Shown here piece by piece: positions 1-64,000 of a DNA stretch of 64,000 bases. Made by a program: the position numbers and the translations under genes. The notes beneath the pieces were generated by a model. The model was not told the DNA's origin. It made no database searches and saw nothing but the letters and a program-made list of their open reading frames with translations. Source of the stretch: Arthrobacter cryoconiti (lineage in GTDB: Bacteria > Actinomycetota > Actinomycetes > Actinomycetales > Micrococcaceae); NCBI RefSeq assembly GCF_020905375.1, contig NZ_JAJJBU010000027.1, positions 1 through 64,000 on the forward strand, in the 5' to 3' direction. How positions within the stretch are numbered: position 1 is the stretch's first letter; each line of letters opens with the position of its first letter.

Positions 1-16
1 CCCCCCCCCCCCCCCC
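1..16. repeat. Poly-C homopolymer at window start
   Basis: Sixteen consecutive C residues open the window and run straight into a ribosome-binding region. Such a run is unusual here and may mark a contig edge or a homopolymer-length error rather than a biological element. Confidence 0.6.
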
Positions 17-35
17 GAATCAAGGTAGGAAAATC

Positions 36-392
36 ATGGCACCCACCATCATCATCGCCGGCTACCCCCTCCCCTTGCCCGTCACCCTCCCGAACGTCAC
101 CCGGGACCCGTTCATTGACGACAACGCCTGGCTACTCACCAGAGACCAGGCAACCATCCTCCTGGACGCCTGAAAAGACGCCCCCGCCGACGGACCCGAC
201 ATCATCCGCGAATGGGAGCGCTTCGAAATCGGCCTCATCGCAACCGCCCTCACCATGGACGGAACCACCAACATCAGCGGCTGGGAAGCCGCCGACGGAT
301 CCGACGGCAGCGATACCTACAGCACCGAAAACATGCCCTTCGACTTCACCATCACCCCAGTAGTGTGGAAGCCAATCGCAACGCCAGCATGA
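36..392 (+). pseudogene. Small hypothetical gene with in-frame TGA
   Basis: The reading frame opens with ATG after an AAGGTAGGAAAA-type ribosome site and runs to a TGA at the end of the interval. It is interrupted by one TGA at 171-173. Coding character continues smoothly in the same frame on both sides (LLDA-stop-KDAPADG... to ...VVWKPIATPA), so the break looks like a single TGG-to-TGA nonsense change in a protein of about 118 residues. The product is acidic and soluble, and I do not recognise a family. It sits at the head of a run of phage/plasmid-style small genes. A sequencing error or readthrough remain possible. Confidence 0.6.
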
Positions 393-438
393 ACCCCAGA
401 GACCGCAACGGAAACAGCCAAACAGAGAGCCGAGCGAC

Positions 439-756
439 ATGACCAACGCAGGACCGCTAGACCAGGCAGCGGACACGGCCAACTCGGCCGTTTACGCAAT
501 GAGCCTTGTCCTTGACCTCACGGCGGAAGGGGCCACAGCCGCTGATGCATCAGCTGCCACGTACAAACTCGCGGCAGCCCTTGACACGATCGCCCTAATG
601 CTCGGCCGTATCGGAACCAGCCAGAACGCCGCCACGGAAGCTGAAACCGTTGCCATGGCCCAATGCGCCGCGCACGTCCATAAAGCCTCTGAGACGGCCA
701 GGGAAGCCGCCGCAATGACCCTAAACCGCCACGACACCACGGAGGACAAACAATGA
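439..756 (+). CDS. Hypothetical small alanine-rich protein
   Basis: A 105-residue, strongly alanine-rich, probably all-helical soluble protein with no signal peptide or membrane segment. The stop codon overlaps the next ATG (ATGA), so it is translationally coupled to the zinc-finger protein downstream. No family is recognised. The only functional hint is its place in a cluster of small accessory genes. Confidence 0.65.
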   Translation: MTNAGPLDQAADTANSAVYAMSLVLDLTAEGATAADASAATYKLAAALDTIALMLGRIGTSQNAATEAETVAMAQCAAHVHKASETAREAAAMTLNRHDTTEDKQ

Positions 757-1148
757 TTACCCCAACCAGCGCCGAACAGCACAGCGCGAGCGAAACCCAG
801 GAAACAAGCCCCGTCCGCCGCGTAGCCTGCCCCCGCTGCCAGGCAGGGAAAGGCGAAGCGTGCCACACCAGCGGCGGGGCACCGGCCCAAAGCTCACACG
901 CGGCCCGCTGGGATCACGCCAAAACGCGATTCCGCACCGAAGAAATGGTTTTTGAGCTCCGCGAGGACGACCCCCGTTTCAACCTCAACAAAGGCGATTT
1001 GCTCGCGTGCGTGGACTATCCACTAGACGCCAAAGTGACCGCGCTCCGCAGGATCAGCGACGGCTACGACCCCGAATGCAACCAGTACATAGCCGCCGTG
1101 CGGTTCGTAGCGTTCGCCAACGAATACACGGCCTACGCCGAAGCCTGA
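753..1148 (+). CDS. Phage-type zinc-binding protein
   Basis: A 131-residue protein. Residues about 27-55 carry a CPRC-x5-C-x-H...H-x3-R-x2-H pattern (CPRCQAGKGEACH, then SSHAARWDH), the arrangement of the small zinc-binding modules common in actinobacteriophage and plasmid proteins. The C-terminal half is unrecognised. The ATG overlaps the preceding stop, so it is probably co-translated with the upstream gene. A nucleic-acid-binding role is inferred from the finger only. Confidence 0.65.
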   Translation: MITPTSAEQHSASETQETSPVRRVACPRCQAGKGEACHTSGGAPAQSSHAARWDHAKTRFRTEEMVFELREDDPRFNLNKGDLLACVDYPLDAKVTALRRISDGYDPECNQYIAAVRFVAFANEYTAYAEA

Positions 1149-1181
1149 GACAAAGCCAGCCACCTTGCAATGCCCTCTGCG

Positions 1182-1469
1182 TCACCCAACAGAGTCCAAA
1201 TCAGCGATGAACAAATCGGCAATCTCGTAGTCATAACCCCGACGACGGTTCAATATCCTCATCGCCATGCGGTGAGCATTGGGTAAGTCGTGGACGGTTG
1301 CGCCCGTCAACACATCGAGCACGACAGGGTCTTTGCTCTCGAATTCCAACCCCGTGCCGTCATCATAGACTTCCATCCGTGAGGCCCAGGATTCAATGGT
1401 GGCATTTACGGCTAGAAACGTTGAAGCTACTGAGACAATGACCAGGAGCCCTGACGGGTTGCTTGTCAC
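1182..1469 (-). CDS. Hypothetical protein, single N-terminal membrane segment
   Basis: About 95 residues from a GTG start. The frame is open further upstream but would then overlap the neighbouring gene by about 50 bp, so the start is uncertain. The N-terminus has a hydrophobic stretch (GLLVIVSVASTFLAVNA), followed by an acidic soluble part ending in NRRRGYDYEIADLFIADLD. It is probably a small membrane-anchored protein, last in a three-gene minus-strand operon. Function unknown. Confidence 0.5.
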   Translation of the reverse strand: MTSNPSGLLVIVSVASTFLAVNATIESWASRMEVYDDGTGLEFESKDPVVLDVLTGATVHDLPNAHRMAMRILNRRRGYDYEIADLFIADLDSVG

Positions 1470-1527
1470 AGTAAGGTCAGTGCGAAGCCGATGAGGGCCC
1501 TCCCCACCGCCAGACTTCAGCCCCGCT

Positions 1528-2019
1528 CTACTCCCGCCGGAACCCACGGCGCCCTCCAAGCACCCGTTCCAGCTCGTCATTCCTGGACAAATGGCCCTGG
1601 AGGATGGTGACGCTCATCCAGGCCATGCTTATGTCCCTGCGAAGCTGATCGAATCCGCCCTGACCGCGGTACGTGCTTTCCATCGACTCCATGTGAATGC
1701 CTGGTTCGCCAACGACACTCAACCCGTTCTCCAGAATCTCCGCGGACTCGTCAATGACGTGCGCCAGGATGCCCTGCATCTTCATTGCAATTGCTGCGAA
1801 GCTCTCCACCGCCGATTCATAGGCGAAACGGGCAGTCATGAGCAGCTGCTCATTGGTGATGGACCGAGATCTGCCGATGTAGTAGTTCGGGCCGAATTTT
1901 CCGTCGTGAAGAATATATCCAGTCTCAATGAGCCAGGTCAGCAGCTCCTTGTCCAGCCCAGCCGCCTTGGCATACGCCGCAGCCGTGACGCTGTCGCCTG
2001 ACGGGGCCGAGTTAGCCAT
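1528..2019 (-). CDS. Hypothetical protein
   Basis: A 163-residue soluble protein beginning at an ATG preceded by GGCGGAG. The N-terminal 45 residues (AAAYAKAAGLDKELLTWLIETGYI) look like a helix-turn-helix or winged-helix start, and the rest is predominantly helical. It follows the 48-residue gene upstream by six bases, so the two form an operon. No family is recognised; a DNA-binding role is only suggested. Confidence 0.6.
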   Translation of the reverse strand: MANSAPSGDSVTAAAYAKAAGLDKELLTWLIETGYILHDGKFGPNYYIGRSRSITNEQLLMTARFAYESAVESFAAIAMKMQGILAHVIDESAEILENGLSVVGEPGIHMESMESTYRGQGGFDQLRRDISMAWMSVTILQGHLSRNDELERVLGGRRGFRRE

Positions 2020-2025
2020 CTCCGC

Positions 2026-2172
2026 CTACCTGGTCACTCGGATGGAGATCAGCCTGCAACCGTCCGGAACCAATGTATTTAGCTTCGTCAGGGCCTTGAC
2101 GTAGTCATCATCGACCGCCTCAATACGGCTTGTCTCATCATCGGCATTGGCTACCGTTCCCACCAGAATCAT
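2026..2172 (-). CDS. Small acidic hypothetical protein (48 aa)
   Basis: A 48-codon frame starts at ATG after a GGATGAG site and ends six bases before the next gene on the same strand. The peptide is acidic and regular (MILVGTVANADDETSRIEAV, then DDDYVKALTKLN). It reads as a genuine small protein heading the minus-strand operon. Function unknown. Confidence 0.5.
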   Translation of the reverse strand: MILVGTVANADDETSRIEAVDDDYVKALTKLNTLVPDGCRLISIRVTR

Positions 2173-2280
2173 GGACTCATCCTAGGCCCACACCGAACGC
2201 CTGGCCTTCCCGTCCTTTTGCGTCCCAAGCCAAAATTTCCTGATCTGCATATTTGGACCTCATAACCTTCCGAAACTTGG

Positions 2281-2338
2281 TTGACAGGCGAAACACTCGG
2301 GCGTATATTTATATATGTCAGATCGAGTTAAAGAAAGG
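2281..2338 (+). promoter_or_regulatory. Family A promoter with TGTCAGAT box, copy 1
   Basis: TTGACA (2281-2286), a 17-bp spacer and TATATT (2304-2309) form a near-consensus housekeeping promoter. The next bases, TATATATGTCAGATCGAGT, are shared almost exactly by six promoters in the window and would span the transcription start. An AAGAAAGG ribosome site follows before ATG 2347. Confidence 0.85.
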
Positions 2339-2346
2339 TGGAAGTC

Positions 2347-2847
2347 ATGAGCGCTTTCATTACCAGCAAGGACACCGTGGATCTTCTGACCACGGCCGCA
2401 ATGGTCATCACAGGAGGGCTGGGCATTCCGAACAAGGAGGCAGTCGATCCCGCAGCAGTCGCCACGGCTGACCAGACGGGGCAAATGTTGGTCAACGCCA
2501 ACTACGCCTCGGTCAACTACCGCTACTCCGAGGACGAAAAGCCCTACGAATACACTTGGCAGCCTGTTGCCGAGCTGATCGAGGCCACCGTCTCCCCCTT
2601 TGTTTGGATGCAGGTATTCCAGGCGGCTGCCTGCTTCGAATACCAGGCCTGCGAGAGCCCTGACTGGGCGGAATCGGAAACCTGCAAATTCATCACGTTG
2701 ATTCGCAAATTCATCGACGGCGCCCTGGTGGATTGGCCCAAGGTGGGTATCCCCCACCGCCCTGGAAAGCAAGAATGGCGCGGACTGGACGAGTGCTCCT
2801 GGGACTGGACGCGAGACCAGGGATTTCCTCAATCCATGAACGCCTAA
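2347..2847 (+). CDS. Conserved plasmid/phage hypothetical protein
   Basis: A 166-residue soluble protein. The ATG is chosen because AAGAAAGGTGG lies just upstream; GTG 2338 is an in-frame alternative. The N-terminus (MSAFITSKDTVDLLTTAAM), the NYASVNYRYSE segment and FEYQACESPDW resemble a family of actinobacterial plasmid and phage proteins that I recall only as uncharacterised. It is the first gene behind a family A promoter, with at least one further gene in the same direction. Confidence 0.7.
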   Translation: MSAFITSKDTVDLLTTAAMVITGGLGIPNKEAVDPAAVATADQTGQMLVNANYASVNYRYSEDEKPYEYTWQPVAELIEATVSPFVWMQVFQAAACFEYQACESPDWAESETCKFITLIRKFIDGALVDWPKVGIPHRPGKQEWRGLDECSWDWTRDQGFPQSMNA

Positions 2848-2899
2848 CAGTCGTGGGGGGCGGCCCGCAGGCTGCCCCCCACGCAGAAAAGGACATGCC

Positions 2900-3181
2900 A
2901 TGGTTACCCTGGCCAATGCGCTCAAACTCAGCGCCGAACATCCCGACCAATACCAAACCCCCTCCGCCGAGGACAAGGCTCCCTTGCGCCCAGGAAACCT
3001 TGTGAAGATCCGTTTTGAGAGCCAGGGATGGATTGAAGGAATGTGGGTCCGTATAACCCACCGCCACGGGCGAGATCTCCAGGGGACGCTGGAGAATGCT
3101 CCGTTTCTTCTGGACGCTGTGCTGGCACGCGGGGACACCATCACCTTCAGCCTCGACAACATCCTGGACATCGAAAACTAG
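2900..3181 (+). CDS. Hypothetical protein with DUF2314-like fold
   Basis: A 93-residue protein starting at ATG after GAAAAGGACA. The pattern GMWVRITHRHGRDLQGTLEN followed by LARGDTITFSLDNILDI resembles small beta-barrel proteins of the DUF2314 type (WVrV...G...G.l.N.p....l..GD.v.f....I.Di). Probably co-transcribed with the preceding gene. A GGGGGCGGC...GCTGCCCCCC inverted repeat lies in the short gap before it. Function unknown. Confidence 0.65.
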   Translation: MVTLANALKLSAEHPDQYQTPSAEDKAPLRPGNLVKIRFESQGWIEGMWVRITHRHGRDLQGTLENAPFLLDAVLARGDTITFSLDNILDIEN

Positions 3182-3209
3182 CCCAGACAAGTGCAAGCCA
3201 GGCCGCTAT

Positions 3210-3246
3210 GTCCGAAACAGCCAGATGCAGACACCTTGAGTTGATA
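3210..3246 (+). promoter_or_regulatory. Family B element, copy 1
   Basis: GTCCGAAAC, exactly 20 bp, then AGTTGATA. This is the most divergent of six 37-bp elements with the same two blocks and identical spacing. It lies 57 bp before ATG 3304. The 20-bp middle is nearly the same as in the copy at 4363 (CAGCCAGAT...CACCTTG), so these two form a sub-pair. Confidence 0.65.
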
Positions 3247-3303
3247 GTGCACCCAAGCGCAACGACAAATATCAACGGCGACTACTGAGAGAGGAACCGA
3301 CCA

Positions 3304-3501
3304 ATGGCCCATCGATTCACGTTCACCGTCGAGGTGTCCACAGAACGCACCGAAGGTAAGTTTGCCAGCCGTGAAGACCAGGCACAGGCAATCCTTGAAG
3401 AACTCGAAGGAGCCGACCCGAGCGAAATCTCCGGGATTGGCGCAGATGGAGACAGCACCTACGAAATCGTCAACTGGGAAGTCACCAGCGACGACACCTA
3501 A
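3304..3501 (+). CDS. Small hypothetical protein
   Basis: A 65-residue acidic protein starting at ATG after GAGAGGAAC. It alternates short strands and a helix (HRFTFTVEVSTERTEGKF, then REDQAQAILEELEG), suggesting a compact alpha/beta fold. First gene behind family B copy 1. No family is recognised. Confidence 0.6.
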   Translation: MAHRFTFTVEVSTERTEGKFASREDQAQAILEELEGADPSEISGIGADGDSTYEIVNWEVTSDDT

Positions 3502-3542
3502 ACGAGCTCCGCTAACCACACCCCCTGAAAGCGAGAACACTC

Positions 3543-3788
3543 ATGTCCTCCCAAATGACCAGCCTAGGCAACACTTCCAAGCCCGGGTCCACACTCTCCC
3601 GAGCAACCACCGCACCCGGCGCACTCTCCACCCTCGACATTGCCAGGGTAGCCAAAGACGCTGACCGCAAAAGAGCCAACCTGTTCTTTCTCGGCGACCT
3701 AGGGCAGGGGAAAGGCTACTTCATGAAAAACCGCCTGGTTGCTGCCATGAAGGCCACGTCCACCACCACGAATGGCACCGGCAAATGA
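3543..3788 (+). CDS. P-loop fragment resembling conjugation ATPase
   Basis: An 81-residue protein. Residues about 45-62 (NLFFLGDLGQGKGYFMKNRL) closely resemble the Walker A region of VirB4/TraG-like ATPases encoded by actinobacterial conjugative elements, where the usual motif is GDLGxGKS. Here Ser/Thr after the Lys is Gly, and the protein stops soon after the loop with no Walker B. It may be a remnant of a transfer ATPase or a small P-loop-bearing peptide. Its stop overlaps the next ATG, and the window's intact VirB4-like gene lies elsewhere. Confidence 0.5.
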   Translation: MSSQMTSLGNTSKPGSTLSRATTAPGALSTLDIARVAKDADRKRANLFFLGDLGQGKGYFMKNRLVAAMKATSTTTNGTGK

Positions 3789-4309
3789 CCAGATCACTCT
3801 CTCAAGCAGTTGAATGCTTAGCCACCACGACCCTCAAGTGGGGCCGCTTTGAAGCCCCCCAATTACCAGTGAGCATGGCCACCGGCCGCGCCACCCTCTC
3901 GCTGGTCATCTTTCCCCCAGGGACCACCTCAGAAGAGGCCAAGCTAATCGCCGTGGCAAGAGGGTTCCGAACATTTGGGTGGGTCTTCGCCGTACACCTG
4001 GGCGCCTGCATTTTCTTCCTCTTCGGGGGAGTCATCGGGGCTCTGGTTGGCATAGGTGCCGCAATCACACTTTGGGTTCTCGGCGTTACAATCACTCGCC
4101 TACAGGCCGGAAGACCCCTCCAAAATTGCCAAATTGTTTCCCTGGATATTCGCCGGGGCGGGATACCCTCAACGTATGGCCCACTGGCCGAACTTGATTC
4201 GCTAGCCAAGCGCTTTGACGACCTGGACCGAAACGGCCAGCTCACCCCCGCTCAATACGAGTTCCACTGGGCGCAGCTCTACGAACGAGCTGCCCAAATC
4301 GGCAACTGA
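3785..4309 (+). CDS. DUF6611-like membrane protein
   Basis: A 174-residue protein with an ATG overlapping the upstream stop. Residues about 60-105 form two adjacent membrane helices (TFGWVFAVHLGACIFFLF, then GVIGALVGIGAAITLWVLG), flanked by a WGRFEAP...LVIFPPGT N-terminal domain and a C-terminal helical SHOCT-like tail (LDRNGQLTPAQYEFHWAQLY). This matches the uncharacterised DUF6611-type layout from memory. Co-transcribed with the two genes before it. Function unknown. Confidence 0.6.
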   Translation: MTRSLSQAVECLATTTLKWGRFEAPQLPVSMATGRATLSLVIFPPGTTSEEAKLIAVARGFRTFGWVFAVHLGACIFFLFGGVIGALVGIGAAITLWVLGVTITRLQAGRPLQNCQIVSLDIRRGGIPSTYGPLAELDSLAKRFDDLDRNGQLTPAQYEFHWAQLYERAAQIGN

Positions 4310-4362
4310 CTCCCCCTCCTTTACGGCTCCGAGAACCGACTACGAACATCGGCGAGACAGCT

Positions 4363-4399
4363 GTCCGAAACAGCCAGATCAAGTCACCTTGGGTTGGTA
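4363..4399 (+). promoter_or_regulatory. Family B element, copy 2
   Basis: GTCCGAAAC, 20 bp, GGTTGGTA. It sits 51 bp before ATG 4450 and shares most of its middle with copy 1. Within that middle, CAGATCAAGT also matches the family A box at 35813, which may be coincidence. Confidence 0.7.
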
Positions 4400-4449
4400 C
4401 AGAGGAGCTTTCCAACCACGGAGACGCAACGCAGAGACCAGGGCAAAAT

Positions 4450-4809
4450 ATGTCACACGTACTCAGGAAAACAGTTCCCAGTCCCGTCCGGCCACGACAC
4501 CCCCGGCAGGCCCACGGAACCGTCCAGACACCTTCCCAGGCCGCTCATTGTGACAGGCCGGCCCTCGACGCGAGTCACCCACAGCAGACCACCCGAGGCC
4601 TTTCCGGGACGCCGAGCAGGTCTTTCCGAAAGGCCAACGCCCAAAGCTTCAGCATCGACCTGGACACCGCCACTCCCGCACCAACAGCCTCCGTGGAACC
4701 CCGAACCTTTCTGCCCTTGGTAACAGGCGCATGCTTCCACGCCAGGCACGAGCTCTGCACCGAATTTCCCTGCGACTGCAATTGCCATCCACGTTCACCC
4801 AAGTCGTGA
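4450..4809 (+). CDS. Hypothetical Cys/His-rich C-terminal protein
   Basis: A 119-residue protein. The N-terminal 80 residues are low-complexity (Ser, Pro, Thr, Arg). The C-terminus carries CFHARHELCTEFPCDCNCH, a compact run of six Cys/His ligands like the tails of many small actinophage proteins and probably a metal site. The ATG is chosen by its distance from family B copy 2. The N-terminal boundary is uncertain and the gene is supported mainly by the conserved-looking tail. Confidence 0.45.
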   Translation: MSHVLRKTVPSPVRPRHPRQAHGTVQTPSQAAHCDRPALDASHPQQTTRGLSGTPSRSFRKANAQSFSIDLDTATPAPTASVEPRTFLPLVTGACFHARHELCTEFPCDCNCHPRSPKS

Positions 4810-4845
4810 ATTTCAGCCCACCAACCAGCACCGCGGAGCAAGCAC

Positions 4846-5049
4846 ATGGCAACCCCACCCATCAGCAATGAAGAGCTTGAGTACCAACTCGAAGTCGCCA
4901 AAGCTGACGTCATCGAGCTCCAACAGGCAGGGCACACCAGTGCGGCCGCCGCCTATTTCAGCATCCAGGCCACCCTTGAGCGATTCCTTAGCCTCTCCCC
5001 TGCCAGCTCCCCAATCGAAGCCTCGGACCACACCCAAAGACGGTCATGA
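4846..5049 (+). CDS. Small hypothetical helical protein
   Basis: A 67-residue protein whose first 50 residues form an amphipathic helical hairpin (NEELEYQLEVAKADVIELQQ), with a polar tail. The ATG follows GGAGCAAGCAC. It is the last gene before a family A promoter and likely belongs to the transcript from family B copy 2. No family is recognised. Confidence 0.55.
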   Translation: MATPPISNEELEYQLEVAKADVIELQQAGHTSAAAAYFSIQATLERFLSLSPASSPIEASDHTQRRS

Positions 5050-5056
5050 AACTAGG

Positions 5057-5114
5057 TTGACACCACTCCAATAAGTTCGATAGATTATATATGTCAGATC
5101 GAATAAAAGAGAGG
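5057..5114 (+). promoter_or_regulatory. Family A promoter with TGTCAGAT box, copy 2
   Basis: TTGACA (5057-5062), an 18-bp spacer and TAGATT (5081-5086), followed directly by ATATATGTCAGATCGA and an AGAGAGG ribosome site before ATG 5122. Confidence 0.85.
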
Positions 5115-5121
5115 TTTCACA

Positions 5122-5493
5122 ATGTCACTCATCAAGGTACTCATCATCCCGGCTAGCCCCTTGGAGCCCGCCACGGCAACCGACATCGAAGCGGGCCTGG
5201 TCAGCCTCCAGAGTCAGGTTGGGGGCTACATCGAGTCAGTCCCCGGCGGCGATTTCAACGGGGCCTCAGCGGACAGCTGGTGCGCTTACGTCAACGAAGA
5301 AGGCAAGGTCCTCAACCTTCCGGTGAACGTGCGGGCAACGGCCATCATGCATTCCATCGAGAAGATCCACCCTTGGGACACCATCAACGGGCCCATGGTC
5401 GTCGTGGGTGTCGATGGAGACGGCGAGAGCGTAGACGCCCCGGAGGAACTGACCGCCGGCCGACTGCTGGAAATCCTCAACAAGGCCGCCTGA
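5122..5493 (+). CDS. DUF3846 domain protein
   Basis: A 123-residue protein whose whole length fits the DUF3846 pattern: an N-terminal strand (IKVLIIPA), LQSQVGGYIESVPG, YVNEEGKVLNLPVN and a GPMVVVGVDGDG strand-turn. DUF3846 proteins are common on actinobacterial plasmids and in phages, and their role is not established. It is a single-gene unit between a family A promoter and a terminator. Confidence 0.75.
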   Translation: MSLIKVLIIPASPLEPATATDIEAGLVSLQSQVGGYIESVPGGDFNGASADSWCAYVNEEGKVLNLPVNVRATAIMHSIEKIHPWDTINGPMVVVGVDGDGESVDAPEELTAGRLLEILNKAA

Positions 5494-5499
5494 GGATAG

Positions 5500-5538
5500 G
5501 CCCGGGGCCGGGGCAACCTCCTGACCCCGGGCTTCTTC
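5500..5538 (+). terminator. Intrinsic terminator, convergent genes
   Basis: GCCCGGGG (5500-5507) pairs with CCCCGGGC (5525-5532), followed by TTCTTCT. It lies between the DUF3846 gene and a convergent minus-strand gene. Confidence 0.7.
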
Positions 5539-5547
5539 TGGGAGGGC

Positions 5548-6099
5548 TTAGCCCTTAACCTTGCGGATCTGGAGCTCGAACCCTGCCGGCACGGCTTCCA
5601 CTCGGGCATCAAGGTGAAACCCTTCCATGAGAAGCTTCTTCCGCTTGCCCTGGCGAATGTCACTGGCAAGGGAGATGGCCCGCCGATATCCATCCTCCGG
5701 ATACGCCTTCAAGGTAATCCACTCCCCCTCCGGCAGGGCCGGAAGATCAAGGCCACGGGTAGGCTGCGGGCCCGCGGATGCCGGCAGCCCCAAATCGACT
5801 GATGATCTGATTTCTGCTGCCGGCTGCGCCCGGAATTCGTCCACCACCCAACCCAGTGCCCTCTCATCAATCCTGCGATTGCCTGGAATAAGCTCCTGGA
5901 TCTCCTCCGGTGTGCTGGGCTCAAAGACAACCCCGTCAACGTAGCCGGCACCTGGTTCCAATTCTGGATAGCGGTGCCAGGAGCTGGTGTTTGGAACCCA
6001 GACGAAGAAATTCCGCGGTGACTTCAAGGCCCTTGCTCCAAGCCACAGCAGGTTGCCGTTCTCATCCTGGACCTTTTCAAAAGTGAACTGCTCGCTCAT
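5548..6099 (-). CDS. Hypothetical protein
   Basis: A 183-residue soluble acidic protein whose ATG overlaps the stop of the upstream RelA/SpoT-like gene. The N-terminal part (NLLWLGARALKSPRNFFVWV, then ERYP-like SWHRYPELEPG) looks like a beta-rich domain. The C-terminal part (WITLKAYPEDGYRRAISLAS) looks alpha/beta. Third gene of the HD-hydrolase, synthetase, unknown operon, so it could be an accessory or immunity component of that unit. No family is recognised. Confidence 0.6.
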   Translation of the reverse strand: MSEQFTFEKVQDENGNLLWLGARALKSPRNFFVWVPNTSSWHRYPELEPGAGYVDGVVFEPSTPEEIQELIPGNRRIDERALGWVVDEFRAQPAAEIRSSVDLGLPASAGPQPTRGLDLPALPEGEWITLKAYPEDGYRRAISLASDIRQGKRKKLLMEGFHLDARVEAVPAGFELQIRKVKG

Positions 6100-6905
6100 T
6101 TTTTCCTCACCTGTACTGGTACGCCGCCGAGCCTTCTCAAACTGTCGATCCCTGGTGGCTGAGGCAGGCCGTTGCTCATGGACTTCATTTTGGCCTCAAG
6201 TATCGGGCGCCCAGGGTCTCCTGGATCCAACCTCCTGGCGTCCTCATAGACCAGATGGACATCGTCCTTGACCTGCTGGGATCTGGCCGAATGGAACTGC
6301 AGTTCAAAGGTTCTTCCCGTTGGGCTTCTCACCAGCAGATGCAGCCCCTTGTAGCCGCTCCCATCAACGTAGGAGTGTTCGGCTTCCACGACTTCAAACC
6401 CTTGGCTCGTCAATTTTCTAATAGAGGCCTTGGCCGTCGGTACCAGGGCATCATGATCCCGCGCTTCAATCGTGTACCGGACAATGTCCGTCATACCGGC
6501 AGCAACCTCAGCCGGGGTCTTGGGGTGCTCAGAGCGGGCAGCAAGCTTCACCCGGTCATGAATCTTCCTAGCCAGGGATGATGGAGACTTGACGCGAAAC
6601 TCCAGCCCATGTGCCTTGGCACCGGCAGGCACCGCGCTCATCACGGCCGAGGTAATAGCCGGCTCTTCCTGGGAGATATCCGCAAGCGTGCCCACAGCCT
6701 CCGCCACCACCGGGCGGGGCAGCTGCCGCTCACGGGAGGACGCTTCCCAAAGCTCTGCAAGCTCGGGTTCGACATGGTGTCCAACGCTCCAAACGACATC
6801 GGGACGCCCTGGGACTGAATCCGGCAAGAGGTCCGAATGGGTCAATGCGGCAAGCCGACGAACATCTCGACACCTCGCACCACCCTCAGCACACGACTTA
6901 CACAC
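6096..6905 (-). CDS. RelA/SpoT-like nucleotide synthetase domain protein
   Basis: A 269-residue protein. Residues about 100-215 follow the RelA/SpoT synthetase pattern: FRVKSPSSLARKI (substrate loop), MTDIVRYTI (the D..R strand), SGYKGLHLLVRS (Y-x-G-L-H) and FELQFHSARS (E-x-Q). This family transfers pyrophosphate between nucleotides, making alarmones or, in toxic versions, other products. The N-terminus (MCKSCAEGGARC) is a Cys-rich stretch of unknown role. It starts at GTG overlapping the stop of the HD hydrolase gene (TAGTG). The pairing suggests an alarmone module or a toxSAS-type toxin with a hydrolase antidote. Activity cannot be judged from sequence alone. Confidence 0.7.
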   Translation of the reverse strand: MCKSCAEGGARCRDVRRLAALTHSDLLPDSVPGRPDVVWSVGHHVEPELAELWEASSRERQLPRPVVAEAVGTLADISQEEPAITSAVMSAVPAGAKAHGLEFRVKSPSSLARKIHDRVKLAARSEHPKTPAEVAAGMTDIVRYTIEARDHDALVPTAKASIRKLTSQGFEVVEAEHSYVDGSGYKGLHLLVRSPTGRTFELQFHSARSQQVKDDVHLVYEDARRLDPGDPGRPILEAKMKSMSNGLPQPPGIDSLRRLGGVPVQVRKK

Positions 6906-7360
6906 TAGGCCTCACCCAACAAGCGGTAGGCGTTGTCGTACTTCACCCGCAACCGCTGCGCGGTCACCTGGTCCAGCATGGCCACTCTCGCCGGATCGGT
7001 GTTGTCCTTCAAATCGGCAGCCTTAACCATCCTGGCAAGAAGATTGGCCCGAACCCTGGAGAAATACTCCTCAACCGGCTCCGCCTGCCTTTTCGTCATG
7101 GCATCCACGCCGGCAACCACGTCTGCAGTGAAGCCCATTTCCAGCAGCTGCGCGCAGCCAACTTCAGTGTCTTCTGCAACGTCGTGAAGCCAAGCCACCG
7201 CCACTGCCTCATCGGGGGCGTCCGGGAAGAGTCGGCGAACATTTGAAGCCACCCTGGCAGGGTGGCCAATGTAGTCTGCTCCGCTCTTATCCACCTGGCC
7301 GGCATGTGCCGCGGTGGCCACTTCAGCGGCCTTGGCAATGACTTCGCTTGCTGTTTCCAT
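6905..7360 (-). CDS. SpoT/MESH1-like HD hydrolase
   Basis: A 151-residue single-domain protein with the metal-binding pattern of SpoT and MESH1 hydrolases: H19, SGADYIGHP (H33), WLHDVAEDT (H59-D60, E63-D64) and AADLKDN. These enzymes remove pyrophosphate from (p)ppGpp. The length matches stand-alone small alarmone hydrolases. The gene leads a three-gene minus-strand operon and overlaps the RelA/SpoT-like gene, so it probably controls that enzyme's product. All ligands appear present, unlike pseudo-hydrolases. Confidence 0.8.
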   Translation of the reverse strand: METASEVIAKAAEVATAAHAGQVDKSGADYIGHPARVASNVRRLFPDAPDEAVAVAWLHDVAEDTEVGCAQLLEMGFTADVVAGVDAMTKRQAEPVEEYFSRVRANLLARMVKAADLKDNTDPARVAMLDQVTAQRLRVKYDNAYRLLGEA

Positions 7361-7397
7361 GCGTCCAGTCTATTTGAATCCTGACTAAGAAACAAGA

Positions 7398-7455
7398 TTG
7401 ACATGCACCCTCTGGGGCTATATTTTATATATGTCAGATCGATATATAGATAGGT
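7398..7455 (+). promoter_or_regulatory. Family A promoter with TGTCAGAT box, copy 3
   Basis: TTGACA (7398-7403), a 17-bp spacer and TATTTT (7421-7426), then ATATATGTCAGATCGA, with GATAGG as the ribosome site before ATG 7461. It is divergent from the HD-hydrolase operon. Confidence 0.82.
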
Positions 7456-7460
7456 TGAAA

Positions 7461-7799
7461 ATGACTCTCACCGCATCCCCGTTCCACCACTTTCGGCAGG
7501 CAGCCAATCACCATGAGCCGGCCTTGACCGAGGAGTTCACCGTTCTTCTTTCGCACTGGAGCGATTCGCTGAATTGGCACCCGCCGCGCTTCAATCAAGC
7601 CTCCCTGGCGCACGATTGGGCCGCGTCCATCGTCCTCGCCCAACCCGGAATCACCTACGTGCTTCTATATAGGCTCCACGGCAACAAGTCCTGGATCGGC
7701 GAAGACGGACGCTCGGTGGCCGAGCATCCGTATCATTTCCTCACAGGCCGGTGGCCGGCCGACAGAGCCGCCGACCTCCACGAAATGGGGGCCCCTTGA
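7461..7799 (+). CDS. Hypothetical protein
   Basis: A 112-residue soluble protein. The ATG is placed after the family A box and an AGATAGG ribosome site; earlier in-frame starts would lie inside the promoter. It contains many Trp and His residues (HWSDSLNWHPPRFNQ, WIGEDGRSVAEHPYH). No family is recognised. Probably co-transcribed with the gene two bases downstream. Confidence 0.65.
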   Translation: MTLTASPFHHFRQAANHHEPALTEEFTVLLSHWSDSLNWHPPRFNQASLAHDWAASIVLAQPGITYVLLYRLHGNKSWIGEDGRSVAEHPYHFLTGRWPADRAADLHEMGAP

Positions 7800-7801
7800 C
7801 G

Positions 7802-8056
7802 ATGGAAGAGTTTCTGGACGACGACCTCAAAGCCATGCTTAACGCCAAGCTGGAGCTACTCCCCTCCCTTGGGCAGCCAACAACAGCTGGAGAGATGGCA
7901 GCAAGGGCTCATCTTCTGGGACAGATTATTGAGCTCTTCTATGACAGCAGCAAGCATCGCCATGCCGGACCAGGCGAGAGGGATGGACTGGCCCAGGTAT
8001 TGGATGCGGCCAAAGCTCACGAGATGAAATGCCTGCATCTTTTGCGGGAGAAATAA
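7802..8056 (+). CDS. Small helical hypothetical protein
   Basis: An 84-residue, mainly helical acidic protein (MEEFLDDDLKAMLNAKLELL, then EMAARAHLLGQIIELFYDS). It starts two bases after the preceding stop. No signal peptide, membrane segment or known motif. Second gene of a two-gene unit ending at the hairpins downstream. Confidence 0.6.
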   Translation: MEEFLDDDLKAMLNAKLELLPSLGQPTTAGEMAARAHLLGQIIELFYDSSKHRHAGPGERDGLAQVLDAAKAHEMKCLHLLREK

Positions 8057-8069
8057 GACCCCGGCAACA

Positions 8070-8119
8070 TGAAGAGGTGGCCCCTCGGACTCGACAAGAG
8101 ATTTGGGGCCACCTCTTCA
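8070..8119. repeat. 15-bp perfect inverted repeat
   Basis: GAAGAGGTGGCCCC and GGGGCCACCTCTTC flank a 20-base loop, extended by one T-A pair. No U-tract follows, so it could be a weak terminator, an RNA-stabilising hairpin or a protein site. It lies 14 bp after a stop codon. Confidence 0.7.
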
Positions 8120-8215
8120 ACCATCGTAAACGGCCCGGAAATGGAAACACAACCGCTTTTTGAGCTAATCTCAATGCAGCAGAAGGCTAGACGCACATCT
8201 TCCAACTGCCCGTGG

Positions 8216-8279
8216 CCCCCACCAGGGAAAACTCGATCTGACAATTGAGCCTTTCTTACCTGGTGGGGGTCTCCTTTTT
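8216..8279 (+). terminator. Strong intrinsic terminator with family A box in loop
   Basis: CCCCCACCAGG pairs with CCTGGTGGGGG, followed by TCTCCTTTTT. The 32-base loop contains ACTCGATCTGACA (8231-8243), the exact reverse complement of the 13-base core TGTCAGATCGAGT of the family A promoters. Confidence 0.85.
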
Positions 8280-8381
8280 AACTCCCCCTCGCGCCAGGAG
8301 ATCCGCAGCCGTCACGCCTCCAGTAGCCACGGCCGGCGCCCCAGCTCCCCAACAGCCTCCGAGAAGACCGGCGAAACATGC

Positions 8382-8440
8382 TTGACAAGGGACTCTACTG
8401 ACTCTAGATTTATATATGTCAGATTGAGTAATGAAGGGTT
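8382..8440 (+). promoter_or_regulatory. Family A promoter with TGTCAGAT box, copy 4
   Basis: TTGACA (8382-8387), 17 bp, TAGATT (8405-8410), then TATATATGTCAGATTGAGTA. The first in-frame ATG downstream is 8446. Confidence 0.85.
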
Positions 8441-8445
8441 AGGTC

Positions 8446-8571
8446 ATGTTCGCTTCACACCTATGGAGCACCGGCCACGAATCCCCCGCAGTTCCCGCCC
8501 CACCGACGGCCGGCACTGAGTCCAAGAGGGAGGAGGATCGTGGTGCAAATCAACCTCCACCTCAGCATTGA
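8446..8571 (+). CDS. Possible 41-aa leader ORF
   Basis: The ATG sits after GGGTTAGGTC at the usual distance from the family A box, and the frame runs 41 codons, overlapping the next gene's start by 32 bases. The Pro-rich peptide (VPAPPTAGTESKREED) is unremarkable. It may be a real small protein or a translated leader that couples expression of the next gene. Moderate doubt. Confidence 0.35.
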   Translation: MFASHLWSTGHESPAVPAPPTAGTESKREEDRGANQPPPQH

Positions 8572-8764
8572 TTCGTCGAAGATTGCCCACTGGGCCGCTG
8601 CCAGTCTCACCATGTCCGGCCTAGGCTGGGATGCTCAGACCCCTGAGGCAATCGAATCCCTGATGTCCACCAATGCGTCCTTTTGCCGCCGCATGGTCTC
8701 GCTCTACCTTGCCGCCCACGGCGCACCCGCATCCGCGCAACCAGCCAACAAAAAACGCCTGTAA
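8540..8764 (+). CDS. Hypothetical small protein
   Basis: A 74-residue protein starting at GTG after GGGAGGAGGATC, a very strong ribosome site that decides the start. The sequence is helical (IDSSKIAHWAAASLTMSGL, then SLMSTNASFCRRMVSLYLA). No family is recognised. It lies behind family A copy 4 and just before family B copy 3. Confidence 0.55.
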   Translation: MVQINLHLSIDSSKIAHWAAASLTMSGLGWDAQTPEAIESLMSTNASFCRRMVSLYLAAHGAPASAQPANKKRL

Positions 8765-8766
8765 CC

Positions 8767-8803
8767 GTCCGGATTAAAGGAATGACGGCCCCTTGTGTTG
8801 GTG
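8767..8803 (+). promoter_or_regulatory. Family B element, copy 3
   Basis: GTCCGGATT, 20 bp, TGTTGGTG. The element ends 27 bp before ATG 8831 of the glutaredoxin-like gene, consistent with a promoter whose -10 region is the GTTGG block. Confidence 0.8.
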
Positions 8804-8830
8804 TAAGCATCCAAACAAGGGAGAGCAGTT

Positions 8831-9295
8831 ATGGACGACCATTCAACGGCTGAGGCCGTAACGCTTTACGGGCACGCAGCCTGCGGGCAATGCAAGGTAT
8901 CAATTCTGGCTCTGACCAAAGCGGGCATCGCCTTTCAGTATCGAGACACCAGGCTGGATCCCGCAGCCCAAAAGCACGTCGAGGATCTGGGTTACACCTC
9001 AGTTCCTGTCACGGAGGCCAATGGTGAGCATTGGCATGGCTTCCGACCCGACCGGATCAAGGCACTCGCTGCCGCAACTTCAGTGCCCTCTCTTCAGGGA
9101 TTCAGCGATGACCCCGACGCGGTGATGCAACTGGCCGTCAGCAGAGGCTATTCCGAGGACCTGACAGACGGTGAACGTGACGACCTCCTGGATGAAGCCA
9201 GCTGGGCCCTTGCAGAGCAGGCCGATCACGCCGCGGGCGTCCAACCAGGCGCGGCCCTCACGGGGCTGCTGCAGGGCACCCAGCAGGCATCATGA
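8831..9295 (+). CDS. Glutaredoxin/NrdH-like protein with C-terminal extension
   Basis: 154 residues. Residues about 8-82 are a glutaredoxin-like thioredoxin fold: VTLYGHAACGQC with C18-x-x-C21, the GIAFQYRDTRLD strand-helix and a TSVPVTEANG cis-Pro region. The remaining 70 residues are an acidic helical extension not typical of NrdH or Grx. The protein is likely a cytoplasmic thiol-disulphide oxidoreductase of unknown target. The start follows GGGAGAG. Its TGA overlaps the ATG of the M50 protease gene, so the two are co-translated behind family B copy 3. Confidence 0.75.
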   Translation: MDDHSTAEAVTLYGHAACGQCKVSILALTKAGIAFQYRDTRLDPAAQKHVEDLGYTSVPVTEANGEHWHGFRPDRIKALAAATSVPSLQGFSDDPDAVMQLAVSRGYSEDLTDGERDDLLDEASWALAEQADHAAGVQPGAALTGLLQGTQQAS

Positions 9296-9873
9296 GAGCA
9301 GTCCCCGATAGCGGGCGGCGCAGCGGAAATCCCCGTTGTGCCGTCCGCTTTTTCATGCTCAACCACCTGGTCATTCTGCGACCAGGTCTCATTGTCCAAT
9401 TCGGGCTACTTGCCAGTGGCTCCGTCCTGGCATTGCCCCTCGCTCAGGCCCTGGCCGGCGTGCTGCCCACCCTGCCAGTCTGGCGGGACTTCATGCTCTG
9501 TGGAGCCCTACTTCTAGCCACCATCATTCCCCATGAAACCGGGCACATGATGGCGAACTCTCTCCTCGGGCGGCGCCACCACTTCCTGAACCTGGGATGG
9601 CGATTCTTCGTCAGCGCCTCGGCCTGTTCAAGCCGGCAGCAGATCGCGGTGAGTGCCGCCGGCCCTGCCCTGGAACTGGCGGCCGGTTATCTTCTGTGGC
9701 TGCTGGGGGGAAACAGCCTGGCGGCACTTGGCAACCCCCTGGGGACGGCCGGAGCCATCGCCTGCATCAATGCCATCCTTCAACTTCTCCCCCTTGGCCC
9801 ACGAGCCAGTGACGGCCGCAAACTCTGGCGCTCAGTCATTCTCTCCATTCGTCCCAAGACCCCGTTTTCCTGA
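9292..9873 (+). CDS. M50 (site-2) metalloprotease-like membrane protein
   Basis: A 193-residue polytopic protein. IIPHETGHM at about residues 78-86 supplies the HExxH zinc site inside a membrane helix. A second polytopic block ends with LLPLGPRASDG, which fits the (N)PxP..DG third-ligand motif of intramembrane M50 proteases. The family cleaves membrane proteins within the bilayer, often releasing regulators such as sigma or anti-sigma factors. It is co-translated with the thioredoxin-fold protein upstream. A substrate among the plasmid's transfer or pilus proteins is speculation. Confidence 0.75.
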   Translation: MRAVPDSGRRSGNPRCAVRFFMLNHLVILRPGLIVQFGLLASGSVLALPLAQALAGVLPTLPVWRDFMLCGALLLATIIPHETGHMMANSLLGRRHHFLNLGWRFFVSASACSSRQQIAVSAAGPALELAAGYLLWLLGGNSLAALGNPLGTAGAIACINAILQLLPLGPRASDGRKLWRSVILSIRPKTPFS

Positions 9874-9899
9874 CCCTGGCATGACTTCCAAAAAGTCAC

Positions 9900-9958
9900 T
9901 TGACACTTCGATATCCAGCTCATAATCTTATATATGTCAGATTGAGTAAATAGAAAGG
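9900..9958 (+). promoter_or_regulatory. Family A promoter with TGTCAGAT box, copy 5
   Basis: TTGACA (9900-9905), 17 bp, TAATCT (9923-9928), then TATATATGTCAGATTGAGTA and a GAAAGG ribosome site before ATG 9966. Confidence 0.85.
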
Positions 9959-9965
9959 ATTAATC

Positions 9966-10346
9966 ATGCCATCTCAAGCAGACTTGGACGACCTTTCGGC
10001 GGATGTCCTCACCAACGCCGTCGAGTCGGGAGCCTCCGAGACCTGGGCCATCTTTCACCGGATAACCCGGCGCGAGGAGGACGGCTTTATCACCGAGGTC
10101 GAACTGGAGCCACGCCACAACGGATACCAGCCCACCTTGGAACAGCACCCTCGGATCATCATCGACGGGGCGAAAATCCTTGATTCAATGCAGCGGATCT
10201 CTGCCGGGGAAACCCGCATGGCGCAAAATCTCCGCACCCGCATCCAACAGTCCTTGGAGTCTGGCGATTCCTGCCAAGGCGATCTGGACGCCGAGACCGA
10301 CGACTGCATCCTGCAGCTCTCCGCCCTGGGAAAACTTACCTACTAA
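9966..10346 (+). CDS. Hypothetical protein
   Basis: A 126-residue acidic soluble protein beginning at the ATG after AGAAAGGATTA. It has a beta-rich centre (WAIFHRITRREEDGFITEVE) and a helical C-terminus (RMAQNLRTRIQQSLESGD) with two Cys. No family is recognised. First gene of the transcript from family A copy 5. Confidence 0.65.
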   Translation: MPSQADLDDLSADVLTNAVESGASETWAIFHRITRREEDGFITEVELEPRHNGYQPTLEQHPRIIIDGAKILDSMQRISAGETRMAQNLRTRIQQSLESGDSCQGDLDAETDDCILQLSALGKLTY

Positions 10347-10408
10347 CCCATCGCCCCAGCTCGGCCACCAGCTTCCGAACCCACACAGATGCGCGAATTG
10401 AGAGAACC

Positions 10409-10525
10409 ATGAAGACCACCCAAACAAGTAGGCTCGAACGCCTCATGAAGATGCTGCTTCAACCAACCACCACATGGGCCGCGGCAACTCCCCCACGTAC
10501 ACCGGAAGCAGGCGATCAGCGATGA
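10409..10525 (+). CDS. Small basic protein, coupled to HTH gene
   Basis: A 38-codon frame from ATG after GAGAGAACC to a TGA that overlaps the next ATG (ATGA). The peptide (MKTTQTSRLERLMKMLLQP) starts with a short amphipathic helix. The overlap suggests real translation, either as a small protein or as a coupling leader for the helix-turn-helix gene. Confidence 0.45.
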   Translation: MKTTQTSRLERLMKMLLQPTTTWAAATPPRTPEAGDQR

Positions 10526-10974
10526 CAACCAAACCGCTGAAAGCCCTCCGCCAAGTCAAGGAAGACCTGGGCAGGATAGTCGCTGAAAGAGACCAGGTGA
10601 TTGAAGACCTGGTTACCGCCGTCCGGCAGGCGGCCAAAGCCTCAGATCGCTCCGTCAACGACCTGGTCAAAGCTGCCGGCATTAGCCGGCAACCCTTCTA
10701 TCTCCGAATCAAGGGGAAGGAGGCAGATCTTGCCAGGGAAGCATTCCCGGACCTGGAACAGGAGGGCCCCCTGGAAGCCATCGCCTCGCAGAGGGCCAAA
10801 TTGGCCCACCAGGATGCAGAGCTCGCGCAACTCAAAGAACAGCGGGCCAAGCTCATTGTCGAGATCCCCTTGACCCACCCCGCTGATGAAATTGCCGCGG
10901 TGGCCGGGGTAACGGCTGTCTGGGTGAGAGCTTTGCGCCGTGGATCCGCCGCAGCGGCAACGAAGCCTGAGTAA
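10522..10974 (+). CDS. Helix-turn-helix / coiled-coil DNA-binding protein
   Basis: 150 residues from the ATG overlapping the small upstream frame. Two HTH-like segments flank a coiled coil: SVNDLVKAAGISRQPFYLRI (about residues 48-67) and PADEIAAVAGVTAVWVRALR near the C-terminus, with a QRAKLAHQDAELAQLKEQRA heptad region between. A dimeric DNA-binding protein is likely. Its place at the end of a family A transcript makes it a candidate for binding the TGTCAGAT box, but nothing in the sequence proves this. Confidence 0.65.
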   Translation: MTTKPLKALRQVKEDLGRIVAERDQVIEDLVTAVRQAAKASDRSVNDLVKAAGISRQPFYLRIKGKEADLAREAFPDLEQEGPLEAIASQRAKLAHQDAELAQLKEQRAKLIVEIPLTHPADEIAAVAGVTAVWVRALRRGSAAAATKPE

Positions 10975-11000
10975 CCAGGCAATACCTTTCAGGCACAAGA

Positions 11001-11039
11001 ATGGCCCATCCGGACATTGGGGGACACCGGATGGGCCAT
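11001..11039. terminator. Bidirectional hairpin between convergent genes
   Basis: ATGGCCCATCCGG and CCGGATGGGCCAT form a perfect 13-bp stem with a 13-base loop, between the HTH gene and the convergent transfer operon. There is no clear U-tract. Confidence 0.65.
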
Positions 11040-11074
11040 CGCGTTGTTGAGTGTATCAGCGCGTTTCGAAGCGG

Positions 11075-11368
11075 TTAGTCCACCGTGGTGCGACGGCGAT
11101 TGCGACGGACCAAAGCGAACAGCGAGCCCACGACGGCCAAGGCCACCAGGCCGGCCACGATAAGAATCCTCCCCCAGTCCAGGCCCACGCTCTGGTCCCA
11201 GGGGAAGCGGACATCGGACAGGTCCCCTGGGACCAGCAGGCCCTGTTTGATGGCCCACTCCTGGATGGGCTTGAGGAACCCCACCAGACTGATGCTGCCG
11301 ATCACCCCGGTGCTCAGCAGGATCATGATGATAGTGACGACATCTTCATCGTTAGTTCGTGTCTCCAT
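11075..11368 (-). CDS. Small two-TM membrane protein, transfer operon
   Basis: 97 residues from an ATG after AAAGGAAAGG. Two hydrophobic segments are visible (TIIMILLSTGVIGSISLVGF near residues 10-30, and ILIVAGLVALAVVGSLFALV near 70-90), followed by an RRNRRR cytoplasmic tail. It lies immediately downstream of the coupling ATPase gene and is probably co-transcribed, suggesting a transfer accessory membrane protein. No family is recognised. Confidence 0.65.
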   Translation of the reverse strand: METRTNDEDVVTIIMILLSTGVIGSISLVGFLKPIQEWAIKQGLLVPGDLSDVRFPWDQSVGLDWGRILIVAGLVALAVVGSLFALVRRNRRRTTVD

Positions 11369-11390
11369 GGCTATTCCTTTCCTTTCGTCA

Positions 11391-13778
11391 TCATGCTGGC
11401 AAGCGCACGGAGAACAGTTCTCCATGCGGGGCAACCATTGCTTCATCCATGCCGTCGTCCGTGACGCAGGAGAGTACCCAGTGATCTTCTTCGGCCTCGT
11501 CCGGCATGGAATCTGAAACGATGGCCCAGGTCCCTTCAGCCTCATCGAGAAGAACTTTCGCACCGGGCTCGATGGTCTCGATGGACATCGTCCTTATCTC
11601 CCCGAAACCTTCGTCCGTGCCCTCCTCATCAACCTCTGCGGCTTCCTCTTCGAGGCGTTGTCTGATCCGCAGCTCGGTCACCGAGGCGACTGCCGCCCTC
11701 TCCCCGCGCGCGGTGCCATGTTGTGGGCGTTCCGACCCGGAGGAACGTTGTGGGCGTTCTGCCCGAGCAGGTCGAGCTGGAGTCGCCTCATCATCTGGCT
11801 CATCAGCCCCCGTCCGGACCAGTCGCAGAATGCTCCTCTCGATATCGATCCCGCCGGCCTCTTCATCTTCCAGTTCATCTTTCGGCGCCGGTCCTGCGGT
11901 TTCAGCTGCAGTCGTTTCTGCGTCCTCGTCGGCATTTTCCTGACCGAGGGGATCGTCCGTTTCCTCGTCCTCTTCTGGGGGGCTGTAATCCACGGGGACC
12001 ATCTTGGCTGCCGCATACTCCGAATAGCTGGGCGGCAAAACCTCCTGAGACTTCTCGTCATACACGGAGGCCTTGGGCAGGATGATCTTGAGCTTCTCGT
12101 GGATCTCCTTCGCGGGCCTCAGTCCGTCGAGAATCTTCCAGTCTTCTTCGCTTGTTGCTTTGCGGGGATCTGGGGTCCAGTAGGCCTGGAAGTCCACGAT
12201 CTCCCCTGCCTCATTCCGGGTGGTTCCACGGCCGCGGATGTTGGTGGCCACCGCTACCCCGGCAGACGGGCTACTCCACATCATGCGGGCACCGTCCATA
12301 TCCAGGGGACCCATGGAAACCCTGCAGCTGAGGTTGAGTCGTGGTTCACCCGATCCGAGCACTTCGGCGTCAGGGCGCTGGGTGAGCAGTACGAAGTGGA
12401 CACGGGCTGTGCGGCCGGCACGAAGGACCGCGTTGACCTTGCGCGGGGTGGGAACCTTGGCCGGTTCACCGGAGCGCTTGATTTCTGAGTACCAGTCAGC
12501 CAGGTCTTCGCGGAAGAGGGCATATTCGTCCAGGAACAGGCAGTAGGGCTGGAAGTCCTCTTCTTTTGCTTCGCCGTTGACGATTTGGGCGTACCGATCC
12601 TGCATGAGCTCCAGTGCTGCATGGACCAGCCGGACCTGTTCTTCCAGGATGGCCCCGACGCACCGGACGTTGGGCCAATCCTTGTATCCGATGAATTCAA
12701 TGAGCTTGGCGTCCGAGACATCGATCATCCATCCCCTGGCAGCCAGTTCAGTGAGAATGCTGTGGGCCACTACGGTCTTGCCTCGTCCGGTACGTCCGAC
12801 GATCAACATCATCGGATCCAGCCAGGGCCGCCAGGCCATATGCTCGCCGGTTTCGTCCACGCCGTACCGGATTGGGGTGTGGTAGTTCTCCAAGGGCGAC
12901 CCCACCATATGTGGAATCGCAGGGTGGTCAATCTTGGTAGGCAGATCGGGGCGCAAGGTGAAGGTGGCGGTGTCTTCCTCGGTGTCCCAGGCAACCTTCC
13001 ACCTACCCGGGATCATAACCGAGAGCTTGTGGGCTTTGTCCTTTCGCACCATGGCGCCAGTGAGGTTGTAACCGATATCGTGGTGGACATGGATCTTGGA
13101 GAGCTTCCCCTCATCCCAGGTCAGGTCGATGTTCGGGGGTTCGGCGTTTTGTGCTGAAAAGAGTTTGGTCACCACCTTCGTGACGCGCTCGGTGAGCACA
13201 TCCGGGGCTTCCTCCTCTTCAGCCTCCTCAATGGGTGCGACCTGGAAGATGAATTGCCGGCGGCGCGGATCTTCCTTCACCAGGCGGTACTGCAGTCCGA
13301 TCCTGTTGGAGAGCTTTTCGATCAGATCTTCTTTGAGGGTTGGGATGTTGGCCGCTCCTTGGGCGTACCTGACCCTGACCTTTTCCGGGTAGCCGATCCA
13401 GCCGCCCTTCCAGCGCAAGACCTTGAAGCACTTGCGGGTCAAATAGGTTGAAGTCAGGACCGCGATGTCCTCCGTGGATCGATCCGCGATGGCGTCCCGT
13501 TCCTTCTTCCTCAGCCCCAAGGCCGTCACGCCGGCACACGCAACTCCAGTGCCCAAAAGCCCGGGCCCAACTGCCCCCGAGTTGCTCTGGATAATCTGTG
13601 CCCCTGAATAGACCAACGCGGCCGCCGGCAATGCAGCCACGGCATATCCCCAGTTCTGGGTCTTGGGTTTCAGGGTTGGCGTGATCTCGGACTGAATACG
13701 CTCATAGCCCCACTGGTGTACAGCTGGCTCCATCGGCCTCGCGGGCGCCAGGGGCTTGGTCTTCTGTTTGATCGGCAT
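11391..13778 (-). CDS. FtsK/TcpA-type conjugation coupling ATPase
   Basis: 795 residues from the ATG after GAGGAG (ATG 13790 is an alternative). An N-terminal hydrophobic hairpin near residues 40-75 probably anchors it. The FtsK/SpoIIIE motor follows: Walker A GRTGRGKT near residue 330, Walker B CLFLDEYA near 415, and VHFVLLTQRPDAEVLG. The last 200 residues are acidic and low-complexity (EEDEETDD, GQENADEDAETT), then a compact tail. Such proteins pump or hand DNA to the conjugation channel in Gram-positive elements. It is transcribed from family B copy 4 separately from the main T4SS operon. No relaxase is evident nearby. Confidence 0.85.
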   Translation of the reverse strand: MPIKQKTKPLAPARPMEPAVHQWGYERIQSEITPTLKPKTQNWGYAVAALPAAALVYSGAQIIQSNSGAVGPGLLGTGVACAGVTALGLRKKERDAIADRSTEDIAVLTSTYLTRKCFKVLRWKGGWIGYPEKVRVRYAQGAANIPTLKEDLIEKLSNRIGLQYRLVKEDPRRRQFIFQVAPIEEAEEEEAPDVLTERVTKVVTKLFSAQNAEPPNIDLTWDEGKLSKIHVHHDIGYNLTGAMVRKDKAHKLSVMIPGRWKVAWDTEEDTATFTLRPDLPTKIDHPAIPHMVGSPLENYHTPIRYGVDETGEHMAWRPWLDPMMLIVGRTGRGKTVVAHSILTELAARGWMIDVSDAKLIEFIGYKDWPNVRCVGAILEEQVRLVHAALELMQDRYAQIVNGEAKEEDFQPYCLFLDEYALFREDLADWYSEIKRSGEPAKVPTPRKVNAVLRAGRTARVHFVLLTQRPDAEVLGSGEPRLNLSCRVSMGPLDMDGARMMWSSPSAGVAVATNIRGRGTTRNEAGEIVDFQAYWTPDPRKATSEEDWKILDGLRPAKEIHEKLKIILPKASVYDEKSQEVLPPSYSEYAAAKMVPVDYSPPEEDEETDDPLGQENADEDAETTAAETAGPAPKDELEDEEAGGIDIERSILRLVRTGADEPDDEATPARPARAERPQRSSGSERPQHGTARGERAAVASVTELRIRQRLEEEAAEVDEEGTDEGFGEIRTMSIETIEPGAKVLLDEAEGTWAIVSDSMPDEAEEDHWVLSCVTDDGMDEAMVAPHGELFSVRLPA

Positions 13779-13803
13779 GAGGCTCCTCATTGGTAGGCAT
13801 TCC

Positions 13804-13840
13804 TACCAACAAGAGGTGCCGCGATCCGTCCAATCCGGAC
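13804..13840 (-). promoter_or_regulatory. Family B element, copy 4
   Basis: Read on the minus strand: GTCCGGATT, 20 bp ending in GGCACCTCT, TGTTGGTA. The element ends 25 bp before the preferred ATG of the coupling ATPase. Confidence 0.82.
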
Positions 13841-13872
13841 AAAACCCCGTTGCTATTAACTTGACAAGGGTA

Positions 13873-13927
13873 CTAGACTCGGTGAGGAATCCCGATTCAT
13901 CGGAGATCTCCGCTACTTCGAGTCTAG
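13873..13927. repeat. Separated inverted repeat CTAGACTCG/CGAGTCTAG
   Basis: A perfect 9-bp inverted repeat with a 37-bp spacer. TTGACA at 13861 lies just before it. It could be a regulatory or transfer-origin site. Confidence 0.5.
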
Positions 13928-14140
13928 ATATCCCCTTCCCAGCGTTAGCAATATATGTGCTGCGCGTTCTGGATGCAGGCATCATGCAGGACAGAGTCCT
14001 CAAACTCACCCTCACATTCCCCCCTGTTGCACCTCTGTGCCCTGGGGTAGTGCGTTCACCTGTGTTGCCAACCATCGCCCAGGTTCCCCTCATGCAGCAG
14101 CTGTTGCCAGCGCCCATTCCTTGGAATGCGACATGACAAA

Positions 14141-14178
14141 GGGGAGGGATGCCGGCCTGAGCGCCGGCATCCCTCCCC
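14141..14178 (-). terminator. Intrinsic terminator after DUF4238 gene
   Basis: A perfect 16-bp stem (GGGGAGGGATGCCGGC with its complement) and a 6-base loop. On the minus strand it is followed by TTTGT and lies just after the DUF4238 stop. Confidence 0.8.
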
Positions 14179-14201
14179 TGGTTCCGTTGTTGGGGCCCGC
14201 C

Positions 14202-15091
14202 TCAGATTCCGAGATAGTTCCGCACTGTCGCTGAATGCCCGCTATCAGGTCTGAAGAACACTCGCTTGTGTGACTGTGCGATCTGACCATGATTAATTGC
14301 CAACACAACACCATCATCGGCGTCATCAACGGAATATTCCGGCTCCCCACGATCTGATGGGTAGGCCATCGCAGCGACCCCCGGGGATAGTGGGAGGATC
14401 AATGCTTTGGCATCAAAAAGGGGCGGGCGCCTTCGTGGATTCATCCCCGGAGCTATACCCACAGCGGGACAATCTCCTAAGAGAAATTCTGAACCATCTG
14501 GTGCAGGACGGAGGGAGAGACTGTAGTTCGCCAGATGTTCACGCGTCCTCTGGAAAACCTCTTCGACCCACTTCTGAAAAGGGGATCCATGATCTTCCAG
14601 CGCATATATGGGATCCAGCACAACATCGGCCATTTCCCTAAGAATCGAAGGTGATTCAGCCATGTCAAGGCCATACCTCAACCTGGCAAGCCTGGTCTGC
14701 ATCTCCTTATTGGCCCTAGTTCGCGCCTCGGTTTGAGCAAGGTCTCAATATGGATCCTCTGAGCTTCCAGGCTTCTCGCAAAATGCAAAGCCATGAAGTC
14801 TTTGATGTGTGACTGCTTTGCCTGGAGAAGATCCGAGGGATCATCTCTTAGTGCGTTGAAAACCTCCCCCATAGGTCTCTCAACCGTCCCCCACAGCTCT
14901 TCCATTCGATCGCCGTCGTACTTTATGAAATATGACTCAAACCCAATACTTCTGGGGGAAACGGCGCGCATGCACCTGCCATTGACGACATCGAACTGGC
15001 CCACAAGCCCGTTCTTAAGCTCCGGGCTATTGGAGAACCGGGCGATAAGGGCCCGAGAGACATAGTGCTGCCTGATGGTCATGGCGCTCAT
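14202..15091 (-). pseudogene. DUF4238 protein, frameshifted
   Basis: Two overlapping frames together make one DUF4238-type protein of about 295 residues. The N-terminal frame begins MSAMTIRQHYVSRALIARFS, with the family's QHYV.R..L..F signature. The C-terminal frame contains SEFLLGDCPAVGI, the family's D-C/T-P region. The frames switch near 14720-14735 (first frame LLKPRRE, second NKEMQTRLARL). This is either a one-base indel or a sequencing error. DUF4238 proteins are uncharacterised and frequent in accessory DNA. It follows the transfer operon in the same direction. Confidence 0.7.
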
Positions 15092-15205
15092 TCTGTCGCC
15101 CTCGATTCCTTGTAGCGCAGAGGCCAGCTGCATCCTAAATCATCGTAGTTGTGCCCCACTCACTGAGAAGACTATAAGGCTCTTCGGCCGACGACTCCGC
15201 GCTAG

Positions 15206-15871
15206 CTAGTCCCCAACTGTCGGGGCAACATTAGGAGCTGTGGGGACGCCTCCTGAATCTGGGGCATAGCCGGCCGCAACGTCCCCGAAGTCATCCACCA
15301 ACCAGTCCTTGTTGACGTTGGCCACCTGCACCATGCGGTTGAAGGATTCAAAGGAATCAGGGGTTCCCCCGTCCATAGCGGTGGTGATTCTGTAGTCCAC
15401 GATCACCGTCACCACCCCCTTGCTAAAGCCTTGCGTCCGCACAATTCTCATCTCATCAATCAGCGGTTGACGCACGGTTTTGTGTGCCACGAAGTCCGAC
15501 CAGGCGGGGCCGGCATTGGCTTTTCCGAAGAGTTGATTGAGTCGGTTGGCATAGCTTTTAGTGGTGAATTCCTGCGCCCTGCCAATCCAGGATGTGGGGG
15601 TTGGATCATCCCAGCTCTGGCCCCCGTAAGCGAGGATGAAGCCCTGAACCGTGGCTTTGATTCGGTCACTGTCCGACTCCGGAACGGGGCTGGCCAGGTT
15701 GGGGTCATCACCCTGGCTTACCGGCTCGGGGCTCTGGACCGTGGGGTGGACGATAGCTTGTTGCCCTTGGGGTGGTTGTTCCTTGGCCTTGGAGATCATG
15801 CCGGCGGCCATGACCAAGATGACGGCAACCAGCACTGCCACGCCAAGGATGATTTTCATCTTGCGGTTCAT
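15206..15871 (-). CDS. Membrane-anchored NTF2-like transfer protein
   Basis: 221 residues with an N-terminal membrane helix (ILGVAVLVAVILVMAAGMI), a Pro/Gln/Ser-rich linker, and an extracytoplasmic domain from about residue 68 (IKATVQGFILAYGGQSWDDP ... VVTVIVDYRITT ... VQVANVNKDWLVDDF) that looks like an NTF2/VirB8-type fold. It lies 13 bp after the wall hydrolase in the transfer operon. Likely a structural or scaffold component outside the membrane. Confidence 0.65.
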   Translation of the reverse strand: MNRKMKIILGVAVLVAVILVMAAGMISKAKEQPPQGQQAIVHPTVQSPEPVSQGDDPNLASPVPESDSDRIKATVQGFILAYGGQSWDDPTPTSWIGRAQEFTTKSYANRLNQLFGKANAGPAWSDFVAHKTVRQPLIDEMRIVRTQGFSKGVVTVIVDYRITTAMDGGTPDSFESFNRMVQVANVNKDWLVDDFGDVAAGYAPDSGGVPTAPNVAPTVGD

Positions 15872-15884
15872 CTGGGGTCCTCCC

Positions 15885-17459
15885 TCAGTCGCCGATCATG
15901 GTGAAGTATTCGCTTCCCGGGTTCCAGTCCACGGGGTGCAGCAAGGTGCCGACGCTGGGGTTGAGGGCGCTGTACATCATCCCGTCCCCTGCATAGATTC
16001 CTACGTGGGCCCAATGGTTGGGGCCGTCAGGATTTTGCACCACCAAATCCCCTGGTTGGGGGTTGCTGGTCTTCTTGCCCACCCCCCACTGTTCGGTCCT
16101 GGGGATACCTTTGATCCCCGCCTTGGTCATGACCCACTGCACATAGCCTGAGCAGTCCCATGCCTTGAAGGCGGTTCCGCCCCAGACATAGCTGCCGCCG
16201 AGCCCTTCCTTGGCCGCAGCGATGATCTTTTCCCTGGCAGCATCACCCTTGTATTCACCTGGCATGGGGTTGCCGGCGCCAAATTCATTTCCGGACGTGC
16301 AGTCAACGTTTCCGCCACCACCTGAACCGACTCGCTTCATCAGTGCTTGTGCGACTGGCTCCCATTTCCCGTAGGCGTCCGGCACGTTGGAAACCTGAAC
16401 TGCCTGGGCGGCGTCATTGACGCTCATCTTTTCCCATCCGCTGATCTGCAGGAGCCCTGGCGGACGGGTTTCGCCTGCCGGGTGGATCCCCCAGAAGGCC
16501 AGCGCGGACTTCTCTGGATTCATCAGCTCCTCAACTGTTCCCCAACCCATGGATGGCCGCTGCTGCACCAACCCCACCGAATCATGGTCGTTGCCGACCC
16601 GCTCATGGGGATAGCCATCGGATTCTGGCACCGAGGAGTTGGCATACATGAAGAACTTTGATTCCTGCAGGGCCGTGACGAGAAGGATCAGGATGGCTTT
16701 GTCTGACATTTTGCTCTTCCTGCCCTGAGCGATGACTCGGTCAACATAGCCCAACTGCACGGGGATCATGGTGATGCGGGTGCCAGTGGTGGCCTCCCCA
16801 ATGAAGTCCTGGCCGCTCCCACCCGAGGGCTGCCCGGGCGCCGCCGTTTGGGGTGAAGTGTCAATGGATGAGGGGCCGCCCTGGCCGAGCGTGATGCCCC
16901 GGGCTTTCATGAAGGGGACCGGATCCACTGCCGCACCGTTGACCATGACCTGGAAGTGAAGGTGAGCGGCAGTAGAGCGCCCGGTATTGCCCATGTTGGC
17001 CAGATGCTGCCCAGCCTTCACTTTGTCGCCTGCCTTCACCGTCGTGGATCCGGCCTGGGCATGCCAGTACCAAAGTTGGACGCCCTCCCCCGCATCCACG
17101 ATGATCCCGTGGCCGCCATCGCCATTCCCTGCAGTGCCTCCTGTGCCGTAGGCGGCGACAACCACTCCGCTGGAGGCGGAGTAGAAAGGGACGCCTTCAT
17201 CCCCTCCATCGATGTCCGTCCCATCGTGGTGGTCTGCAGTGCCTTCCAGCATTCTCCCGCCGAAGGTTGACGTGATCACGCCCTGCAGGGGGTTGGTCCA
17301 GCCGCCCTCTGCCACGGATCCCCCGATCAGACAGATGCCCGCGCTTCCTTGGGATCCGGAACCTCCGATGAGAGCACCCAACATGACCGGGACTACCAAG
17401 AAGGCACCTGCCACAGCGGTGACCACGGCAATGGCGCCGCCCACAAGCCACTTGTTCAT
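15885..17459 (-). CDS. Multi-domain cell-wall hydrolase (M23 + NlpC/P60)
   Basis: 524 residues, exported by an N-terminal membrane helix (GGAIAVVTAVAGAFLVVPVM). An M23 LytM domain follows (HHDGTDIDGG near 80, HLHFQVMVNG near 163). The central part (LILLVTALQESKFFMYANSS, then SVGLVQQRPSMGWG) looks like a lysozyme or transglycosylase-related segment. The C-terminus is NlpC/P60 (AWDCSGYVQW Cys near 430, HWAHVGIYAGDG His near 480). It would cut peptidoglycan peptides to let the transfer channel through. The ATG lies one base after the VirB6-like stop. Three potential wall-active modules in one chain is notable. Confidence 0.85.
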   Translation of the reverse strand: MNKWLVGGAIAVVTAVAGAFLVVPVMLGALIGGSGSQGSAGICLIGGSVAEGGWTNPLQGVITSTFGGRMLEGTADHHDGTDIDGGDEGVPFYSASSGVVVAAYGTGGTAGNGDGGHGIIVDAGEGVQLWYWHAQAGSTTVKAGDKVKAGQHLANMGNTGRSTAAHLHFQVMVNGAAVDPVPFMKARGITLGQGGPSSIDTSPQTAAPGQPSGGSGQDFIGEATTGTRITMIPVQLGYVDRVIAQGRKSKMSDKAILILLVTALQESKFFMYANSSVPESDGYPHERVGNDHDSVGLVQQRPSMGWGTVEELMNPEKSALAFWGIHPAGETRPPGLLQISGWEKMSVNDAAQAVQVSNVPDAYGKWEPVAQALMKRVGSGGGGNVDCTSGNEFGAGNPMPGEYKGDAAREKIIAAAKEGLGGSYVWGGTAFKAWDCSGYVQWVMTKAGIKGIPRTEQWGVGKKTSNPQPGDLVVQNPDGPNHWAHVGIYAGDGMMYSALNPSVGTLLHPVDWNPGSEYFTMIGD

Positions 17460-17460
17460 C

Positions 17461-19554
17461 TCAGAAGCCCTTTACCGGATCGACGTGGCCCCGGTTTTCC
17501 CTCCGCACTTTTTGGCGCTCCTCCAGTCTGGCCAGCCGCTGCTGTTCTGCTTCCTTGGCGGAGGCCTTCTGTTGGTTGAACTGGGTCTCGGCTTTCTCGC
17601 CTGGGGCAAGCTTTGCCCGAATGGCGTCAGCCTTGGTGTAGGGGGAAGTCTGTAGCAGTTTGCTCCTGAGCTGCGTTTCCTTCCGGTCCAAAACGTCCTG
17701 CTGCGCAGAGCGACGCGGGGTCTTGTCTCGGCGGGCATCAACCGCGTCCAGCTTGGTGTGGATCTTCTCCTTGGAGGCCTTGACCTTTTCCTCGTGGCGG
17801 TTCAGCTGGGTCCGAAGTTGCTCGTTGCGGGCTGACCGGCGTGCAGGAGCGCTGTGGGCCGATACGGTGTTCTTGGCGAATTGTTGCGCCTTGGGAATGA
17901 CCACCGCGGCCACTTGAACACCCCTTGCTGCTACGCCCACGTATGGGATCTTTGCGGCAAGGCCAAGCGCCGTCTGGAGTTTGGCCCCACCTAAGGCCGA
18001 GGCGCTTTTGGTAGCTCCGGCACCACCTTGCGCAGCAGCTGAACCCCCTTTGGTGGCAGTGGTTCCGGCCTCGGCAGTTGCTGCGCCCCCCTTGCTGGGT
18101 GACGATGGTCCGCCTTTGACCGGGGTTGCTCCGGGGCCTCCTGTGGTGGCTTTTGCTTGCTTGTTCATTGCGCCCAACATGCGGGCTTGCTGCACGGTGT
18201 TGACCGTCTGCCTGACCACCTGGGCCCCGGTGACGGGCTGGCGCGGGGCCTGCCCTTTCGCCCCCATGAAGGAAGACATTTTTGCAGAGATCTTCCCGGC
18301 CGTCGCATGGAGTTTTTTCCTGAAGAGGAAGAGGAAGATGATGCCTCCCAGGAAGAGGGCTGCCAGGACCACGAATTTATTGCGCCCCAGCACATCCAGA
18401 GCGGTCAGGATCTCGATCACGAAGCGAAGATATAGAACCAGTGCCACCAGGGACAGGGCCACTGTGGCGATGGCGGCGAAGACCTGCAGGAGCACATTCC
18501 AGAAACCGGCCCGTTCGTCACCAGGAAGGAGCGCCAGGTATCCGGCGGGGATGAGTTGCAGGGTCCGCCAGGTCAGGACCGCGACGGAGAAGATCAAAAT
18601 GATGGCGAAGGCAGCCGCCATCAGAAAGAAGACCAGGATCCCGAGGCCAACACTGCCCAACAGGTCTAATTGGCCTGATGGGTGTTGCATGAAGAATTTT
18701 GCGTCTGGATCGCATTTGGCCACGGCGTCCCGCACGCTGTTGTCCCCGGTGTCTCCCGTTTTGACCGCCTTCATCTTTGCATCAAAGATCTTTTCGCAGT
18801 CTCCGGTGAGTTTCTTTCCGAAGCTGACGTACATGGAAGGGTCTCTGAGGAATATATCGGTGAGCTTCTGGTTGACGGTGGCGTTGATGACATCACTCGG
18901 GGCCAGCCCGCTGGCGTCCATGTTCTTTCCATCGGTGGCCATGGCAACCGCGGCCTGCCCGCCCATGTCGATGCTCTTGTGCAGCAGCCCGTTTGATCCC
19001 AGGATGGCCGTGGCCGGGTTTGCCAGGACACCGGTGAGCAGGACTGCTACCAGTGCACTGATAAAGAGGTTCAAGGCGCCGTGGGCGTATCGGCCCTTGG
19101 CGAGTTGAATGCCGTAGACCAGGCCGGCAATGGCCAGGGCAAAGGGGATGAAGTTGAGGCCGCCAAAGAGCGACTGAATCGTCGTGGCAAAGACCATGAT
19201 GGGTGAAGTCACCATGGACACCCACTGGAAGGAGAGCAGCCACTGGAAGAACCACATCGCGCCGTTGAGCATGGTGACACCCCAGCTCCAGAAGGTGTCG
19301 ATGTAGAAGGCGTTGATCATCTTGATGAGGTTGTCCATGCCACCGCGGTCAAAGGGAGGCACATTGTATTTATCGGCCGGCACCCCATGGGAGTCCGTGA
19401 CTCCGTTGAACTGATTCTCGTTAGGTGGTGCCGTGCCGTCGTCGGCGTGGGCCCCGGCCGCCGAGGCAACCAGAAGAAGGGCCAACAAGAAGAGGACGGC
19501 AAGAGCTCTCATCAACCAGGGCCTGGCATAGAGGGTGGCTGCCATTTTGTTCAT
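17461..19554 (-). CDS. VirB6/TrbL-like polytopic membrane protein
   Basis: 697 residues. A signal peptide (ALAVLFLLALLLVASAAGAHA) is followed by an extracytoplasmic loop and at least six membrane helices between about residues 85 and 430. A long Ala/Gly/Lys-rich, then highly charged cytoplasmic tail extends from about 440 and contains coiled-coil (KVKASKEKIHTKLDAVDARR, EAEQQRLARLEERQKVRREN). This is the layout of the channel protein VirB6/TrbL in actinobacterial T4SS. The ATG overlaps the VirB4-like stop. Confidence 0.78.
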   Translation of the reverse strand: MNKMAATLYARPWLMRALAVLFLLALLLVASAAGAHADDGTAPPNENQFNGVTDSHGVPADKYNVPPFDRGGMDNLIKMINAFYIDTFWSWGVTMLNGAMWFFQWLLSFQWVSMVTSPIMVFATTIQSLFGGLNFIPFALAIAGLVYGIQLAKGRYAHGALNLFISALVAVLLTGVLANPATAILGSNGLLHKSIDMGGQAAVAMATDGKNMDASGLAPSDVINATVNQKLTDIFLRDPSMYVSFGKKLTGDCEKIFDAKMKAVKTGDTGDNSVRDAVAKCDPDAKFFMQHPSGQLDLLGSVGLGILVFFLMAAAFAIILIFSVAVLTWRTLQLIPAGYLALLPGDERAGFWNVLLQVFAAIATVALSLVALVLYLRFVIEILTALDVLGRNKFVVLAALFLGGIIFLFLFRKKLHATAGKISAKMSSFMGAKGQAPRQPVTGAQVVRQTVNTVQQARMLGAMNKQAKATTGGPGATPVKGGPSSPSKGGAATAEAGTTATKGGSAAAQGGAGATKSASALGGAKLQTALGLAAKIPYVGVAARGVQVAAVVIPKAQQFAKNTVSAHSAPARRSARNEQLRTQLNRHEEKVKASKEKIHTKLDAVDARRDKTPRRSAQQDVLDRKETQLRSKLLQTSPYTKADAIRAKLAPGEKAETQFNQQKASAKEAEQQRLARLEERQKVRRENRGHVDPVKGF

Positions 19555-22082
19555 GCCAGGACCCCGTTGGATTCCCTGGGGGACTTCCGCCGGCCGTCAC
19601 CGTGGTCATCCGGTGTGGAGAGGATGGCCTGGAACCGCTCGTAGCGTGCCGGCTGGGTGATCTGTACCTTCCCATAGCGCTGCGCGGAGTCCCTGAAGAG
19701 GCATTCACCCTCCCGGCCGGTGTAGATCTTGTTGTTCTCATCCATGGGGGACATCTCGGTGGTGATGAGGTCAATCAGTTCCTCGTCGGTCTCGTCCAGC
19801 CCGAACCATCGCAGGCCACGGATGGCAAGGTTCTTATCCGTGTGCCGCATCAGGAAGCGTACTGGGATCAGTCCACGAACCACTTCATTGCCGAAGTCTT
19901 CCTCCGGGTCATGGCTGCCCAGGCCGATGGCCGTGCGGTGCTTCCTACCCTCGCGGACAAAGATCTCAACGACGTGGACGCCTTCAGGGGAGCTGGTGAT
20001 GTGATGGGCTTCGTCCACGATGAACAGTGCCAGGTCTTCTTTGTCCCTGAAACAGACTGCCTGGCCGATGCGGGCGAGCAGGGCATAGAGGCTGCGCCCG
20101 AAGATTTTCTCAATGGAGAGCTGGTTGAAGAGGTGAGCGTTGACCAGCTCGGCCGCGTTGGGCAGTTCGGTTCCTCTGGTGCACATGACTAGGCCGCGTG
20201 AGTCAAGGGGCAGGGGCGGCAGCGAACCGTCAAACAGGACCTTGCCGAGCTTTTTGCGGGCGAAGGCATCCATGCGGCGGCCCAGGTCTTTTGCCCCTTC
20301 CAGGAGGCAGCCCCCTTTTAGGTGTGCCAGAACCCCGCCCAGGGAGTCCAGCTCCTGTTGTTCCAGATAGTCCCGATCCAGCACCTCCGACAGGACAATG
20401 CCCATATCGTCGGTGGGGGCAACGTTCAAGAGCGTGGTGAAGACGGTCTCCACCATGGATGCACCCTCATAGACGCCAAAGACTCTCAGCGGATCCAGTG
20501 AGTATTCAGGGTTGGCAATCTCCAAGGCGATGCAGTCGGTCACGGAGGCTCCAAAGTCCGCCCATTCCATGGTTCCGGAACGATCAATGACGAAGAAGCG
20601 CCCGCCTCGATCGACCACCTCCCCCGTGGTCTTCTTCAGCAGAAACGACTTGCCGGCGCCCAGTTCGGCGCACACGGCGAAAGAACCAGATTTGTTGCCC
20701 AGCATGCTCCCCTCGATGTCGAAGAGCACCGGGGTTTGCCTGTTGGTGGAAATATTCATGCCCAGCAGGCTGCCTTTCTGGGCCCCCAATTCGGTCGAGG
20801 CAAAGGGGATGCCTCCGGCCAGGTCCCGGCCGGTGGTCAGCTGCGCGTATTCACGCACCGCCCGCGAGGTGGGCACGCCTACCTGCATCCCCCACCAGAG
20901 GTCTTCCTGCCCGCCCAACGGGGCGTCGAGGATCATCTCGATGCCTTTGTAGAACTTGCTGACCTCATCAGCCAGGTCGATGGCTTCTTGTGCGGTGGGT
21001 GCTCCGACCGCGAAGATGGCGGTCATCTGAACCTTGGTTTCCTTGTCTGACCGGTTCAGTGCCTGCTGGAAGTCTGCGAGGTCCGAGGCGTAGGAATCCA
21101 GCTCTGAGCTGGAGCCGGTGATTCCTTCATCGGTGCGTTGCCAATACTGATCGGCAAGCGTTGATTCTGCCTTGGCATTCTGTCGCTTGGCGACATCGGC
21201 GCCTGTGATAGTCAGGCGCATCACCCAATCAACATCGATCCCCAGGGTATCGGCCATGTACAGCCACTCGGTGCCCGGGAACATCATTCCGCCGCGTGGA
21301 GTTGCCGACACCGCCTGAAGCACTTGGTAGGAGGGTGTGTTGGCGGAGGCAATCTTGAGGAACCGGCGTGCGAACGGGTTCTTGACCTTCTTTCCAGCCT
21401 CGTCCGATTGCCCTCCTTCATCCAGCCATGGGTTTGGCATGGAGGAGCCCATCTGCATGATCTCCTCCGTGACATCTCCCTTGGCCGAGGCGGCCGGCAC
21501 GCGCCCATCGTGGGCCAGTCCTCGTTGCTGATGGTGGATCCCCATCCAGATGTGTTCTGCAGCCGTTGCTTTTCTGGGTTTGAACACTGAGGGGATGAGT
21601 TTGAAGATCAGGTCTGCCTGGTCTTGGGCATCACTGATTTCCTTCGCCGAGGGAACAATCTGGGGTAGCGCGAGCATTTCAGCGAATTCACGTTGGAAGA
21701 CCCCAATGGCGGATTTGATCATCTCCTGGGTGTTCGACCGCAAGGGTACGGAGAGCCAGAAGGCCCGGGTTCCAAGTTGAATGCCCTCCAGGCTGTCCAG
21801 GGTGGCAAGGACTTCTTCCTTCCACTCCGGGCACTGATCGATGTCCAGCCCTTCAATCATTTGCTCAACCACGGAGGCCGGATCTACGTTGGCCGTGAGC
21901 CCGGAAATCAACGCCTCCCCTTCAAAGGCCTGGAACAGTGCCTGGTGAAATGCCTTCACGGTCTTTTTGATCCGTGGCGGGCAGTATCCGTAAGCGACAG
22001 GCTCCAGTCGAAATGAGGCCCAGACGGTTCCTGACCTGGTGAACATCAGGTTCCCTGGAAGGGCTGTGGCTGGCATGCGCAT
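19551..22082 (-). CDS. virB4: VirB4-like conjugation ATPase
   Basis: 843 residues, starting at ATG after AAGGAG. The N-terminal half is the VirB4/TraC-like domain. Walker A is CAELGAGKSFLLKK near residue 475, Walker B is LALFIVDEAHH near 685, and IGLGSHDPEED follows. VirB4 proteins power assembly of and substrate passage through the conjugation channel at the inner membrane. It sits between the VirB3- and VirB6-like genes, the order expected for a T4SS. All key motifs are intact. Confidence 0.88.
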   Translation of the reverse strand: MRMPATALPGNLMFTRSGTVWASFRLEPVAYGYCPPRIKKTVKAFHQALFQAFEGEALISGLTANVDPASVVEQMIEGLDIDQCPEWKEEVLATLDSLEGIQLGTRAFWLSVPLRSNTQEMIKSAIGVFQREFAEMLALPQIVPSAKEISDAQDQADLIFKLIPSVFKPRKATAAEHIWMGIHHQQRGLAHDGRVPAASAKGDVTEEIMQMGSSMPNPWLDEGGQSDEAGKKVKNPFARRFLKIASANTPSYQVLQAVSATPRGGMMFPGTEWLYMADTLGIDVDWVMRLTITGADVAKRQNAKAESTLADQYWQRTDEGITGSSSELDSYASDLADFQQALNRSDKETKVQMTAIFAVGAPTAQEAIDLADEVSKFYKGIEMILDAPLGGQEDLWWGMQVGVPTSRAVREYAQLTTGRDLAGGIPFASTELGAQKGSLLGMNISTNRQTPVLFDIEGSMLGNKSGSFAVCAELGAGKSFLLKKTTGEVVDRGGRFFVIDRSGTMEWADFGASVTDCIALEIANPEYSLDPLRVFGVYEGASMVETVFTTLLNVAPTDDMGIVLSEVLDRDYLEQQELDSLGGVLAHLKGGCLLEGAKDLGRRMDAFARKKLGKVLFDGSLPPLPLDSRGLVMCTRGTELPNAAELVNAHLFNQLSIEKIFGRSLYALLARIGQAVCFRDKEDLALFIVDEAHHITSSPEGVHVVEIFVREGRKHRTAIGLGSHDPEEDFGNEVVRGLIPVRFLMRHTDKNLAIRGLRWFGLDETDEELIDLITTEMSPMDENNKIYTGREGECLFRDSAQRYGKVQITQPARYERFQAILSTPDDHGDGRRKSPRESNGVLA

Positions 22083-22093
22083 GGGAGTGCTCC

Positions 22094-22657
22094 TTAGGAT
22101 TTCGGTGTGGTCTCGGCCATGAGCCGTTCGATGGCGGTAACTGCTCGGTGCTGCTGCGCCTGAACGGTGCTTGGGCTGGCCGGGGCCGGTTCTGGGGCCT
22201 GGATATTGCGGACGGGCTGTCCCGGTTCTTTGTCGGCAGCGGGGATCTCGGGTGAGGCCGGCATATAGTCCGGGATGGTCAGTCCTCGCACATGGTGGGG
22301 CTTACGGAATTTGAATGCCTTGCTCCCCACCCGTCCGGTATCGGGAGAGGCAAAGGCCTTCATGGCTCCCAGGAACATTGATGCTGGGTTTCGGTTGCGG
22401 GTCCGGATCATCCCGGCAAAGTAGACAGGGACGACTACGGCCGTCGCCCCGACGATGATGTTGCCGATGAGCCCGTAGTTGGCCCAGAGGCCCCAGCTGC
22501 TCAGCACCAGGATGATCATGGCCGCGCCGGCGATGCCCTGGGCAGCGGTGTAAGGGCCGCCGAAGATCTTGCTGCCGTCGGGCAGGCGTCCGAGCATCAA
22601 GGGGTACTTTGATGTCCGGTAGAACTTGACTACCTCGTAGTCTTCAGGCGCGGCCAT
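22094..22657 (-). CDS. VirB3/PrgI-like membrane protein
   Basis: 187 residues. Two adjacent membrane helices lie near residues 38-80 (GIAGAAMIILVLSSWGLWAN, then NIIVGATAVVVPVYFAGMI), followed by a Pro-rich soluble tail. A small two-helix protein directly before VirB4 is the VirB3/PrgI position in T4SS operons. The N-terminal FYRTSKYPLMLGRLPDG segment is typical of actinobacterial versions. Likely an inner-membrane partner of the VirB4-like ATPase. Confidence 0.65.
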   Translation of the reverse strand: MAAPEDYEVVKFYRTSKYPLMLGRLPDGSKIFGGPYTAAQGIAGAAMIILVLSSWGLWANYGLIGNIIVGATAVVVPVYFAGMIRTRNRNPASMFLGAMKAFASPDTGRVGSKAFKFRKPHHVRGLTIPDYMPASPEIPAADKEPGQPVRNIQAPEPAPASPSTVQAQQHRAVTAIERLMAETTPKS

Positions 22658-22662
22658 CGTCG

Positions 22663-22980
22663 CTATGCGCTTGCGTCAGTGGTGAGATCGTGAAGTACCA
22701 ACTCGTGGGACGAACTGGCGGCCACGGTTTCGTTCATCTTTCCTGACAGGAGCTCCAGCCCACCGCTGGCGAGGAAGATCAGGGCAGCGCCGATGACGGC
22801 AGCGATGAGGGTGGCCATGATGGCCTTGGTCTTCACGGCCGTACCAAGGATGATCACGATGGCTCCGATGATGGAGGCCGCGATCAACGCCCCCTTTGCC
22901 TGGGTCATCTGTTCGTTGATCAGATCCCACATGCCGGCGCTGGGCTGTACTGCAGTGGTGATGATGGTGACGGTTTTCAT
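22663..22980 (-). CDS. Small hydrophobic T4SS protein (VirB2/TrbC-like)
   Basis: 105 residues with two membrane helices (GALIAASIIGAIVIILGTAV, then AIMATLIAAVIGAALIFLAS) and short polar ends. Size, topology and position directly upstream of the VirB3-like gene fit a VirB2/TrbC-like subunit, but sequence similarity is weak. Translated from ATG nine bases after the TcpC-like stop. Confidence 0.6.
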   Translation of the reverse strand: MKTVTIITTAVQPSAGMWDLINEQMTQAKGALIAASIIGAIVIILGTAVKTKAIMATLIAAVIGAALIFLASGGLELLSGKMNETVAASSSHELVLHDLTTDASA

Positions 22981-22989
22981 GAGATGGGT

Positions 22990-24027
22990 CTACTTTCCTG
23001 TTGGGGGGACTGCATTGGTGGTGGGTTTGGTGGTTGGTTTGGTGGTGATGTCTGGGTTGATCTCAGAGACCTCCCAGCGCCCTGCCCTTGCCTTCAGCAC
23101 CAGGGTGTAGTCGGCTGCTACCTGCTGGCCGGAGGCTGTCACCAGAAGGACCCTGGTGAGCGTGAGGATGGTGGCACCGTCTGCCGGAGTTGCCACCGGC
23201 TCGGTGGTTGCCTTGAAGTCCTGTGCCTTGACGGCCGCGTAGGGTGCTGGTGCGATGGCCACAATATTTGCGGTGGGGGCTGTGTAGCGGGTGATGTCGC
23301 CGACGCCGGCAGCGTAGGCCTGCAGGAAGCTGGAAATCGACTGCGCCAGTGGGTCAGAGGCCGGCACATTCTGGTTGAATCCATAGGCCTTGGTTGAAGC
23401 CGTCATCGGGGAAGCAATGGCCCGAGGCATCCCCACGGGGGAAATCTGCGTTCCATCAACGACGATTGCGACTTGGAAATACCGCTGTGGCCAGGAGCTG
23501 ACCGGCTTCTTGTCCTTATCCAAGTGGCTCTCCTTGACCTCCGCAGCCACCTGGACCTGGATCAGTCCGGAATCGCTCTTTGGCCCGACCGCGGCGACGG
23601 CAAGATTCCTGTACTCGAAAGGCACCTCCGGCAAGGAGATGGCCGAGAGATCGGCATAGGCGGACAGGCCTGCGTCGTTAGTTCGGGTGGCCGAAAGCCA
23701 TGACCCCACAAACCCCTGGGCAACGGCGCCCACATTCTGATCCGCTGTCGTAGCGACCTGGGAAGTCACCCGGGGCGCCGAGCTGGCCGGGCGTGAAAAC
23801 CCGCCCACCAGGAACGTAAAGATCAACGGCCAAATCAAGAACAGGGCAACCCAACACGAGACCGTAACGGCCTTCGTGGTGAGGGCCTGGCCCTTAGTCC
23901 AAGGGTTCGTTTCCCCATTGTCGGCAAAAACCAGGGTGCGGCGAACACCTGCCTTAGAAGCCTTCTTTGTAGGGTCCGGCATCTGCGGGTCCCCAACCTT
24001 CGCGGGCCCCTTGTTTTGGAGTCGCAT
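22990..24027 (-). CDS. TcpC/VirB8-like conjugation protein
   Basis: 345 residues. The ATG follows GAGGAG and is preferred over a GTG three bases earlier. After an N-terminal cytoplasmic stretch, one membrane helix lies near residues 52-75 (VSCWVALFLIWPLIFTFLVG). Two NTF2-like domains fill the extracytoplasmic part (AQGFVGSWLSATRTNDAG..., then ISSFLQAYAAGVGDITRYTA ... ADYTLVLKARAGRWEVSEIN). This matches TcpC, the VirB8-like scaffold of Gram-positive conjugation systems. Confidence 0.8.
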   Translation of the reverse strand: MRLQNKGPAKVGDPQMPDPTKKASKAGVRRTLVFADNGETNPWTKGQALTTKAVTVSCWVALFLIWPLIFTFLVGGFSRPASSAPRVTSQVATTADQNVGAVAQGFVGSWLSATRTNDAGLSAYADLSAISLPEVPFEYRNLAVAAVGPKSDSGLIQVQVAAEVKESHLDKDKKPVSSWPQRYFQVAIVVDGTQISPVGMPRAIASPMTASTKAYGFNQNVPASDPLAQSISSFLQAYAAGVGDITRYTAPTANIVAIAPAPYAAVKAQDFKATTEPVATPADGATILTLTRVLLVTASGQQVAADYTLVLKARAGRWEVSEINPDITTKPTTKPTTNAVPPTGK

Positions 24028-24029
24028 CA

Positions 24030-24251
24030 CTAAGCTCCTCTCTGCAGTCGTGCTGCCGCAGCGGATCCGGAGGCAAGCCTCTTCGAGCCCAAGAACCCCA
24101 GGAGACGCTTCTGTGCAACTTCGTCAAAGGGGTGCTGATGCATGTTTGCCAGGTGCGAAGTCAGCTCCCCCCGAACGGCAAAGGATGTTGCTACGTCCTG
24201 CAGGTCGGAGCCTTCATCCTCATCAAAAGCGTGGGCCGGATTGCTGCTCAT
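24030..24251 (-). CDS. Small acidic protein, first gene of T4SS operon
   Basis: 73 residues from the first ATG behind family B copy 5. It has an acidic start (AFDEDEGSDLQDVA) and a helical His-containing middle (LTSHLANMHQHPFDEVAQKR). No family is recognised. Its TAG overlaps a GTG just before the ATG of the TcpC-like gene. It might be a small regulator or chaperone of the channel. Confidence 0.65.
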   Translation of the reverse strand: MSSNPAHAFDEDEGSDLQDVATSFAVRGELTSHLANMHQHPFDEVAQKRLLGFLGSKRLASGSAAAARLQRGA

Positions 24252-24284
24252 AGTCGGAAGTCCTTGTCTCGTTGTAGGGGTCTC

Positions 24285-24321
24285 TACCAACAAGAGGTGC
24301 CACCACAAACGCAATCCGGAC
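24285..24321 (-). promoter_or_regulatory. Family B element, copy 5
   Basis: Read on the minus strand: GTCCGGATT, 20 bp ending in GGCACCTCT, TGTTGGTA. It ends 33 bp before the first T4SS ATG. The sigma-like gene starts divergently 230 bp away. Confidence 0.82.
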
Positions 24322-24550
24322 ACGCGAACAAGAAATTCTTTGAAGATCTTTACCCTGCTAAAACCCTGGAGAAACAGTGCTCTGACCTGCGCAAACGCAA
24401 TTGGCAAGGCCCTACATCAGCCAACCCATCAAGTCCTGTTCTGTTGTTTTCCTGACCTAGCAAGGGATTTAGCAAGGGGCGTTTTTCTTGGCTTGACCTT
24501 AGACACCGCGCGCGAGTGATGCGCGAACAAAGCTTTCTAAGGAGACCGCC
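24322..24550. other. Divergent spacer between T4SS and sigma-like gene
   Basis: It contains a direct repeat TAGCAAGGG (24458-24466 and 24471-24479) and a TTGACC at about 24493 that may be the -35 of the sigma-like gene. An AAGGAG ribosome site precedes ATG 24551. I see no coding frame. Confidence 0.45.
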
Positions 24551-25318
24551 ATGGCCACGGCAACGTTCACCCACCTCAGCTGGGAACCAACAGTGAAGTC
24601 AGTGACAGCGACATTCGACTGCTACGCCGAACAGTCCCCAGTCGGGGCCTACCCCGCCCTGGGGGCCGTCCCTCTCGCAGAAATCCGTGACGCCTTCCGC
24701 TCCCCCGGACAAGACGCCTGGAAGGACCTGGTCCTCATGGAACTCATCCAGGCAGCACAGGCCGGCGACGCTCTCGCCCACATCACCGTCATCCGTTTGC
24801 TTATCCCCAAGGCCATCAAAGTCACGGCTTCATCCAGGGCTCTGCGCCTCTACTCCCTTGATGACGCCTTGAGCATCTACATCACCGCCCTGTGGGAGGC
24901 CATCCTGACCCACCCCGTTACCCGGAACCACCGCATCGCCTTCAGCCTGGCAATGGATGCCCTCGGGATCGTCAACGGTTCAGTCAAACGTTCCAACCGC
25001 AAGGTGACAGAAACATCCATGGACAACTTCAGCGACGAAGAGCTGGAAAGCTACGCCTTCCATGAAGACGACGCAGATCCGGAGCGAGACCTGGCAGAGG
25101 TACTTGCCTGGTCCCTGTCGGCAAAGATCCTCACCAAAGCCGAAGTCATTCTGCTCACCCGCTACTACCTGGCCGGCGACGTGCCCTCTTCACGAGAAAC
25201 CCTCATGGAGGAGCACGGAGTCAGCGCCGAGGCATTGCGCAAGAGGGCTTCCCGCATCCGGATCACGCTGGTCAACGCTGTGCGCCAGGAAGTCTCAGAA
25301 GCCGGCTGGGAGGCCTAA
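24551..25318 (+). CDS. Sigma-factor-like protein
   Basis: 255 residues starting at ATG after TAAGGAG. The middle (LAHITVIRLLIPKAIKVTAS, then YSLDDALSIYITALWEAI, about residues 78-118) resembles sigma region 2. The C-terminus (LTKAEVILLTRYYLAGDVPS, EEHGVSAEALRKRASRIRIT, about 190-240) fits a region 4 helix-turn-helix. It is probably an alternative sigma factor or a close relative that directs RNA polymerase to plasmid promoters. It lies beside family B copy 5 and is followed by a terminator, so it is a monocistronic regulator between the transfer and partition/Tad blocks. The match is by pattern only; it could be a sigma-like DNA-binding regulator instead. Confidence 0.6.
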   Translation: MATATFTHLSWEPTVKSVTATFDCYAEQSPVGAYPALGAVPLAEIRDAFRSPGQDAWKDLVLMELIQAAQAGDALAHITVIRLLIPKAIKVTASSRALRLYSLDDALSIYITALWEAILTHPVTRNHRIAFSLAMDALGIVNGSVKRSNRKVTETSMDNFSDEELESYAFHEDDADPERDLAEVLAWSLSAKILTKAEVILLTRYYLAGDVPSSRETLMEEHGVSAEALRKRASRIRITLVNAVRQEVSEAGWEA

Positions 25319-25362
25319 CAGGAGCCACTGGAGCACTCGGCCACCCTCCGCTCCCCCAAACC

Positions 25363-25400
25363 GGCTGCGCCCCTTCCAAGGCCAAGGAAGGGGCGCAGCC
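25363..25400 (+). terminator. Intrinsic hairpin after sigma-like gene
   Basis: GGCTGCGCCCCTTCC and GGAAGGGGCGCAGCC form a perfect 15-bp stem with an 8-base loop, followed by ATTTG. Confidence 0.75.
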
Positions 25401-25404
25401 ATTT

Positions 25405-25870
25405 GCGTGCCTGCATGAATGCTGCACCCGGCTTAACTCATGCCCCTCCCCCACTCATCAGCAGCAATCCACTACGCATTTGTGATGCCAGAGTTTGCCC
25501 TTGGCCCACCTTCCCAATGCACCTTGCGTGCCCCCGCAAAGCGTTCACCAATATGATTACTGCAAAGGCCACGCACCGACAGAACACCCTGCAAGCCTAT
25601 TGAACGCATCATGCATGCATAGTGAATGCATATTGCCAATGCATGCGCCATGCGTGCATGATGCATGTAGAGATAACTCATATGCATTAGAGGTGCAGTT
25701 AAATTGTTAACCTTGTGCTCCCTAGAAGCCCTTGAGTATCAGTGGAATCATCATTCAATACGCCTAGCCTGCCCCTTCAAGTGCTGTTATTTCGATGTTC
25801 GTATGCAACCGCCTTGCACCCGACTTGCATCTAACTGTCTTGTGAATGCTCTTGCTATGCGCAGGTAAGG
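25405..25870. repeat. TGCAT/TGCGT-rich repeat region, putative centromere
   Basis: About 20 copies of TGCAT, TGCGT, TGCAA or their complements are packed here, densest at 25603-25690 (ATGCATGCAT, GAATGCATATTG, CCAATGCATGCG, GTGCATGATGCAT, ATATGCATT). The stretch is AT-rich for this molecule and contains no plausible gene. Immediately upstream of parA, it fits a partition site bound by the small partner protein, or an iteron-like replication site. Confidence 0.65.
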
Positions 25871-25878
25871 CGCTTATT

Positions 25879-26874
25879 ATGCAAGGTATGGACTCGACAA
25901 CCACACCAAACCCGTTTGCTCTCTCACAAGCCGTCAAGTTGATCAGCGATAGTGACCTTTTCAACCTGAGACGAACAATCGTCATCACCAACGGAAAAGG
26001 GGGAGTGGGAAAGACCAGCGTCACCACAAACCTCGCCACGCTCCTGGCCGAAGCCGGGTACAAGGTCCTGATCGTTGATATGGACTCTCAAGGAAACGTG
26101 GCCATCAATCTTGGCTTCTCCGATGACGAGCGGAATAATCAGGGCAAAGCCCTGCACCATGCCGTCACCTACAACGAAGTCCCTGTACCTCTCAAGGACA
26201 TTCGTCCCGGGCTCGATGTACTGACCGGCGGGCCGTTTACCAACCAGCTCATCGACGCCATCCACGGCGACACCCTTCGCGGTGGCAAGATGCGCGGCTG
26301 TATCGCCCGCGCCCTGGCGAAGATCGCCAATAACTACGATCTGATCCTCATCGACACCCCTCCATCCGATGCCGGCTTCGTCTTTGTGGATGAGGCAATG
26401 CTGGCGGCCCGCTGGATCCTCGCCCCGCTGCGCCCCGAACCCAAATCCATCAACGGGTTGTACAGCCTGGCCAGCCGCATTGAGCAGGTCCAATCCGCGA
26501 ACCCGTACATTCGCCTGCTGGGTGTGATTCTCTTCGGAGTTCCCTCCGGCGCCACTCGCGTTGAGAAACGACCCCGGGACATCCTGGGGGAGCGGCTGGG
26601 AGGAATCGCCCCTACGTTTAGCGCCAAGATCCGCAACGTCGTCGCAGCGGATGCCGACGCCTCATTCCGGGGCCAGGCTGCCCATGAACTCGCTGCAGAT
26701 GTCCTCAAGCAGGGCCCGTTCTGGGAACGACTCCGATCCGGGGCCTCCGCAACGCCTGTGCTGGCAGGCTCCGCCAGCTCCTTGGCCGAGGACTATATGT
26801 CCCTTGCCACTGAAATCATCGATGAGCTCAAGGCCCAAGAAGAAGCCTTCGACGCCGAAGCAGGAGAAAAATAG
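25879..26874 (+). CDS. parA: ParA-type partition ATPase
   Basis: 331 residues from the chosen ATG; ATG 25846 and ATG 25888 are alternatives. Deviant Walker A is NGKGGVGKTS near residue 40, followed by LIVDMDSQGN and the Walker B-like LILIDTPPSD near 155. ParA proteins position plasmids on the nucleoid with a DNA-bound partner. The following gene starts three bases after the stop and a repeat-rich putative centromere lies upstream. Because Tad genes follow, a role in placing the pilus cannot be excluded, but that niche is better filled by the TadZ-like protein. Confidence 0.85.
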   Translation: MQGMDSTTTPNPFALSQAVKLISDSDLFNLRRTIVITNGKGGVGKTSVTTNLATLLAEAGYKVLIVDMDSQGNVAINLGFSDDERNNQGKALHHAVTYNEVPVPLKDIRPGLDVLTGGPFTNQLIDAIHGDTLRGGKMRGCIARALAKIANNYDLILIDTPPSDAGFVFVDEAMLAARWILAPLRPEPKSINGLYSLASRIEQVQSANPYIRLLGVILFGVPSGATRVEKRPRDILGERLGGIAPTFSAKIRNVVAADADASFRGQAAHELAADVLKQGPFWERLRSGASATPVLAGSASSLAEDYMSLATEIIDELKAQEEAFDAEAGEK

Positions 26875-26876
26875 CC

Positions 26877-27443
26877 ATGACCGCTGACAACAAACTTTCC
26901 GCCCTGGGTGGCCTAAAGCGCACCGCGCAGCCTCAACCCTCTCCTGTCGTTGAACTGGTGCCTGAAGCTCCCGCCAACGACCCGACGCCGCAGCAACCAG
27001 CACCGCAGGAAGATGCCGTCACCGCAACCCCCGTTGCCGTCACACCCACCGCGAACCAGGAAGCAGCAGCCGGGGGAGGGGCAGCCGGGGAAAACCTCAC
27101 CATCAGGGCGTCGAAGGAGCTCATCAAGGCCTACGAAGCCCACAAGAACAGGACGAAGCTCTCCTTCGCCAATGTGCTCTTCAACGCCATCGACTCCACC
27201 TATCAACAGCTGCCGACCCTCCTGAACACCAACCAGGTCAAAGTCCCTGGGCCCAACCTCTTTGGCCGCGGTGAAGCTGTCGCCATGATCTCCGCCGATC
27301 ACTCTGAAAAAGACAGCAAGTCCATGCGAATCAACTCAAAGCACATGGCCGTGCTGGATAACCTCGCCACCGAACTGGCCGGCGGAAACCGCAATCGCTT
27401 GATTGTCACAGCCCTAACCGAATACCTAAAGGATGAAATCTGA
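26877..27443 (+). CDS. Putative ParB-like partner (centromere-binding)
   Basis: 188 residues. A Pro/Ala/Gln-rich disordered N-terminus (residues 15-75) precedes two short helical modules: LTIRASKELIKAYEAHKNRT near 80 and MRINSKHMAVLDNLATELAG near 145. Both have the strand-helix-helix look of ribbon-helix-helix proteins. Small, non-canonical ParB-like partners follow parA in many actinobacterial plasmids. It would bind the TGCAT-rich region. Its TGA overlaps the next ATG, so partition and Tad genes are translationally joined. Confidence 0.6.
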   Translation: MTADNKLSALGGLKRTAQPQPSPVVELVPEAPANDPTPQQPAPQEDAVTATPVAVTPTANQEAAAGGGAAGENLTIRASKELIKAYEAHKNRTKLSFANVLFNAIDSTYQQLPTLLNTNQVKVPGPNLFGRGEAVAMISADHSEKDSKSMRINSKHMAVLDNLATELAGGNRNRLIVTALTEYLKDEI

Positions 27444-28108
27444 TGAGTACGCTGACAGCCCCTGGGGAAGCCGTCGCCGAGAAGCCTGAGAAGCGCAAAA
27501 GCCTTGGTTCGCCGGTCCAGTCAAAACCACGCAAGCCCATCATCGGCGCCGCCATCGCCATGATCATCGTCTTTGCCCTGGTCTTTGCCTGGCTGCTCAA
27601 CACTCAAGGGCAAAACCTCACCGTCTTCGCCGCCAAGTCAGACATCAGCCGCGGCCACGTCATGACCGTGGACGACCTTACCGCGGTTCAGATCCCCGAA
27701 GGCCAGCCCATCCCTCACTACCTCACCACCCAACAAGGTGAGGTAGTCGGGAAGACTGCCCAGGTCGATATTCCCCACGGCTCCCTGGTCACCCCCAACA
27801 CCATCGGCACCGGCTCCGGCCTGGGACCCGACCAGTCCATGGTCGGCTTATCCCTGACCAATCAACAGCTGCCGCCCTACCCGCTGACCAACGGGGACAA
27901 GGTCCGCATCGTCAGTACGCCGGCCAACCTCGCAGAAGCTCCCAAGGAAGCGCCCGCTGCCATCAGTGCAACCGTCATCTCATCCCAGAGGGACACCGTC
28001 TCCGGACAAACCCTGGTTGCTGTTCTTGTTCCGAAGTCCGATGCGCCAGCACTGGCAGCCAAGGCGGCAACCGGCCGGGTGGCGCTGATCCTGGACGGTG
28101 GCAAGTAG
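27443..28108 (+). CDS. SAF-domain protein, CpaB/RcpC-like
   Basis: 221 residues. One membrane helix lies near residues 33-52 (IIGAAIAMIIVFALVFAWLL). A SAF domain follows (VFAAKSDISRGHVMTVDDLT, GKTAQVDIPHGSLVTPNTIG), as in CpaB/RcpC proteins that help assemble Flp pili at the envelope. It overlaps the gene before it and is followed directly by the TadZ-like gene. Confidence 0.78.
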   Translation: MSTLTAPGEAVAEKPEKRKSLGSPVQSKPRKPIIGAAIAMIIVFALVFAWLLNTQGQNLTVFAAKSDISRGHVMTVDDLTAVQIPEGQPIPHYLTTQQGEVVGKTAQVDIPHGSLVTPNTIGTGSGLGPDQSMVGLSLTNQQLPPYPLTNGDKVRIVSTPANLAEAPKEAPAAISATVISSQRDTVSGQTLVAVLVPKSDAPALAAKAATGRVALILDGGK

Positions 28109-28110
28109 TC

Positions 28111-28941
28111 ATGGCCACCATCTTGATGATCAGCCTCAGCGGTTCACCTGGGGGATCCACCGCCGCCATGGCCCTCACCCGCTGCTGGTACCGCAAGGCC
28201 ATCCTTCTTGAAGCGGACACTTCGAAGGCCTCGTCCTTCCTGTCCGGTTACCTCAAGGGCCGGTATGGCAGCGACAAGAATCTAATCAACCTCGCCGTTG
28301 CCGCAGACCAATCGGGGCACCTGGACTTCAATGACTTGTGGGCCCAGCTCTTGCCCTTGGACACCGACAATCCGGAACAGGCCCAACAATGGCTCCTTCC
28401 CGGGCTGATGGAGGCCAAAAGCGCCCCCTCCCTGGACCACCTCTGGGGAGACATCATCTCTGCCGCCGACACCTTTGAAGCCTCCGGAACGGACGTCATT
28501 ATCGACGCCGGCCGGTGGAGCGTGGGGGACAAGCGCACAGCACTGTTGAGGGCAGCAGATGCCGTCATCATTGTGGCTCGCCCCTCCCTTCCGGACGCCT
28601 TCGCCATCCGGTACCGCCTGGAGGAGATCCAGGGCGACTTGGCCAGCATCGGGCGTGGCGATCACCTCAGCACCGTGCTGATCGAACGACCCTCCAGCCC
28701 ATACTCGTCTCATGACATGGCCCGCAGCCTGGGACTACGCATCACCGGATCCCTGCCGTGGGATGAGAAGACCGCTGCCGTTTTCAGCGACGGCGCACAA
28801 GTCACCAATCCTGGCCGGTTCGAAAAGCGGCCCTACATCCGCGCCATTGACCACCTCTCCGGCGCCCTTCGTAGCGAACTGGATGAACGACGCGGCCTGC
28901 TCAATGAGGCGCTCGATATCGAATTGGAGGACCTGGCATGA
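28111..28941 (+). CDS. tadZ: TadZ/CpaE-like MinD-family protein with degenerate P-loop
   Basis: 276 residues with a MinD/ParA-like fold: N-terminal ILMISLSGSPGGSTAAMAL where the Walker A should be, KAILLEADTSKASSFLSGYL, VIIDAGRWSVGD and ADAVIIVARPSLPDA. The deviant Walker A lacks both conserved Lys residues, so ATP hydrolysis is probably lost, as in some TadZ proteins that act as pole or membrane landmarks for the Tad machine. The stop overlaps the TadA start. Confidence 0.75.
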   Translation: MATILMISLSGSPGGSTAAMALTRCWYRKAILLEADTSKASSFLSGYLKGRYGSDKNLINLAVAADQSGHLDFNDLWAQLLPLDTDNPEQAQQWLLPGLMEAKSAPSLDHLWGDIISAADTFEASGTDVIIDAGRWSVGDKRTALLRAADAVIIVARPSLPDAFAIRYRLEEIQGDLASIGRGDHLSTVLIERPSSPYSSHDMARSLGLRITGSLPWDEKTAAVFSDGAQVTNPGRFEKRPYIRAIDHLSGALRSELDERRGLLNEALDIELEDLA

Positions 28942-30458
28942 GCATCACCCCCGATAATGTGGACCTCTTCAAGGACCTCCCTCTGGCCCTGCCCACCACA
29001 CCGCCGGCCCAGCACCCTGCCGCTGCCGCGCTGGCAGCGGCAGGCCAACGCAACGGCCGCCGGGTGGCCTCACCAGCTGCCCCATCCGAGCCTGTGGAGA
29101 CACCGCCCCAGAAGACGGTACCGACTCTCTCCCCTGACGGTGATGCTGAAATTGATCCTTCCGATAACTGGGAAGTGGTTGAACGGCTTGCTAATGAGAT
29201 CTCAGAGATCCGTGGTTCCAGGGATGAAACCCCTGAAAACAGGGATGAGCTCGGCCGTGCCATCATTGCCACCGTGTTGGCCGACTTTAGCGCCGCCCGC
29301 GTCCGCGATGGAGATCCTCGCCTGACGCAGCAGCAACACAACGATCTCCAGCAGATCCTGTTCAACCAGGCCTACCGCATGGGTGCCGTCCAGCCGTTGC
29401 TGGATGACCCCACCATCGAAAACATCCACATCAACGGATGCGATGAGGTGATCGTCCGACGCGCGGACGGCACCCAGGAAAAGGTTGCTCCTGTTGCCTC
29501 CAGCGACCAGGCCTTGATCGAAATGGTGCAGACCTGGTGTGACGAACTGGGGGAGGGCGCCCGGGAATTCAACGCAAAGATGCCCCAGCTCTCCATGACG
29601 CTCGCCTCAGGGGATCGTCTCCAGGCAGCCCACCCGCCCATCGCTCCGCGGCCCACACTGACCATCCGCTGCCACCGCATCAAGGAAATTACCCTTGATG
29701 AACTGGTGGAAAGATATGGCACCCTCACTCAGGACGCAGCAGATTTCCTGGCCGCCTGCGTGCGTGCGCACATGTCCGTCGTGGTCTCTGGGCACCCCGG
29801 TGCCGGTAAGACCACCTTCACACGGGCTCTGTGCGCCAATTTCGATCCGTGGGAACCCGTCGTGACCATCGAGACCGAACGTGAGCTCCACCTCGGCGCC
29901 CCCAACCACTTCAACGTAAAATCCCTCGAAGCCCGCCCCGGACAGGGAGAACGGGATCCGAAGACGGGTGAGCTGATCGGCTCGATCACTGTCGGTGGGC
30001 TCATCCCTTCCGCACTTCGTTTCGACGCTCAGCGCATCATCGTGGGTGAGGTGCGCGGGCCTGAGGAAATTCTGGCCATGCTCGCAGCGATGACCGGTGC
30101 CGCTGGCTCTATGACAACCATCCACGCCAAAACAGCTAAAGACGCGATTTCAAAGATGGCGGATCTTCAGCAACAAAGCCTGGGTACCTCACCGGCCTTT
30201 GCCTACCGCCAGATTCAGGACCATATCCAGATCATCGTCCAGCTCTCCCGGCCCTCCGGGAAGAAGCGGCACATCACGGAGATTGCTGAAGTGGTGCCCA
30301 GTGGTGATGGCGAAAGCCCTGGAGCCAATCCAATCTTCCTTTCACCCAAACGCGGTGCGGATGCCATCTTCACGGGCTATGAACCCCATGATGACTTCCT
30401 TGAAGAGTTGGCTCAGGTGGGATATCACCGTGACCGGCTGAGAGGGCTGGGATCATGA
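28938..30458 (+). CDS. tadA: TadA/CpaF secretion ATPase
   Basis: 506 residues. A Pro-rich N-terminal region of about 85 residues precedes the GspE/VirB11-like core: Walker A SGHPGAGKTT near residue 283, the Asp-box ETERELHLGAP, Walker B-like RIIVGEVRGPE near 367 and the His box MTTIHAKTA near 392. It forms the cytoplasmic hexameric motor for Flp pilus extension. Overlaps TadZ (4 bp) and TadB (4 bp). Confidence 0.92.
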   Translation: MSITPDNVDLFKDLPLALPTTPPAQHPAAAALAAAGQRNGRRVASPAAPSEPVETPPQKTVPTLSPDGDAEIDPSDNWEVVERLANEISEIRGSRDETPENRDELGRAIIATVLADFSAARVRDGDPRLTQQQHNDLQQILFNQAYRMGAVQPLLDDPTIENIHINGCDEVIVRRADGTQEKVAPVASSDQALIEMVQTWCDELGEGAREFNAKMPQLSMTLASGDRLQAAHPPIAPRPTLTIRCHRIKEITLDELVERYGTLTQDAADFLAACVRAHMSVVVSGHPGAGKTTFTRALCANFDPWEPVVTIETERELHLGAPNHFNVKSLEARPGQGERDPKTGELIGSITVGGLIPSALRFDAQRIIVGEVRGPEEILAMLAAMTGAAGSMTTIHAKTAKDAISKMADLQQQSLGTSPAFAYRQIQDHIQIIVQLSRPSGKKRHITEIAEVVPSGDGESPGANPIFLSPKRGADAIFTGYEPHDDFLEELAQVGYHRDRLRGLGS

Positions 30459-31327
30459 ATGCTTTCCTCGCCATCAGCTGCGCCCTGGGGATGGGGGTGG
30501 GAATCATCCTGATCATCACGGAGCTGACGCGGACCCCCACCAAACCCAGCCGTAACGGCCGGACCAAGTCACCCATTTCAAAGCTGAAGTCCAAAATTGG
30601 GCCCCAGCAGTCCCTCTACCTGGTCATCGGTTTGGTAGCCGGCCTTCTGCTCTTCTGGCGTACTGGCTGGCTGGTGACCCTGATCGCCGTGCCGGCGGCA
30701 GCCGTTCTCCTCCCACCGATTTTCAGCACCGCACGGAGCAAGAATGAGATTGCCAAGCTGGAGGCCTTGGAAGCCTGGGCACGATCACTCTCGGGCCTCA
30801 TCAGCACCGGGGCCACCTCGCTGAGTCAGGCAGTAACAACCAGCCTGCCGAACTCTCCCGAGGTCATCCGTCCCGAGCTGAACAACCTGGTGGCCAGGCT
30901 CAACACCCGCTGGACGCCGCGGAGGGCCTTCAAAGCCTTTGCCGACGACCTGGACGACCCCACGGCCGATCTACTCGCCGCACACCTCATCCTGGCCTCC
31001 ACGATCCGTGTCTCCGGACTCTCCGATGCCCTGGACGATCTTGCCCAAACCATCTTCGAGGAGATCCGGCAGCGCCGGGAGATCGATGCGGCCAGGGAAA
31101 CAAACCGCACCACCGCCAAATGGGTCACCATTTTCACCCTGGGCACCATGGTGGGCGCGGCAACCCTCATGGCCGAATTCTTCTCCGTCTACAAAACCCC
31201 CATCGGGCAGGGCATCCTCCTCCTGATCGTCGCCGCCTACGCTGGCGCACTGAAATGGATGCACTCCCTCAGCAAACCCGATCTGCCCCCCCGGATCCTG
31301 GTTGACGCGAAAGGAGCCACCTCATGA
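30455..31327 (+). CDS. tadB: TadB-like inner-membrane platform protein
   Basis: 290 residues of type II secretion F-domain architecture. Membrane helices lie near residues 5-25 and 52-85, and two more at the C-terminus (WVTIFTLGTMVGAATLMAEF, GQGILLLIVAAYAGALKWMH). The cytoplasmic domain contains EALEAWARSLSGLISTGATS. It forms the platform in which TadA drives pilin polymerisation. Overlaps both neighbours by ATGA-type junctions. Confidence 0.85.
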   Translation: MNAFLAISCALGMGVGIILIITELTRTPTKPSRNGRTKSPISKLKSKIGPQQSLYLVIGLVAGLLLFWRTGWLVTLIAVPAAAVLLPPIFSTARSKNEIAKLEALEAWARSLSGLISTGATSLSQAVTTSLPNSPEVIRPELNNLVARLNTRWTPRRAFKAFADDLDDPTADLLAAHLILASTIRVSGLSDALDDLAQTIFEEIRQRREIDAARETNRTTAKWVTIFTLGTMVGAATLMAEFFSVYKTPIGQGILLLIVAAYAGALKWMHSLSKPDLPPRILVDAKGATS

Positions 31328-32199
31328 TTTGGGCAGCTCTCACCCTTGGCGCCATCGTCGGCCTGGGCCTGGTCTGGCTGGTAGCCGAACTGACCCCACG
31401 ACACCCGAAGCTCTCCGCGGCATTGGACCACCTGGGAACGGTCGAAGTGGCAGCAACAACCCCCACCAAGCGCGAACAGATGGGGCGGGTCATGCAGCAC
31501 GGTCTGCTGGCCAGGCTGCAGGTCAACAGCAAGGATCTTGCCCTGGTGGGAATCTCCCCAGCCCAGCATTCCTCCAACCAGGCCATGATGGGCCTCCTCG
31601 GATTCATCATCGCCCCACTGCTGGCAGGTTTCTGCGTCCTCCTCCTCGGTCTGCCAGCACCATTGCTGATCGTTTCCCTGCCTGTATCCCTGGGCATGGC
31701 ACTGCTGCTCATCTGGGCAACCAACCTGACCGTGACGCAAAAGGCAGAAGAAGCACGTCACGAATTCGCCAGGGCGGTGGCCACCTACATCGAACTCGTG
31801 GCCGCCGAGCGAAAGCGCAACACCGCAGCGGGGCTCGCCCTCAGCCGCGCCGCCAACGTCGCCGACTCGTGGGTGTTTGTCCGACTCCGCGAAGAACTGC
31901 AGCTGGCCAAATACAAAGGGCACCGACCCTGGGACGCCTTCAAGGCGTTCTCCAAAGACATCGGGGTGCCCGAGCTGTCAGACCTGGCAGACATCATGAA
32001 GCTAGCCGGCGCTGAAGGCGCAAGCGTCTACGAACCCCTCCGCTCCCGCGGCAAAGGGCTCCGCGTCCAGCTCCTCAACGAAGCCCGCGCCAAAGCCAAC
32101 GCGGACTCCGAACGAATCACCATGCCCATGGCGCTGATGGGACTAATCTTCATCGTCCTTATCGCCACACCCCCACTTTTCAAACTAATGTCTACATAA
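31324..32199 (+). CDS. tadC: TadC-like inner-membrane platform protein
   Basis: 291 residues, the second F-domain protein of the Tad platform. Helices lie near residues 1-20, 95-140 (GLLGFIIAPLLAGFCVLLLG, then LLIVSLPVSLGMALLLIWAT) and 270-290. The central helical domain (EEARHEFARAVATYIELVAA) is typical. The ATG overlaps the TadB stop. AAGGAGG follows its stop with no ATG at the expected distance. Confidence 0.82.
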   Translation: MIWAALTLGAIVGLGLVWLVAELTPRHPKLSAALDHLGTVEVAATTPTKREQMGRVMQHGLLARLQVNSKDLALVGISPAQHSSNQAMMGLLGFIIAPLLAGFCVLLLGLPAPLLIVSLPVSLGMALLLIWATNLTVTQKAEEARHEFARAVATYIELVAAERKRNTAAGLALSRAANVADSWVFVRLREELQLAKYKGHRPWDAFKAFSKDIGVPELSDLADIMKLAGAEGASVYEPLRSRGKGLRVQLLNEARAKANADSERITMPMALMGLIFIVLIATPPLFKLMST

Positions 32200-32321
32200 G
32201 GAGGAAACCTGACCAGTCAAAATTTGAAGAGCAACCCACATTCAAACCAGCCAGCCGCATCCCGCGGCACCGCTCAAGACCATCAAAATTCAGAGTTACC
32301 TAGACTAATTACCAAACCAGT

Positions 32322-32358
32322 GTCCGAATCCTGGATTTATTGACACCTCTTGTTGGTG
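32322..32358 (+). promoter_or_regulatory. Family B element, copy 6
   Basis: GTCCGAATC, 20 bp ending in GACACCTCT, TGTTGGTG. The element ends 29 bp before ATG 32388 of the pilin gene, giving the pilin its own promoter inside the tad locus. Confidence 0.82.
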
Positions 32359-32387
32359 TAGGGGACCACTCAACCAAAGGAAGCACC

Positions 32388-32615
32388 ATGAACAAGTCCA
32401 TCATCCGCATCGCGGCCACACTGCACGTCGCCGGTCTCAACTTCCGCGACACCCTCAAGACCAGGCACGCCCAGCTGCGCGAGGACCGTGAGCGCGGATC
32501 CCTCACGCTGGAACAGATCATCTGGACCGTCGCCATCGCCGTCATCGCTATCGCCGTCGCGGCCATCGTTGTCGCCGCCATCAACTCCAAGGCCGCCGAA
32601 CTGCCCGGACGGTAA
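32388..32615 (+). CDS. Flp-type pilin-like protein
   Basis: 75 residues from the ATG after AAAGGAAGC. An upstream TTG in frame lies inside the promoter element and is rejected. A cytoplasmic leader of about 39 residues ends in RGSLTLEQIIWTVAIAVIAI: a Gly-x-x-x-x-Glu signal as cleaved by A24 prepilin peptidases, followed by a long hydrophobic helix. The mature chain would be about 35 residues, like Flp or Gram-positive Flp-like pilins. A separate strong promoter fits a major subunit. Confidence 0.75.
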   Translation: MNKSIIRIAATLHVAGLNFRDTLKTRHAQLREDRERGSLTLEQIIWTVAIAVIAIAVAAIVVAAINSKAAELPGR

Positions 32616-32621
32616 CCCGCG

Positions 32622-32858
32622 ATGACCCGCGCCCAGGCCTCACATGCATACCTCATGACCCGGATGAGTCGTCTCCTCGACCAACCCGAGCGAGGAGATA
32701 TACCCTCTTTGCGTGTCCCTATGATCATGGTCAGCATCTGCCTCCTGGCCCTGACCGCGACTGTATTCTTTCGTGTCGGCCACCTTGCAGGCCTGTTGCT
32801 CCTCATCGGAGAGATCGTCGTTGTCTCCTGGGCCTGGATCGCAGGGGGCCGAAGATGA
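32622..32858 (+). CDS. Small two-TM membrane protein
   Basis: 78 residues with two predicted membrane helices (LRVPMIMVSICLLALTATVF, then GHLAGLLLLIGEIVVVSWAW) and a short basic end. It starts seven bases after the pilin gene. No family is recognised. Its position between pilin and pseudopilin genes suggests a pilus accessory function. Confidence 0.6.
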   Translation: MTRAQASHAYLMTRMSRLLDQPERGDIPSLRVPMIMVSICLLALTATVFFRVGHLAGLLLLIGEIVVVSWAWIAGGRR

Positions 32859-32877
32859 CGAAACCAAAGTGAATCGA

Positions 32878-33291
32878 ATGAGCACCAACAATGATGCCCA
32901 GCTCCACCGCAGTCTCCGCGGTGGAGCTGAATGTGGTTCCATGAGCCTTCAGGGCGTCATCCTCTTCCCGGTCTTCATCGTTTTGATCTTCGGGATCCTG
33001 CAGGGCGCCTTCTGGATGCACGCCCAGAACCTCGCCCAGGCTGCAGCCTCCTCCGGTTACAGCAGCGCCAAGTCCTACAACGCGGGAGATGGGGCCGGCC
33101 AGTCAGCAGCCTCAGACATCCTCGCCAACGGTTCAAGCAGCATCCACAACACCAATGTCAGCATCAGCAGGAGCGGGACATCCGTCACCGTCACCGTGAC
33201 CGGATCTGGCCCCTCGATCCTGCCGGGATGGGGCGGCCCCGGAGTCCGGGCCACTGTCAGCGGCCCCATTGAACGGTGGGTGAACCCATGA
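32878..33291 (+). CDS. TadE-like pseudopilin
   Basis: 137 residues from ATG (GTG 32869 is possible). The leader ends CGSMSLQGVILFPVFIVLIF, followed by helix GILQGAFWMHAQNLAQAAAS, the TadE/TadG pattern of a prepilin-like N-terminal helix. The body contains a Ser/Thr/Val-rich beta region. The Glu normally at position +5 is Gln here. It overlaps the next gene by ATGA. Confidence 0.68.
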   Translation: MSTNNDAQLHRSLRGGAECGSMSLQGVILFPVFIVLIFGILQGAFWMHAQNLAQAAASSGYSSAKSYNAGDGAGQSAASDILANGSSSIHNTNVSISRSGTSVTVTVTGSGPSILPGWGGPGVRATVSGPIERWVNP

Positions 33292-33713
33292 CCAGGACCA
33301 ACGAAAACGAACGGGGCTCCCTGACCCTGGAATCCTGCATCCTCGCCGTCGGAGCCATTGTGTTGATCGGCCTGCTCGTCGTTGGCATGCGCATCTCCTG
33401 GGCCACCAACGCTGTCCAATCAGCTGCCGCATCCGCCGCCCGGGACGGCTCCCTGGCACGCTCTGCAGACCAGGCCAGAAATCAGGCAGCCACCGCGGCC
33501 GCCGTATCAATGGCCCAAAGCGGGGCAACGTGCAACGGCCAAGACACTTCCCTGGACACCAGCCAATTCTTGGCCCCCATCGGACAAACCGGCAAGGTCA
33601 CCGTCACCATCACCTGCAGCGTCCCCGTGGCAAACCTGGTACCCGGGCTGCCCGGCTCAATGTCCATCACCAAGAGCGCCAGCTCACCCGTAGACCCCTA
33701 CCGCCAAAGGTAA
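33288..33713 (+). CDS. TadE/TadF-like pseudopilin
   Basis: 141 residues from the overlapping ATG. ERGSLTLESCILAVGAIVLI supplies a prepilin peptidase site with Glu at +5 and the hydrophobic helix. Two Cys in the C-terminal domain (GATCNGQDTS, TITCSVPVAN) could form a disulphide. Likely a minor pilin that primes Flp pilus assembly. Confidence 0.7.
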   Translation: MTRTNENERGSLTLESCILAVGAIVLIGLLVVGMRISWATNAVQSAAASAARDGSLARSADQARNQAATAAAVSMAQSGATCNGQDTSLDTSQFLAPIGQTGKVTVTITCSVPVANLVPGLPGSMSITKSASSPVDPYRQR

Positions 33714-33717
33714 TCCG

Positions 33718-34131
33718 ATGCCAACCCTGACCACACCCATTGAGAACAAGGAACGCGGATCCGCCACCATGTTCTTCATCGTCCTCTTCGTCGGGCTCCT
33801 CCTCGCCATCGGACTCGTCGTAGACGGAGGGGCCAAAACCGCCGGCTTCCAAGAAGCCCGGGCAGTCGCAGAATCAGCCGCCCGCGCGGCCGCCGGGTCC
33901 ATCGACGGAAACAGCGTGGCCGGCGGCACCCCACTGGTCAACCCCTACGCCGCCCAAGCCGCCGCGGAAAGCTACATCAGCGCCTCGGGGCTCAGCGGAG
34001 GAGCCACCGTCAGCGGAACAACGGTCACCGTTACCGTCACCAAGACAAGCCCCACGATCTTCCTCAGCGCCATCGGCATCAGAAGCCTCAACAGCACCGC
34101 CACCGCCACCGCTCAACTACTCAAGCAGTGA
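33718..34131 (+). CDS. TadG-like pilus protein
   Basis: 137 residues. KERGSATMFFIVLFVGLLLA, then LVVDGGAKTAGFQEARAVAE, matches the N-terminal helix and D-GG-x(4) turn of TadG-type proteins. The C-terminal part is Ser/Thr/Ala-rich. It follows the second pseudopilin by four bases and completes a TadE/TadE/TadG trio. Confidence 0.7.
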   Translation: MPTLTTPIENKERGSATMFFIVLFVGLLLAIGLVVDGGAKTAGFQEARAVAESAARAAAGSIDGNSVAGGTPLVNPYAAQAAAESYISASGLSGGATVSGTTVTVTVTKTSPTIFLSAIGIRSLNSTATATAQLLKQ

Positions 34132-34151
34132 CACCCCAGGAGAAATACCGA

Positions 34152-34769
34152 ATGAAAAAGACACTCACCACAACACTCGGAAGCCTTGCGGTAATCGCTG
34201 CCCTCGCACTCAGCGGCTGCGCCTCCGACAACCCCGGCCCCGTCGAAAACACCGCCTCCACAAAGGCTCCGATCCCCACCGTGGCCACTCCGCTCCAGTC
34301 CCAGGCGCCTGTCTCCAACGAACAGTCAGTCGCAAGTGCCAAGGCAGCCTACAGCGAGTATCTAGAAGTCCTCACGACCATCGCCGGGAATGGTGGAAAA
34401 GACGAAACTCCCCTCCGTGGAATTGCTCCCGGGCTCATCAATGGCGGACGTGCGAGCCTCATGTTCAATTCACTTGACAAGACAGGAAGCCACACGACCG
34501 GCCAGATCAAGTACAAGGTTCTTGACGACAAAGTATCGACCTTCAAACCAATTTCTGTTGGTGACGACGTCCCATTCGGTCAGGTGGACATGTCGCTGTG
34601 CGTTGACAAGAGCGACTTCCACACGATTGGTCCAAACGGCAAAGACAGCGGCAAAGTCGGCCCCCAACAAATGCTCTACACCGCGCAGGTTATTTGGTAC
34701 GGAGGTCGTTGGGCGGTCTCTAAAGACTGGCTCACAGATGACAAGGTCACGGCATGCAACGCTTCCTAG
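34152..34769 (+). CDS. Secreted lipoprotein
   Basis: 205 residues from ATG after CAGGAGAAA. The signal ends in the lipobox LALSGC. The mature chain has a Thr/Pro/Ser linker and a mixed alpha/beta domain (AKAAYSEYLEVLTTIAGNGG, HTTGQIKYKVLDDKVSTFKP, IWYGGRWAVSKDWL) that could be NTF2-like. It overlaps the next gene by 16 bp. It would be anchored outside the membrane near the pilus. Confidence 0.68.
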   Translation: MKKTLTTTLGSLAVIAALALSGCASDNPGPVENTASTKAPIPTVATPLQSQAPVSNEQSVASAKAAYSEYLEVLTTIAGNGGKDETPLRGIAPGLINGGRASLMFNSLDKTGSHTTGQIKYKVLDDKVSTFKPISVGDDVPFGQVDMSLCVDKSDFHTIGPNGKDSGKVGPQQMLYTAQVIWYGGRWAVSKDWLTDDKVTACNAS

Positions 34770-35782
34770 CTTTCTTCCTAAGCCCAGCACTGATAGTTGG
34801 GCTCTCGGTTCTCTTGCCTGTATCAAGTGCATTCGCTGACGGCGGCTGTCCTACCGGAATGGTTCCGGACCCGACCAATCCTGGTTCCTGCATTGTCTCC
34901 ATTGAAGTACCCGGAGGAGGTGGAGGAAATGGCAACGGAAACGGCGGTGTTGATGGCGGAGGAACGGGCAACGCTGGCAACCCTGGCACACGTGAGTGTG
35001 CCGCTACAGGTGCAGGAACTCTAGGTGGTGAACCAACTTCTCGAAAGAAGGGACCGCTTCCGTGCACCAACGATTTTGGAGCTGTTTGGGATGATGCGCA
35101 CCAGTGCTACATGACCCTCTATACGGGTGAACCAGGCCATCCTGACGGCGAAATTTGGAACAACGGTGTGAAGCTCGACCCCAAGAACACCAAGGGAAAG
35201 TTTTACGGTTGCGACCTTTTGAGCTTTGGGAGTGCATTCCAATCTCCTATCTGGCTGGACACTCCTCCGGGCGCCCCCGCAGTGCCGCCTATCACCCCTG
35301 CTGAAGCCGCCGCTGAGCTCTTCAAGCGTTTCCAATTCAAGGGCGTAGACATTGGGATCGTGCCCCGCCCTGGCGCGGGCTCACAAGGATCTGTTGGTCT
35401 TCCCGTGTGGATGTGGGTCAACAATCCTGCGCAGAACACTTATGGTCCCTGGACTCAGAGCGACACCATCCGCGGGCTTGCCATTTCTGGTACTGCCAAG
35501 GTGACCAGTATTGATTGGAATATGGGGGATGGCACGGTCATCAGCTGCTCAAATCCCGGCTCACCCTACGATGTGAGTTTTGGGGTTCAATCCTCTCCTG
35601 ACTGTGGCTATTCCTATTCACGAATGTCCAAGGATCAGCCTGGTGGAAAGTATCCGGTCTCGGCCACCAGCCACTGGCAGTTTGACTGGGCGGCCGGCGG
35701 GCAAACGGGAACCGCAACTACGACAGCTCAAAGCGTCACCCAACTCGACATCGGTGAGATGCAGACCGTGATCACCAAATAG
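34754..35782 (+). CDS. Large secreted protein of tad locus
   Basis: 342 residues with signal peptide (FLSPALIVGLSVLLPVSSAFA). A Gly/Asn-rich linker near residues 55-75 leads to a Cys-containing domain. The C-terminal half (GTAKVTSIDWNMGDGTVISC, YSYSRMSKDQPGGKYPVSAT) has a PKD-like W-x-M-G-D-G turn. Similar secreted proteins of unknown function accompany Tad and conjugation loci in actinobacteria. It may act as an adhesin or pilus-associated surface protein. Less biased codon use is seen than in neighbours. Confidence 0.62.
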   Translation: MQRFLAFFLSPALIVGLSVLLPVSSAFADGGCPTGMVPDPTNPGSCIVSIEVPGGGGGNGNGNGGVDGGGTGNAGNPGTRECAATGAGTLGGEPTSRKKGPLPCTNDFGAVWDDAHQCYMTLYTGEPGHPDGEIWNNGVKLDPKNTKGKFYGCDLLSFGSAFQSPIWLDTPPGAPAVPPITPAEAAAELFKRFQFKGVDIGIVPRPGAGSQGSVGLPVWMWVNNPAQNTYGPWTQSDTIRGLAISGTAKVTSIDWNMGDGTVISCSNPGSPYDVSFGVQSSPDCGYSYSRMSKDQPGGKYPVSATSHWQFDWAAGGQTGTATTTAQSVTQLDIGEMQTVITK

Positions 35783-35790
35783 CGGAACAG

Positions 35791-35825
35791 GTCGGGGTGT
35801 CAGCGAACTTGGTTGACACCCCGAC
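35791..35825 (+). terminator. Hairpin overlapping promoter -35
   Basis: GTCGGGGTGTCA and TGACACCCCGAC form a perfect 12-bp stem with an 11-base loop. Its 3' arm contains most of the -35 hexamer of family A copy 6. There is no clear U-tract. Confidence 0.6.
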
Positions 35826-35870
35826 TGCGACACCCTAGTTTTATATATGTCAGATCAAGTAAAGAGGTAG
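35813..35870 (+). promoter_or_regulatory. Family A promoter with TGTCAGAT box, copy 6
   Basis: TTGACA (35813-35818), 17 bp, TAGTTT (35836-35841), then TATATATGTCAGATCAAGT and an AGAGGTAGG ribosome site before ATG 35875. It is the only family A copy outside the first 10 kb. Confidence 0.85.
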
Positions 35871-35874
35871 GTTC

Positions 35875-38800
35875 ATGAAGAAGCTAGTCTCCGGCGTAGC
35901 CGCACTCATTGGCCTTGCCGTTTTGCTGGTAGGGATCCCTGCCGCACTCATTGCCCTTGCCGGCAATCCCATCCCCTCCATCGATCAGGCCATCCAGGGA
36001 TTTACCCAGCCTGACTGGACCGGAAGCTTCACCACCGGCCATGTTCTCCCAATCATTGGTTGGATTGCCTGGGCCTCGTTCGCCATCGGCATCCTCAGCG
36101 TCATCCCGGCCATGGTCCGCGGCATCGAGCCTCCCCAGATCAAGGGACTGGCGCTGCAGCAAAACACGGGCCGAGCCCTCATTGGTGCCGTGATCATCAT
36201 GATCACCAGCTTCGGCGGTGTCGCCGCGGCCAGCGCCTCAGAAGCGCCGGCTATCGCTCCCGTCTCCATCTCCGTTCAACAGTCGACCCAGATCCAGGCG
36301 CCGGCCGCTGCGACTAAGCAGGCCCCAGCTGAGACAAAAGTTGCGTCCGCGCCTACCGTGACCGTTCAAAACGGCGATTCCCTGTGGTCCCTGGCAGAAA
36401 GCTACCTGGGAGACGGCAACAGGTTCAACGAAATTGCCCAGCTTAACTACGGCGCCCCACAGCCAGACGGCGGATCCCTCAGCGAAAACCACTTCATCAA
36501 TGCTGGCTGGACCATAAAGCTCCCTGCCGATGCATCGGTGAGCAACGATAAAGCTCTCACTGTTTCCGTCGGGGACACGCTGGAATCCCTCGCCCAGGCC
36601 GAATATGGCGATGCCTCAAAATCCACTGTCATCTTCAACGCTTCTCAAAGCATCGTTCAGTTCGATGGCACCCAGATTGGTACCACCCAGCAGATCCTCC
36701 CCGGATATCGTCTGGTGGCCCCCAACGTAAAATCGACCGCTGCCCCGCTTTCCAGTAACATCGTCAAGGACGCCCCCGCGGTCACGCCGGCTCCCGCACC
36801 CGAGGCGGCCGCCCCTGAAGCGCCCACCGGAGCAGCAGCCACACCTGCAGCAACTGAGGCAGACACCCCTGCACCGTCGGCCCCAGAACAGACCACCCAG
36901 GTGACTGCGCCGGCCGATACGGGCTCAACCGAGTCCGACAGCACTTCAGCCGTCGTGGCCGAAGATGCCGGCAACGAATTCCCTGTCGCAACTTTGTGGG
37001 GTGCTGGAGGCATCTTGGCGGCAGGGATCCTTTCGGTCCTCGGCGCCCGGCGCTTCCGGCAGCAGCGCCGCCGGAAGGCTGGCGAACGCATTGCTATGCC
37101 GGCCCAGGACATTGCTGTCACCGAGCTGGAGCTGCGTGCTGCTGAAGATCCTGCCGGCGTCGATGACATCGACCAGTCCCTGCATTTCTTGGCCACCTGG
37201 GCCTTCGATAACGACCTGGCATTGCCCAAGCTTTTTGCCGTCCGCCTTTCCCCCCAGACGGTGGAGGTCTACCTTGATCAGCCGGCAAGCCTCCCGGCAC
37301 CTTTTGAGGCAGTCTCGGACGATGACTGCGCCTGGTCGATCGATCCCCGCAAACTGCCCGACTTTGAACCTAAGACAGCCTCTCCCTACCCGGCCCTGGT
37401 GACCCTGGGACAGGACGCAGCAGATGGCCATATCTTGGTTGATCTGGAACAGATCGGCGCCCTGAACCTTGCCGGTGACCCGGAAATGACTCAAGGGGCC
37501 CTTACGGCACTGGCCATCGAGCTCGCCTGCTCCAAGTGGTCTGAGGAGCTGCGTGTCAGCATTGTTGGTTTCGCGCCTGAACTGCCCAGCGCCTTTGACA
37601 CTGGCCGGGTTCGCTACATCAAGGACGTCCAGGAGCTGGTCTCCAACCTGGCTGCGCGTGCGGCCCAGGATGCTGAGCTACTTCGGAAGCTCGACATCGA
37701 TTCTTCCCACGATGCTCGGATCTCTGCCAAGACCGAGGATTCATGGCCGCCGGAAATCATCCTCTTGGTCCAGATGCCTGACGATGAGACAGCCCAAAAG
37801 CTGGCTACCCTGATCCAGGATGTCCCACGCGTCGGAATCGCCGCGATCACCCAAGGTCACCTGGCGGGGGAGTGGTCACTGGAGATCGCCAACGACCGCA
37901 CCGCCAAGCTCACTCCTGCCGGCATTGAACTGCAGGCCCAGATCGTAGCTGGCGACAACTACACCAACATCCTTTCCGCGCTGCGCTCCACGGTGGAGCG
38001 GGCCGTCCAAGCCCCTCCCGTCCAACGGGAAACAAGCATCAATTCGGTCATCGCACGCCCGATTGAGGAATCGGCACCCGCGGATCCGGAAACGGAGGAA
38101 GAAGCCCTTCCGGCCGCTGAGATGGACGCCGTGGATCTGGACGCTGTTCCCAACACTCCAGCCCTCCTCATCGACCTGGAGGCCCGCAGCCGTCGGCCAA
38201 AGCCAGTTGATGAAGAGATCCGAATCGAACTTCCGGATGCGCCCTTTGTGCGCGTCCTGGGCAATGTGCGGATCGAAAACACCAAGGGAGTAAATCCCGG
38301 CTGCGTCAGTGGTGGAAGCACAGCCCGGGCCACCGAAGTGATCGCCTTCCTGGCACTGCACCGCAAGCAATCCACCGAAGAATATGACCAGGCCATCCAC
38401 CCCAACAAGTCAATGACCGCCAGTATGCGAAACCCCCTCATCTCCAGGGCCCGCAAATGGCTGGACTCGACCGCAGACGGACAGGACTTTCTAGCAAAGT
38501 TTGATGTGGCCAAGTCCTACACCCTCCTGGACGAAGTCCGCACAGACTGGGATATCTTCCAGGAGCTGGTCGGGGAGGACGCTGCCACAGCTTCCCTGGC
38601 ACGTCTTGAAGCAGCGCTGGAATTAGTAACCGGGCAGCCCTTCCAAGGGGTCAAGGCCGCTCGCGGCGCCTGGGGCTGGTCTGAAATTGATCAGCAGGAA
38701 ATGATCGCCGCCATCAGCGACGTGGCCTATGAAGTGGCTGAGCGGGCAAGGGAGACCAACGACCCAGCCTTGATGCTCAAAGCCTCACTGCGCGGATCCA

Positions 38801-39000
38801 TGGTCAACCCCGCCTCGGAGATCCACAAGCGCCACAAGCTTCTGGCCTTCGCCCTCAACGACGACAAGGAAGGCTTTGAGCGCACCGTCCAGCAAATCTT
38901 CGACCAGTGCGAAGCGATGGAAGAAGACGGGCCAGAGCAGGAAACCCTTGACCTGATTCGCCAGCTCGAAGGCCGACTTGAAAAGCTCAAGGCAAGCTAG
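35875..39000 (+). CDS. LysM and BTAD-like membrane protein
   Basis: 1041 residues. Membrane helices lie near residues 8-30, 57-80 and 100-120. Two LysM-like repeats follow (TVQNGDSLWSLAESYLGDGN near 162, and LTVSVGDTLESLAQAEYGDA near 226). An Ala/Pro/Thr-rich linker leads to another helix near 372-392, then a long cytoplasmic part ending in a bacterial transcriptional activator-like (BTAD, TPR-like) region from about 870. Actinobacterial Tad loci often encode such proteins. It may sense the wall or pilus and signal inward. It is read from a family A promoter, unlike the pilin genes. Confidence 0.75.
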   Translation: MKKLVSGVAALIGLAVLLVGIPAALIALAGNPIPSIDQAIQGFTQPDWTGSFTTGHVLPIIGWIAWASFAIGILSVIPAMVRGIEPPQIKGLALQQNTGRALIGAVIIMITSFGGVAAASASEAPAIAPVSISVQQSTQIQAPAAATKQAPAETKVASAPTVTVQNGDSLWSLAESYLGDGNRFNEIAQLNYGAPQPDGGSLSENHFINAGWTIKLPADASVSNDKALTVSVGDTLESLAQAEYGDASKSTVIFNASQSIVQFDGTQIGTTQQILPGYRLVAPNVKSTAAPLSSNIVKDAPAVTPAPAPEAAAPEAPTGAAATPAATEADTPAPSAPEQTTQVTAPADTGSTESDSTSAVVAEDAGNEFPVATLWGAGGILAAGILSVLGARRFRQQRRRKAGERIAMPAQDIAVTELELRAAEDPAGVDDIDQSLHFLATWAFDNDLALPKLFAVRLSPQTVEVYLDQPASLPAPFEAVSDDDCAWSIDPRKLPDFEPKTASPYPALVTLGQDAADGHILVDLEQIGALNLAGDPEMTQGALTALAIELACSKWSEELRVSIVGFAPELPSAFDTGRVRYIKDVQELVSNLAARAAQDAELLRKLDIDSSHDARISAKTEDSWPPEIILLVQMPDDETAQKLATLIQDVPRVGIAAITQGHLAGEWSLEIANDRTAKLTPAGIELQAQIVAGDNYTNILSALRSTVERAVQAPPVQRETSINSVIARPIEESAPADPETEEEALPAAEMDAVDLDAVPNTPALLIDLEARSRRPKPVDEEIRIELPDAPFVRVLGNVRIENTKGVNPGCVSGGSTARATEVIAFLALHRKQSTEEYDQAIHPNKSMTASMRNPLISRARKWLDSTADGQDFLAKFDVAKSYTLLDEVRTDWDIFQELVGEDAATASLARLEAALELVTGQPFQGVKAARGAWGWSEIDQQEMIAAISDVAYEVAERARETNDPALMLKASLRGSMVNPASEIHKRHKLLAFALNDDKEGFERTVQQIFDQCEAMEEDGPEQETLDLIRQLEGRLEKLKAS

Positions 39001-39845
39001 TGACCATACTCAAGGCCGATGACTCATCCGGGAAAACCGTCAACCCTAATGACCTGTACGCGGACAAAACCACATGGGACTTCCACTGGCCCCTAAAATG
39101 TGGATCGTGCAAGACGATGGTGGTTTATCCGGTCAGAGCTCACAAACGGATGGGCACGGTCGTTGAGCCTACGTTTGCAGCTGCGGATCGTATTGCTCAT
39201 GAGCTCAGCGGTTGCGAATACGCCTCCACAAAGCCGACACCCGAGAGCACCAGCCAAACGGCTATGCCGATTCGATGCGAGCTGCTCCCCAACAGACCGA
39301 AACGGGTAGACCAGCCGATAACAAACCTCCAGCCCCTCTACCCGATGGCTGACCCGCGGCCGAGGAGAGCCTTGAAAATCGGGGAGGGCCCCGCTTCAGG
39401 ACGACTTGTGGTCCAGACTGCGAATCATGCGGCCCAACTGGTGCGAGCAATTGAGGCATCGATCAAAGCTGGTTCACCCCCGCACGACATGATCTTCGAG
39501 GGAACCCGAATTCCCTGGGAGAATTTCTACTTTGACACCACCACGGTTCCCCCAGGGCAGCCGTGGGATCAGCCCTCAACTACTACCGTGCACCCCATTG
39601 CAGTCAAACTCGTGTGCGGTGCCTGGGAAGAAAAAACCGGGCAATATAAGCCCTACCTGAAGAACACAAGCCCCAGCCATAGGAAGTTGGTCTTGGCGAC
39701 CTCGAAGGTGGCTCAGGACAAACTCCCCGTGGCCGGGACAACTGTCATGTTCTACGGGCTACCAAAGGAATTGACGACCGGTTGCTGGCTCTGGATCAAC
39801 GAAAGCCGGAGCCTTCACACTTTGTCCCGCCCTGGTGCATCGTGA
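39000..39845 (+). CDS. Hypothetical protein with possible zinc site
   Basis: 281 residues from a GTG overlapping the upstream stop. LKCGSCKTMVVYPVRAH and HELSGCEYAS provide three Cys and two His that could bind zinc. The C-terminal part is unrecognised. It is wedged between the LysM-BTAD gene and the prepilin peptidase gene and probably co-transcribed with both. Confidence 0.6.
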   Translation: MTILKADDSSGKTVNPNDLYADKTTWDFHWPLKCGSCKTMVVYPVRAHKRMGTVVEPTFAAADRIAHELSGCEYASTKPTPESTSQTAMPIRCELLPNRPKRVDQPITNLQPLYPMADPRPRRALKIGEGPASGRLVVQTANHAAQLVRAIEASIKAGSPPHDMIFEGTRIPWENFYFDTTTVPPGQPWDQPSTTTVHPIAVKLVCGAWEEKTGQYKPYLKNTSPSHRKLVLATSKVAQDKLPVAGTTVMFYGLPKELTTGCWLWINESRSLHTLSRPGAS

Positions 39846-40483
39846 GGGGACCCGGCCAATCAACCGAATCAGTCCGCCGTGGGCATGCAGTCTCTAACCT
39901 GCTCGTGGAGATCCACGAGAGCCGGCCCGTTTCACTGGCTCCCGGGGGAAAGATCCTTGCCAATCTCTCACTCTTGGCACTGGCTGGCACCGTTCTTCTC
40001 TCCATGGCCACTCAAACCGCCGGCTTATACGTTCCCGCGGCCGTGCTCGGCTTCGTTACAATCCGTGCCGGCTGGTTGTTCCTCATCGACCTGCGTCACC
40101 GTCTGATCCCGGACATTATCGTGCTGCCGACCCTGGCTGCCGTTCTGGGCGCCTACCTGCTCCTTGCCGCCACAACCGGCCAGTGGGGGAGCCTCATGCG
40201 CTTCCTGCTGGGCTGCATGGCTGCTGGGGGCATCTACTGCCTCATGGCCTATTTCGGTAGTCTCGGCCGCGGTGACATCAAACTGGGATTGCTTCTGGGC
40301 GGGGTGCTTGCCTGGTACTCCTGGCCAGCTTGGACTGCAGGGCTGATCCTGCCCCCATTCATCGCCGCTGCAGTGGCACTCATCGCCCTGGCCCGGGGAG
40401 CGTCCAAACGGACACATCTCGCCTACGGGCCAGCCATGGTGCTGGGGTCTGCCTGCGCCCTGGTCATTGCCCTGTGTATCTAG
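39842..40483 (+). CDS. A24 prepilin peptidase, TadV/CpaA-like
   Basis: 213 residues from a GTG overlapping the upstream stop; the start is uncertain. It has about six membrane helices with the two catalytic aspartates: FLIDLRHRLIPD and SLGRGDIKLG (GxGD-type motif). It would cleave the leaders of the pilin and pseudopilins encoded upstream. The N-terminal soluble extension is poorly conserved. It is the last gene of the Tad locus. Confidence 0.82.
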   Translation: MRGPGQSTESVRRGHAVSNLLVEIHESRPVSLAPGGKILANLSLLALAGTVLLSMATQTAGLYVPAAVLGFVTIRAGWLFLIDLRHRLIPDIIVLPTLAAVLGAYLLLAATTGQWGSLMRFLLGCMAAGGIYCLMAYFGSLGRGDIKLGLLLGGVLAWYSWPAWTAGLILPPFIAAAVALIALARGASKRTHLAYGPAMVLGSACALVIALCI

Positions 40484-41872
40484 TCAGTCAGCATCACGAG
40501 CTGAGGCGCGTAATGACAGACGTTCTCCAGCGAAGGCGGCACGAGCGGCATTAATTGTCGCGATGTCATAATGCGGCAATAGGAGCTCCAAGCTTGCCAT
40601 CGTGGCAATAAATGCTTGGTCCTCAGACATCGATTTACGACATGTCGAATGAACGTGACGTACCCCTTCGAGGACCACTTCCGGAACGGCCAACGGCGGC
40701 GCATCAGTGGCTAGGACGACTGCCACGTCTGCTTCAAGTGCAGACATCGGATCGAGATCGAGCACAATACGGAAAATCGAGACAGTCTCTGCGTTCAGGT
40801 GCAGGTTGTACGGCTGAGTGTAAGGTTTTGCCGGCCTTTGACCTGAACGAAACTCGCTCAGTGTTTTCACAATGGAATTCACAGCTAAGCCGGTCACAGC
40901 ATCCCTGCCCATACGGGGGGTACGAGCCTTGCCATCTGCTGCCTTCGCGCACCCTGGCCAAATAGCACTGTAGAGCTCCCCCAGGGAGTGATCTCCCCAG
41001 GCTTCAGCTACAGACTCACGGAAACGCACCAGCTGGGCCTCATTCGGGGCGTCAAAACCTCGATCAGATAGTTGGTACGAGAGGTATCGCTCGGCCTCCA
41101 CAACAATTGATGATTTGGCAAGAGCTTCGAGTTCGTTAGGGAACTGTGTTCGCGCCCCGTGCAGCTCCTTGGACGCGAGCCCACCAATCGCTTCGAAACG
41201 TTCTCCCAAGGGGCCATTTCCGGCAGGATGCCAATCGACCTGAAAAGGGCGGAACTCAGAAACCTTGTATTCCCCAGCGCCAACATCATGGAACTTGATA
41301 CTTTCTGGGTGCTGCGTGGCCACTGGAACAAGGATGTGCATATTTGCAAGCCGAACGATATCGTTCCCGGACAGTCCTGCATTCTGAAGGAGCTGACCGC
41401 CCAAATGCCTGTCTTTGAAAGGGGCCGACTGGGTGAGTTTGTCCAGCAGCAACATGTCACTAAGGGTTTCCAGTTGGCTTGGCAAAGGACCCCCGAAAGT
41501 CCCAAACCACTCATTTACACGGTCCAACTGACGAGCCGCTTCGGCCGCCTTCTTTTCTTCGCAGTCCGCACACAAAACGCCCGTGCGGAGTGATTGCCAG
41601 GATGTTGCTACAGCCCTTGAATGAACCTCAATCCCCTCCTGCTCCCGACCGCAGTCCGGGCACGGCGAACCCGTGAACGTAGCAACAACCAACTCGCCCG
41701 CAAGAGCTGCAGCCTTTACAGGACTAGCCACACCAAAAAGCTCAGAAACCTTGTGTTCCCAAACGATCTTTCCTGTCTTACCAGGGCGGTACGACCAATA
41801 TTTTGCAGCGTTTGCAGCTTCAGCCCCATCACGCAGCAGAGCAACATCAATGCGCCAAGTAGTAACCACCAC
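40484..41872 (-). CDS. Hypothetical protein paired with TIR gene
   Basis: 462 residues from GTG after AAAAGGAGAAACTCCA; GTG 41920 in the same frame is an alternative. SPCPDCGREQEG and TGVLCADCEEKKAAEAARQL form a CxxC...CxxC zinc-ribbon-like pair near residues 70-110. The rest is soluble and mostly helical with no known domain. Encoded directly after the TIR-domain gene on the same strand, so a two-gene unit is likely. A role as sensor, cofactor or second effector is speculation. Confidence 0.6.
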   Translation of the reverse strand: MVVTTWRIDVALLRDGAEAANAAKYWSYRPGKTGKIVWEHKVSELFGVASPVKAAALAGELVVATFTGSPCPDCGREQEGIEVHSRAVATSWQSLRTGVLCADCEEKKAAEAARQLDRVNEWFGTFGGPLPSQLETLSDMLLLDKLTQSAPFKDRHLGGQLLQNAGLSGNDIVRLANMHILVPVATQHPESIKFHDVGAGEYKVSEFRPFQVDWHPAGNGPLGERFEAIGGLASKELHGARTQFPNELEALAKSSIVVEAERYLSYQLSDRGFDAPNEAQLVRFRESVAEAWGDHSLGELYSAIWPGCAKAADGKARTPRMGRDAVTGLAVNSIVKTLSEFRSGQRPAKPYTQPYNLHLNAETVSIFRIVLDLDPMSALEADVAVVLATDAPPLAVPEVVLEGVRHVHSTCRKSMSEDQAFIATMASLELLLPHYDIATINAARAAFAGERLSLRASARDAD

Positions 41873-41958
41873 TGGAGTTTCTCCTTTTCCATGGCCAGAA
41901 TCAGTTGACGTACTTCCCACGGATCAATCAGGGGAGTACTCAATAAGGCGAGAAAATT

Positions 41959-42924
41959 TTAACTTCGAGTCTCACCCGAGGGCGGCACAGCCCAGGGATC
42001 AGCAGGCCCAGTTTCAGCAGCAGCTTTCGACGGTGGCCAGGTACGTCCATGCTGGTAGTAGAACGGCCTCAACGCTTTGGTTGGCAGGGCTCCTCCACGA
42101 ACCTGGTCGTTCTTCCAATAGATACTGTTGAGCTGATCCCACTGAAGGTCCGTGAGGCTGCTAAGGGTAGCGATACGACCAGCTGTCGCACCGGCATCTA
42201 TGTAGTTGTTTGCCTCGCTCAATGCTGAGAAAAGGCCATCAGTCATCGTTTCGCCAAGTTCCGGGATACCTGATGCCCACGTACTGATGATTGATGCGAC
42301 TTCTCTTGAAGACTGATTGTGGCCACTGGGCCACTGATCACTGCCAATGAATCCTGCAGGGTCAACACCCATGCGAATCGCAAATCTAGGAGTACGCCGA
42401 CCAAGAGCCCAGCCGACCTCTTGATTGCACCATCGACTGTCCAAGAACTCAGGGTGAACAATCGAAACGAATGCCTGCATTGAGCGGAGCCCCTGCTCAA
42501 TCTGAGCCTGCCACGGCTTGCTATAAGCCATCGAGTCATGAGCAACGAAGCCGTGGATACCAACAACGGCAAGCTCATTGGCCACCTCGCCGATGAAGGC
42601 TCTGTGCTGCGTCGAGTGTGAGATGAAGAGCCGTACATAGCCGGGCTTCCAGTTTCCTGAATCAGCCGACTCAACCGCGTCGTGAATCTCATCTTGGTTA
42701 ATGCCGGTCACGATGGAGTACATCTCAATGAGGTCAGCGTCTGAGATATTCGCAATGATGTCGGCGAACGCCGGGCCGTCCCAGTGACCATCCGGGACAG
42801 GTTCAAGATCAAACTCCCGCAGCATCATATTTGTGCGTTCAAAATCCCACCCGCTATCGGGTGTGTTCATTTCATCGATCATTTGGCTTTTGAACTTGAT
42901 ACGTTCGGTTCGCGACAATGGCAT
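41959..42924 (-). CDS. TIR-domain protein
   Basis: 321 residues. The N-terminal ~90 residues are helical and unrecognised. Residues about 96-200 form a TIR domain: VRLFISHSTQHRAFIGEVAN, GIHGFVAHDSMAYSKPWQAQ, FVSIVHPEFLDSRWCNQEVG. The WCxxE glutamate used by NAD-degrading bacterial TIR enzymes is present. The C-terminal ~120 residues are helical. Standalone bacterial TIR proteins are often anti-phage effectors that deplete NAD. It leads a likely operon with the gene downstream, in an accessory region flanked by toxin-like genes. Confidence 0.78.
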   Translation of the reverse strand: MPLSRTERIKFKSQMIDEMNTPDSGWDFERTNMMLREFDLEPVPDGHWDGPAFADIIANISDADLIEMYSIVTGINQDEIHDAVESADSGNWKPGYVRLFISHSTQHRAFIGEVANELAVVGIHGFVAHDSMAYSKPWQAQIEQGLRSMQAFVSIVHPEFLDSRWCNQEVGWALGRRTPRFAIRMGVDPAGFIGSDQWPSGHNQSSREVASIISTWASGIPELGETMTDGLFSALSEANNYIDAGATAGRIATLSSLTDLQWDQLNSIYWKNDQVRGGALPTKALRPFYYQHGRTWPPSKAAAETGPADPWAVPPSGETRS

Positions 42925-43212
42925 GGCTAAATTCTAAAGGCCAGAGGCGTCAAGGCCGGCCTGCAAGCCGGCTCCCGACGGGATCAGACCACCCAGCAAT
43001 TTAGGTGACAGGTGTAGGAGCAATCCGGTCCTCTCAAGGGCCGTCCAATGGACACGGAAACAGTACGAGACCAGTTACCCAGAGAGGTCAACACTGCTAA
43101 CGCATGTACTCAAAAGCAGTCGCCTGAACGTAGAACGATCACAGATGCTTGCCATACGCTGAACTTAATGCTTTCCTTAAGATAAATCATGGATTGAACT
43201 AAAGGGAAGTGA

Positions 43213-45051
43213 GTGGTTGTGGCTACGTCTGAGGAGTGGATGTCCGTTCAGGATGTCGCAAAAGTGCTGGGTGTTTCAGCCCCCAGGATTCGGCAGCTGG
43301 TGAAGGAAAAGAAGCTTCCGGAGCCTACGAAGTTTGGTGAGCGGGCGAGCTTGTGGTCTCGCGCGGATGTCGAGGCCTTGCGTTTTACCCAGGACGGGGA
43401 AGGCGTCGTGTCTGAGCGCACATCGCTCATGCCCACGCCTGCGGGGCCCCTACTCCGGGTGGTGGACGATGTCTTCATTTCCAACCGTAAGCGCTGGGGC
43501 AGGAACCACATCCAGATACATGTCCGGATCTTCCAAGGGCCAGTAGAGGGGGTGAACCGTACTGTCGTGATCGTCAGCGAATTGCCAGAGGGCGGCTCCA
43601 TCACTAACTGGATCGAAACCGTGGCAAACGAAATCACGGCCCGCTATTTGCAGGGCAACACCCACGCAGTGACATGGATCCAGACACTCTTTAAGGGATT
43701 CGCGGGACCAGACTACGAGTACCAAGTCCAGAACGTGACCATGCGCCTGGTAAACGATGACCTGCCACACTCGGGCGTGCAAGGGTTTCTGGATAAGATC
43801 ACCACCTTCGGTCGGACCTCCGCCAACAATTCCGAGCAACCGGCCGGCTATCACGACCCGAACTGGCATCCTTCCTCGATTGAAGAAGTTCACCGAATTT
43901 TGGGCCAGAGTATCGAGTGGTACCCCTTGGAGGGATACTCACTCCGGGAAATCGAACACTGGCAGCGCACAGGCCGCCCTCGGGAGGTCGAAGTTGATCC
44001 GCTGGGCCTAAAGCCCGTCGTTGACGCCCTGGAAACGATGAACCGGATCCCGCGAAGTCACCCGTACAGCAGGGCCGCCCGGAGCCTCTGCCCGATACTA
44101 GCCAACATCGCCATGATCAAGGATGCTGACGATGGACGACTGACAGGGCAAGACAGCGCTGGGAACTTCCTGAAGGAACGTGAGGACTATAACGTCGCCG
44201 CAGGCATTACCCAAAGCGCTGCCAAGCTCGTGCCCTACCGCCTGGTCGGAGAAGACTCGGCCCTCGCAGCTAGGCATTCCACGGGCCCACTGACCCTGCC
44301 CTGGGAACTCGATACCGGCGAGATTGCAGATCTCTATCTCGAACTGAGGGCTTGGAAAGATGAAACGGACAAATACTCCGTAGATCATGACGAGAGCCTC
44401 CACGAGCACATCACGACCGTTCTCGGCTGGCTGAGGTCTCCTGCACTCGGAGATGAGCTCGACGCAAGGCAAGACATCTACCCCTTAGGACATATCCGCG
44501 GCTTTGACATCGCCGGGACCTGGGACCGCGCCTATGTGGACAGTGTCGACTTCTCCGTGAAGATCGACCCGGCCAACCGAATCCTCCGAATGATGCACGA
44601 ACACGCAGGAGACGGATCGTCCCAAAACACTATGCGCTATGGCTACGACCCATTCGGGAATTTTGTGGCCGACACTAATGACCCGACATGGCCTATGTTT
44701 TGGGTGTATTGGCCAACCATTCCCAAGCCGATTCCCCTCGACGGCCAGATCGTCGCGGACGGCCAAACGGGGGACAGGCCAGCCTTCGTCGCAAAGAATG
44801 GGAAGATCGTGGGACTGCTGCCTCAGTTCCCCGCATTCCACCACAGTGGATGGAATTTCGGCTACGGCGGTGGCGGCCCAGGCAGGCTCGCGGCTGACAT
44901 TATCGAAGCCATCAATTGGCAGGAAAAACTGCCCCGCGAATCCATGCCGTGGCGCTGGGTGGATGACGCGGTTTGCCATTCCGATAAGGACACACTCAGC
45001 GTTAACATCGCCGACATCATGCGCAGGCTGGACACTGAAACAACGCCCTAA
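43213..45051 (+). CDS. Large HTH-containing protein of unknown function
   Basis: 612 residues from GTG after AAAGGGAAG. Residues about 8-60 are an excisionase/MerR-type winged helix (MSVQDVAKVLGVSAPRIRQL, then RASLWSRADVEAL). The remaining 550 residues match no family I know and contain an aromatic Gly-rich segment (HHSGWNFGYGGGGPG) and WELDTGEIADLYLELRAWKD. It is monocistronic and divergent from the TIR operon. The fusion of a small HTH to a large unknown domain suggests a self-regulated effector or a DNA-targeted enzyme. Confidence 0.65.
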   Translation: MVVATSEEWMSVQDVAKVLGVSAPRIRQLVKEKKLPEPTKFGERASLWSRADVEALRFTQDGEGVVSERTSLMPTPAGPLLRVVDDVFISNRKRWGRNHIQIHVRIFQGPVEGVNRTVVIVSELPEGGSITNWIETVANEITARYLQGNTHAVTWIQTLFKGFAGPDYEYQVQNVTMRLVNDDLPHSGVQGFLDKITTFGRTSANNSEQPAGYHDPNWHPSSIEEVHRILGQSIEWYPLEGYSLREIEHWQRTGRPREVEVDPLGLKPVVDALETMNRIPRSHPYSRAARSLCPILANIAMIKDADDGRLTGQDSAGNFLKEREDYNVAAGITQSAAKLVPYRLVGEDSALAARHSTGPLTLPWELDTGEIADLYLELRAWKDETDKYSVDHDESLHEHITTVLGWLRSPALGDELDARQDIYPLGHIRGFDIAGTWDRAYVDSVDFSVKIDPANRILRMMHEHAGDGSSQNTMRYGYDPFGNFVADTNDPTWPMFWVYWPTIPKPIPLDGQIVADGQTGDRPAFVAKNGKIVGLLPQFPAFHHSGWNFGYGGGGPGRLAADIIEAINWQEKLPRESMPWRWVDDAVCHSDKDTLSVNIADIMRRLDTETTP

Positions 45052-45351
45052 CCATTGATGACGACCGCTGATGAATATCCTGTTGTCCAGGCCGGCCACA
45101 CGCACCGCGTCAGCCTGGACGACAGGACATTGGCGCCCCTTGCCTCACGGCGGCAGCAACCCACTGGGCGCCGCAGTCAGAACCGCCTGAGGACGGGCCT
45201 ACAAGCACGAAGCAAGGAATCCACACGAAACCAGACACTTCGACAGCCCGGCACCGCTGGTGCCCCCGCTCCAACCCAGCCGCCCTCCAATGTCGTCACC
45301 TGGGCCTATCATTGATGTAGAAGCTTTGTTCTAATACTTTGGTGGTAAATC
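45052..45351. other. Intergenic stretch, nothing convincing
   Basis: An open frame of 86 codons is present but has low-complexity, unstructured composition, no ribosome site and no recognisable motif. No clear SOS box is seen before umuD. Confidence 0.5.
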
Positions 45352-45690
45352 ATGACTATTGCGAACGCGATCTTTCCACTGGAGGACTCCGTTGGCCTGA
45401 CCATCCCTATCTCATCCTCTTCCGTTCCGGCCGGATACCCCTCGCCGGCCCAGGATTATTTCGATGGCAGGATCAATCTCAATGATCACCTGATTACCTG
45501 ATTACCAGCACGTACATCATCCGCGTCTCCGGCCACTCCATGGAACCTGCCGGCATCAGCGACGGTGACGAACTCATCGTTAACCGAGCCCTGGAGCCCC
45601 GCGATGGTTCCGTCGTGATTGCCGTCCTGGACGGTGAGCTGACGGTCAAAAGGCTCAGAATCACGGCCCGCGGAGCTACTAGCCCTGGGC
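45352..45690 (+). pseudogene. umuD: umuD-like, broken by 8-bp duplication
   Basis: ATG opens a UmuD-like frame (SVPAGYPSPAQDYFDGRINL, then NDHLIT) that stops at 45499. The cause is a tandem duplication CTGATTAC-CTGATTAC (45490-45505). Removing one copy restores LIT-STYIIRVSGHSMEPAGIS with the catalytic Ser (SGHSM) and DGELTVKRL with the catalytic Lys. UmuD homology then ends at RLRITARGA, where sequence passes directly into a truncated umuC. It is therefore doubly inactivated: a frameshift and loss of the C-terminus. Confidence 0.85.
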
Positions 45691-45696
45691 CGGACC

Positions 45697-46602
45697 ATGA
45701 AATCGGCAATCCGAAAGAATGTGGGCGTCCCGGTGTGCGTAGGCATCGCGAGCACGAAAACATTGAGCAAATTGTGCAACAAATGGGCAAAGAAGAACCC
45801 CGATTTTGCTGGTGTGTGTCACTGGGATTCCGTCCCCATCGCTCAACGCGAGGCCCTCATGTCCAACCTGTCAGTGATTGAAATTTGGGGCGTGGCCACC
45901 AGGATTACCAAACGTCTCGCCGGCATGGGCATCTACTCGATATTGGACCTTGCTCGGGCGGATCCGGTGGTGATCCGCGACCGATTCTCCGTCGTCATGA
46001 TGAGGACAGTGCTGGAGCTCCAGGGCCGGCCCTGCATCCCGATGGAGGAGGAGCGAGTTGGGCGGGATCAGCTCATCTTCTCCAGGTCGTTTTCGACCCC
46101 CGTCACGACCCCTGCGGACATGAACCAGGTGATGAGCATGTATGCCCAGCAGGCCAGCGCCAGGCTGGCAAAACATGGTTTGCAGGCCCAGCTCCTCACG
46201 GCCTTTGCCGGCACTTCGTACTACAACCCCAAGGACAAAGCCTTCCCGTCTGTTACTGTCCGGCTACCCATGCCGACAGCGGATCCCGTCCTGCTCACCC
46301 AAGCTGCCCACGCCCTGACAGCACGCATCGTGGAGGGGATCAAATACGCTAGGGCAGGCATCATGGTCACGGACCTCAAACCCACCGGTAACCAGTCGCC
46401 CTTATCGCTCTTTGTGAATCCCCACGAAGAAAAACACATCGGCACCCTGCTGGAAGCCGTGTCCAAGAAATACGGCCGCGGCGCCATCGGGTTGGGGGCG
46501 GCCGGCGTCAAGGGCGGGCCCGACTGGAGCATGAAACGCGAGATGCTCTCTCCGCGCTACACCACACACTGGGATGAGCTGCCCATCGCCACGGCTTCCT
46601 AG
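45697..46602 (+). pseudogene. umuC: umuC-like Y-family polymerase, 5' truncated
   Basis: 301 codons matching UmuC/DinB from GVPVCVGIASTKTLSKLCNK onward, through ITKRLAGMGIYSILDLARAD (helix-hairpin-helix thumb) and the little-finger region (FSRSFSTPVTTPADMNQVMS). About 110-125 N-terminal residues, including the palm carboxylates needed for catalysis, are missing. The break abuts umuD with no spacer, indicating one deletion that removed the end of umuD and the start of umuC. The fragment cannot be an active polymerase. Confidence 0.85.
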
Positions 46603-46650
46603 AAACCGCCCGATATCCCGTCTCACTCCCCTGCCTGGTGTCGAACGATA

Positions 46651-47574
46651 CTAGAGGGATCCTGCCTGGATTATGTCCTTGTCCTGGTCTTTGAGATATC
46701 CGGGAATGGGTGTGGTGTAGTCGCCCATTACCCTCCGGTATTCAGTCCGGTTAGCGGGGCCGTCGCAGACGATCAATCGAATCCCGTCAAGGTCTTCGAC
46801 ACCCTTGGCATTGAAGAAATCCACGGTGTTCTGATTGCAACGGCTGTAGCGGCCGGAGGCGTCATAGATCGAGGTGATTGCCTCGGTGGGAGTGAATCGT
46901 CCGCCGCCTTCGCAGCGTCCCGCTATCGTGTCGATGCGACCCTTACTCCAGCGGGTGAAGGCTCGCTCCAAGGCGACAGATTGCTGTACCTCGATATCCA
47001 GAAGAGTGACCGATGAGTAGTCATACAGGGCAAGCATCTGCGCATAGCGTGGCGGGAGCCCCTCCCAGGACAAGGTTCCCTGGATGACCACATTCTCTTT
47101 GCGCTCTAGGCATCGCTTGATCATCAGATCAGCCAAGGCAACACTCTCGTTGTGTACCAGGGATGAGAGCTCGTTCATCATGATCGGGTGGCCATCGGCA
47201 AGGTTTGTCGTGAGGAAATCGTCAAAGCGCCCATCAATGAGGGCAGCTTTCAGAAGTCTGATCTTGATCTCATCGGCGTCAATTTCTCTCCAACCATCAG
47301 CAAGATGCATCTCATCAATGTGCGTTGACTTCCCCGCCCCGGGTGGCCCCGCCGTCACGACGACAGCGGCAAACCCCTCCTTTTGGATGAGCTCTTCACC
47401 TTCGGAAAGGAGTTCATCCAGGAGGGCCCGTTGGAACCGGAGTCGTTCCCCTGAAAGATCAAATGGTCGATCCGTTCGCTGGGTAGCTCGCGGAGAGTAT
47501 CGGTGGAGGGAACCACCCTCTGAAGTCATCCAGGCTAGCTGGTCGTGAACGTGCTGGAGCACTTCACCGTTCAC
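46651..47574 (-). CDS. Zeta-toxin family protein
   Basis: 307 residues. Walker A is GPPGAGKST at residues 76-84, followed by HIDEMHLADGWREIDADEIK and NVVIQGTLSWEG, the zeta-toxin arrangement. Zeta toxins phosphorylate UDP-N-acetylglucosamine or related substrates and block wall synthesis. About 65 residues precede the kinase fold. The ATG overlaps the stop of the HTH gene upstream, which fits a toxin-antitoxin operon that could stabilise the plasmid. Confidence 0.82.
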   Translation of the reverse strand: MNGEVLQHVHDQLAWMTSEGGSLHRYSPRATQRTDRPFDLSGERLRFQRALLDELLSEGEELIQKEGFAAVVVTAGPPGAGKSTHIDEMHLADGWREIDADEIKIRLLKAALIDGRFDDFLTTNLADGHPIMMNELSSLVHNESVALADLMIKRCLERKENVVIQGTLSWEGLPPRYAQMLALYDYSSVTLLDIEVQQSVALERAFTRWSKGRIDTIAGRCEGGGRFTPTEAITSIYDASGRYSRCNQNTVDFFNAKGVEDLDGIRLIVCDGPANRTEYRRVMGDYTTPIPGYLKDQDKDIIQAGSL

Positions 47575-48014
47575 GAAGAGGGTACGCTTCGCTGAACCGC
47601 CTGAAGGATCTCCTGGTAGTCCTCCATGTCAATGAGATCCCGGTGAAAAGCGTCCACGATGTCATCCCAGCTTCCCCCGGTCAAAGCGCCTTCAGGGTTG
47701 TCCGGCTCGGCATCTTTGGTGAAGGTGAATGGCCAGTTCTTGAGCTTTTCAAGCATCACATCGTGAACGATCTTCTCGGCATGAAAATCAAGAATGACCT
47801 CACGGGGGGTCTCGTCAAGGAGCTCCGGAAAATTATTGATCTTTCGAAGGATCCGTGAAACCTCAGCCTGTGAAATTTGAAGGCGTTGCGCGATCTCCTC
47901 CTGATACAAGCCGGCAGCACGTGCAGCTGCGCAACCGCGCAACAGATCGATGCGATTCAACTCGCGGTCAGCATAAATTCTGGCCAACTCATCTTGAATG
48001 GTCTCCATTGTCAT
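47571..48014 (-). CDS. HTH protein, likely antitoxin for zeta toxin
   Basis: 147 residues, starting at ATG after AGGAGGAG. An HTH lies near residues 37-60 (YQEEIAQRLQISQAEVSRIL). The C-terminal helical part (SWDDIVDAFHRDLIDMEDYQ) could contact the toxin. It precedes and overlaps the zeta gene, as antitoxins do. A palindrome in its promoter suggests autoregulation. The antitoxin role is inferred from position. Confidence 0.7.
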   Translation of the reverse strand: MTMETIQDELARIYADRELNRIDLLRGCAAARAAGLYQEEIAQRLQISQAEVSRILRKINNFPELLDETPREVILDFHAEKIVHDVMLEKLKNWPFTFTKDAEPDNPEGALTGGSWDDIVDAFHRDLIDMEDYQEILQAVQRSVPSS

Positions 48015-48032
48015 CTCCTCCTACCGCTCGCC

Positions 48033-48049
48033 ATATACATTTTGTATAT
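48033..48049 (-). promoter_or_regulatory. Palindrome ATATAC-N5-GTATAT in antitoxin promoter
   Basis: ATATAC and GTATAT flank five bases, 19 bp before the antitoxin ATG and overlapping a TATACA/TGTATA -10 candidate on the minus strand. Probable operator for the HTH protein. Confidence 0.6.
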
Positions 48050-48219
48050 ATGCCACGTTACTGCAGTCACACCCCACTGAACAGGGGTGAGGAACGACGG
48101 AAATCTCACACCAAAACCGGAGGCCTCGCCCTTTCTGTATCCACCTTCTAGAGTTGTGCCGAGTACACAGGAACCAGATTCCGCGTGACCAAGATGTGCA
48201 CTGGAACAGTGGCCCTCAC

Positions 48220-48900
48220 ATGAGGATTGCGAAGACCGACTCAATTGCAGACCTGCCCGCAACCGCCGCCAGGGACTTCCTCAGACGGGTCAAAAATGCG
48301 GACTTCGATGAAGACTGGGCACTCACTCTTCTGGGCGCCTCTGGCGAAGACCATGCCGTGATCGTCCTAGGGCTTCTCGAAGCCCAGGGATACATCGAGC
48401 GAACCGGTGCCTCTCATGAGGGATCCCCTTGGTGGAGGACGACGATCCTTGGCAACGCCCTGGCCATGGCCAGTTTTGGGAAACCCATCTCCCGGAAGAC
48501 CGGAGAAAGACTGGTAAAGGAAATGTTGGAACGGGCCCGCCTCTACAACTCCGATCTCACCAGACCGTACTACGTTCAACGGCTGAGGATCTTTGGCAGT
48601 TATCTGGACAAGACCATCGACCCGTTGGGCGATGTCGATGTTGAGCTCGTCATCGGTCACCGCGTGACCGACCCCCAGGCGCTCCTGCAGTACGCAGTGG
48701 ACAGTGGGCGAACGTTCCCGACATTCATGGACCAGCTGATGTGGCCGCAAAAGGAGATTGTGCAAATCCTGCGCAATCGCTCAGCTGCCATCAACATCAC
48801 CCTGGAGGACATCGAACTGATAACTGATCGAGTTGAGACCTTCTACGAGGCCGGATCCACCAGCTCGGGCCCATCGCCCCGCAGCGGGTCCACCGGATAG
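48220..48900 (+). CDS. Nucleotidyltransferase-like protein
   Basis: 226 residues from ATG (an upstream in-frame start at 48154 is possible). An N-terminal winged-helix-like part (DFDEDWALTLLGASGEDHAV, VLGLLEAQGYIERTG) precedes a polymerase-beta-type nucleotidyltransferase signature, IFGSYLDKTIDPLGDVDVEL (GS...GDxDxxL). Such proteins adenylylate toxins or RNAs, or modify antibiotics. It is divergent from the zeta module. The last 20 residues overlap a convergent pseudogene. No HEPN partner is seen. Confidence 0.7.
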   Translation: MRIAKTDSIADLPATAARDFLRRVKNADFDEDWALTLLGASGEDHAVIVLGLLEAQGYIERTGASHEGSPWWRTTILGNALAMASFGKPISRKTGERLVKEMLERARLYNSDLTRPYYVQRLRIFGSYLDKTIDPLGDVDVELVIGHRVTDPQALLQYAVDSGRTFPTFMDQLMWPQKEIVQILRNRSAAINITLEDIELITDRVETFYEAGSTSSGPSPRSGSTG

Positions 48901-49271
48901 AACTCCAGGGCCTCGGCAACGGGCGTGGCTGCAGCCACCGCGGCATCGACCAGGGACTGATCTCCCTCTTCGTCCGGATCCAACCACTCATCCCAGAATG
49001 AAGGCGGCAACGTCACCGGGGTGCGCTCATGCAGCTGACGAACATTACCCACCGCTTCCCTGGTCAAAATGGTGGCCGTCAGCGTCCAGTAGTCAGCGTG
49101 GTCTTCCGGCAAAGTCTTGTCCGGCCACCAGGTGTACAGGCCGGCGAATCCCATCAGCTCGTTGCCCGGGAGGTGGATCGCATGCGGTGTTTTTGTCTTG
49201 CCTTCGGTCAACCACTCATAGTAGAAATCGGCCGGCTTATCCGGTACGCCGATGCAGCAGTCTTTAGCGTC
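48843..49271 (-). pseudogene. SRAP/YedK (HMCES-like) gene, 5' truncated
   Basis: The open frame encodes the SRAP core FYYEWLTEGKTKTPHAIHLP, FAGLYTWW, WTLTATILTREA and LHERTPVTLPPSFWDEWLD. The family's catalytic Cys2 and about 80 N-terminal residues are missing, and a stop (49272-49274) closes the frame upstream. SRAP proteins shield abasic sites in single-stranded DNA. It is a remnant at the junction with the copper island, close to the decayed umuDC. Confidence 0.8.
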
Positions 49272-49409
49272 TTAGAGTGCGTGAATGGGATGTCAGCCCC
49301 TGTCAAAGATGCAATTATCCCGCCCTGGTCTTCAAGGAATTTGACGTCATCAAGAGGAGAAACTCCATATGGGAGCCTCGACGGGCAGTACTATCAAATA
49401 GAGTCCAGC

Positions 49410-49427
49410 TATACCCCGTCAGGGTAT
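49410..49427 (+). promoter_or_regulatory. CsoR-type operator 1
   Basis: TATACCCCGTCAGGGTAT is a near-palindrome of the G/C-run type recognised by copper-sensing CsoR proteins, upstream of csoR-copZ-copA. Confidence 0.78.
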
Positions 49428-49433
49428 TTGTCT

Positions 49434-49453
49434 TATACCCTACTGGGGTATAG
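49434..49453 (+). promoter_or_regulatory. CsoR-type operator 2
   Basis: TATACCCTACTGGGGTATAG, a second CsoR-like palindrome seven bases after the first and 33 bp before the csoR ATG. Two tandem sites suggest tight autoregulation. Confidence 0.8.
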
Positions 49454-49484
49454 AACGGCCTGACGCTATAGGAAAGGGATCATC

Positions 49485-49805
49485 ATGGATGAGATCGTCG
49501 ATGAGCATATCAATCACGGGTACACCACGGACAAGGCTGCCTACCTTCGGCGCCTGAAGCGGGTCGAAGGGCAGGTGCGCGGGATTGCCCGGATGGTCGA
49601 TGAAGACAAGTACTGCATTGACATCCTCACGCAAGTCGCTGCCGTCAACAAGGCCTTGCATGCGGTCAGCTTGGGCCTGGTCGAGGATCATATCGCGCAC
49701 TGTGTGGTCGGAGCAGCCCATGAATCCGAAGCAACGGGGAACCCTGAGATCGTGGCGGCCAAGGTCAAGGAAGCCACCGACGCTATCGGCCGTCTGCTGC
49801 GCTGA
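49485..49805 (+). CDS. csoR: CsoR copper-sensing repressor
   Basis: 106 residues. C44, H69 and C73 have exactly the 25- and 4-residue spacing of the CsoR Cu(I) ligands (KYCIDIL...DHIAHC). The RRLKRVEGQVRGI helix is the family's DNA-contacting region. It represses until Cu(I) binds. It has two matching operators upstream and copZ-copA directly downstream. Confidence 0.92.
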   Translation: MDEIVDEHINHGYTTDKAAYLRRLKRVEGQVRGIARMVDEDKYCIDILTQVAAVNKALHAVSLGLVEDHIAHCVVGAAHESEATGNPEIVAAKVKEATDAIGRLLR

Positions 49806-49842
49806 CCCTTATCAACCACCTATCGAATAGAAAGCACGAATC

Positions 49843-50064
49843 ATGAAGACAACTATCAGCATTTCCGGCATGACCTGTGGGCACTGTGTTTCCTCCGTGA
49901 TGGAGGAACTGAAGTCTCTTAAGGGTGTTGACGACGTCAGCGTCGATTTGAACGCCGGCGGGATCTCCACAGCGACCGTGACGTCACATCTGGAACTGGC
50001 GCCTGAGGAAATCGGCGAGGCGATCGCGGAAGCCGGCTACCTCGTCGTCGCCAACGACGCGTAA
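49843..50064 (+). CDS. copZ: CopZ copper chaperone
   Basis: 73 residues comprising one heavy-metal-associated domain with ISGMTCGHCVSSV (CxxC Cu(I) site). It hands Cu(I) to CopA or CsoR. Located between csoR and copA. Confidence 0.92.
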   Translation: MKTTISISGMTCGHCVSSVMEELKSLKGVDDVSVDLNAGGISTATVTSHLELAPEEIGEAIAEAGYLVVANDA

Positions 50065-50094
50065 CCACCACTCCACCTGAAAAAGGACATCTTG

Positions 50095-52389
50095 ATGAGT
50101 ACCGAAGAATTGCTGCACCAGCCACTGACACGAGTGATCGAGCTCGACATCGAGGGCATGACCTGTGCCTCCTGTGTTGGTCGCGTGGAACGCAAACTCG
50201 GCAAACTTGAAGGTGTCCAAGCTGCCGTGAACCTGCCGCTTGAATCCGCCCAGGTCACCGTCCCGGAGGGGATTTCCGATCAGCAGATCGTTGATACCGT
50301 CAACGCCACCGGCTACAAGGCCCGCCTGAAAACTGCCCCGTTGCCTCACGGCCACGAGGCAGACAGAATATCCGACTCCGAGGAACACGGCCACGATGCG
50401 GCGACGACCGCGGACGGCCGCCATGACCACATGAGTCATGGCGGGACGGCAGCCCAGCTGCGGCCCCGGCTGATCCTGGCCGCCATCTTCAGCATCCCGA
50501 TCTTCCTGATTTCCATGTTTCCGATGTTTCAGTTCCCCCAGTGGGGATGGGTAGTTGGCACTCTGGCGCTGCCGGTCGTGACCTGGTCCGCGTGGCCCTT
50601 CCACCGGGCCGCGGCCATCAACGCCCGCCATTTTGCCTCCACCATGGACACCCTGGTGTCCATCGGGGTGATCGCGGCGTACCTGTTCTCCGCCGTCATG
50701 CTCGCCACCGACCCGTCCATGACGGCCCACCCCGGGATGGGTGGACACGCAGAACTGTACTTTGAGGTCGCCGCGGTCGTCACGACGTTCCTGCTGCTGG
50801 GCCGCTACCTGGAAGCCAACGCAAAGGCCAAGGCCGGCGACGCACTCAAGGCGCTCCTGAGCCTCGGGGCAAAGGATGCCGCCGTGATCCGCAACGGCGC
50901 AGAAATCAAGATCCCCGCCGACCAGCTAGTTGCAGGAGATGTGTTTGTGGTCCGTCCCGGTGAGAAGGTCGCCACCGATGGCTACGTCGTTGAGGGCCGC
51001 TCGGCTATTGATGCCTCCCTGATCACCGGGGAATCCCTGCCGGTGGACGTGGACGTGGACGACACGGTCACCGGGGCAACGATCAATACTTCCGGTCGTC
51101 TGCTGGTCAAGGCGACCCGGGTCGGCAGCGATACCACGCTGGCGCAGATGGGGCGCCTGGTCAGTCAGGCCCAGTCCGGCAAGGCTCCGATCGCCCGGTT
51201 GGCGGACCGGATTAGCGCCGTGTTTGTCCCCATCGTCCTCGGACTCGCCGTGGTGACGTTTGTCCTGTGGCTGCTGCTCGCCGGCGATGTGCAGGGCGCG
51301 TTTACAGCCGCGGTCGCGGTGCTGGTCATCGCCTGCCCCTGCGCGCTGGGGTTGGCCACCCCGGTTGGCCTGTTGACGGGCACCGGCCGTGGCGCCCAAC
51401 TGGGGATCCTGATCAAGGGCCCGCAGGTTTTGGAAGACACCCGCACCGTGGACACCATCTTGCTGGATAAAACCGGTACGGTCACCAATGGCAAACTCGC
51501 CGTCGCCCGTACGCTGGCACTGGGAGCCCTCAACGACACCGAGGTTTTGCGATTGGCCGGATCTGTGGAGGCCGCCAGCGAACACCCCATCGCCCACGCC
51601 ATTGCCGCAGCCGCTACGGCCGGCCCTGGCATCGACGCGGTCACGGGCTTTGACTCCGCCCCGGGCGGCGGCGTCCGCGGCATCGTCAAGGGACACATGG
51701 TGGTTGCTGGCAGGGCTGGTTGGCTGGAAGAGAACGGCATCGACATCACCGATGCCCACCAAGAAGTACTGCGGCGAGAGCAGGAGTCCGGGGCGACAGC
51801 CATCTGGGTCGCGGTAGACCGCACGGTTGCGGGGATCATCAGCCTTGAAGACACCATCAAGGACGGCTCCGCCGAGGCCATCACCCGATTCAAGTCACTG
51901 GGGCTGCGCCCCATCCTGCTCACCGGCGACAACGCTGCGGTAGCTTCCCAGGTCGCGGCGGCCGTCGGTATTGCCCCGGAGGACGTTTTCGCCGATGTCC
52001 TGCCCCAGGGCAAGGTAGAAGCTGTCAAACGTCTCCAAGCCGCGGGGGCCACGGTGGCGATGGCCGGCGACGGTGTCAACGACGCCGCCGCCCTGGCCCA
52101 GGCCGACCTCGGGGTCGCCATGGGGTCCGGCACGGACGTGGCTATCGAGGCCGCAGATTTGACGGTCATGGGCAACGACCTGGGTCAGGTGGCCACGGCC
52201 ATTGAGCTCTCTCGCAAAACTCTTGCCACGATCAAGACGAACTTGTTTTGGGCGTTCTTCTACAACGCCATTGGCATTCCCATCGCCGCGCTGGGTTTGC
52301 TGAACCCGATGATTGCCGGTGCCGCGATGGCCGCCAGTTCGGTGCTGGTGGTCGCCAATTCATTGCGGTTGCGCCGCTTTGGCAGGTAG
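50095..52389 (+). CDS. copA: CopA Cu(I)-exporting P-type ATPase
   Basis: 764 residues from ATG (a TTG three bases earlier is in frame). An N-terminal HMA domain has GMTCASC (C24, C27), followed by a His-rich linker (HGHEADRISDSEEHGHDAAT). ITGESLP lies near 310, the CPC membrane motif (IACPCALGLATPVG) near 412, DKTGT near 458 and GDGVNDAAAL near 657. All P1B-1 signatures are intact, so it should export Cu(I). Third gene of the CsoR-controlled operon. Confidence 0.94.
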   Translation: MSTEELLHQPLTRVIELDIEGMTCASCVGRVERKLGKLEGVQAAVNLPLESAQVTVPEGISDQQIVDTVNATGYKARLKTAPLPHGHEADRISDSEEHGHDAATTADGRHDHMSHGGTAAQLRPRLILAAIFSIPIFLISMFPMFQFPQWGWVVGTLALPVVTWSAWPFHRAAAINARHFASTMDTLVSIGVIAAYLFSAVMLATDPSMTAHPGMGGHAELYFEVAAVVTTFLLLGRYLEANAKAKAGDALKALLSLGAKDAAVIRNGAEIKIPADQLVAGDVFVVRPGEKVATDGYVVEGRSAIDASLITGESLPVDVDVDDTVTGATINTSGRLLVKATRVGSDTTLAQMGRLVSQAQSGKAPIARLADRISAVFVPIVLGLAVVTFVLWLLLAGDVQGAFTAAVAVLVIACPCALGLATPVGLLTGTGRGAQLGILIKGPQVLEDTRTVDTILLDKTGTVTNGKLAVARTLALGALNDTEVLRLAGSVEAASEHPIAHAIAAAATAGPGIDAVTGFDSAPGGGVRGIVKGHMVVAGRAGWLEENGIDITDAHQEVLRREQESGATAIWVAVDRTVAGIISLEDTIKDGSAEAITRFKSLGLRPILLTGDNAAVASQVAAAVGIAPEDVFADVLPQGKVEAVKRLQAAGATVAMAGDGVNDAAALAQADLGVAMGSGTDVAIEAADLTVMGNDLGQVATAIELSRKTLATIKTNLFWAFFYNAIGIPIAALGLLNPMIAGAAMAASSVLVVANSLRLRRFGR

Positions 52390-52404
52390 TCGGAATCCCT
52401 TCCA

Positions 52405-52444
52405 GACACCCGTGGCCCATCTATTTGAATGGGGCCCGGGTGTC
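52405..52444. terminator. Bidirectional terminator, convergent genes
   Basis: GACACCCG pairs with CGGGTGTC, and inner GGCCCAT pairs with ATGGGGCC, between the copA stop and the convergent lipoprotein gene. Confidence 0.7.
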
Positions 52445-52976
52445 AGTCTGTAGGCAGTGCCAGGACGTCCGCGTGCCCGACACACCGACGGGTGGCCGGC
52501 AGCAGTGATATTGCCGACCCCAGCGCCGCGGGGACGGCACCTGCGTGGGAGTCATCGACCGTCAGGATGACCTCGGTGGCGGGGGTGCGCCCATAGCTTG
52601 TCAATGTCCTGGTGGTGCCGCTTTCCTGGACGATCCAGTCCACTCCGTTGACCGTTCCACACGGCAGTGTGGTGGGCCCTGGGACGGCAACCCCGCAGCG
52701 TAGAACCACCCCGGAAGGTGACCCCCAGGCGGCCGTTGAGATACCGGTGGTTTCTCTTCGTGACAGCCCCGCAATGGTGTCGGGAAGGTGGGAGAGAATC
52801 GTGGCGCAGCCGGGATTGCTGGCGTCAGGTGCGGCCTTGATGTCAACGGCTGCTGTGCAGCCACTAACCGCTACCGCCAATAAGGCAAGGATCGCGATGG
52901 AGGGAAGAGTGATGCCACTCCTGCGATCGCCCTGTTGCTGCCCACGGCGGAGCTCTTCTACACGAGGGGCGGACAT
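52443..52976 (-). CDS. DUF3515 lipoprotein
   Basis: 177 residues from ATG. The signal ends in lipobox VAVSGC. The mature chain follows the DUF3515 pattern: CATILSHLPDTIAGLSRRET, AAWGSPSGVVLRCGV, NGVDWIVQESG and TSYGRTPATEVILTVD. Function unknown. Found here at the end of the ResC/ResB/TlpA operon, it may be part of the copper or cytochrome c unit. Confidence 0.78.
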   Translation of the reverse strand: MSAPRVEELRRGQQQGDRRSGITLPSIAILALLAVAVSGCTAAVDIKAAPDASNPGCATILSHLPDTIAGLSRRETTGISTAAWGSPSGVVLRCGVAVPGPTTLPCGTVNGVDWIVQESGTTRTLTSYGRTPATEVILTVDDSHAGAVPAALGSAISLLPATRRCVGHADVLALPTD

Positions 52977-52987
52977 GGTAGGCGGGG

Positions 52988-54106
52988 TCAACTACCAACC
53001 CCTGCATAGGAGTGCAGACCGGAGAAGAAGACGTTGACAATGGCAAAGTTGAAGACCACGCACAGGTAGCCGACGATCGAGAGCCAGGCAGCGCGAGTTC
53101 CCGTCCAACCGCGGGTGGCGCGGGCGTGCAGGTATCCGGCGTAGACCACCCAGATCACGAACGTCCAGACTTCCTTGGTGTCCCATCCCCAGAACCGGCC
53201 CCAGGCCTTCTCGGCCCAGATCGCGCCAAACATCAACGTCAGGGTCCAGCCGATAAAAGCGATGGCGTTGATCCGGTAGGCCATGTTTTCCAGGCTCAGC
53301 GCAGAGGGCACCAGACGCAGGAACACCAAGCTATCGGGCTTGTCGATTGCAAGGGACGTTTCGCGTCGTGACTGGAGCAGTTGGAGCACGGATAGGGCGA
53401 AGGTGAGCGTGAACAGGGCGGAGGAGACGACGGCGATGGAGACGTGGATGACCAACCAGTAGCTTTGCAGGGCGGGGACCAGGTGCCCGGCAGGGGTCCA
53501 GAACGCCACGGATGCGGCCGTCAGCATGACGAGCACGAGGCCGATGACGAAGGTACCCACGAAGCGCAGGTCCCGGCGGGTGAGCACCAGCAGGAAGACC
53601 AGGATCACCACGAGCGCGCCGGTGGTGCAGAATTCGTACATGTTCCCCCATGGGACCCGCCCGGCGGCCAGGCCTCGGGAGAGGACGGCTGCGACGTGGA
53701 TGGCGGCGGCCAGCACGGTCAGGGACACCCCGATCCGGGCGGGCTTGCGGGGGCCTGCCAGGCCGTACCGCATGGAATCATCTGCCATCAGTCCCGGGCG
53801 CTGGACGGAGTGCTGGCTGGTGGGCCGCTCGCCCCGGCCCTCCGGCCCCTCCAGGACGGGTGCAGCCTCCTGGAATTCTGTTGTGCCTCGGCCGGTGGTG
53901 CCAGCGCGGGCCGGTATCTTTTGCTCGGTAACCCCTGGTTGGGATGTGAGGGCATAGGCCAGGCTTTGTTGCTGGGTGGTGCGGCCCTTTTTGCTGTTGT
54001 TGACCAGGTCCCAGGCGAAGGCGATGAGAGCGGCCACGTAGGCGATGCCGGCCAGGAGCATGAACCGCTCACTGTAGAGGGCGAAGGTTTCGTTGATGGT
54101 TGGCAT
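52988..54106 (-). CDS. resC: ResC/CcsA-type haem export and attachment protein
   Basis: 372 residues with about eight membrane helices and a long cytoplasmic loop near 45-120. The Trp-rich haem-handling motif is WGRFWGWDTKEVWTFVIW near residue 310. With ResB it forms the system II synthetase that attaches haem to apocytochromes c outside the membrane. The ATG overlaps the ResB stop (TAATG). Confidence 0.9.
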   Translation of the reverse strand: MPTINETFALYSERFMLLAGIAYVAALIAFAWDLVNNSKKGRTTQQQSLAYALTSQPGVTEQKIPARAGTTGRGTTEFQEAAPVLEGPEGRGERPTSQHSVQRPGLMADDSMRYGLAGPRKPARIGVSLTVLAAAIHVAAVLSRGLAAGRVPWGNMYEFCTTGALVVILVFLLVLTRRDLRFVGTFVIGLVLVMLTAASVAFWTPAGHLVPALQSYWLVIHVSIAVVSSALFTLTFALSVLQLLQSRRETSLAIDKPDSLVFLRLVPSALSLENMAYRINAIAFIGWTLTLMFGAIWAEKAWGRFWGWDTKEVWTFVIWVVYAGYLHARATRGWTGTRAAWLSIVGYLCVVFNFAIVNVFFSGLHSYAGVGS

Positions 54107-55755
54107 TACTGATCCTTAGCGAGAGGGTTCGTGTTGGTGGCCGGCGCCGACCATTCCTTGGTCAGGAGCCGGCCGATGGCGGCGGCTTCGGCGGCGAGGC
54201 GGTGGTTCTCCCCGCGGGCCAGGAGCCCGTATTCGACCATGGTCCGCCCGTCCGGGTGGGTTCCGGTTCTGACCCAGGCCCTGTGCCGGCCGATGAATAG
54301 GGACGCGATCAGTCCGGCCAGGGCTGCGAGGGCGAAGATCAGCACTCCGAGCTGGCCGGGATCATGGCGAATGTCGATGCCGACATAGCGTTTAATGCCG
54401 TCGAAACTGATGGAGCCCTTGCCTTCGGGGAGCGTGTAGCTTTGCCCCGGGGCCAGGACGATGCCGCCGGCCTTGAGGTTGCGGTTGTTTAGCGGGGTCA
54501 GGTTTTTGGTGTCCAGGGTGTAGACGTTCCGTGGCTGCCCGGCGTTGAGCCCCAGGTCGCCGTAGTAGGAATTCAGGTTCAGGCGCGGGTTTAGCGGGTC
54601 CGGGTCGCTGGCGTAGGAGATCCCCTGGTCGTTGACCAGGGCGGTGGGGAGGAAGAATCCGACGAAACCCAGTTGGGATGGTCTGGCATCAGGGGCCTTG
54701 ATGACCAGCAGGGAGGTGTAGGCCCCGTCGCTGGGGATGGAGACGACGGGCCCGCTAAACGCGGTCTTTCCGGCGCCGTCCTTGATGGTCACCACGGGCG
54801 CGTAACCGTTGCCGACCAGGTAGAAGCTGGCCCCGCCCACGGTGATCGGGTCGTTGACCTTCAGGATCCTTTTTACCGGCTCCGCCCCGGGTTTGTCGGT
54901 AACCGTCACGGCTGCGGTGAAGTCGATGGGCTGGCCGTAGTGGGCGGCCGAAGAACGGTCGAAGGTGACGTCGAACTTGTTCAAGGTGATGGCAAAAGGG
55001 TCCAACCGGGTCGGGTTAAAGTTGGCGCCGGGCGAAAACTGGTCATAGCCGACAAGAGTGTTCACGAAGGTGTCACCTTCGACCAGGATTTTCTGTCCCC
55101 GGTAGCCGAACAAGCCCCCGATGGCGACGCAGACCAGGACCCCTATCAGTGAGACATGGAAGAGCAGGTTCCCCACCTCCCGGATCAGCCCGCGTTCGGC
55201 CGCCACGGAGGGGCGTTCCCCCCCGGCGTCGTAGACATGGACCCGGTACCGGCGCCGGCGCAGCAGCCGGGCCGCGTCCTGCACCGCCTGCCCGGCACTG
55301 ATCCCGGACGATTCCGGCAACTCCAGGGTCCCGTATTCGGGCAGCCGGGACAGGCGCTTGGGGGTGCGGGGCGGGGCCGATCGCATGGCCTTCCAGTGCG
55401 CCCGGGCCCGGGGGACGACGCAGCCGATCAGGGAGATGAACAACAGCAGGTAGATCGCGGAAAACCAGACGGAGGAATAGACGTTGAAGAACTGGAACTT
55501 ATCCAGCCACGGCCCATAGCCTGGATGGTCCTTCAGGTATTGCGTGACGACAGAGGGGTTGACCGGTCGTTGGGGAAACAGGGACCCGGGCACGGCCGCC
55601 ACGGCCAGCAGCAGCAACAACAACAGGGCATTGCGCATGCTGGTCAACTGCCGCCAGATCCACCGCACGGTTCCGACCGCACCCAAACGGGGCAGCACCG
55701 GCGCCCCGGTGTCCGACTTCGCCGTGGCTGGGGGATGTTCTTTCGTGGGGCCCAT
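54106..55755 (-). CDS. resB: ResB-like cytochrome c biogenesis protein
   Basis: 549 residues. Three N-terminal membrane helices, a large extracytoplasmic domain (about 210-440), and a C-terminal helix (LIFALAALAGLIASLFIG) match ResB/Ccs1. It partners ResC. It lies between tlpA (two-base gap) and resC (overlap). Confidence 0.9.
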   Translation of the reverse strand: MGPTKEHPPATAKSDTGAPVLPRLGAVGTVRWIWRQLTSMRNALLLLLLLAVAAVPGSLFPQRPVNPSVVTQYLKDHPGYGPWLDKFQFFNVYSSVWFSAIYLLLFISLIGCVVPRARAHWKAMRSAPPRTPKRLSRLPEYGTLELPESSGISAGQAVQDAARLLRRRRYRVHVYDAGGERPSVAAERGLIREVGNLLFHVSLIGVLVCVAIGGLFGYRGQKILVEGDTFVNTLVGYDQFSPGANFNPTRLDPFAITLNKFDVTFDRSSAAHYGQPIDFTAAVTVTDKPGAEPVKRILKVNDPITVGGASFYLVGNGYAPVVTIKDGAGKTAFSGPVVSIPSDGAYTSLLVIKAPDARPSQLGFVGFFLPTALVNDQGISYASDPDPLNPRLNLNSYYGDLGLNAGQPRNVYTLDTKNLTPLNNRNLKAGGIVLAPGQSYTLPEGKGSISFDGIKRYVGIDIRHDPGQLGVLIFALAALAGLIASLFIGRHRAWVRTGTHPDGRTMVEYGLLARGENHRLAAEAAAIGRLLTKEWSAPATNTNPLAKDQ

Positions 55756-55757
55756 GG

Positions 55758-56411
55758 CTATTTCCCCGCCACGGCGTCGGCGATCAGGGCCTTCAGGGTG
55801 CCCTGGTCCGCGAGGCCGAGGATGCGGGAGGCAACCCTGCCGGCCTTGTCGAGCACGAGCGTGGTGGGCACCGCCTGGGGCGGCACGTACTGGGTCATGG
55901 CCAGCAACACCCCACCGCCGGAATCCTCCATGCTGGGATAGGTAACCCCAAAGGTCCGCTCGAAGGCGGCGGCCTCGGGCTCACGGTCCCGGATGTTGAC
56001 CCCATAAAACAGGACCCCGTCGGCCTTGAACTCCTGGTACAGGGCCTCCAGCCGGGGTGCCTCCAGCCGGCACGGGGAACAGGCGGCATACCAAAAGTTC
56101 AGTACGACCACCTTCCCTGCCCAGGCCGTCGATGACACGGCGGTCCCGTCGAAGAGCTTGCCGGCCAGGACGACCGGTTCCTTGCGTTCATTGATGGCGT
56201 ACTGGGCCACGGATCCGTCCCCGGCGATGAAGTTCTTGTTGTCCCCGGCGTTGGCTTGCCGGGCCAGCGAATCGTTGGATGCACACGCCGACAAGGCCAG
56301 GACACCCACCCCGGACAGGGCGGATAGCTGGAAGAATCGGCGCCGAGAAGGTGGCAGCGTTGACGAAATCTCTGATGCAGTCGGGGTGTTTCGGGGCAGG
56401 GGAAGGGACAT
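55758..56411 (-). CDS. TlpA/ResA-like thiol-disulphide lipoprotein
   Basis: 217 residues from ATG after TGAGGA; ATG 56423 is an alternative. RRRFFQLSALSG is a Tat-like twin-Arg, and LALSACAS offers a lipobox. The thioredoxin fold carries FWYAACSPCRLEAPRLEAL (CSPC active site). It likely reduces apocytochrome c cysteines before ResBC acts. First gene of a minus-strand operon facing a CsoR-type operator. Confidence 0.87.
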   Translation of the reverse strand: MSLPLPRNTPTASEISSTLPPSRRRFFQLSALSGVGVLALSACASNDSLARQANAGDNKNFIAGDGSVAQYAINERKEPVVLAGKLFDGTAVSSTAWAGKVVVLNFWYAACSPCRLEAPRLEALYQEFKADGVLFYGVNIRDREPEAAAFERTFGVTYPSMEDSGGGVLLAMTQYVPPQAVPTTLVLDKAGRVASRILGLADQGTLKALIADAVAGK

Positions 56412-56471
56412 CGGAATCCTCATATAACGAAATTGTAACTTTTGATTTTTGTCGGTTAGGCTGGTAAAAAC

Positions 56472-56490
56472 ACATACCCCTAACGGGTAT
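56472..56490. promoter_or_regulatory. CsoR-type operator 3 in divergent region
   Basis: CATACCCCTAACGGGTATG is a palindrome matching the two sites before csoR, placed between the divergent tlpA and M23 peptidase genes. It would put cytochrome c maturation and the peptidase under copper control. Confidence 0.72.
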
Positions 56491-56702
56491 GTTCGTGGGC
56501 CGTTTCGCCAAACCACGTCGGCGGGCCACGACCGTTCAGCTTCCCGACGGGGGCGGAGGAACCACCGCTGGTGCCCTGGTGCACCTTGGGGTGAAGCCTG
56601 CCCAACACACCACGGCCGCTATGGCTGCGCGTTGGGCGGGCCGGGCAGGCCCCTCGCCCGAATCCGACAGCTAACTTCGCCGGCGTCGAGAGGATCCCCT
56701 TT

Positions 56703-57512
56703 ATGTCTGCCCACCGCCAACACGGCCGCCGCCGCGCGACCACACCCATGCCCGCCTCCGTCTCGCGGGGCCGCCACTGGGCATCCGCTCCCGAGTCCGA
56801 GCCCAGAAATGTCACAGGCAGGAAACCGCTAGCCCTGGCAGTAGCCGCAGCAGGATTCATTGCGTTAACAGCACTTCCGGCCGCGCACGCCGACACAGGC
56901 CACCTCGCCGCATCGGTGACCGCCAACGCTGCCACATCCTCCCTGCAACCGGCCGTGACGGCAGACAAGAATGTTGTGGTGTCATTCGCCAAGCCATCGG
57001 TCAGCAGTAAACCAGCTCCGGCGGCGCCCCCCGGTGGCCTGCACCCGGCGGGCGCCCCAGCGGCCCCGCTCCCGGAACCGGCGCAACCGGCCCCGACTGC
57101 ACAGGCACCGGTGCAGTCGTCTTCCGGACTGCGCCCACCTTTGGCATCCATAACGGTTGCCTCACCCTTTGGGTACCGGACCAATCCACTGAGCGGGGCC
57201 GGCGGGGAACTGCACACCGGACTCGACCTGGTGGCGACATGCAGCACGGCGGTGTTCGCCGCAGGATCAGGGACCGTGACCGAGGCTGGCTGGAGCCAGT
57301 ACGGCGGTGGAAACCGCATCGTCATCGACCACGGTGGCGGCATCAAGACCACGTACAACCACCTGGATAGCATCGGGGTCAGCGTCGGCCAGCAAGTGGG
57401 CGCGGGCGCCCAGATTGCCGGTGTCGGATCGACGGGCAATTCCACCGGCTGCCACCTGCACTTTGAGGTCATGGTCAATGGCCAAACCGTCGACCCGGCA
57501 CCGTTCATCTGA
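56703..57512 (+). CDS. Secreted M23 metallopeptidase
   Basis: 269 residues. A signal or anchor (LALAVAAAGFIALTALPAAHA) precedes a Pro/Ala-rich linker and a C-terminal LytM domain: GELHTGLDLV (first zinc ligands) and CHLHFEVMVNG (HxH). It cleaves peptidoglycan cross-bridges. It is transcribed divergently from tlpA beside CsoR operator 3, and its end overlaps the convergent ctaG by 8 bp. A wall hydrolase in a copper island is unexpected. Confidence 0.85.
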   Translation: MSAHRQHGRRRATTPMPASVSRGRHWASAPESEPRNVTGRKPLALAVAAAGFIALTALPAAHADTGHLAASVTANAATSSLQPAVTADKNVVVSFAKPSVSSKPAPAAPPGGLHPAGAPAAPLPEPAQPAPTAQAPVQSSSGLRPPLASITVASPFGYRTNPLSGAGGELHTGLDLVATCSTAVFAAGSGTVTEAGWSQYGGGNRIVIDHGGGIKTTYNHLDSIGVSVGQQVGAGAQIAGVGSTGNSTGCHLHFEVMVNGQTVDPAPFI

Positions 57513-58482
57513 CCGGCTCCCGGCCACCGAGAGAGGACGATCCGTGCCGAGGGTGACCGGAGCTGACAGCCGGTTCGGTGACAGAGAGGCCGTCGTAGTC
57601 GCGCCGGTTGGCCAGGTGTTCCCGGGTGAGCTCGGCGAGTTGGTCATCGCTGAGCCCGTCGAAGGAGCGAGCCTCACGCTTGTCGCTGCGGGAGAAGCGG
57701 ACAAACATCAAAATGAGCAGGGGCAGGTCCACTATTTCTGCCACGAACCACAACAGGTCCCCAGCCAGTTGCTGGTCACGCAGGGCATTGGGCATCCAAC
57801 CCGGATGGTTCAGCAACCCCACGGTGGCGCCGTCAAAGACCTGCGGGACCATGCGCATCATGATCCCGGGGATCGCGTCGGCGACGAGTTCGATGAAGAC
57901 GAAGATGAACTCCACCACAATCAGTGCGTTGACTGCCGCCTGGGCCCCTTCTTCAATGATGGGCACCGTCATCAACAATCCCATCATGGGCACGGCGACC
58001 GTCAGCACCACATCGGCGACGGGGCTGGTGCGCAGGGGATAGAACAGCGGGGTCAGGAAGACCGTGAAGAGAATCAGGCCCAGGAGTGCGGCGACGATAG
58101 TGTTGCCCAGCAGACGCATCAGGCGGTGCCCGAGAAAAGCCTCCAGCCTGGCCACCCCGGCGGGATCCAGGGTTGCCCGGGCCAGGGTGAGCGGCTTGCC
58201 CAGTCCCACCAGCAGGGGGACAACAAAGAGGTAACCGGTGATCTTGAGGGTAAAGACCCAGCGCAAGTCATGGCTGTAGACGCCGGGGAAACCAAAACTG
58301 AGCACCGCAAAGCTGCCCAGCCCCAGAGCATAGAAGGACACGGACCGCCACACCCGCCACCGCACACCCCGCTGGTGGGCGCGGACCAGCCCCCGGACAT
58401 AGAGGATCGCGGCGGGCACCAGCAGGCACACTGCAGCCCAGTTCAGGGTCCAGGACCCGGCCAGCACGTCCCAAGGTGGCAT
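57505..58482 (-). CDS. ctaG: CtaG-type copper/cytochrome oxidase assembly protein
   Basis: 325 residues with about seven to nine membrane helices and the caa3_CtaG family pattern (YSHDLRWVFTLKITGYLFVV, VPIIEEGAQAAVNALIVVEF, RMVPQVFDG, WFVAEIVDLPLLILMFVRFS). These proteins deliver copper to oxidase subunit II. Last gene of the long minus-strand operon. Confidence 0.85.
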   Translation of the reverse strand: MPPWDVLAGSWTLNWAAVCLLVPAAILYVRGLVRAHQRGVRWRVWRSVSFYALGLGSFAVLSFGFPGVYSHDLRWVFTLKITGYLFVVPLLVGLGKPLTLARATLDPAGVARLEAFLGHRLMRLLGNTIVAALLGLILFTVFLTPLFYPLRTSPVADVVLTVAVPMMGLLMTVPIIEEGAQAAVNALIVVEFIFVFIELVADAIPGIMMRMVPQVFDGATVGLLNHPGWMPNALRDQQLAGDLLWFVAEIVDLPLLILMFVRFSRSDKREARSFDGLSDDQLAELTREHLANRRDYDGLSVTEPAVSSGHPRHGSSSLGGREPVR

Positions 58483-58483
58483 G

Positions 58484-58729
58484 TTAGCGCTTCTTGGGGG
58501 TGGTGCGCCCCGCCAGGACCGCCCCGACGATCAGTACCGCCGCGGCGGTGGGGTAGCCGATGAGGAGGTCCTGAATGCCGGGCGGGCCGCCAGGGAGGGC
58601 GACATGTGCGAGCCAGTGCGATAGCCCGACCAGCGCGCCCAAGACCATGATGCCCTGGCCTACCCTGACCAGGCGCCGGTGGTGGCGGTAGTTCTTCGCA
58701 GCGTCATCGCCGGGGAGATGCTGTTTCAT
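58484..58729 (-). CDS. Small two-TM membrane protein
   Basis: 81 residues with helices GIMVLGALVGLSHWLAHVAL and LIGYPTAAAVLIVGAVLAGR. It starts with ATG after AAAGGACAGCAC and its stop is one base from ctaG. Probably an accessory protein in copper or oxidase assembly. No family is recognised. Confidence 0.7.
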   Translation of the reverse strand: MKQHLPGDDAAKNYRHHRRLVRVGQGIMVLGALVGLSHWLAHVALPGGPPGIQDLLIGYPTAAAVLIVGAVLAGRTTPKKR

Positions 58730-58756
58730 GTGCTGTCCTTTCAGAGGTGGGCTTGT

Positions 58757-59392
58757 TTAGCCGTTGGCGCCGCCGGAGCATGCGGCCCCGGGTTCCGGTG
58801 TTTGGGGACCCATGGCGTAGGCCTTGATGAAGACGGGCAGTCGAGAATCCCCGGCATTGGGGACTTCCAGCTGGGTGCCCCAGGCGGACGCGGTCACGGC
58901 CACTGCCTGGTCCGGGTTGGGGCTGAGGAGGACATAGGGTTTCCCCTTGACCAGGGCAGTCAGTGTGGTCACATCGGTCGGAGAGAGCCCCTGTTTGTAG
59001 CTGATCCATACGGCACCGTGTTCGAGGGAGTGCACGGCCCGGTTCTCGTTCACGGGGGTGGTGTAGATCCCGCAGTTGGTCCACGTCGCAGCATGGTCCC
59101 CGCCGACCCCGGGCTGCTGAGGGTAGGTCACCGGGGTTTGGACGTGGTTGCGGGTGAGATTCGGGTAGGTCTTGACTCCGGCGATGGGGCTTTTGGCTGC
59201 CTCAGCCGTCGTATTGCGGGTCTGGATGGATCCGGTGATGACAAACGTGACGACGACGATAATGGCGACGACCAGCAAACCGAACCCGCCGTAGACGAAA
59301 AGATTTTGTCGGCGTTGCTTGACTCGGTGTGCGGCGAATACGGCATCGATTTTCGCTTGGCGTTCGGCCTGGCGCTCTTTGGGATTGCTCAC
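58757..59392 (-). CDS. DUF3105 membrane-anchored protein
   Basis: 211 residues from a GTG after AAGGAGCTCCCCA, overlapping the Lgt stop (GTGA). A charged N-terminus and a membrane helix (VYGGFGLLVVAIIVVVTFVI) precede the DUF3105 domain (PVTYPQQPGVGGDHAATWTN, SLEHGAVWISY, with conserved His residues that could bind copper). The exact function is unknown. Often found near copper lipoproteins and DUF305 genes. Confidence 0.83.
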   Translation of the reverse strand: MSNPKERQAERQAKIDAVFAAHRVKQRRQNLFVYGGFGLLVVAIIVVVTFVITGSIQTRNTTAEAAKSPIAGVKTYPNLTRNHVQTPVTYPQQPGVGGDHAATWTNCGIYTTPVNENRAVHSLEHGAVWISYKQGLSPTDVTTLTALVKGKPYVLLSPNPDQAVAVTASAWGTQLEVPNAGDSRLPVFIKAYAMGPQTPEPGAACSGGANG

Positions 59393-60303
59393 TGGGGAGC
59401 TCCTTGTGCTGATGGGTTTGCAGGTTTCTCGGATGTACCCGTGGTGGATCCTGGTTCGACGAAGGAGCGGGCCTTGCGGCGCTGCAGCAAGAACGCGGCG
59501 GCACCGGCGAGCAGCAACAGGCCCGAGACCCAGGTATTCACCCGCAACCCCAGGATGGTGTTGGCATAGTCGGAGCGCAGCAGTTCGAACACGAACCTGC
59601 CCGCGGTGTAGAGGACGACGTACAGGGCGAAGACGGACCCGGCACCGAGCCGGAATCTCTTGTCCAGGTACAGCAGCAACCCGGCGGCGGCCAGGCACCA
59701 CAGGGATTCATAGAGGAAGGTCGGCTGGAAGTAGCCCAGCACGACTGGGGCACCAGCGGCGTCCAGGTGGGCGCGGCCGGTGGAGAAATCCATTTGGTGG
59801 ATCTGCAGTTTCCAGGGCAGCGTCGTGGGGTCACCATAGAGTTCATTGTTAAACCAGTTCCCCCACCGGCCAAGGCCCTGGGCAATCAGGAGCCCGGGGG
59901 CGGCGGCATCGATCAGAGCCGTGAAGGGCACCTGGTGGCGGCGGCAGCCGATATAGGCGCCCACCAGGCCCACGGCGATGGCGCCCCAAATGCCCAGCCC
60001 GCCGTCCCAGATCTTCAACGCGTCCCAGGGGTTCTTTCCGGGCACAAAGTACAGTTCCGGGTCCGTGATGACGTGGTAGAGGCGACCGCCGGCAATGCCG
60101 AAGGGCACCGCCCACATCGCAATGTCCAGAACCACCCCGTCCCGGCCGCCGCGGGCGGTCAGCCGCCGGCTGGTGAGCCATATGGCAATGACAATGCCGG
60201 CCAGAATGCACAGGGCATAGAACCTGATTGTGAGTGGCCCGACCTGGAAGGCACTGACGGTGGGTGAGGGGATGAGAAAAGGGGCCAGTGTGGCTGGATT
60301 CAT
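59389..60303 (-). CDS. lgt: Prolipoprotein diacylglyceryl transferase
   Basis: 304 residues, seven membrane helices, with the Lgt signature RWGNWFNNELYGDPTTLPWK and QPTFLYESLW. It attaches diacylglycerol to lipobox cysteines. A plasmid copy alongside several lipoproteins (TlpA, multicopper oxidase, sialidase-like, DUF3515) suggests dedicated processing of the island's products. Confidence 0.92.
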   Translation of the reverse strand: MNPATLAPFLIPSPTVSAFQVGPLTIRFYALCILAGIVIAIWLTSRRLTARGGRDGVVLDIAMWAVPFGIAGGRLYHVITDPELYFVPGKNPWDALKIWDGGLGIWGAIAVGLVGAYIGCRRHQVPFTALIDAAAPGLLIAQGLGRWGNWFNNELYGDPTTLPWKLQIHQMDFSTGRAHLDAAGAPVVLGYFQPTFLYESLWCLAAAGLLLYLDKRFRLGAGSVFALYVVLYTAGRFVFELLRSDYANTILGLRVNTWVSGLLLLAGAAAFLLQRRKARSFVEPGSTTGTSEKPANPSAQGAPQ

Positions 60304-60316
60304 GGTGGGTCCGGTC

Positions 60317-61873
60317 TTAAGTGAGGTAGGAGAAGACGCCCATCATGCCGCGTTCAGCATGGTAGGCATTGTGGCAGTGGAAGAGCCACTGGCCCGGATT
60401 GTCGGCATCGAACTGGACCGTAACGGTCTGCATGGGACGGACAATGACGGTGTCCTTGCGCGCCCCGGTGGCACCGACCTGGAAGGTGTGGCCGTGGATG
60501 TGCATGGGGTGCCACATCATGGTCTCGTTGACGAACTTCACCTCCACCCGCTCACCGGCCTTGATGTCAAAGGCATTCGCAAGTGGTTTGGCCATGTCGA
60601 AGCGCTGGTTGTTGATGCCCCAGTCGTAGCTCATCATCCCGCCGGTCAGGCGCACCTCATGGGTGCGGTCCGGTGTCTTGGCCGGAAGGTTCACGGACGG
60701 GTCGGCGGTGAGCTGGCCGCCGTCGACGACCTTTCCAGTCAAGGACTTGGGAAGGCTGGCCGCCGCGGGGGCCCGCGCGGTGCCCGTGGAGACCAGCCCG
60801 TAGGTCATTTGGGCCTTTCCTTCGGCCAGGGCGAGGACGGGGGTGTAACCGTCACGGACGGTCAGGATCGCATCGATGCGCTCACCCATCCCGAGCACGA
60901 CGGCGTCGACCTCGGTGTGCTTGACGGGGAAGCCGTCGGTGTGGGTCAAGGTCAGCTTCTGACCCGGGACCCCGACCCGGTAGGCGGTGTCCCCGGCGGC
61001 ATTGATGACGCGCAACCGGATCCGGTCCCCGGCCTTGGCCGTGACGGTTTCCGGGTTGCCGGGGTCCCGGCCGTTGAAGAGATGGAAGGGATAGGCGACG
61101 TCCCCGGCGTCCCCGCCCAGGAAGTCACTGGTGGCACCCATGAGCATGCCACCGCCACCGCTTCCTTGGGTCATGCTGCCCATGTTCATGCCGCCGCTGC
61201 TTCCCTGGGTCATGCCGTCCATGCTGCCCATGCCCTTGGAGAGTTCTTTCAGGACCTCATCCGGGGTCCCGGTGACGCCGTCGATCCAGTCATCCAGGAC
61301 GATCACCCAGTCCCTGTCGTACTTCAGCGTCTCCTTCGGATCCTCGATGATCAGGGCACCGTAGAGGGCGCGTTCGCGCTGCATCTCCACATGGGAGTGA
61401 TACCAGTACGTGCCCGAGTGGGGAAGCTTGAAGCTGTAGGGGAAGTCCTTGCCGGCGGCGACCGCGTCTTGGGTGAGGCCCGGGACGCCGTCGGCGTTGT
61501 TGCGCAGGGCCAGTCCGTGCCAGTGGATGCTGGTGCCTTCGGTGAGCTTGTTGGCGATGGTGACGGCCAGCTGGTCTCCGGCCGTGCCGCGCAGGGTCGG
61601 GGCAACGAGGGCGCCGTCGTAACCCCAGGTGGTGATCTTCTTCCCCGCCAAGGTGGTGGAGAACGGTCCGGGAGTGAGGGTTTGGGTGATTGATTTGCCG
61701 GTGGAGGCCCGCCGTGCCTCGTACTCGTCGATGAGTGGATTGGTGGGCAGGATGCGGGTGGTCTGGCCGGTAGCAGTCTTGGTCGGTGTGGGTGTGCAGG
61801 CAGCCAGCGTCGCTGCGGCGGTGGCCGCAACGGAGAGTCCCAGGAACGAGCGGCGGTTCAGTTGGTATGTCAT
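60317..61873 (-). CDS. Multicopper oxidase (CueO/CopA-type)
   Basis: 518 residues from ATG after AAGGATTCCTCC. A Tat signal (NRRSFLGLSVAATAAATLAAC) also offers a lipobox. All copper sites are visible: SIHWHGLALRNN, YWYHSHVEMQ, HPMHIHGHTF and WLFHCHNAYHAERGMM. A Met/Gly-rich loop (MGSMDGMTQGSSGGMNMGSM) near residues 225-265 resembles Cu(I)-binding inserts of copper-tolerance oxidases. It should oxidise Cu(I) outside the cell. Confidence 0.92.
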   Translation of the reverse strand: MTYQLNRRSFLGLSVAATAAATLAACTPTPTKTATGQTTRILPTNPLIDEYEARRASTGKSITQTLTPGPFSTTLAGKKITTWGYDGALVAPTLRGTAGDQLAVTIANKLTEGTSIHWHGLALRNNADGVPGLTQDAVAAGKDFPYSFKLPHSGTYWYHSHVEMQRERALYGALIIEDPKETLKYDRDWVIVLDDWIDGVTGTPDEVLKELSKGMGSMDGMTQGSSGGMNMGSMTQGSGGGGMLMGATSDFLGGDAGDVAYPFHLFNGRDPGNPETVTAKAGDRIRLRVINAAGDTAYRVGVPGQKLTLTHTDGFPVKHTEVDAVVLGMGERIDAILTVRDGYTPVLALAEGKAQMTYGLVSTGTARAPAAASLPKSLTGKVVDGGQLTADPSVNLPAKTPDRTHEVRLTGGMMSYDWGINNQRFDMAKPLANAFDIKAGERVEVKFVNETMMWHPMHIHGHTFQVGATGARKDTVIVRPMQTVTVQFDADNPGQWLFHCHNAYHAERGMMGVFSYLT

Positions 61874-61899
61874 GGAGGAATCCTTTGAAACGTGTGTCG

Positions 61900-62649
61900 T
61901 TAGACGGGGGTGATGAAGGTGCCGGAGAGGTTTTGTAGTTGGTAGATCCACTGCATCCACACGCCGCTAACCATCAGGACACCGAGCAGGATGAGCATGC
62001 TCGCCCCTGCAAGGTTGACGATGCGGATGTGTCGGCGTATGAAGCCCAGGATCTGGGTGACCCAGCCCAGTCCGAGGGCGACGAGGAGGAAGGGGAGGCC
62101 CAAGCCTAGGCAGTAGATGAATGCCAGCAGGGCTCCGCGCCAGGCGCTGCCGGAGGTTACGCTCAGGGCCAGCACGGCACTAAGCGTGGGCCCCATGCAC
62201 GGTGTCCACCCCAGACCGAAGACCACGCCCAGCAGCGGCGCCCCACCGAGCCCTGTGCGGCGGGTCAGGGTGAGTTTGCGGGTCTGCTGCAGCCAGGAGA
62301 ATTTGCCTAACAACACCAGCCCCATGATGATCACAACCACGCCCAGGACGCGCATGAGCGGGTCCTGCCAGCGCAGCAGCCAGGACCCGATCATGCCGAA
62401 AGCCGCCCCATAGGCGGTAAACACGGCGCCGAAACCGAGCACGAATAAGCCGACACCGGCCAGTACGCGTCGCCGGTTCCGTGGCTGGTTCGGGTCGGTC
62501 AGCCCAGAAACATAGCCCAGGTAGCCAGGTACCAGTGGCAGGATGCAGGGCGAGAGGAAGGAGACGATGCCGGCGATCAGTGCCAAGGGCATCGCCACGA
62601 GCAGGGCCCCGGAGGTGACGGTGGTGGCGAAGTACTCTCCGATACTCAT
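61900..62649 (-). CDS. ccdA: CcdA/DsbD-like thiol transporter
   Basis: 249 residues, six membrane helices, with the two conserved cysteines in [20 protein letters not shown] and [14 protein letters not shown]. It passes reducing power across the membrane to TlpA/ResA-type proteins for cytochrome c maturation. The ATG lies five bases after the upstream stop. Confidence 0.9.
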
Positions 62650-62653
62650 GGGG

Positions 62654-63529
62654 CTAGGATGCCGCCGGGCGGAAAGTTGCCCCGCCATCGGTGGAGACCT
62701 GGACACCATCGGTGGTGGACGCCCAGAGCCACGGCTTGCCAGCACTGCCTTCCTTGGCGGTGACCGCTTCGACCTGGCCGCTGATCTTCCCCGTGGCGGT
62801 CCAGCTCAGGCCCGCATCAGAGGACACGTAGACGGTGCCATCCGGGGTTACCCCGACCGCCTCCGTTGGCGCCTTCTCCACGGAGGCGGCTATGGCGGCG
62901 AATTGGATGACCGGGGAGCCAGGGACACTGCGCCAGCTCTTGCCTCCATCGGTGGAGCGCTGCACCCCCTCCTGGGTGGTGGCCAGCACCACCGAGGAGG
63001 CGGGGCTGCCCGCCAGCACGGCCGGGGTGAACGTCGCCGTGGATGTCTGCCACGTGGTGCCGTCGGTGCTGGTGCGCATTTGCCCGTCGAAGGCAACCAG
63101 TCCACCCCCACTGACGGTCAGGGCGTGGAAGTCCGACTGCCCGCCCCTAGAGACCTGCTGCCACGTCTTCCCGGCATCGGCGGAGCGGATGAGCCCGACC
63201 GGGTTCGGCAGGGAAGTCCCTGGTCCCGGGTGTCCGGAGGCAAAATAGACATTCGGATCCCCGGTGGGAGTGAATCCCATCAGGTCGATGGTGTCACTGA
63301 CCTTCACCGGGGTCTTCTTGCTCGCGTCGAAGAGGCCATCGTGGGTGGCCAGCAGGATCTTGGTGGTGACCGGATCCACGGTGATGCCATGGACATGACT
63401 CACGGTGGCCGCGGGGGCGGGGCTCGGGGGCGGTGTAGCTGACGAGCATCCTGCCAAGGCCAGGGGCGCGAGCACAAGAGTGGCGGCCAGGGGAAGACGG
63501 GCACGCAAAAAGGCGGTACGGGGTTTCAC
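62654..63529 (-). CDS. BNR-repeat (F510_1955-type) lipoprotein
   Basis: 291 residues from GTG after GGAGTCCCCC. Lipobox LALAGC. The mature chain is a beta-propeller with sialidase-like Asp boxes ([40 protein letters not shown]) and an N-terminal HVHGITVDP. This family accompanies copper-resistance clusters. A catalytic role is unproven. Confidence 0.82.
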
Positions 63530-63564
63530 GGGGGACTCCAAAAGTACGAAAGGGGGAAGGCTGT

Positions 63565-63596
63565 GGTGGTGGTCCGGAGGGTGTCGGACCGCCACC
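63565..63596 (-). terminator. Hairpin between DUF305 and BNR genes
   Basis: GGTGGTGGTCCG and CGGACCGCCACC pair with one G-U wobble and an 8-base loop. With no U-tract it may attenuate or stabilise the operon transcript. Confidence 0.45.
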
Positions 63597-63617
63597 GGAA
63601 GTGCTGGTACCTGGAAG

Positions 63618-64000
63618 CTACAGGGCGGCGAGCAGGTCCTTCATGTTCTTAATTTCGGTTTCCTGGGAGGCGACGATGCTCTTAGCCAGGGCCACAGCAT
63701 CAGCGTTTTTGCCGTCGGTCACTTCGGACTTGGCCATCTCGACAGCACCCTCATGGTGGGCGATCATCTGGGTCAGGAACAGCTTGCTCGCCTCAGTTCC
63801 CTGGGCGGCCTTGAGTTTGTCCAGGTCTGTGGCGCTCATCATGCCGTTCATGCTGTGATTGCCGGCCATGGCGGTGGGTTCGGACCAGCCGGTGAGCCAG
63901 GTGTTCATCTTCTTGATTTCGGGCCCCTGGGCGGCCTTGATGTCCGTGGCCAAAGCCATAATCTTGGGATCCAGGCCGGACTTGGCGAGCATGATGTCAC
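63618..64000 (-). CDS. DUF305 protein, cut by window edge
   Basis: At least 126 codons; the 5' end lies beyond the window. Ferritin-like helical DUF305 sequence: FLTQMIAHHEGAVEMAKSEV and KKMNTWLTGW, with Met/His residues that could bind copper. It probably heads, or lies near the head of, the minus-strand copper operon running to ctaG. Confidence 0.85.
   Translation of the reverse strand, partial: DIMLAKSGLDPKIMALATDIKAAQGPEIKKMNTWLTGWSEPTAMAGNHSMNGMMSATDLDKLKAAQGTEASKLFLTQMIAHHEGAVEMAKSEVTDGKNADAVALAKSIVASQETEIKNMKDLLAAL

Follow-up and report, generated by a model that had tools for sequence, protein, structure and literature searches.

A divergent sigma factor-like protein on an actinobacterial conjugative plasmid and its candidate promoters: a probable family of plasmid sigma factors with plasmid-specific promoter elements

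The stretch analysed here (the window) comprises the first 64 kb of the 123,773-bp plasmid contig C20, which belongs to a genome of 3.6 Mb. A gene for a sigma factor-like protein was found in the window, divergent from a transfer operon on the minus strand and followed downstream by genes of a Tad pilus (Table 1). The pilin gene was assigned from its motif and its position inside the Tad genes, its Pfam matches being restricted to DUF4244 at E 0.014 and two weaker ones. A cluster of ATGCAT/GCATGC-like repeats, which is perhaps a partition or replication site, was noticed between the sigma-like gene and the ParA-like gene.

Table 1. Coordinates of the genes, elements and repeats on the plasmid contig (window positions unless marked C20)
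Feature	Position	Strand	Remarks
Sigma-like gene, 255 aa	24551..25318	+	intact ORF, ATG start, AAGGAG-type ribosome site upstream
First transfer-operon gene, 73 aa	24030..24251	-	no Pfam match
TcpC-like conjugal transfer protein	22990..24030	-	PF12642, E 1.1e-8
VirB4-like ATPase (AAA_10)	19551..22082	-	PF12846, E 2.2e-39
Cell-wall hydrolase, M23 and NlpC/P60 domains	15885..17459	-
FtsK/SpoIIIE-like ATPase, 795 aa	11391..13778	-	PF01580, E 3.5e-5, just under cut-off; start taken as an ATG having a ribosome site
Tad genes: ParA/TadZ-like, SAF (CpaB-like), CpaF-like ATPase, TadB-like	25846..31327	+
Flp-type pilin, 75 aa	32388..32615	+	contains RERGSLTLEQIIWTVAIAVIAIA
Glutaredoxin-like protein	8831..9295	+	PF00462, E 6.3e-8
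Family B element, TGTCCG-N17-CACCTCTTGTTGGTA	24285..24322	-	upstream of transfer operon, divergent from sigma-like gene
Family B element	13804..13841	-	upstream of FtsK-like gene
Family B element	32321..32358	+	upstream of Tad pilin gene
Family B element	3209..3246	+	upstream of 65-aa ORF (ATG 3304)
Family B element	4362..4399	+	upstream of 119-aa ORF (ATG 4450)
Family B element, degenerate copy	8766..8803	+	2 mismatches to the pattern; 65 nt before glutaredoxin-like gene
Family B element, exact copy outside the window	C20 120520-120557		near contig end, before 165-aa ORF
Family A sites (approximate)	2281-2343, 5057-5119, 7397-7459, 8382-8444, 9900-9962, 35813-35875	+	putative sigma-A-type promoters
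LysM protein gene behind family A promoter	35813-39000
ATGCAT/GCATGC-like repeat cluster	25590-25690

The initial annotation had placed a repeated element, family B, divergently from the sigma-like gene. This element is real, and a repeat search recovered four further copies in the window, all with the same spacing. The five copies consist of TGTCCG, 17 unconserved nucleotides and CACCT-N3-GTTG.T, where the spacer is exactly constant. With a degenerate copy and an exact copy outside the window, seven copies were found on the plasmid contig. The pattern TGTCCG-N17-SRCCT-N3-GTTGRTR has six exact matches in the 3.6-Mb genome and all six are located on C20, five of them being the sites from which the pattern was built and the copy at 120520 being new. 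When up to two mismatches were allowed, eight of nine genome matches fell on C20, and a reversed control pattern gave two matches. None of the seven copies lies in front of the block of Tad genes, and none of the listed sites precedes the sigma-like gene itself, where positive autoregulation would place one. Judged by their sequence, these sites are candidate promoters with a consensus confined to the plasmid in this host genome.

The first bases of the presumed -35 and -10 blocks of family B are 23 nucleotides apart, a distance which is ECF-like. On 16 plasmids with 87 sites of the element or its counterparts (see below), the -35 block was observed to lie at a median of 77 nt (interquartile range 66-86) before the chosen start codon. 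A ribosome-site-like motif was found at 79 of these sites, a count that is biased upwards since the start chooser favours such motifs. Two blocks separated by a 17-nt gap, in one orientation and with start codons following at a median distance of 77 nt, have the form of a promoter. In addition, an A+T-rich tract is located just upstream of the -35 block at the transfer-operon sites (53% at 18 sites, as compared with 39% at 85 other sites and a plasmid mean of 34%). The -10 block was found to be without a TA-rich core in most plasmid variants, and conservation of the element extends past the normal -10, to GTTGGTA on C20, where a plain promoter needs none. The repeated element could instead act in the 5' leader, as RNA or as single-stranded DNA, and be no promoter, as the conserved block runs to GTTGGTA, near the expected transcript start; but the TGTCCG block and the unconserved gap of 17 nt have no obvious role in a leader, and we give this reading almost no credence.

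The sigma-like protein can be divided into an N-terminal extension (residues ~1-58), a region 2-like part (~59-141), a linker of ~35 residues and a region 4-like part (~177-250). Single-sequence searches with the window protein found no match in Pfam at E 10 and none in the PDB. Among the NCBIfam models, those of SigI match residues 62-126 (E 3.6e-4), far below cut-off (19.8 bits against a cut-off of 319), which does not amount to membership of the SigI family, and the III-E CRISPR RpoE-like model matches residues 154-240 (E 0.21), again far below cut-off. The strongest evidence for a sigma fold comes from a profile of the family, which was built from an 18-member alignment of plasmid homologues. 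This profile was aligned by hhalign to eight ECF sigmas of the host genome with a probability of 95.4% and a score of 61, over 162 columns which are colinear from region 2 through region 4. The control, five LuxR-type regulators, gave 11.3% and a score of 28, restricted to the helix-turn-helix. The ECF set consisted of eight of the ten over-cut-off TIGR02937 proteins of the host, the longer L210 and L215 being omitted, and the control set of five of the six below-cut-off TIGR02937 matches (L223 omitted), whose LuxR-type label was read from the sequence without a family search. Against the PDB, the family profile matched ECF region 4 with a best E of 0.0057.

Individual members of the family are recognised to differing extents. 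Sigma70_r4_2 matches seven of the 18 members at E<=1 (best 4.8e-4), the window protein not being one of them; TIGR02937 matches seven of the 18 at E<=1; and the SigI models match five, in the window protein over region 2. Pfam Sigma70_r2 was absent among the 25 of 27 families listed for the 18 members. The conserved part of region 2 in the family (DA..., WE.I.TYPL) is the stretch that was aligned to region 2 of known sigmas. The window protein is very divergent and carries sigma region 2-like and region 4-like parts, as the initial annotation had described from patterns in the sequence; the SigI match, the RpoE-like match and the colinear ECF profile match bear this out. No anti-sigma gene was recognised beside the sigma-like gene. 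The gene had also been described as the only sigma-like gene in the window, and no other was found on the whole plasmid contig: none of the 16 TIGR02937 matches in the host genome, ten of which are over cut-off, is located on C20, the window protein itself being too divergent to be among them.

The predicted structure agrees with a sigma fold at a low level of confidence. A single-sequence model of the protein (pLDDT 43) was discarded, and the best model, obtained from three sequences, is poor with a mean pLDDT of 49.8. Using this model, the first 38 rows of the Foldseek output were, judging from their titles, either sigma factors or else transcription complexes and models of RNA polymerase in which one is present; no Foldseek match reached E<=0.001, the best E being 0.075. 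All 50 matches listed by VIA were RNA polymerase, sigma or transcription-complex entries. In the VIA matches residues 7-135 of the model fall on sigma region 2 and residues 163-255 on region 4; Z reaches no more than 6.6, a value that does not settle the matter for a helical protein. The leading structural matches are thus consistent with the suggested sigma fold and add little weight to it. Since the model is poor and the Foldseek and VIA scores are weak, the assignment of a sigma fold rests mainly on the profile comparison, which supports it more firmly than the structure does.

The protein might also be a sigma-derived, two-part DNA-binding activator or repressor which acts at a bipartite site beside a host promoter. 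A region 2 that is far from Pfam's model and an element conserved beyond the normal -10 would both fit such a regulator. However, the spacing, orientation and distance to start codons described above are those of a promoter, the conserved region 2 stretch aligns to region 2 of known sigmas, and the A+T-rich tract lies upstream of the -35 block at the 18 transfer-operon sites. We consider the activator or repressor unlikely and a sigma factor more probable.

Relatives of the sigma-like protein were found by tblastn in 50 plasmid records, all with less than 60% identity. The annotation under the match was 'sigma-70 family' in eight of the 11 Rhodococcus records and 'hypothetical protein' in the other 42 of the 50. 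Twenty-two of these records were fetched (17, then five), picked for diversity. In 20 of the 22 loci the sigma-like gene and the transfer operon diverge from each other; in the other two, from Streptomyces and Kitasatospora, the gene lies directly upstream of the operon and is codirectional with it. A profile search found the homologue to be single-copy on all 20 further plasmids. For example, a Cutibacterium acnes plasmid has the same gene order as the window plasmid, one homologue and four copies of its own element. In the plasmid records that were opened, transfer and pilus genes of this kind mostly bear the annotation 'hypothetical'.

VirB4-like genes of the window kind occur in 264 plasmid records; of the 60 listed, 24 lie outside the 50 tblastn records. 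Four of those 24 plasmids were opened, and all four were found by profile to carry a divergent homologue (E 9.8e-27 to 7.3e-61). The co-occurrence of protein and transfer operon thus holds in these four plasmids, which tblastn had left without a match. Profile matches at E<=1e-8 were found in 19 of 396 genomes of the order and in 15 of 396 of the phylum, the window genome being included in both. Searches of viral contigs with the window protein and five other homologues gave no relative, as did a search of genome contigs with the window protein; genome contigs searched with one Microbacterium homologue gave two loci. We noticed that the genes which follow the sigma-like gene vary. On pAL1 (L007 16814-29608), a BREX defence system separates the sigma-like gene from the ParA/Tad genes. 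On the Rhodococcus plasmids L013, L018 and L064 a cutinase-family gene follows the sigma-like gene, a place taken by Tad genes on many Micrococcales plasmids.

A matrix made from the five window sites alone did not work on distant plasmids, since the variant of the element differs from plasmid to plasmid. The stretch in front of each transfer operon, first picked by eye, was taken as the sole seed for a gapless matrix which was scanned against its own plasmid. Seeded in this way, 17 of 20 plasmids gave 2-12 copies. The sites numbered 7 on C20, 5 on W01, 5 on W02, 10 on W03, 8 on W14, 5 on W04, 5 on W05, 3 on W06, 12 on W10, 2 on W11, 2 on W15, 1 on W17, 7 on W13, 7 on W20, 5 on W07, 3 on W12, 10 on W08, 4 on W16, 1 on W18 and 1 on W19. 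A blind seed yielded an element on two more plasmids, W17 (three copies) and that of C. acnes, so that 19 of the 21 plasmids carrying the protein, the window plasmid included, have their own multi-copy variant. The co-occurrence of protein and element, whose absence would have refuted the proposal of the initial annotation, is thus strong. The remaining two, W18 (L020) and W19 (L022), have the protein beside the transfer operon and gave no repeated element with either own-site or blind seeds.

The matrices are trained on the sites that they score and the scan is gapless, and the constant spacing within a plasmid is therefore built into these counts. When the gap was left free by +/-1 base, the second-best site kept the spacing of the seed on 13 of 14 plasmids, pAL1 being the exception. 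Random sequences of matching dinucleotide make-up gave no site in 63 of 64 replicates (16 plasmids), although this null is generous since it scores the finished matrix only. Of the control seeds taken before other genes, 177 of 240 gave one site only, and nine of 204 (17 multi-copy plasmids) reached or passed the count of the element. One of the nine is the element itself (W03), one a TTGACA-type promoter family (W05) and seven are G+C-rich stretches. We also carried out a blind test in which each stretch of the divergent region served in turn as the seed. A plain count of mismatches was swamped by base composition, and log-odds seeding was used in its place. The element ranked first on 14 of the 21 plasmids, pAL1 included and C. 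acnes, where the blind seed had defined the element, not counted; on W06, W07 and W12 one or two other seeds outranked it, and on W15 it was not in register among the best four seeds.

Each variant of the element was observed almost only on its own plasmid. Among 15 plasmids with three or more sites, whose matrices were built from by-eye seeds and scanned against one another, three of 210 off-diagonal cells were above zero: W03 on W14 (one site), W14 on W03 (four) and W06 on W13 (one). The same was found for plasmids residing in one strain. In Microbacterium sp. No. 7 the counts of own and other sites are 8/0 and 5/0, in Curtobacterium sp. C1 they are 5/1 and 2/0, and in Glutamicibacter nicotianae 5/0 and 1/0, the second plasmid of the last having its seed only. 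As co-resident plasmids differ in their variant, a host factor offers no easy explanation for the element.

The variants were also found to change with the protein. Over 16 plasmids, distances between -35 blocks track those between regions 4 (Mantel r 0.50, p 2e-4). This correlation remains at 0.39 when region 2 is taken into account, as compared with -0.08 for -35 against region 2 given region 4, and the -35 distance against the N-terminal part gave r -0.006. Distances between -10 blocks correlate with regions 2 and 4 alike (0.54, 0.55) and weakly with the N-terminus (0.25, p 0.01), and the link to region 2 is therefore not specific. All these values are confounded by shared ancestry and serve as support only, the very divergent N-terminus being a weak control.

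These results bear on a further rival reading, in which a sigma factor or regulator encoded on the host chromosome recognises the element and the neighbouring protein does something else. Candidates are at hand, given the ten over-cut-off TIGR02937 matches in the host genome, but all six exact matches to the pattern lie on the plasmid contig (five of them pattern-making sites), two plasmids within one strain use different variants, and the -35 variant tracks region 4 of the plasmid protein. A host factor is very unlikely in the light of this evidence, and the plasmid protein is again the better candidate.

The genes downstream of the element overlap from plasmid to plasmid. Of the 16 plasmids compared, 15 have a homologous first transfer-operon gene behind the element, and FtsK-like proteins of 689-795 aa occur there on nine plasmids, the FtsK-like group being a single-linkage cluster of 12 into which three shorter proteins were drawn. 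Flp-type pilins are linked to the element on six plasmids, SAF/CpaB-type proteins on three and LysM-type proteins on three. As on C20, the glutaredoxin-family gene of pGnB68 has that plasmid's own element. It is only a guess that the 73-aa first transfer gene encodes a partner or feedback regulator of the sigma factor.

A second set of repeated sites, family A, consists of six putative sigma-A-type promoters in the window, with TTGACA, a 17-nt gap and a TAnnTT-like -10. A constant TATATATGTCAGAT stretch follows these promoters, close to the start codon. Family A is probably a second plasmid regulon with an operator for a putative repressor. On W05 (pC1c), the control seed mentioned above uncovered a second repeated promoter family of five sites, at ~50240(+) and elsewhere, in which TTGACA is followed by CTATATT-GTAAGTGT; this family is perhaps the counterpart of family A. 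The LysM protein gene of the window lies behind a family A promoter. LysM-type genes are instead found behind the sigma-type element on pGnB68, as well as on two further plasmids where they were assigned by homology, and the two regulons seem to swap a LysM-type target.

Taken as a whole, it is highly probable that these proteins are a family of sigma factors borne on plasmids, that each is paired with a cognate promoter code, and that they control conjugation and Tad pili. The initial annotation had proposed that the window protein is a plasmid sigma factor reading family B and controlling the conjugation and Tad genes, and both the co-occurrence and the profile comparison point the same way. 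The window protein would be a plasmid-encoded alternative sigma factor with a minimal architecture of region 2 and region 4 which binds the core of the host RNA polymerase. Its region 4 would read the -35 block (TGTCCG on C20) and its region 2 the -10 block (CACCT...), located 17 nt downstream of the -35 block. Transcription would then start for a plasmid regulon made up of the divergent type IV transfer operon, the FtsK-like ATPase, the Tad pilin, the glutaredoxin and a few small genes, so that the direction of control is expected to be activation. Across actinobacterial plasmids, factor and promoters seem to have diverged together, giving each plasmid a private promoter code which is barely shared by its neighbours and by which co-resident plasmids might be kept apart. 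We lean slightly towards a wider reading, in which actinobacterial plasmids carry a large, self-serving family of sigma factors and promoters with mutually private codes, co-resident plasmids fire independently and the divergence is driven by the avoidance of cross-firing.

The window protein resembles the ECF (group 4) sigmas in having region 2-like and region 4-like parts and in the colinear match of its family profile (95.4%). It differs from them in a region 2 that Pfam does not recognise, in an N-terminal extension of ~58 residues and in having no recognised anti-sigma gene adjacent to it. ECF promoters have blocks of the GGAAC / CGTC kind, whereas those of the window plasmid are TGTCC and CACCT. 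The SigI family of Firmicutes provides the best single-sequence match (residues 62-126), but this match is confined to region 2 and the C-terminal part of the window protein resembles region 4.

There is precedent for a plasmid sigma factor whose regulon lies on its plasmid. SigN (ZpdN) of the Bacillus subtilis plasmid pBS32 is plasmid-encoded, controls plasmid genes through a promoter consensus of its own and activates its own promoter; after DNA damage, its regulon brings about the death of the cell (PMC6751061). The window protein is likewise a candidate plasmid sigma factor with a plasmid regulon and its own consensus. The target here would be transfer and no element precedes the sigma-like gene, unlike the cell death and autoactivation of SigN. 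In addition, SigN is described from one Bacillota plasmid, whereas the present family is found across Actinomycetota with a code that differs per plasmid, the comparison being one of their descriptions. Plasmids of C. acnes have been described with conjugative and Tad/Flp functions, and 'sigma' and 'regulat' do not occur in the main text (PMC5696575). The available portions of PMC12915292 and PMC6941271 contain no mention of a sigma factor for transfer. In the open-licence PMC literature we found no report of this sigma family, its regulon or a private promoter code.

To our knowledge, little seems to be known of how transfer by large actinobacterial plasmids is controlled. The present analysis names a gene, gives promoter motifs plasmid by plasmid and lists the targets, which makes the proposal directly testable, also on plasmids from Rhodococcus, Streptomyces, Micrococcus and skin Cutibacterium. 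The putative sigma-promoter pairs differ in specificity and lend themselves to following how regions 2 and 4 change their target, and they might also serve as orthogonal parts in actinobacteria. In soil and skin actinobacteria, large plasmids seem each to switch on their own spread by a code of their own and, if this is true, several conjugative plasmids in one cell would fire their transfer and pilus genes independently.
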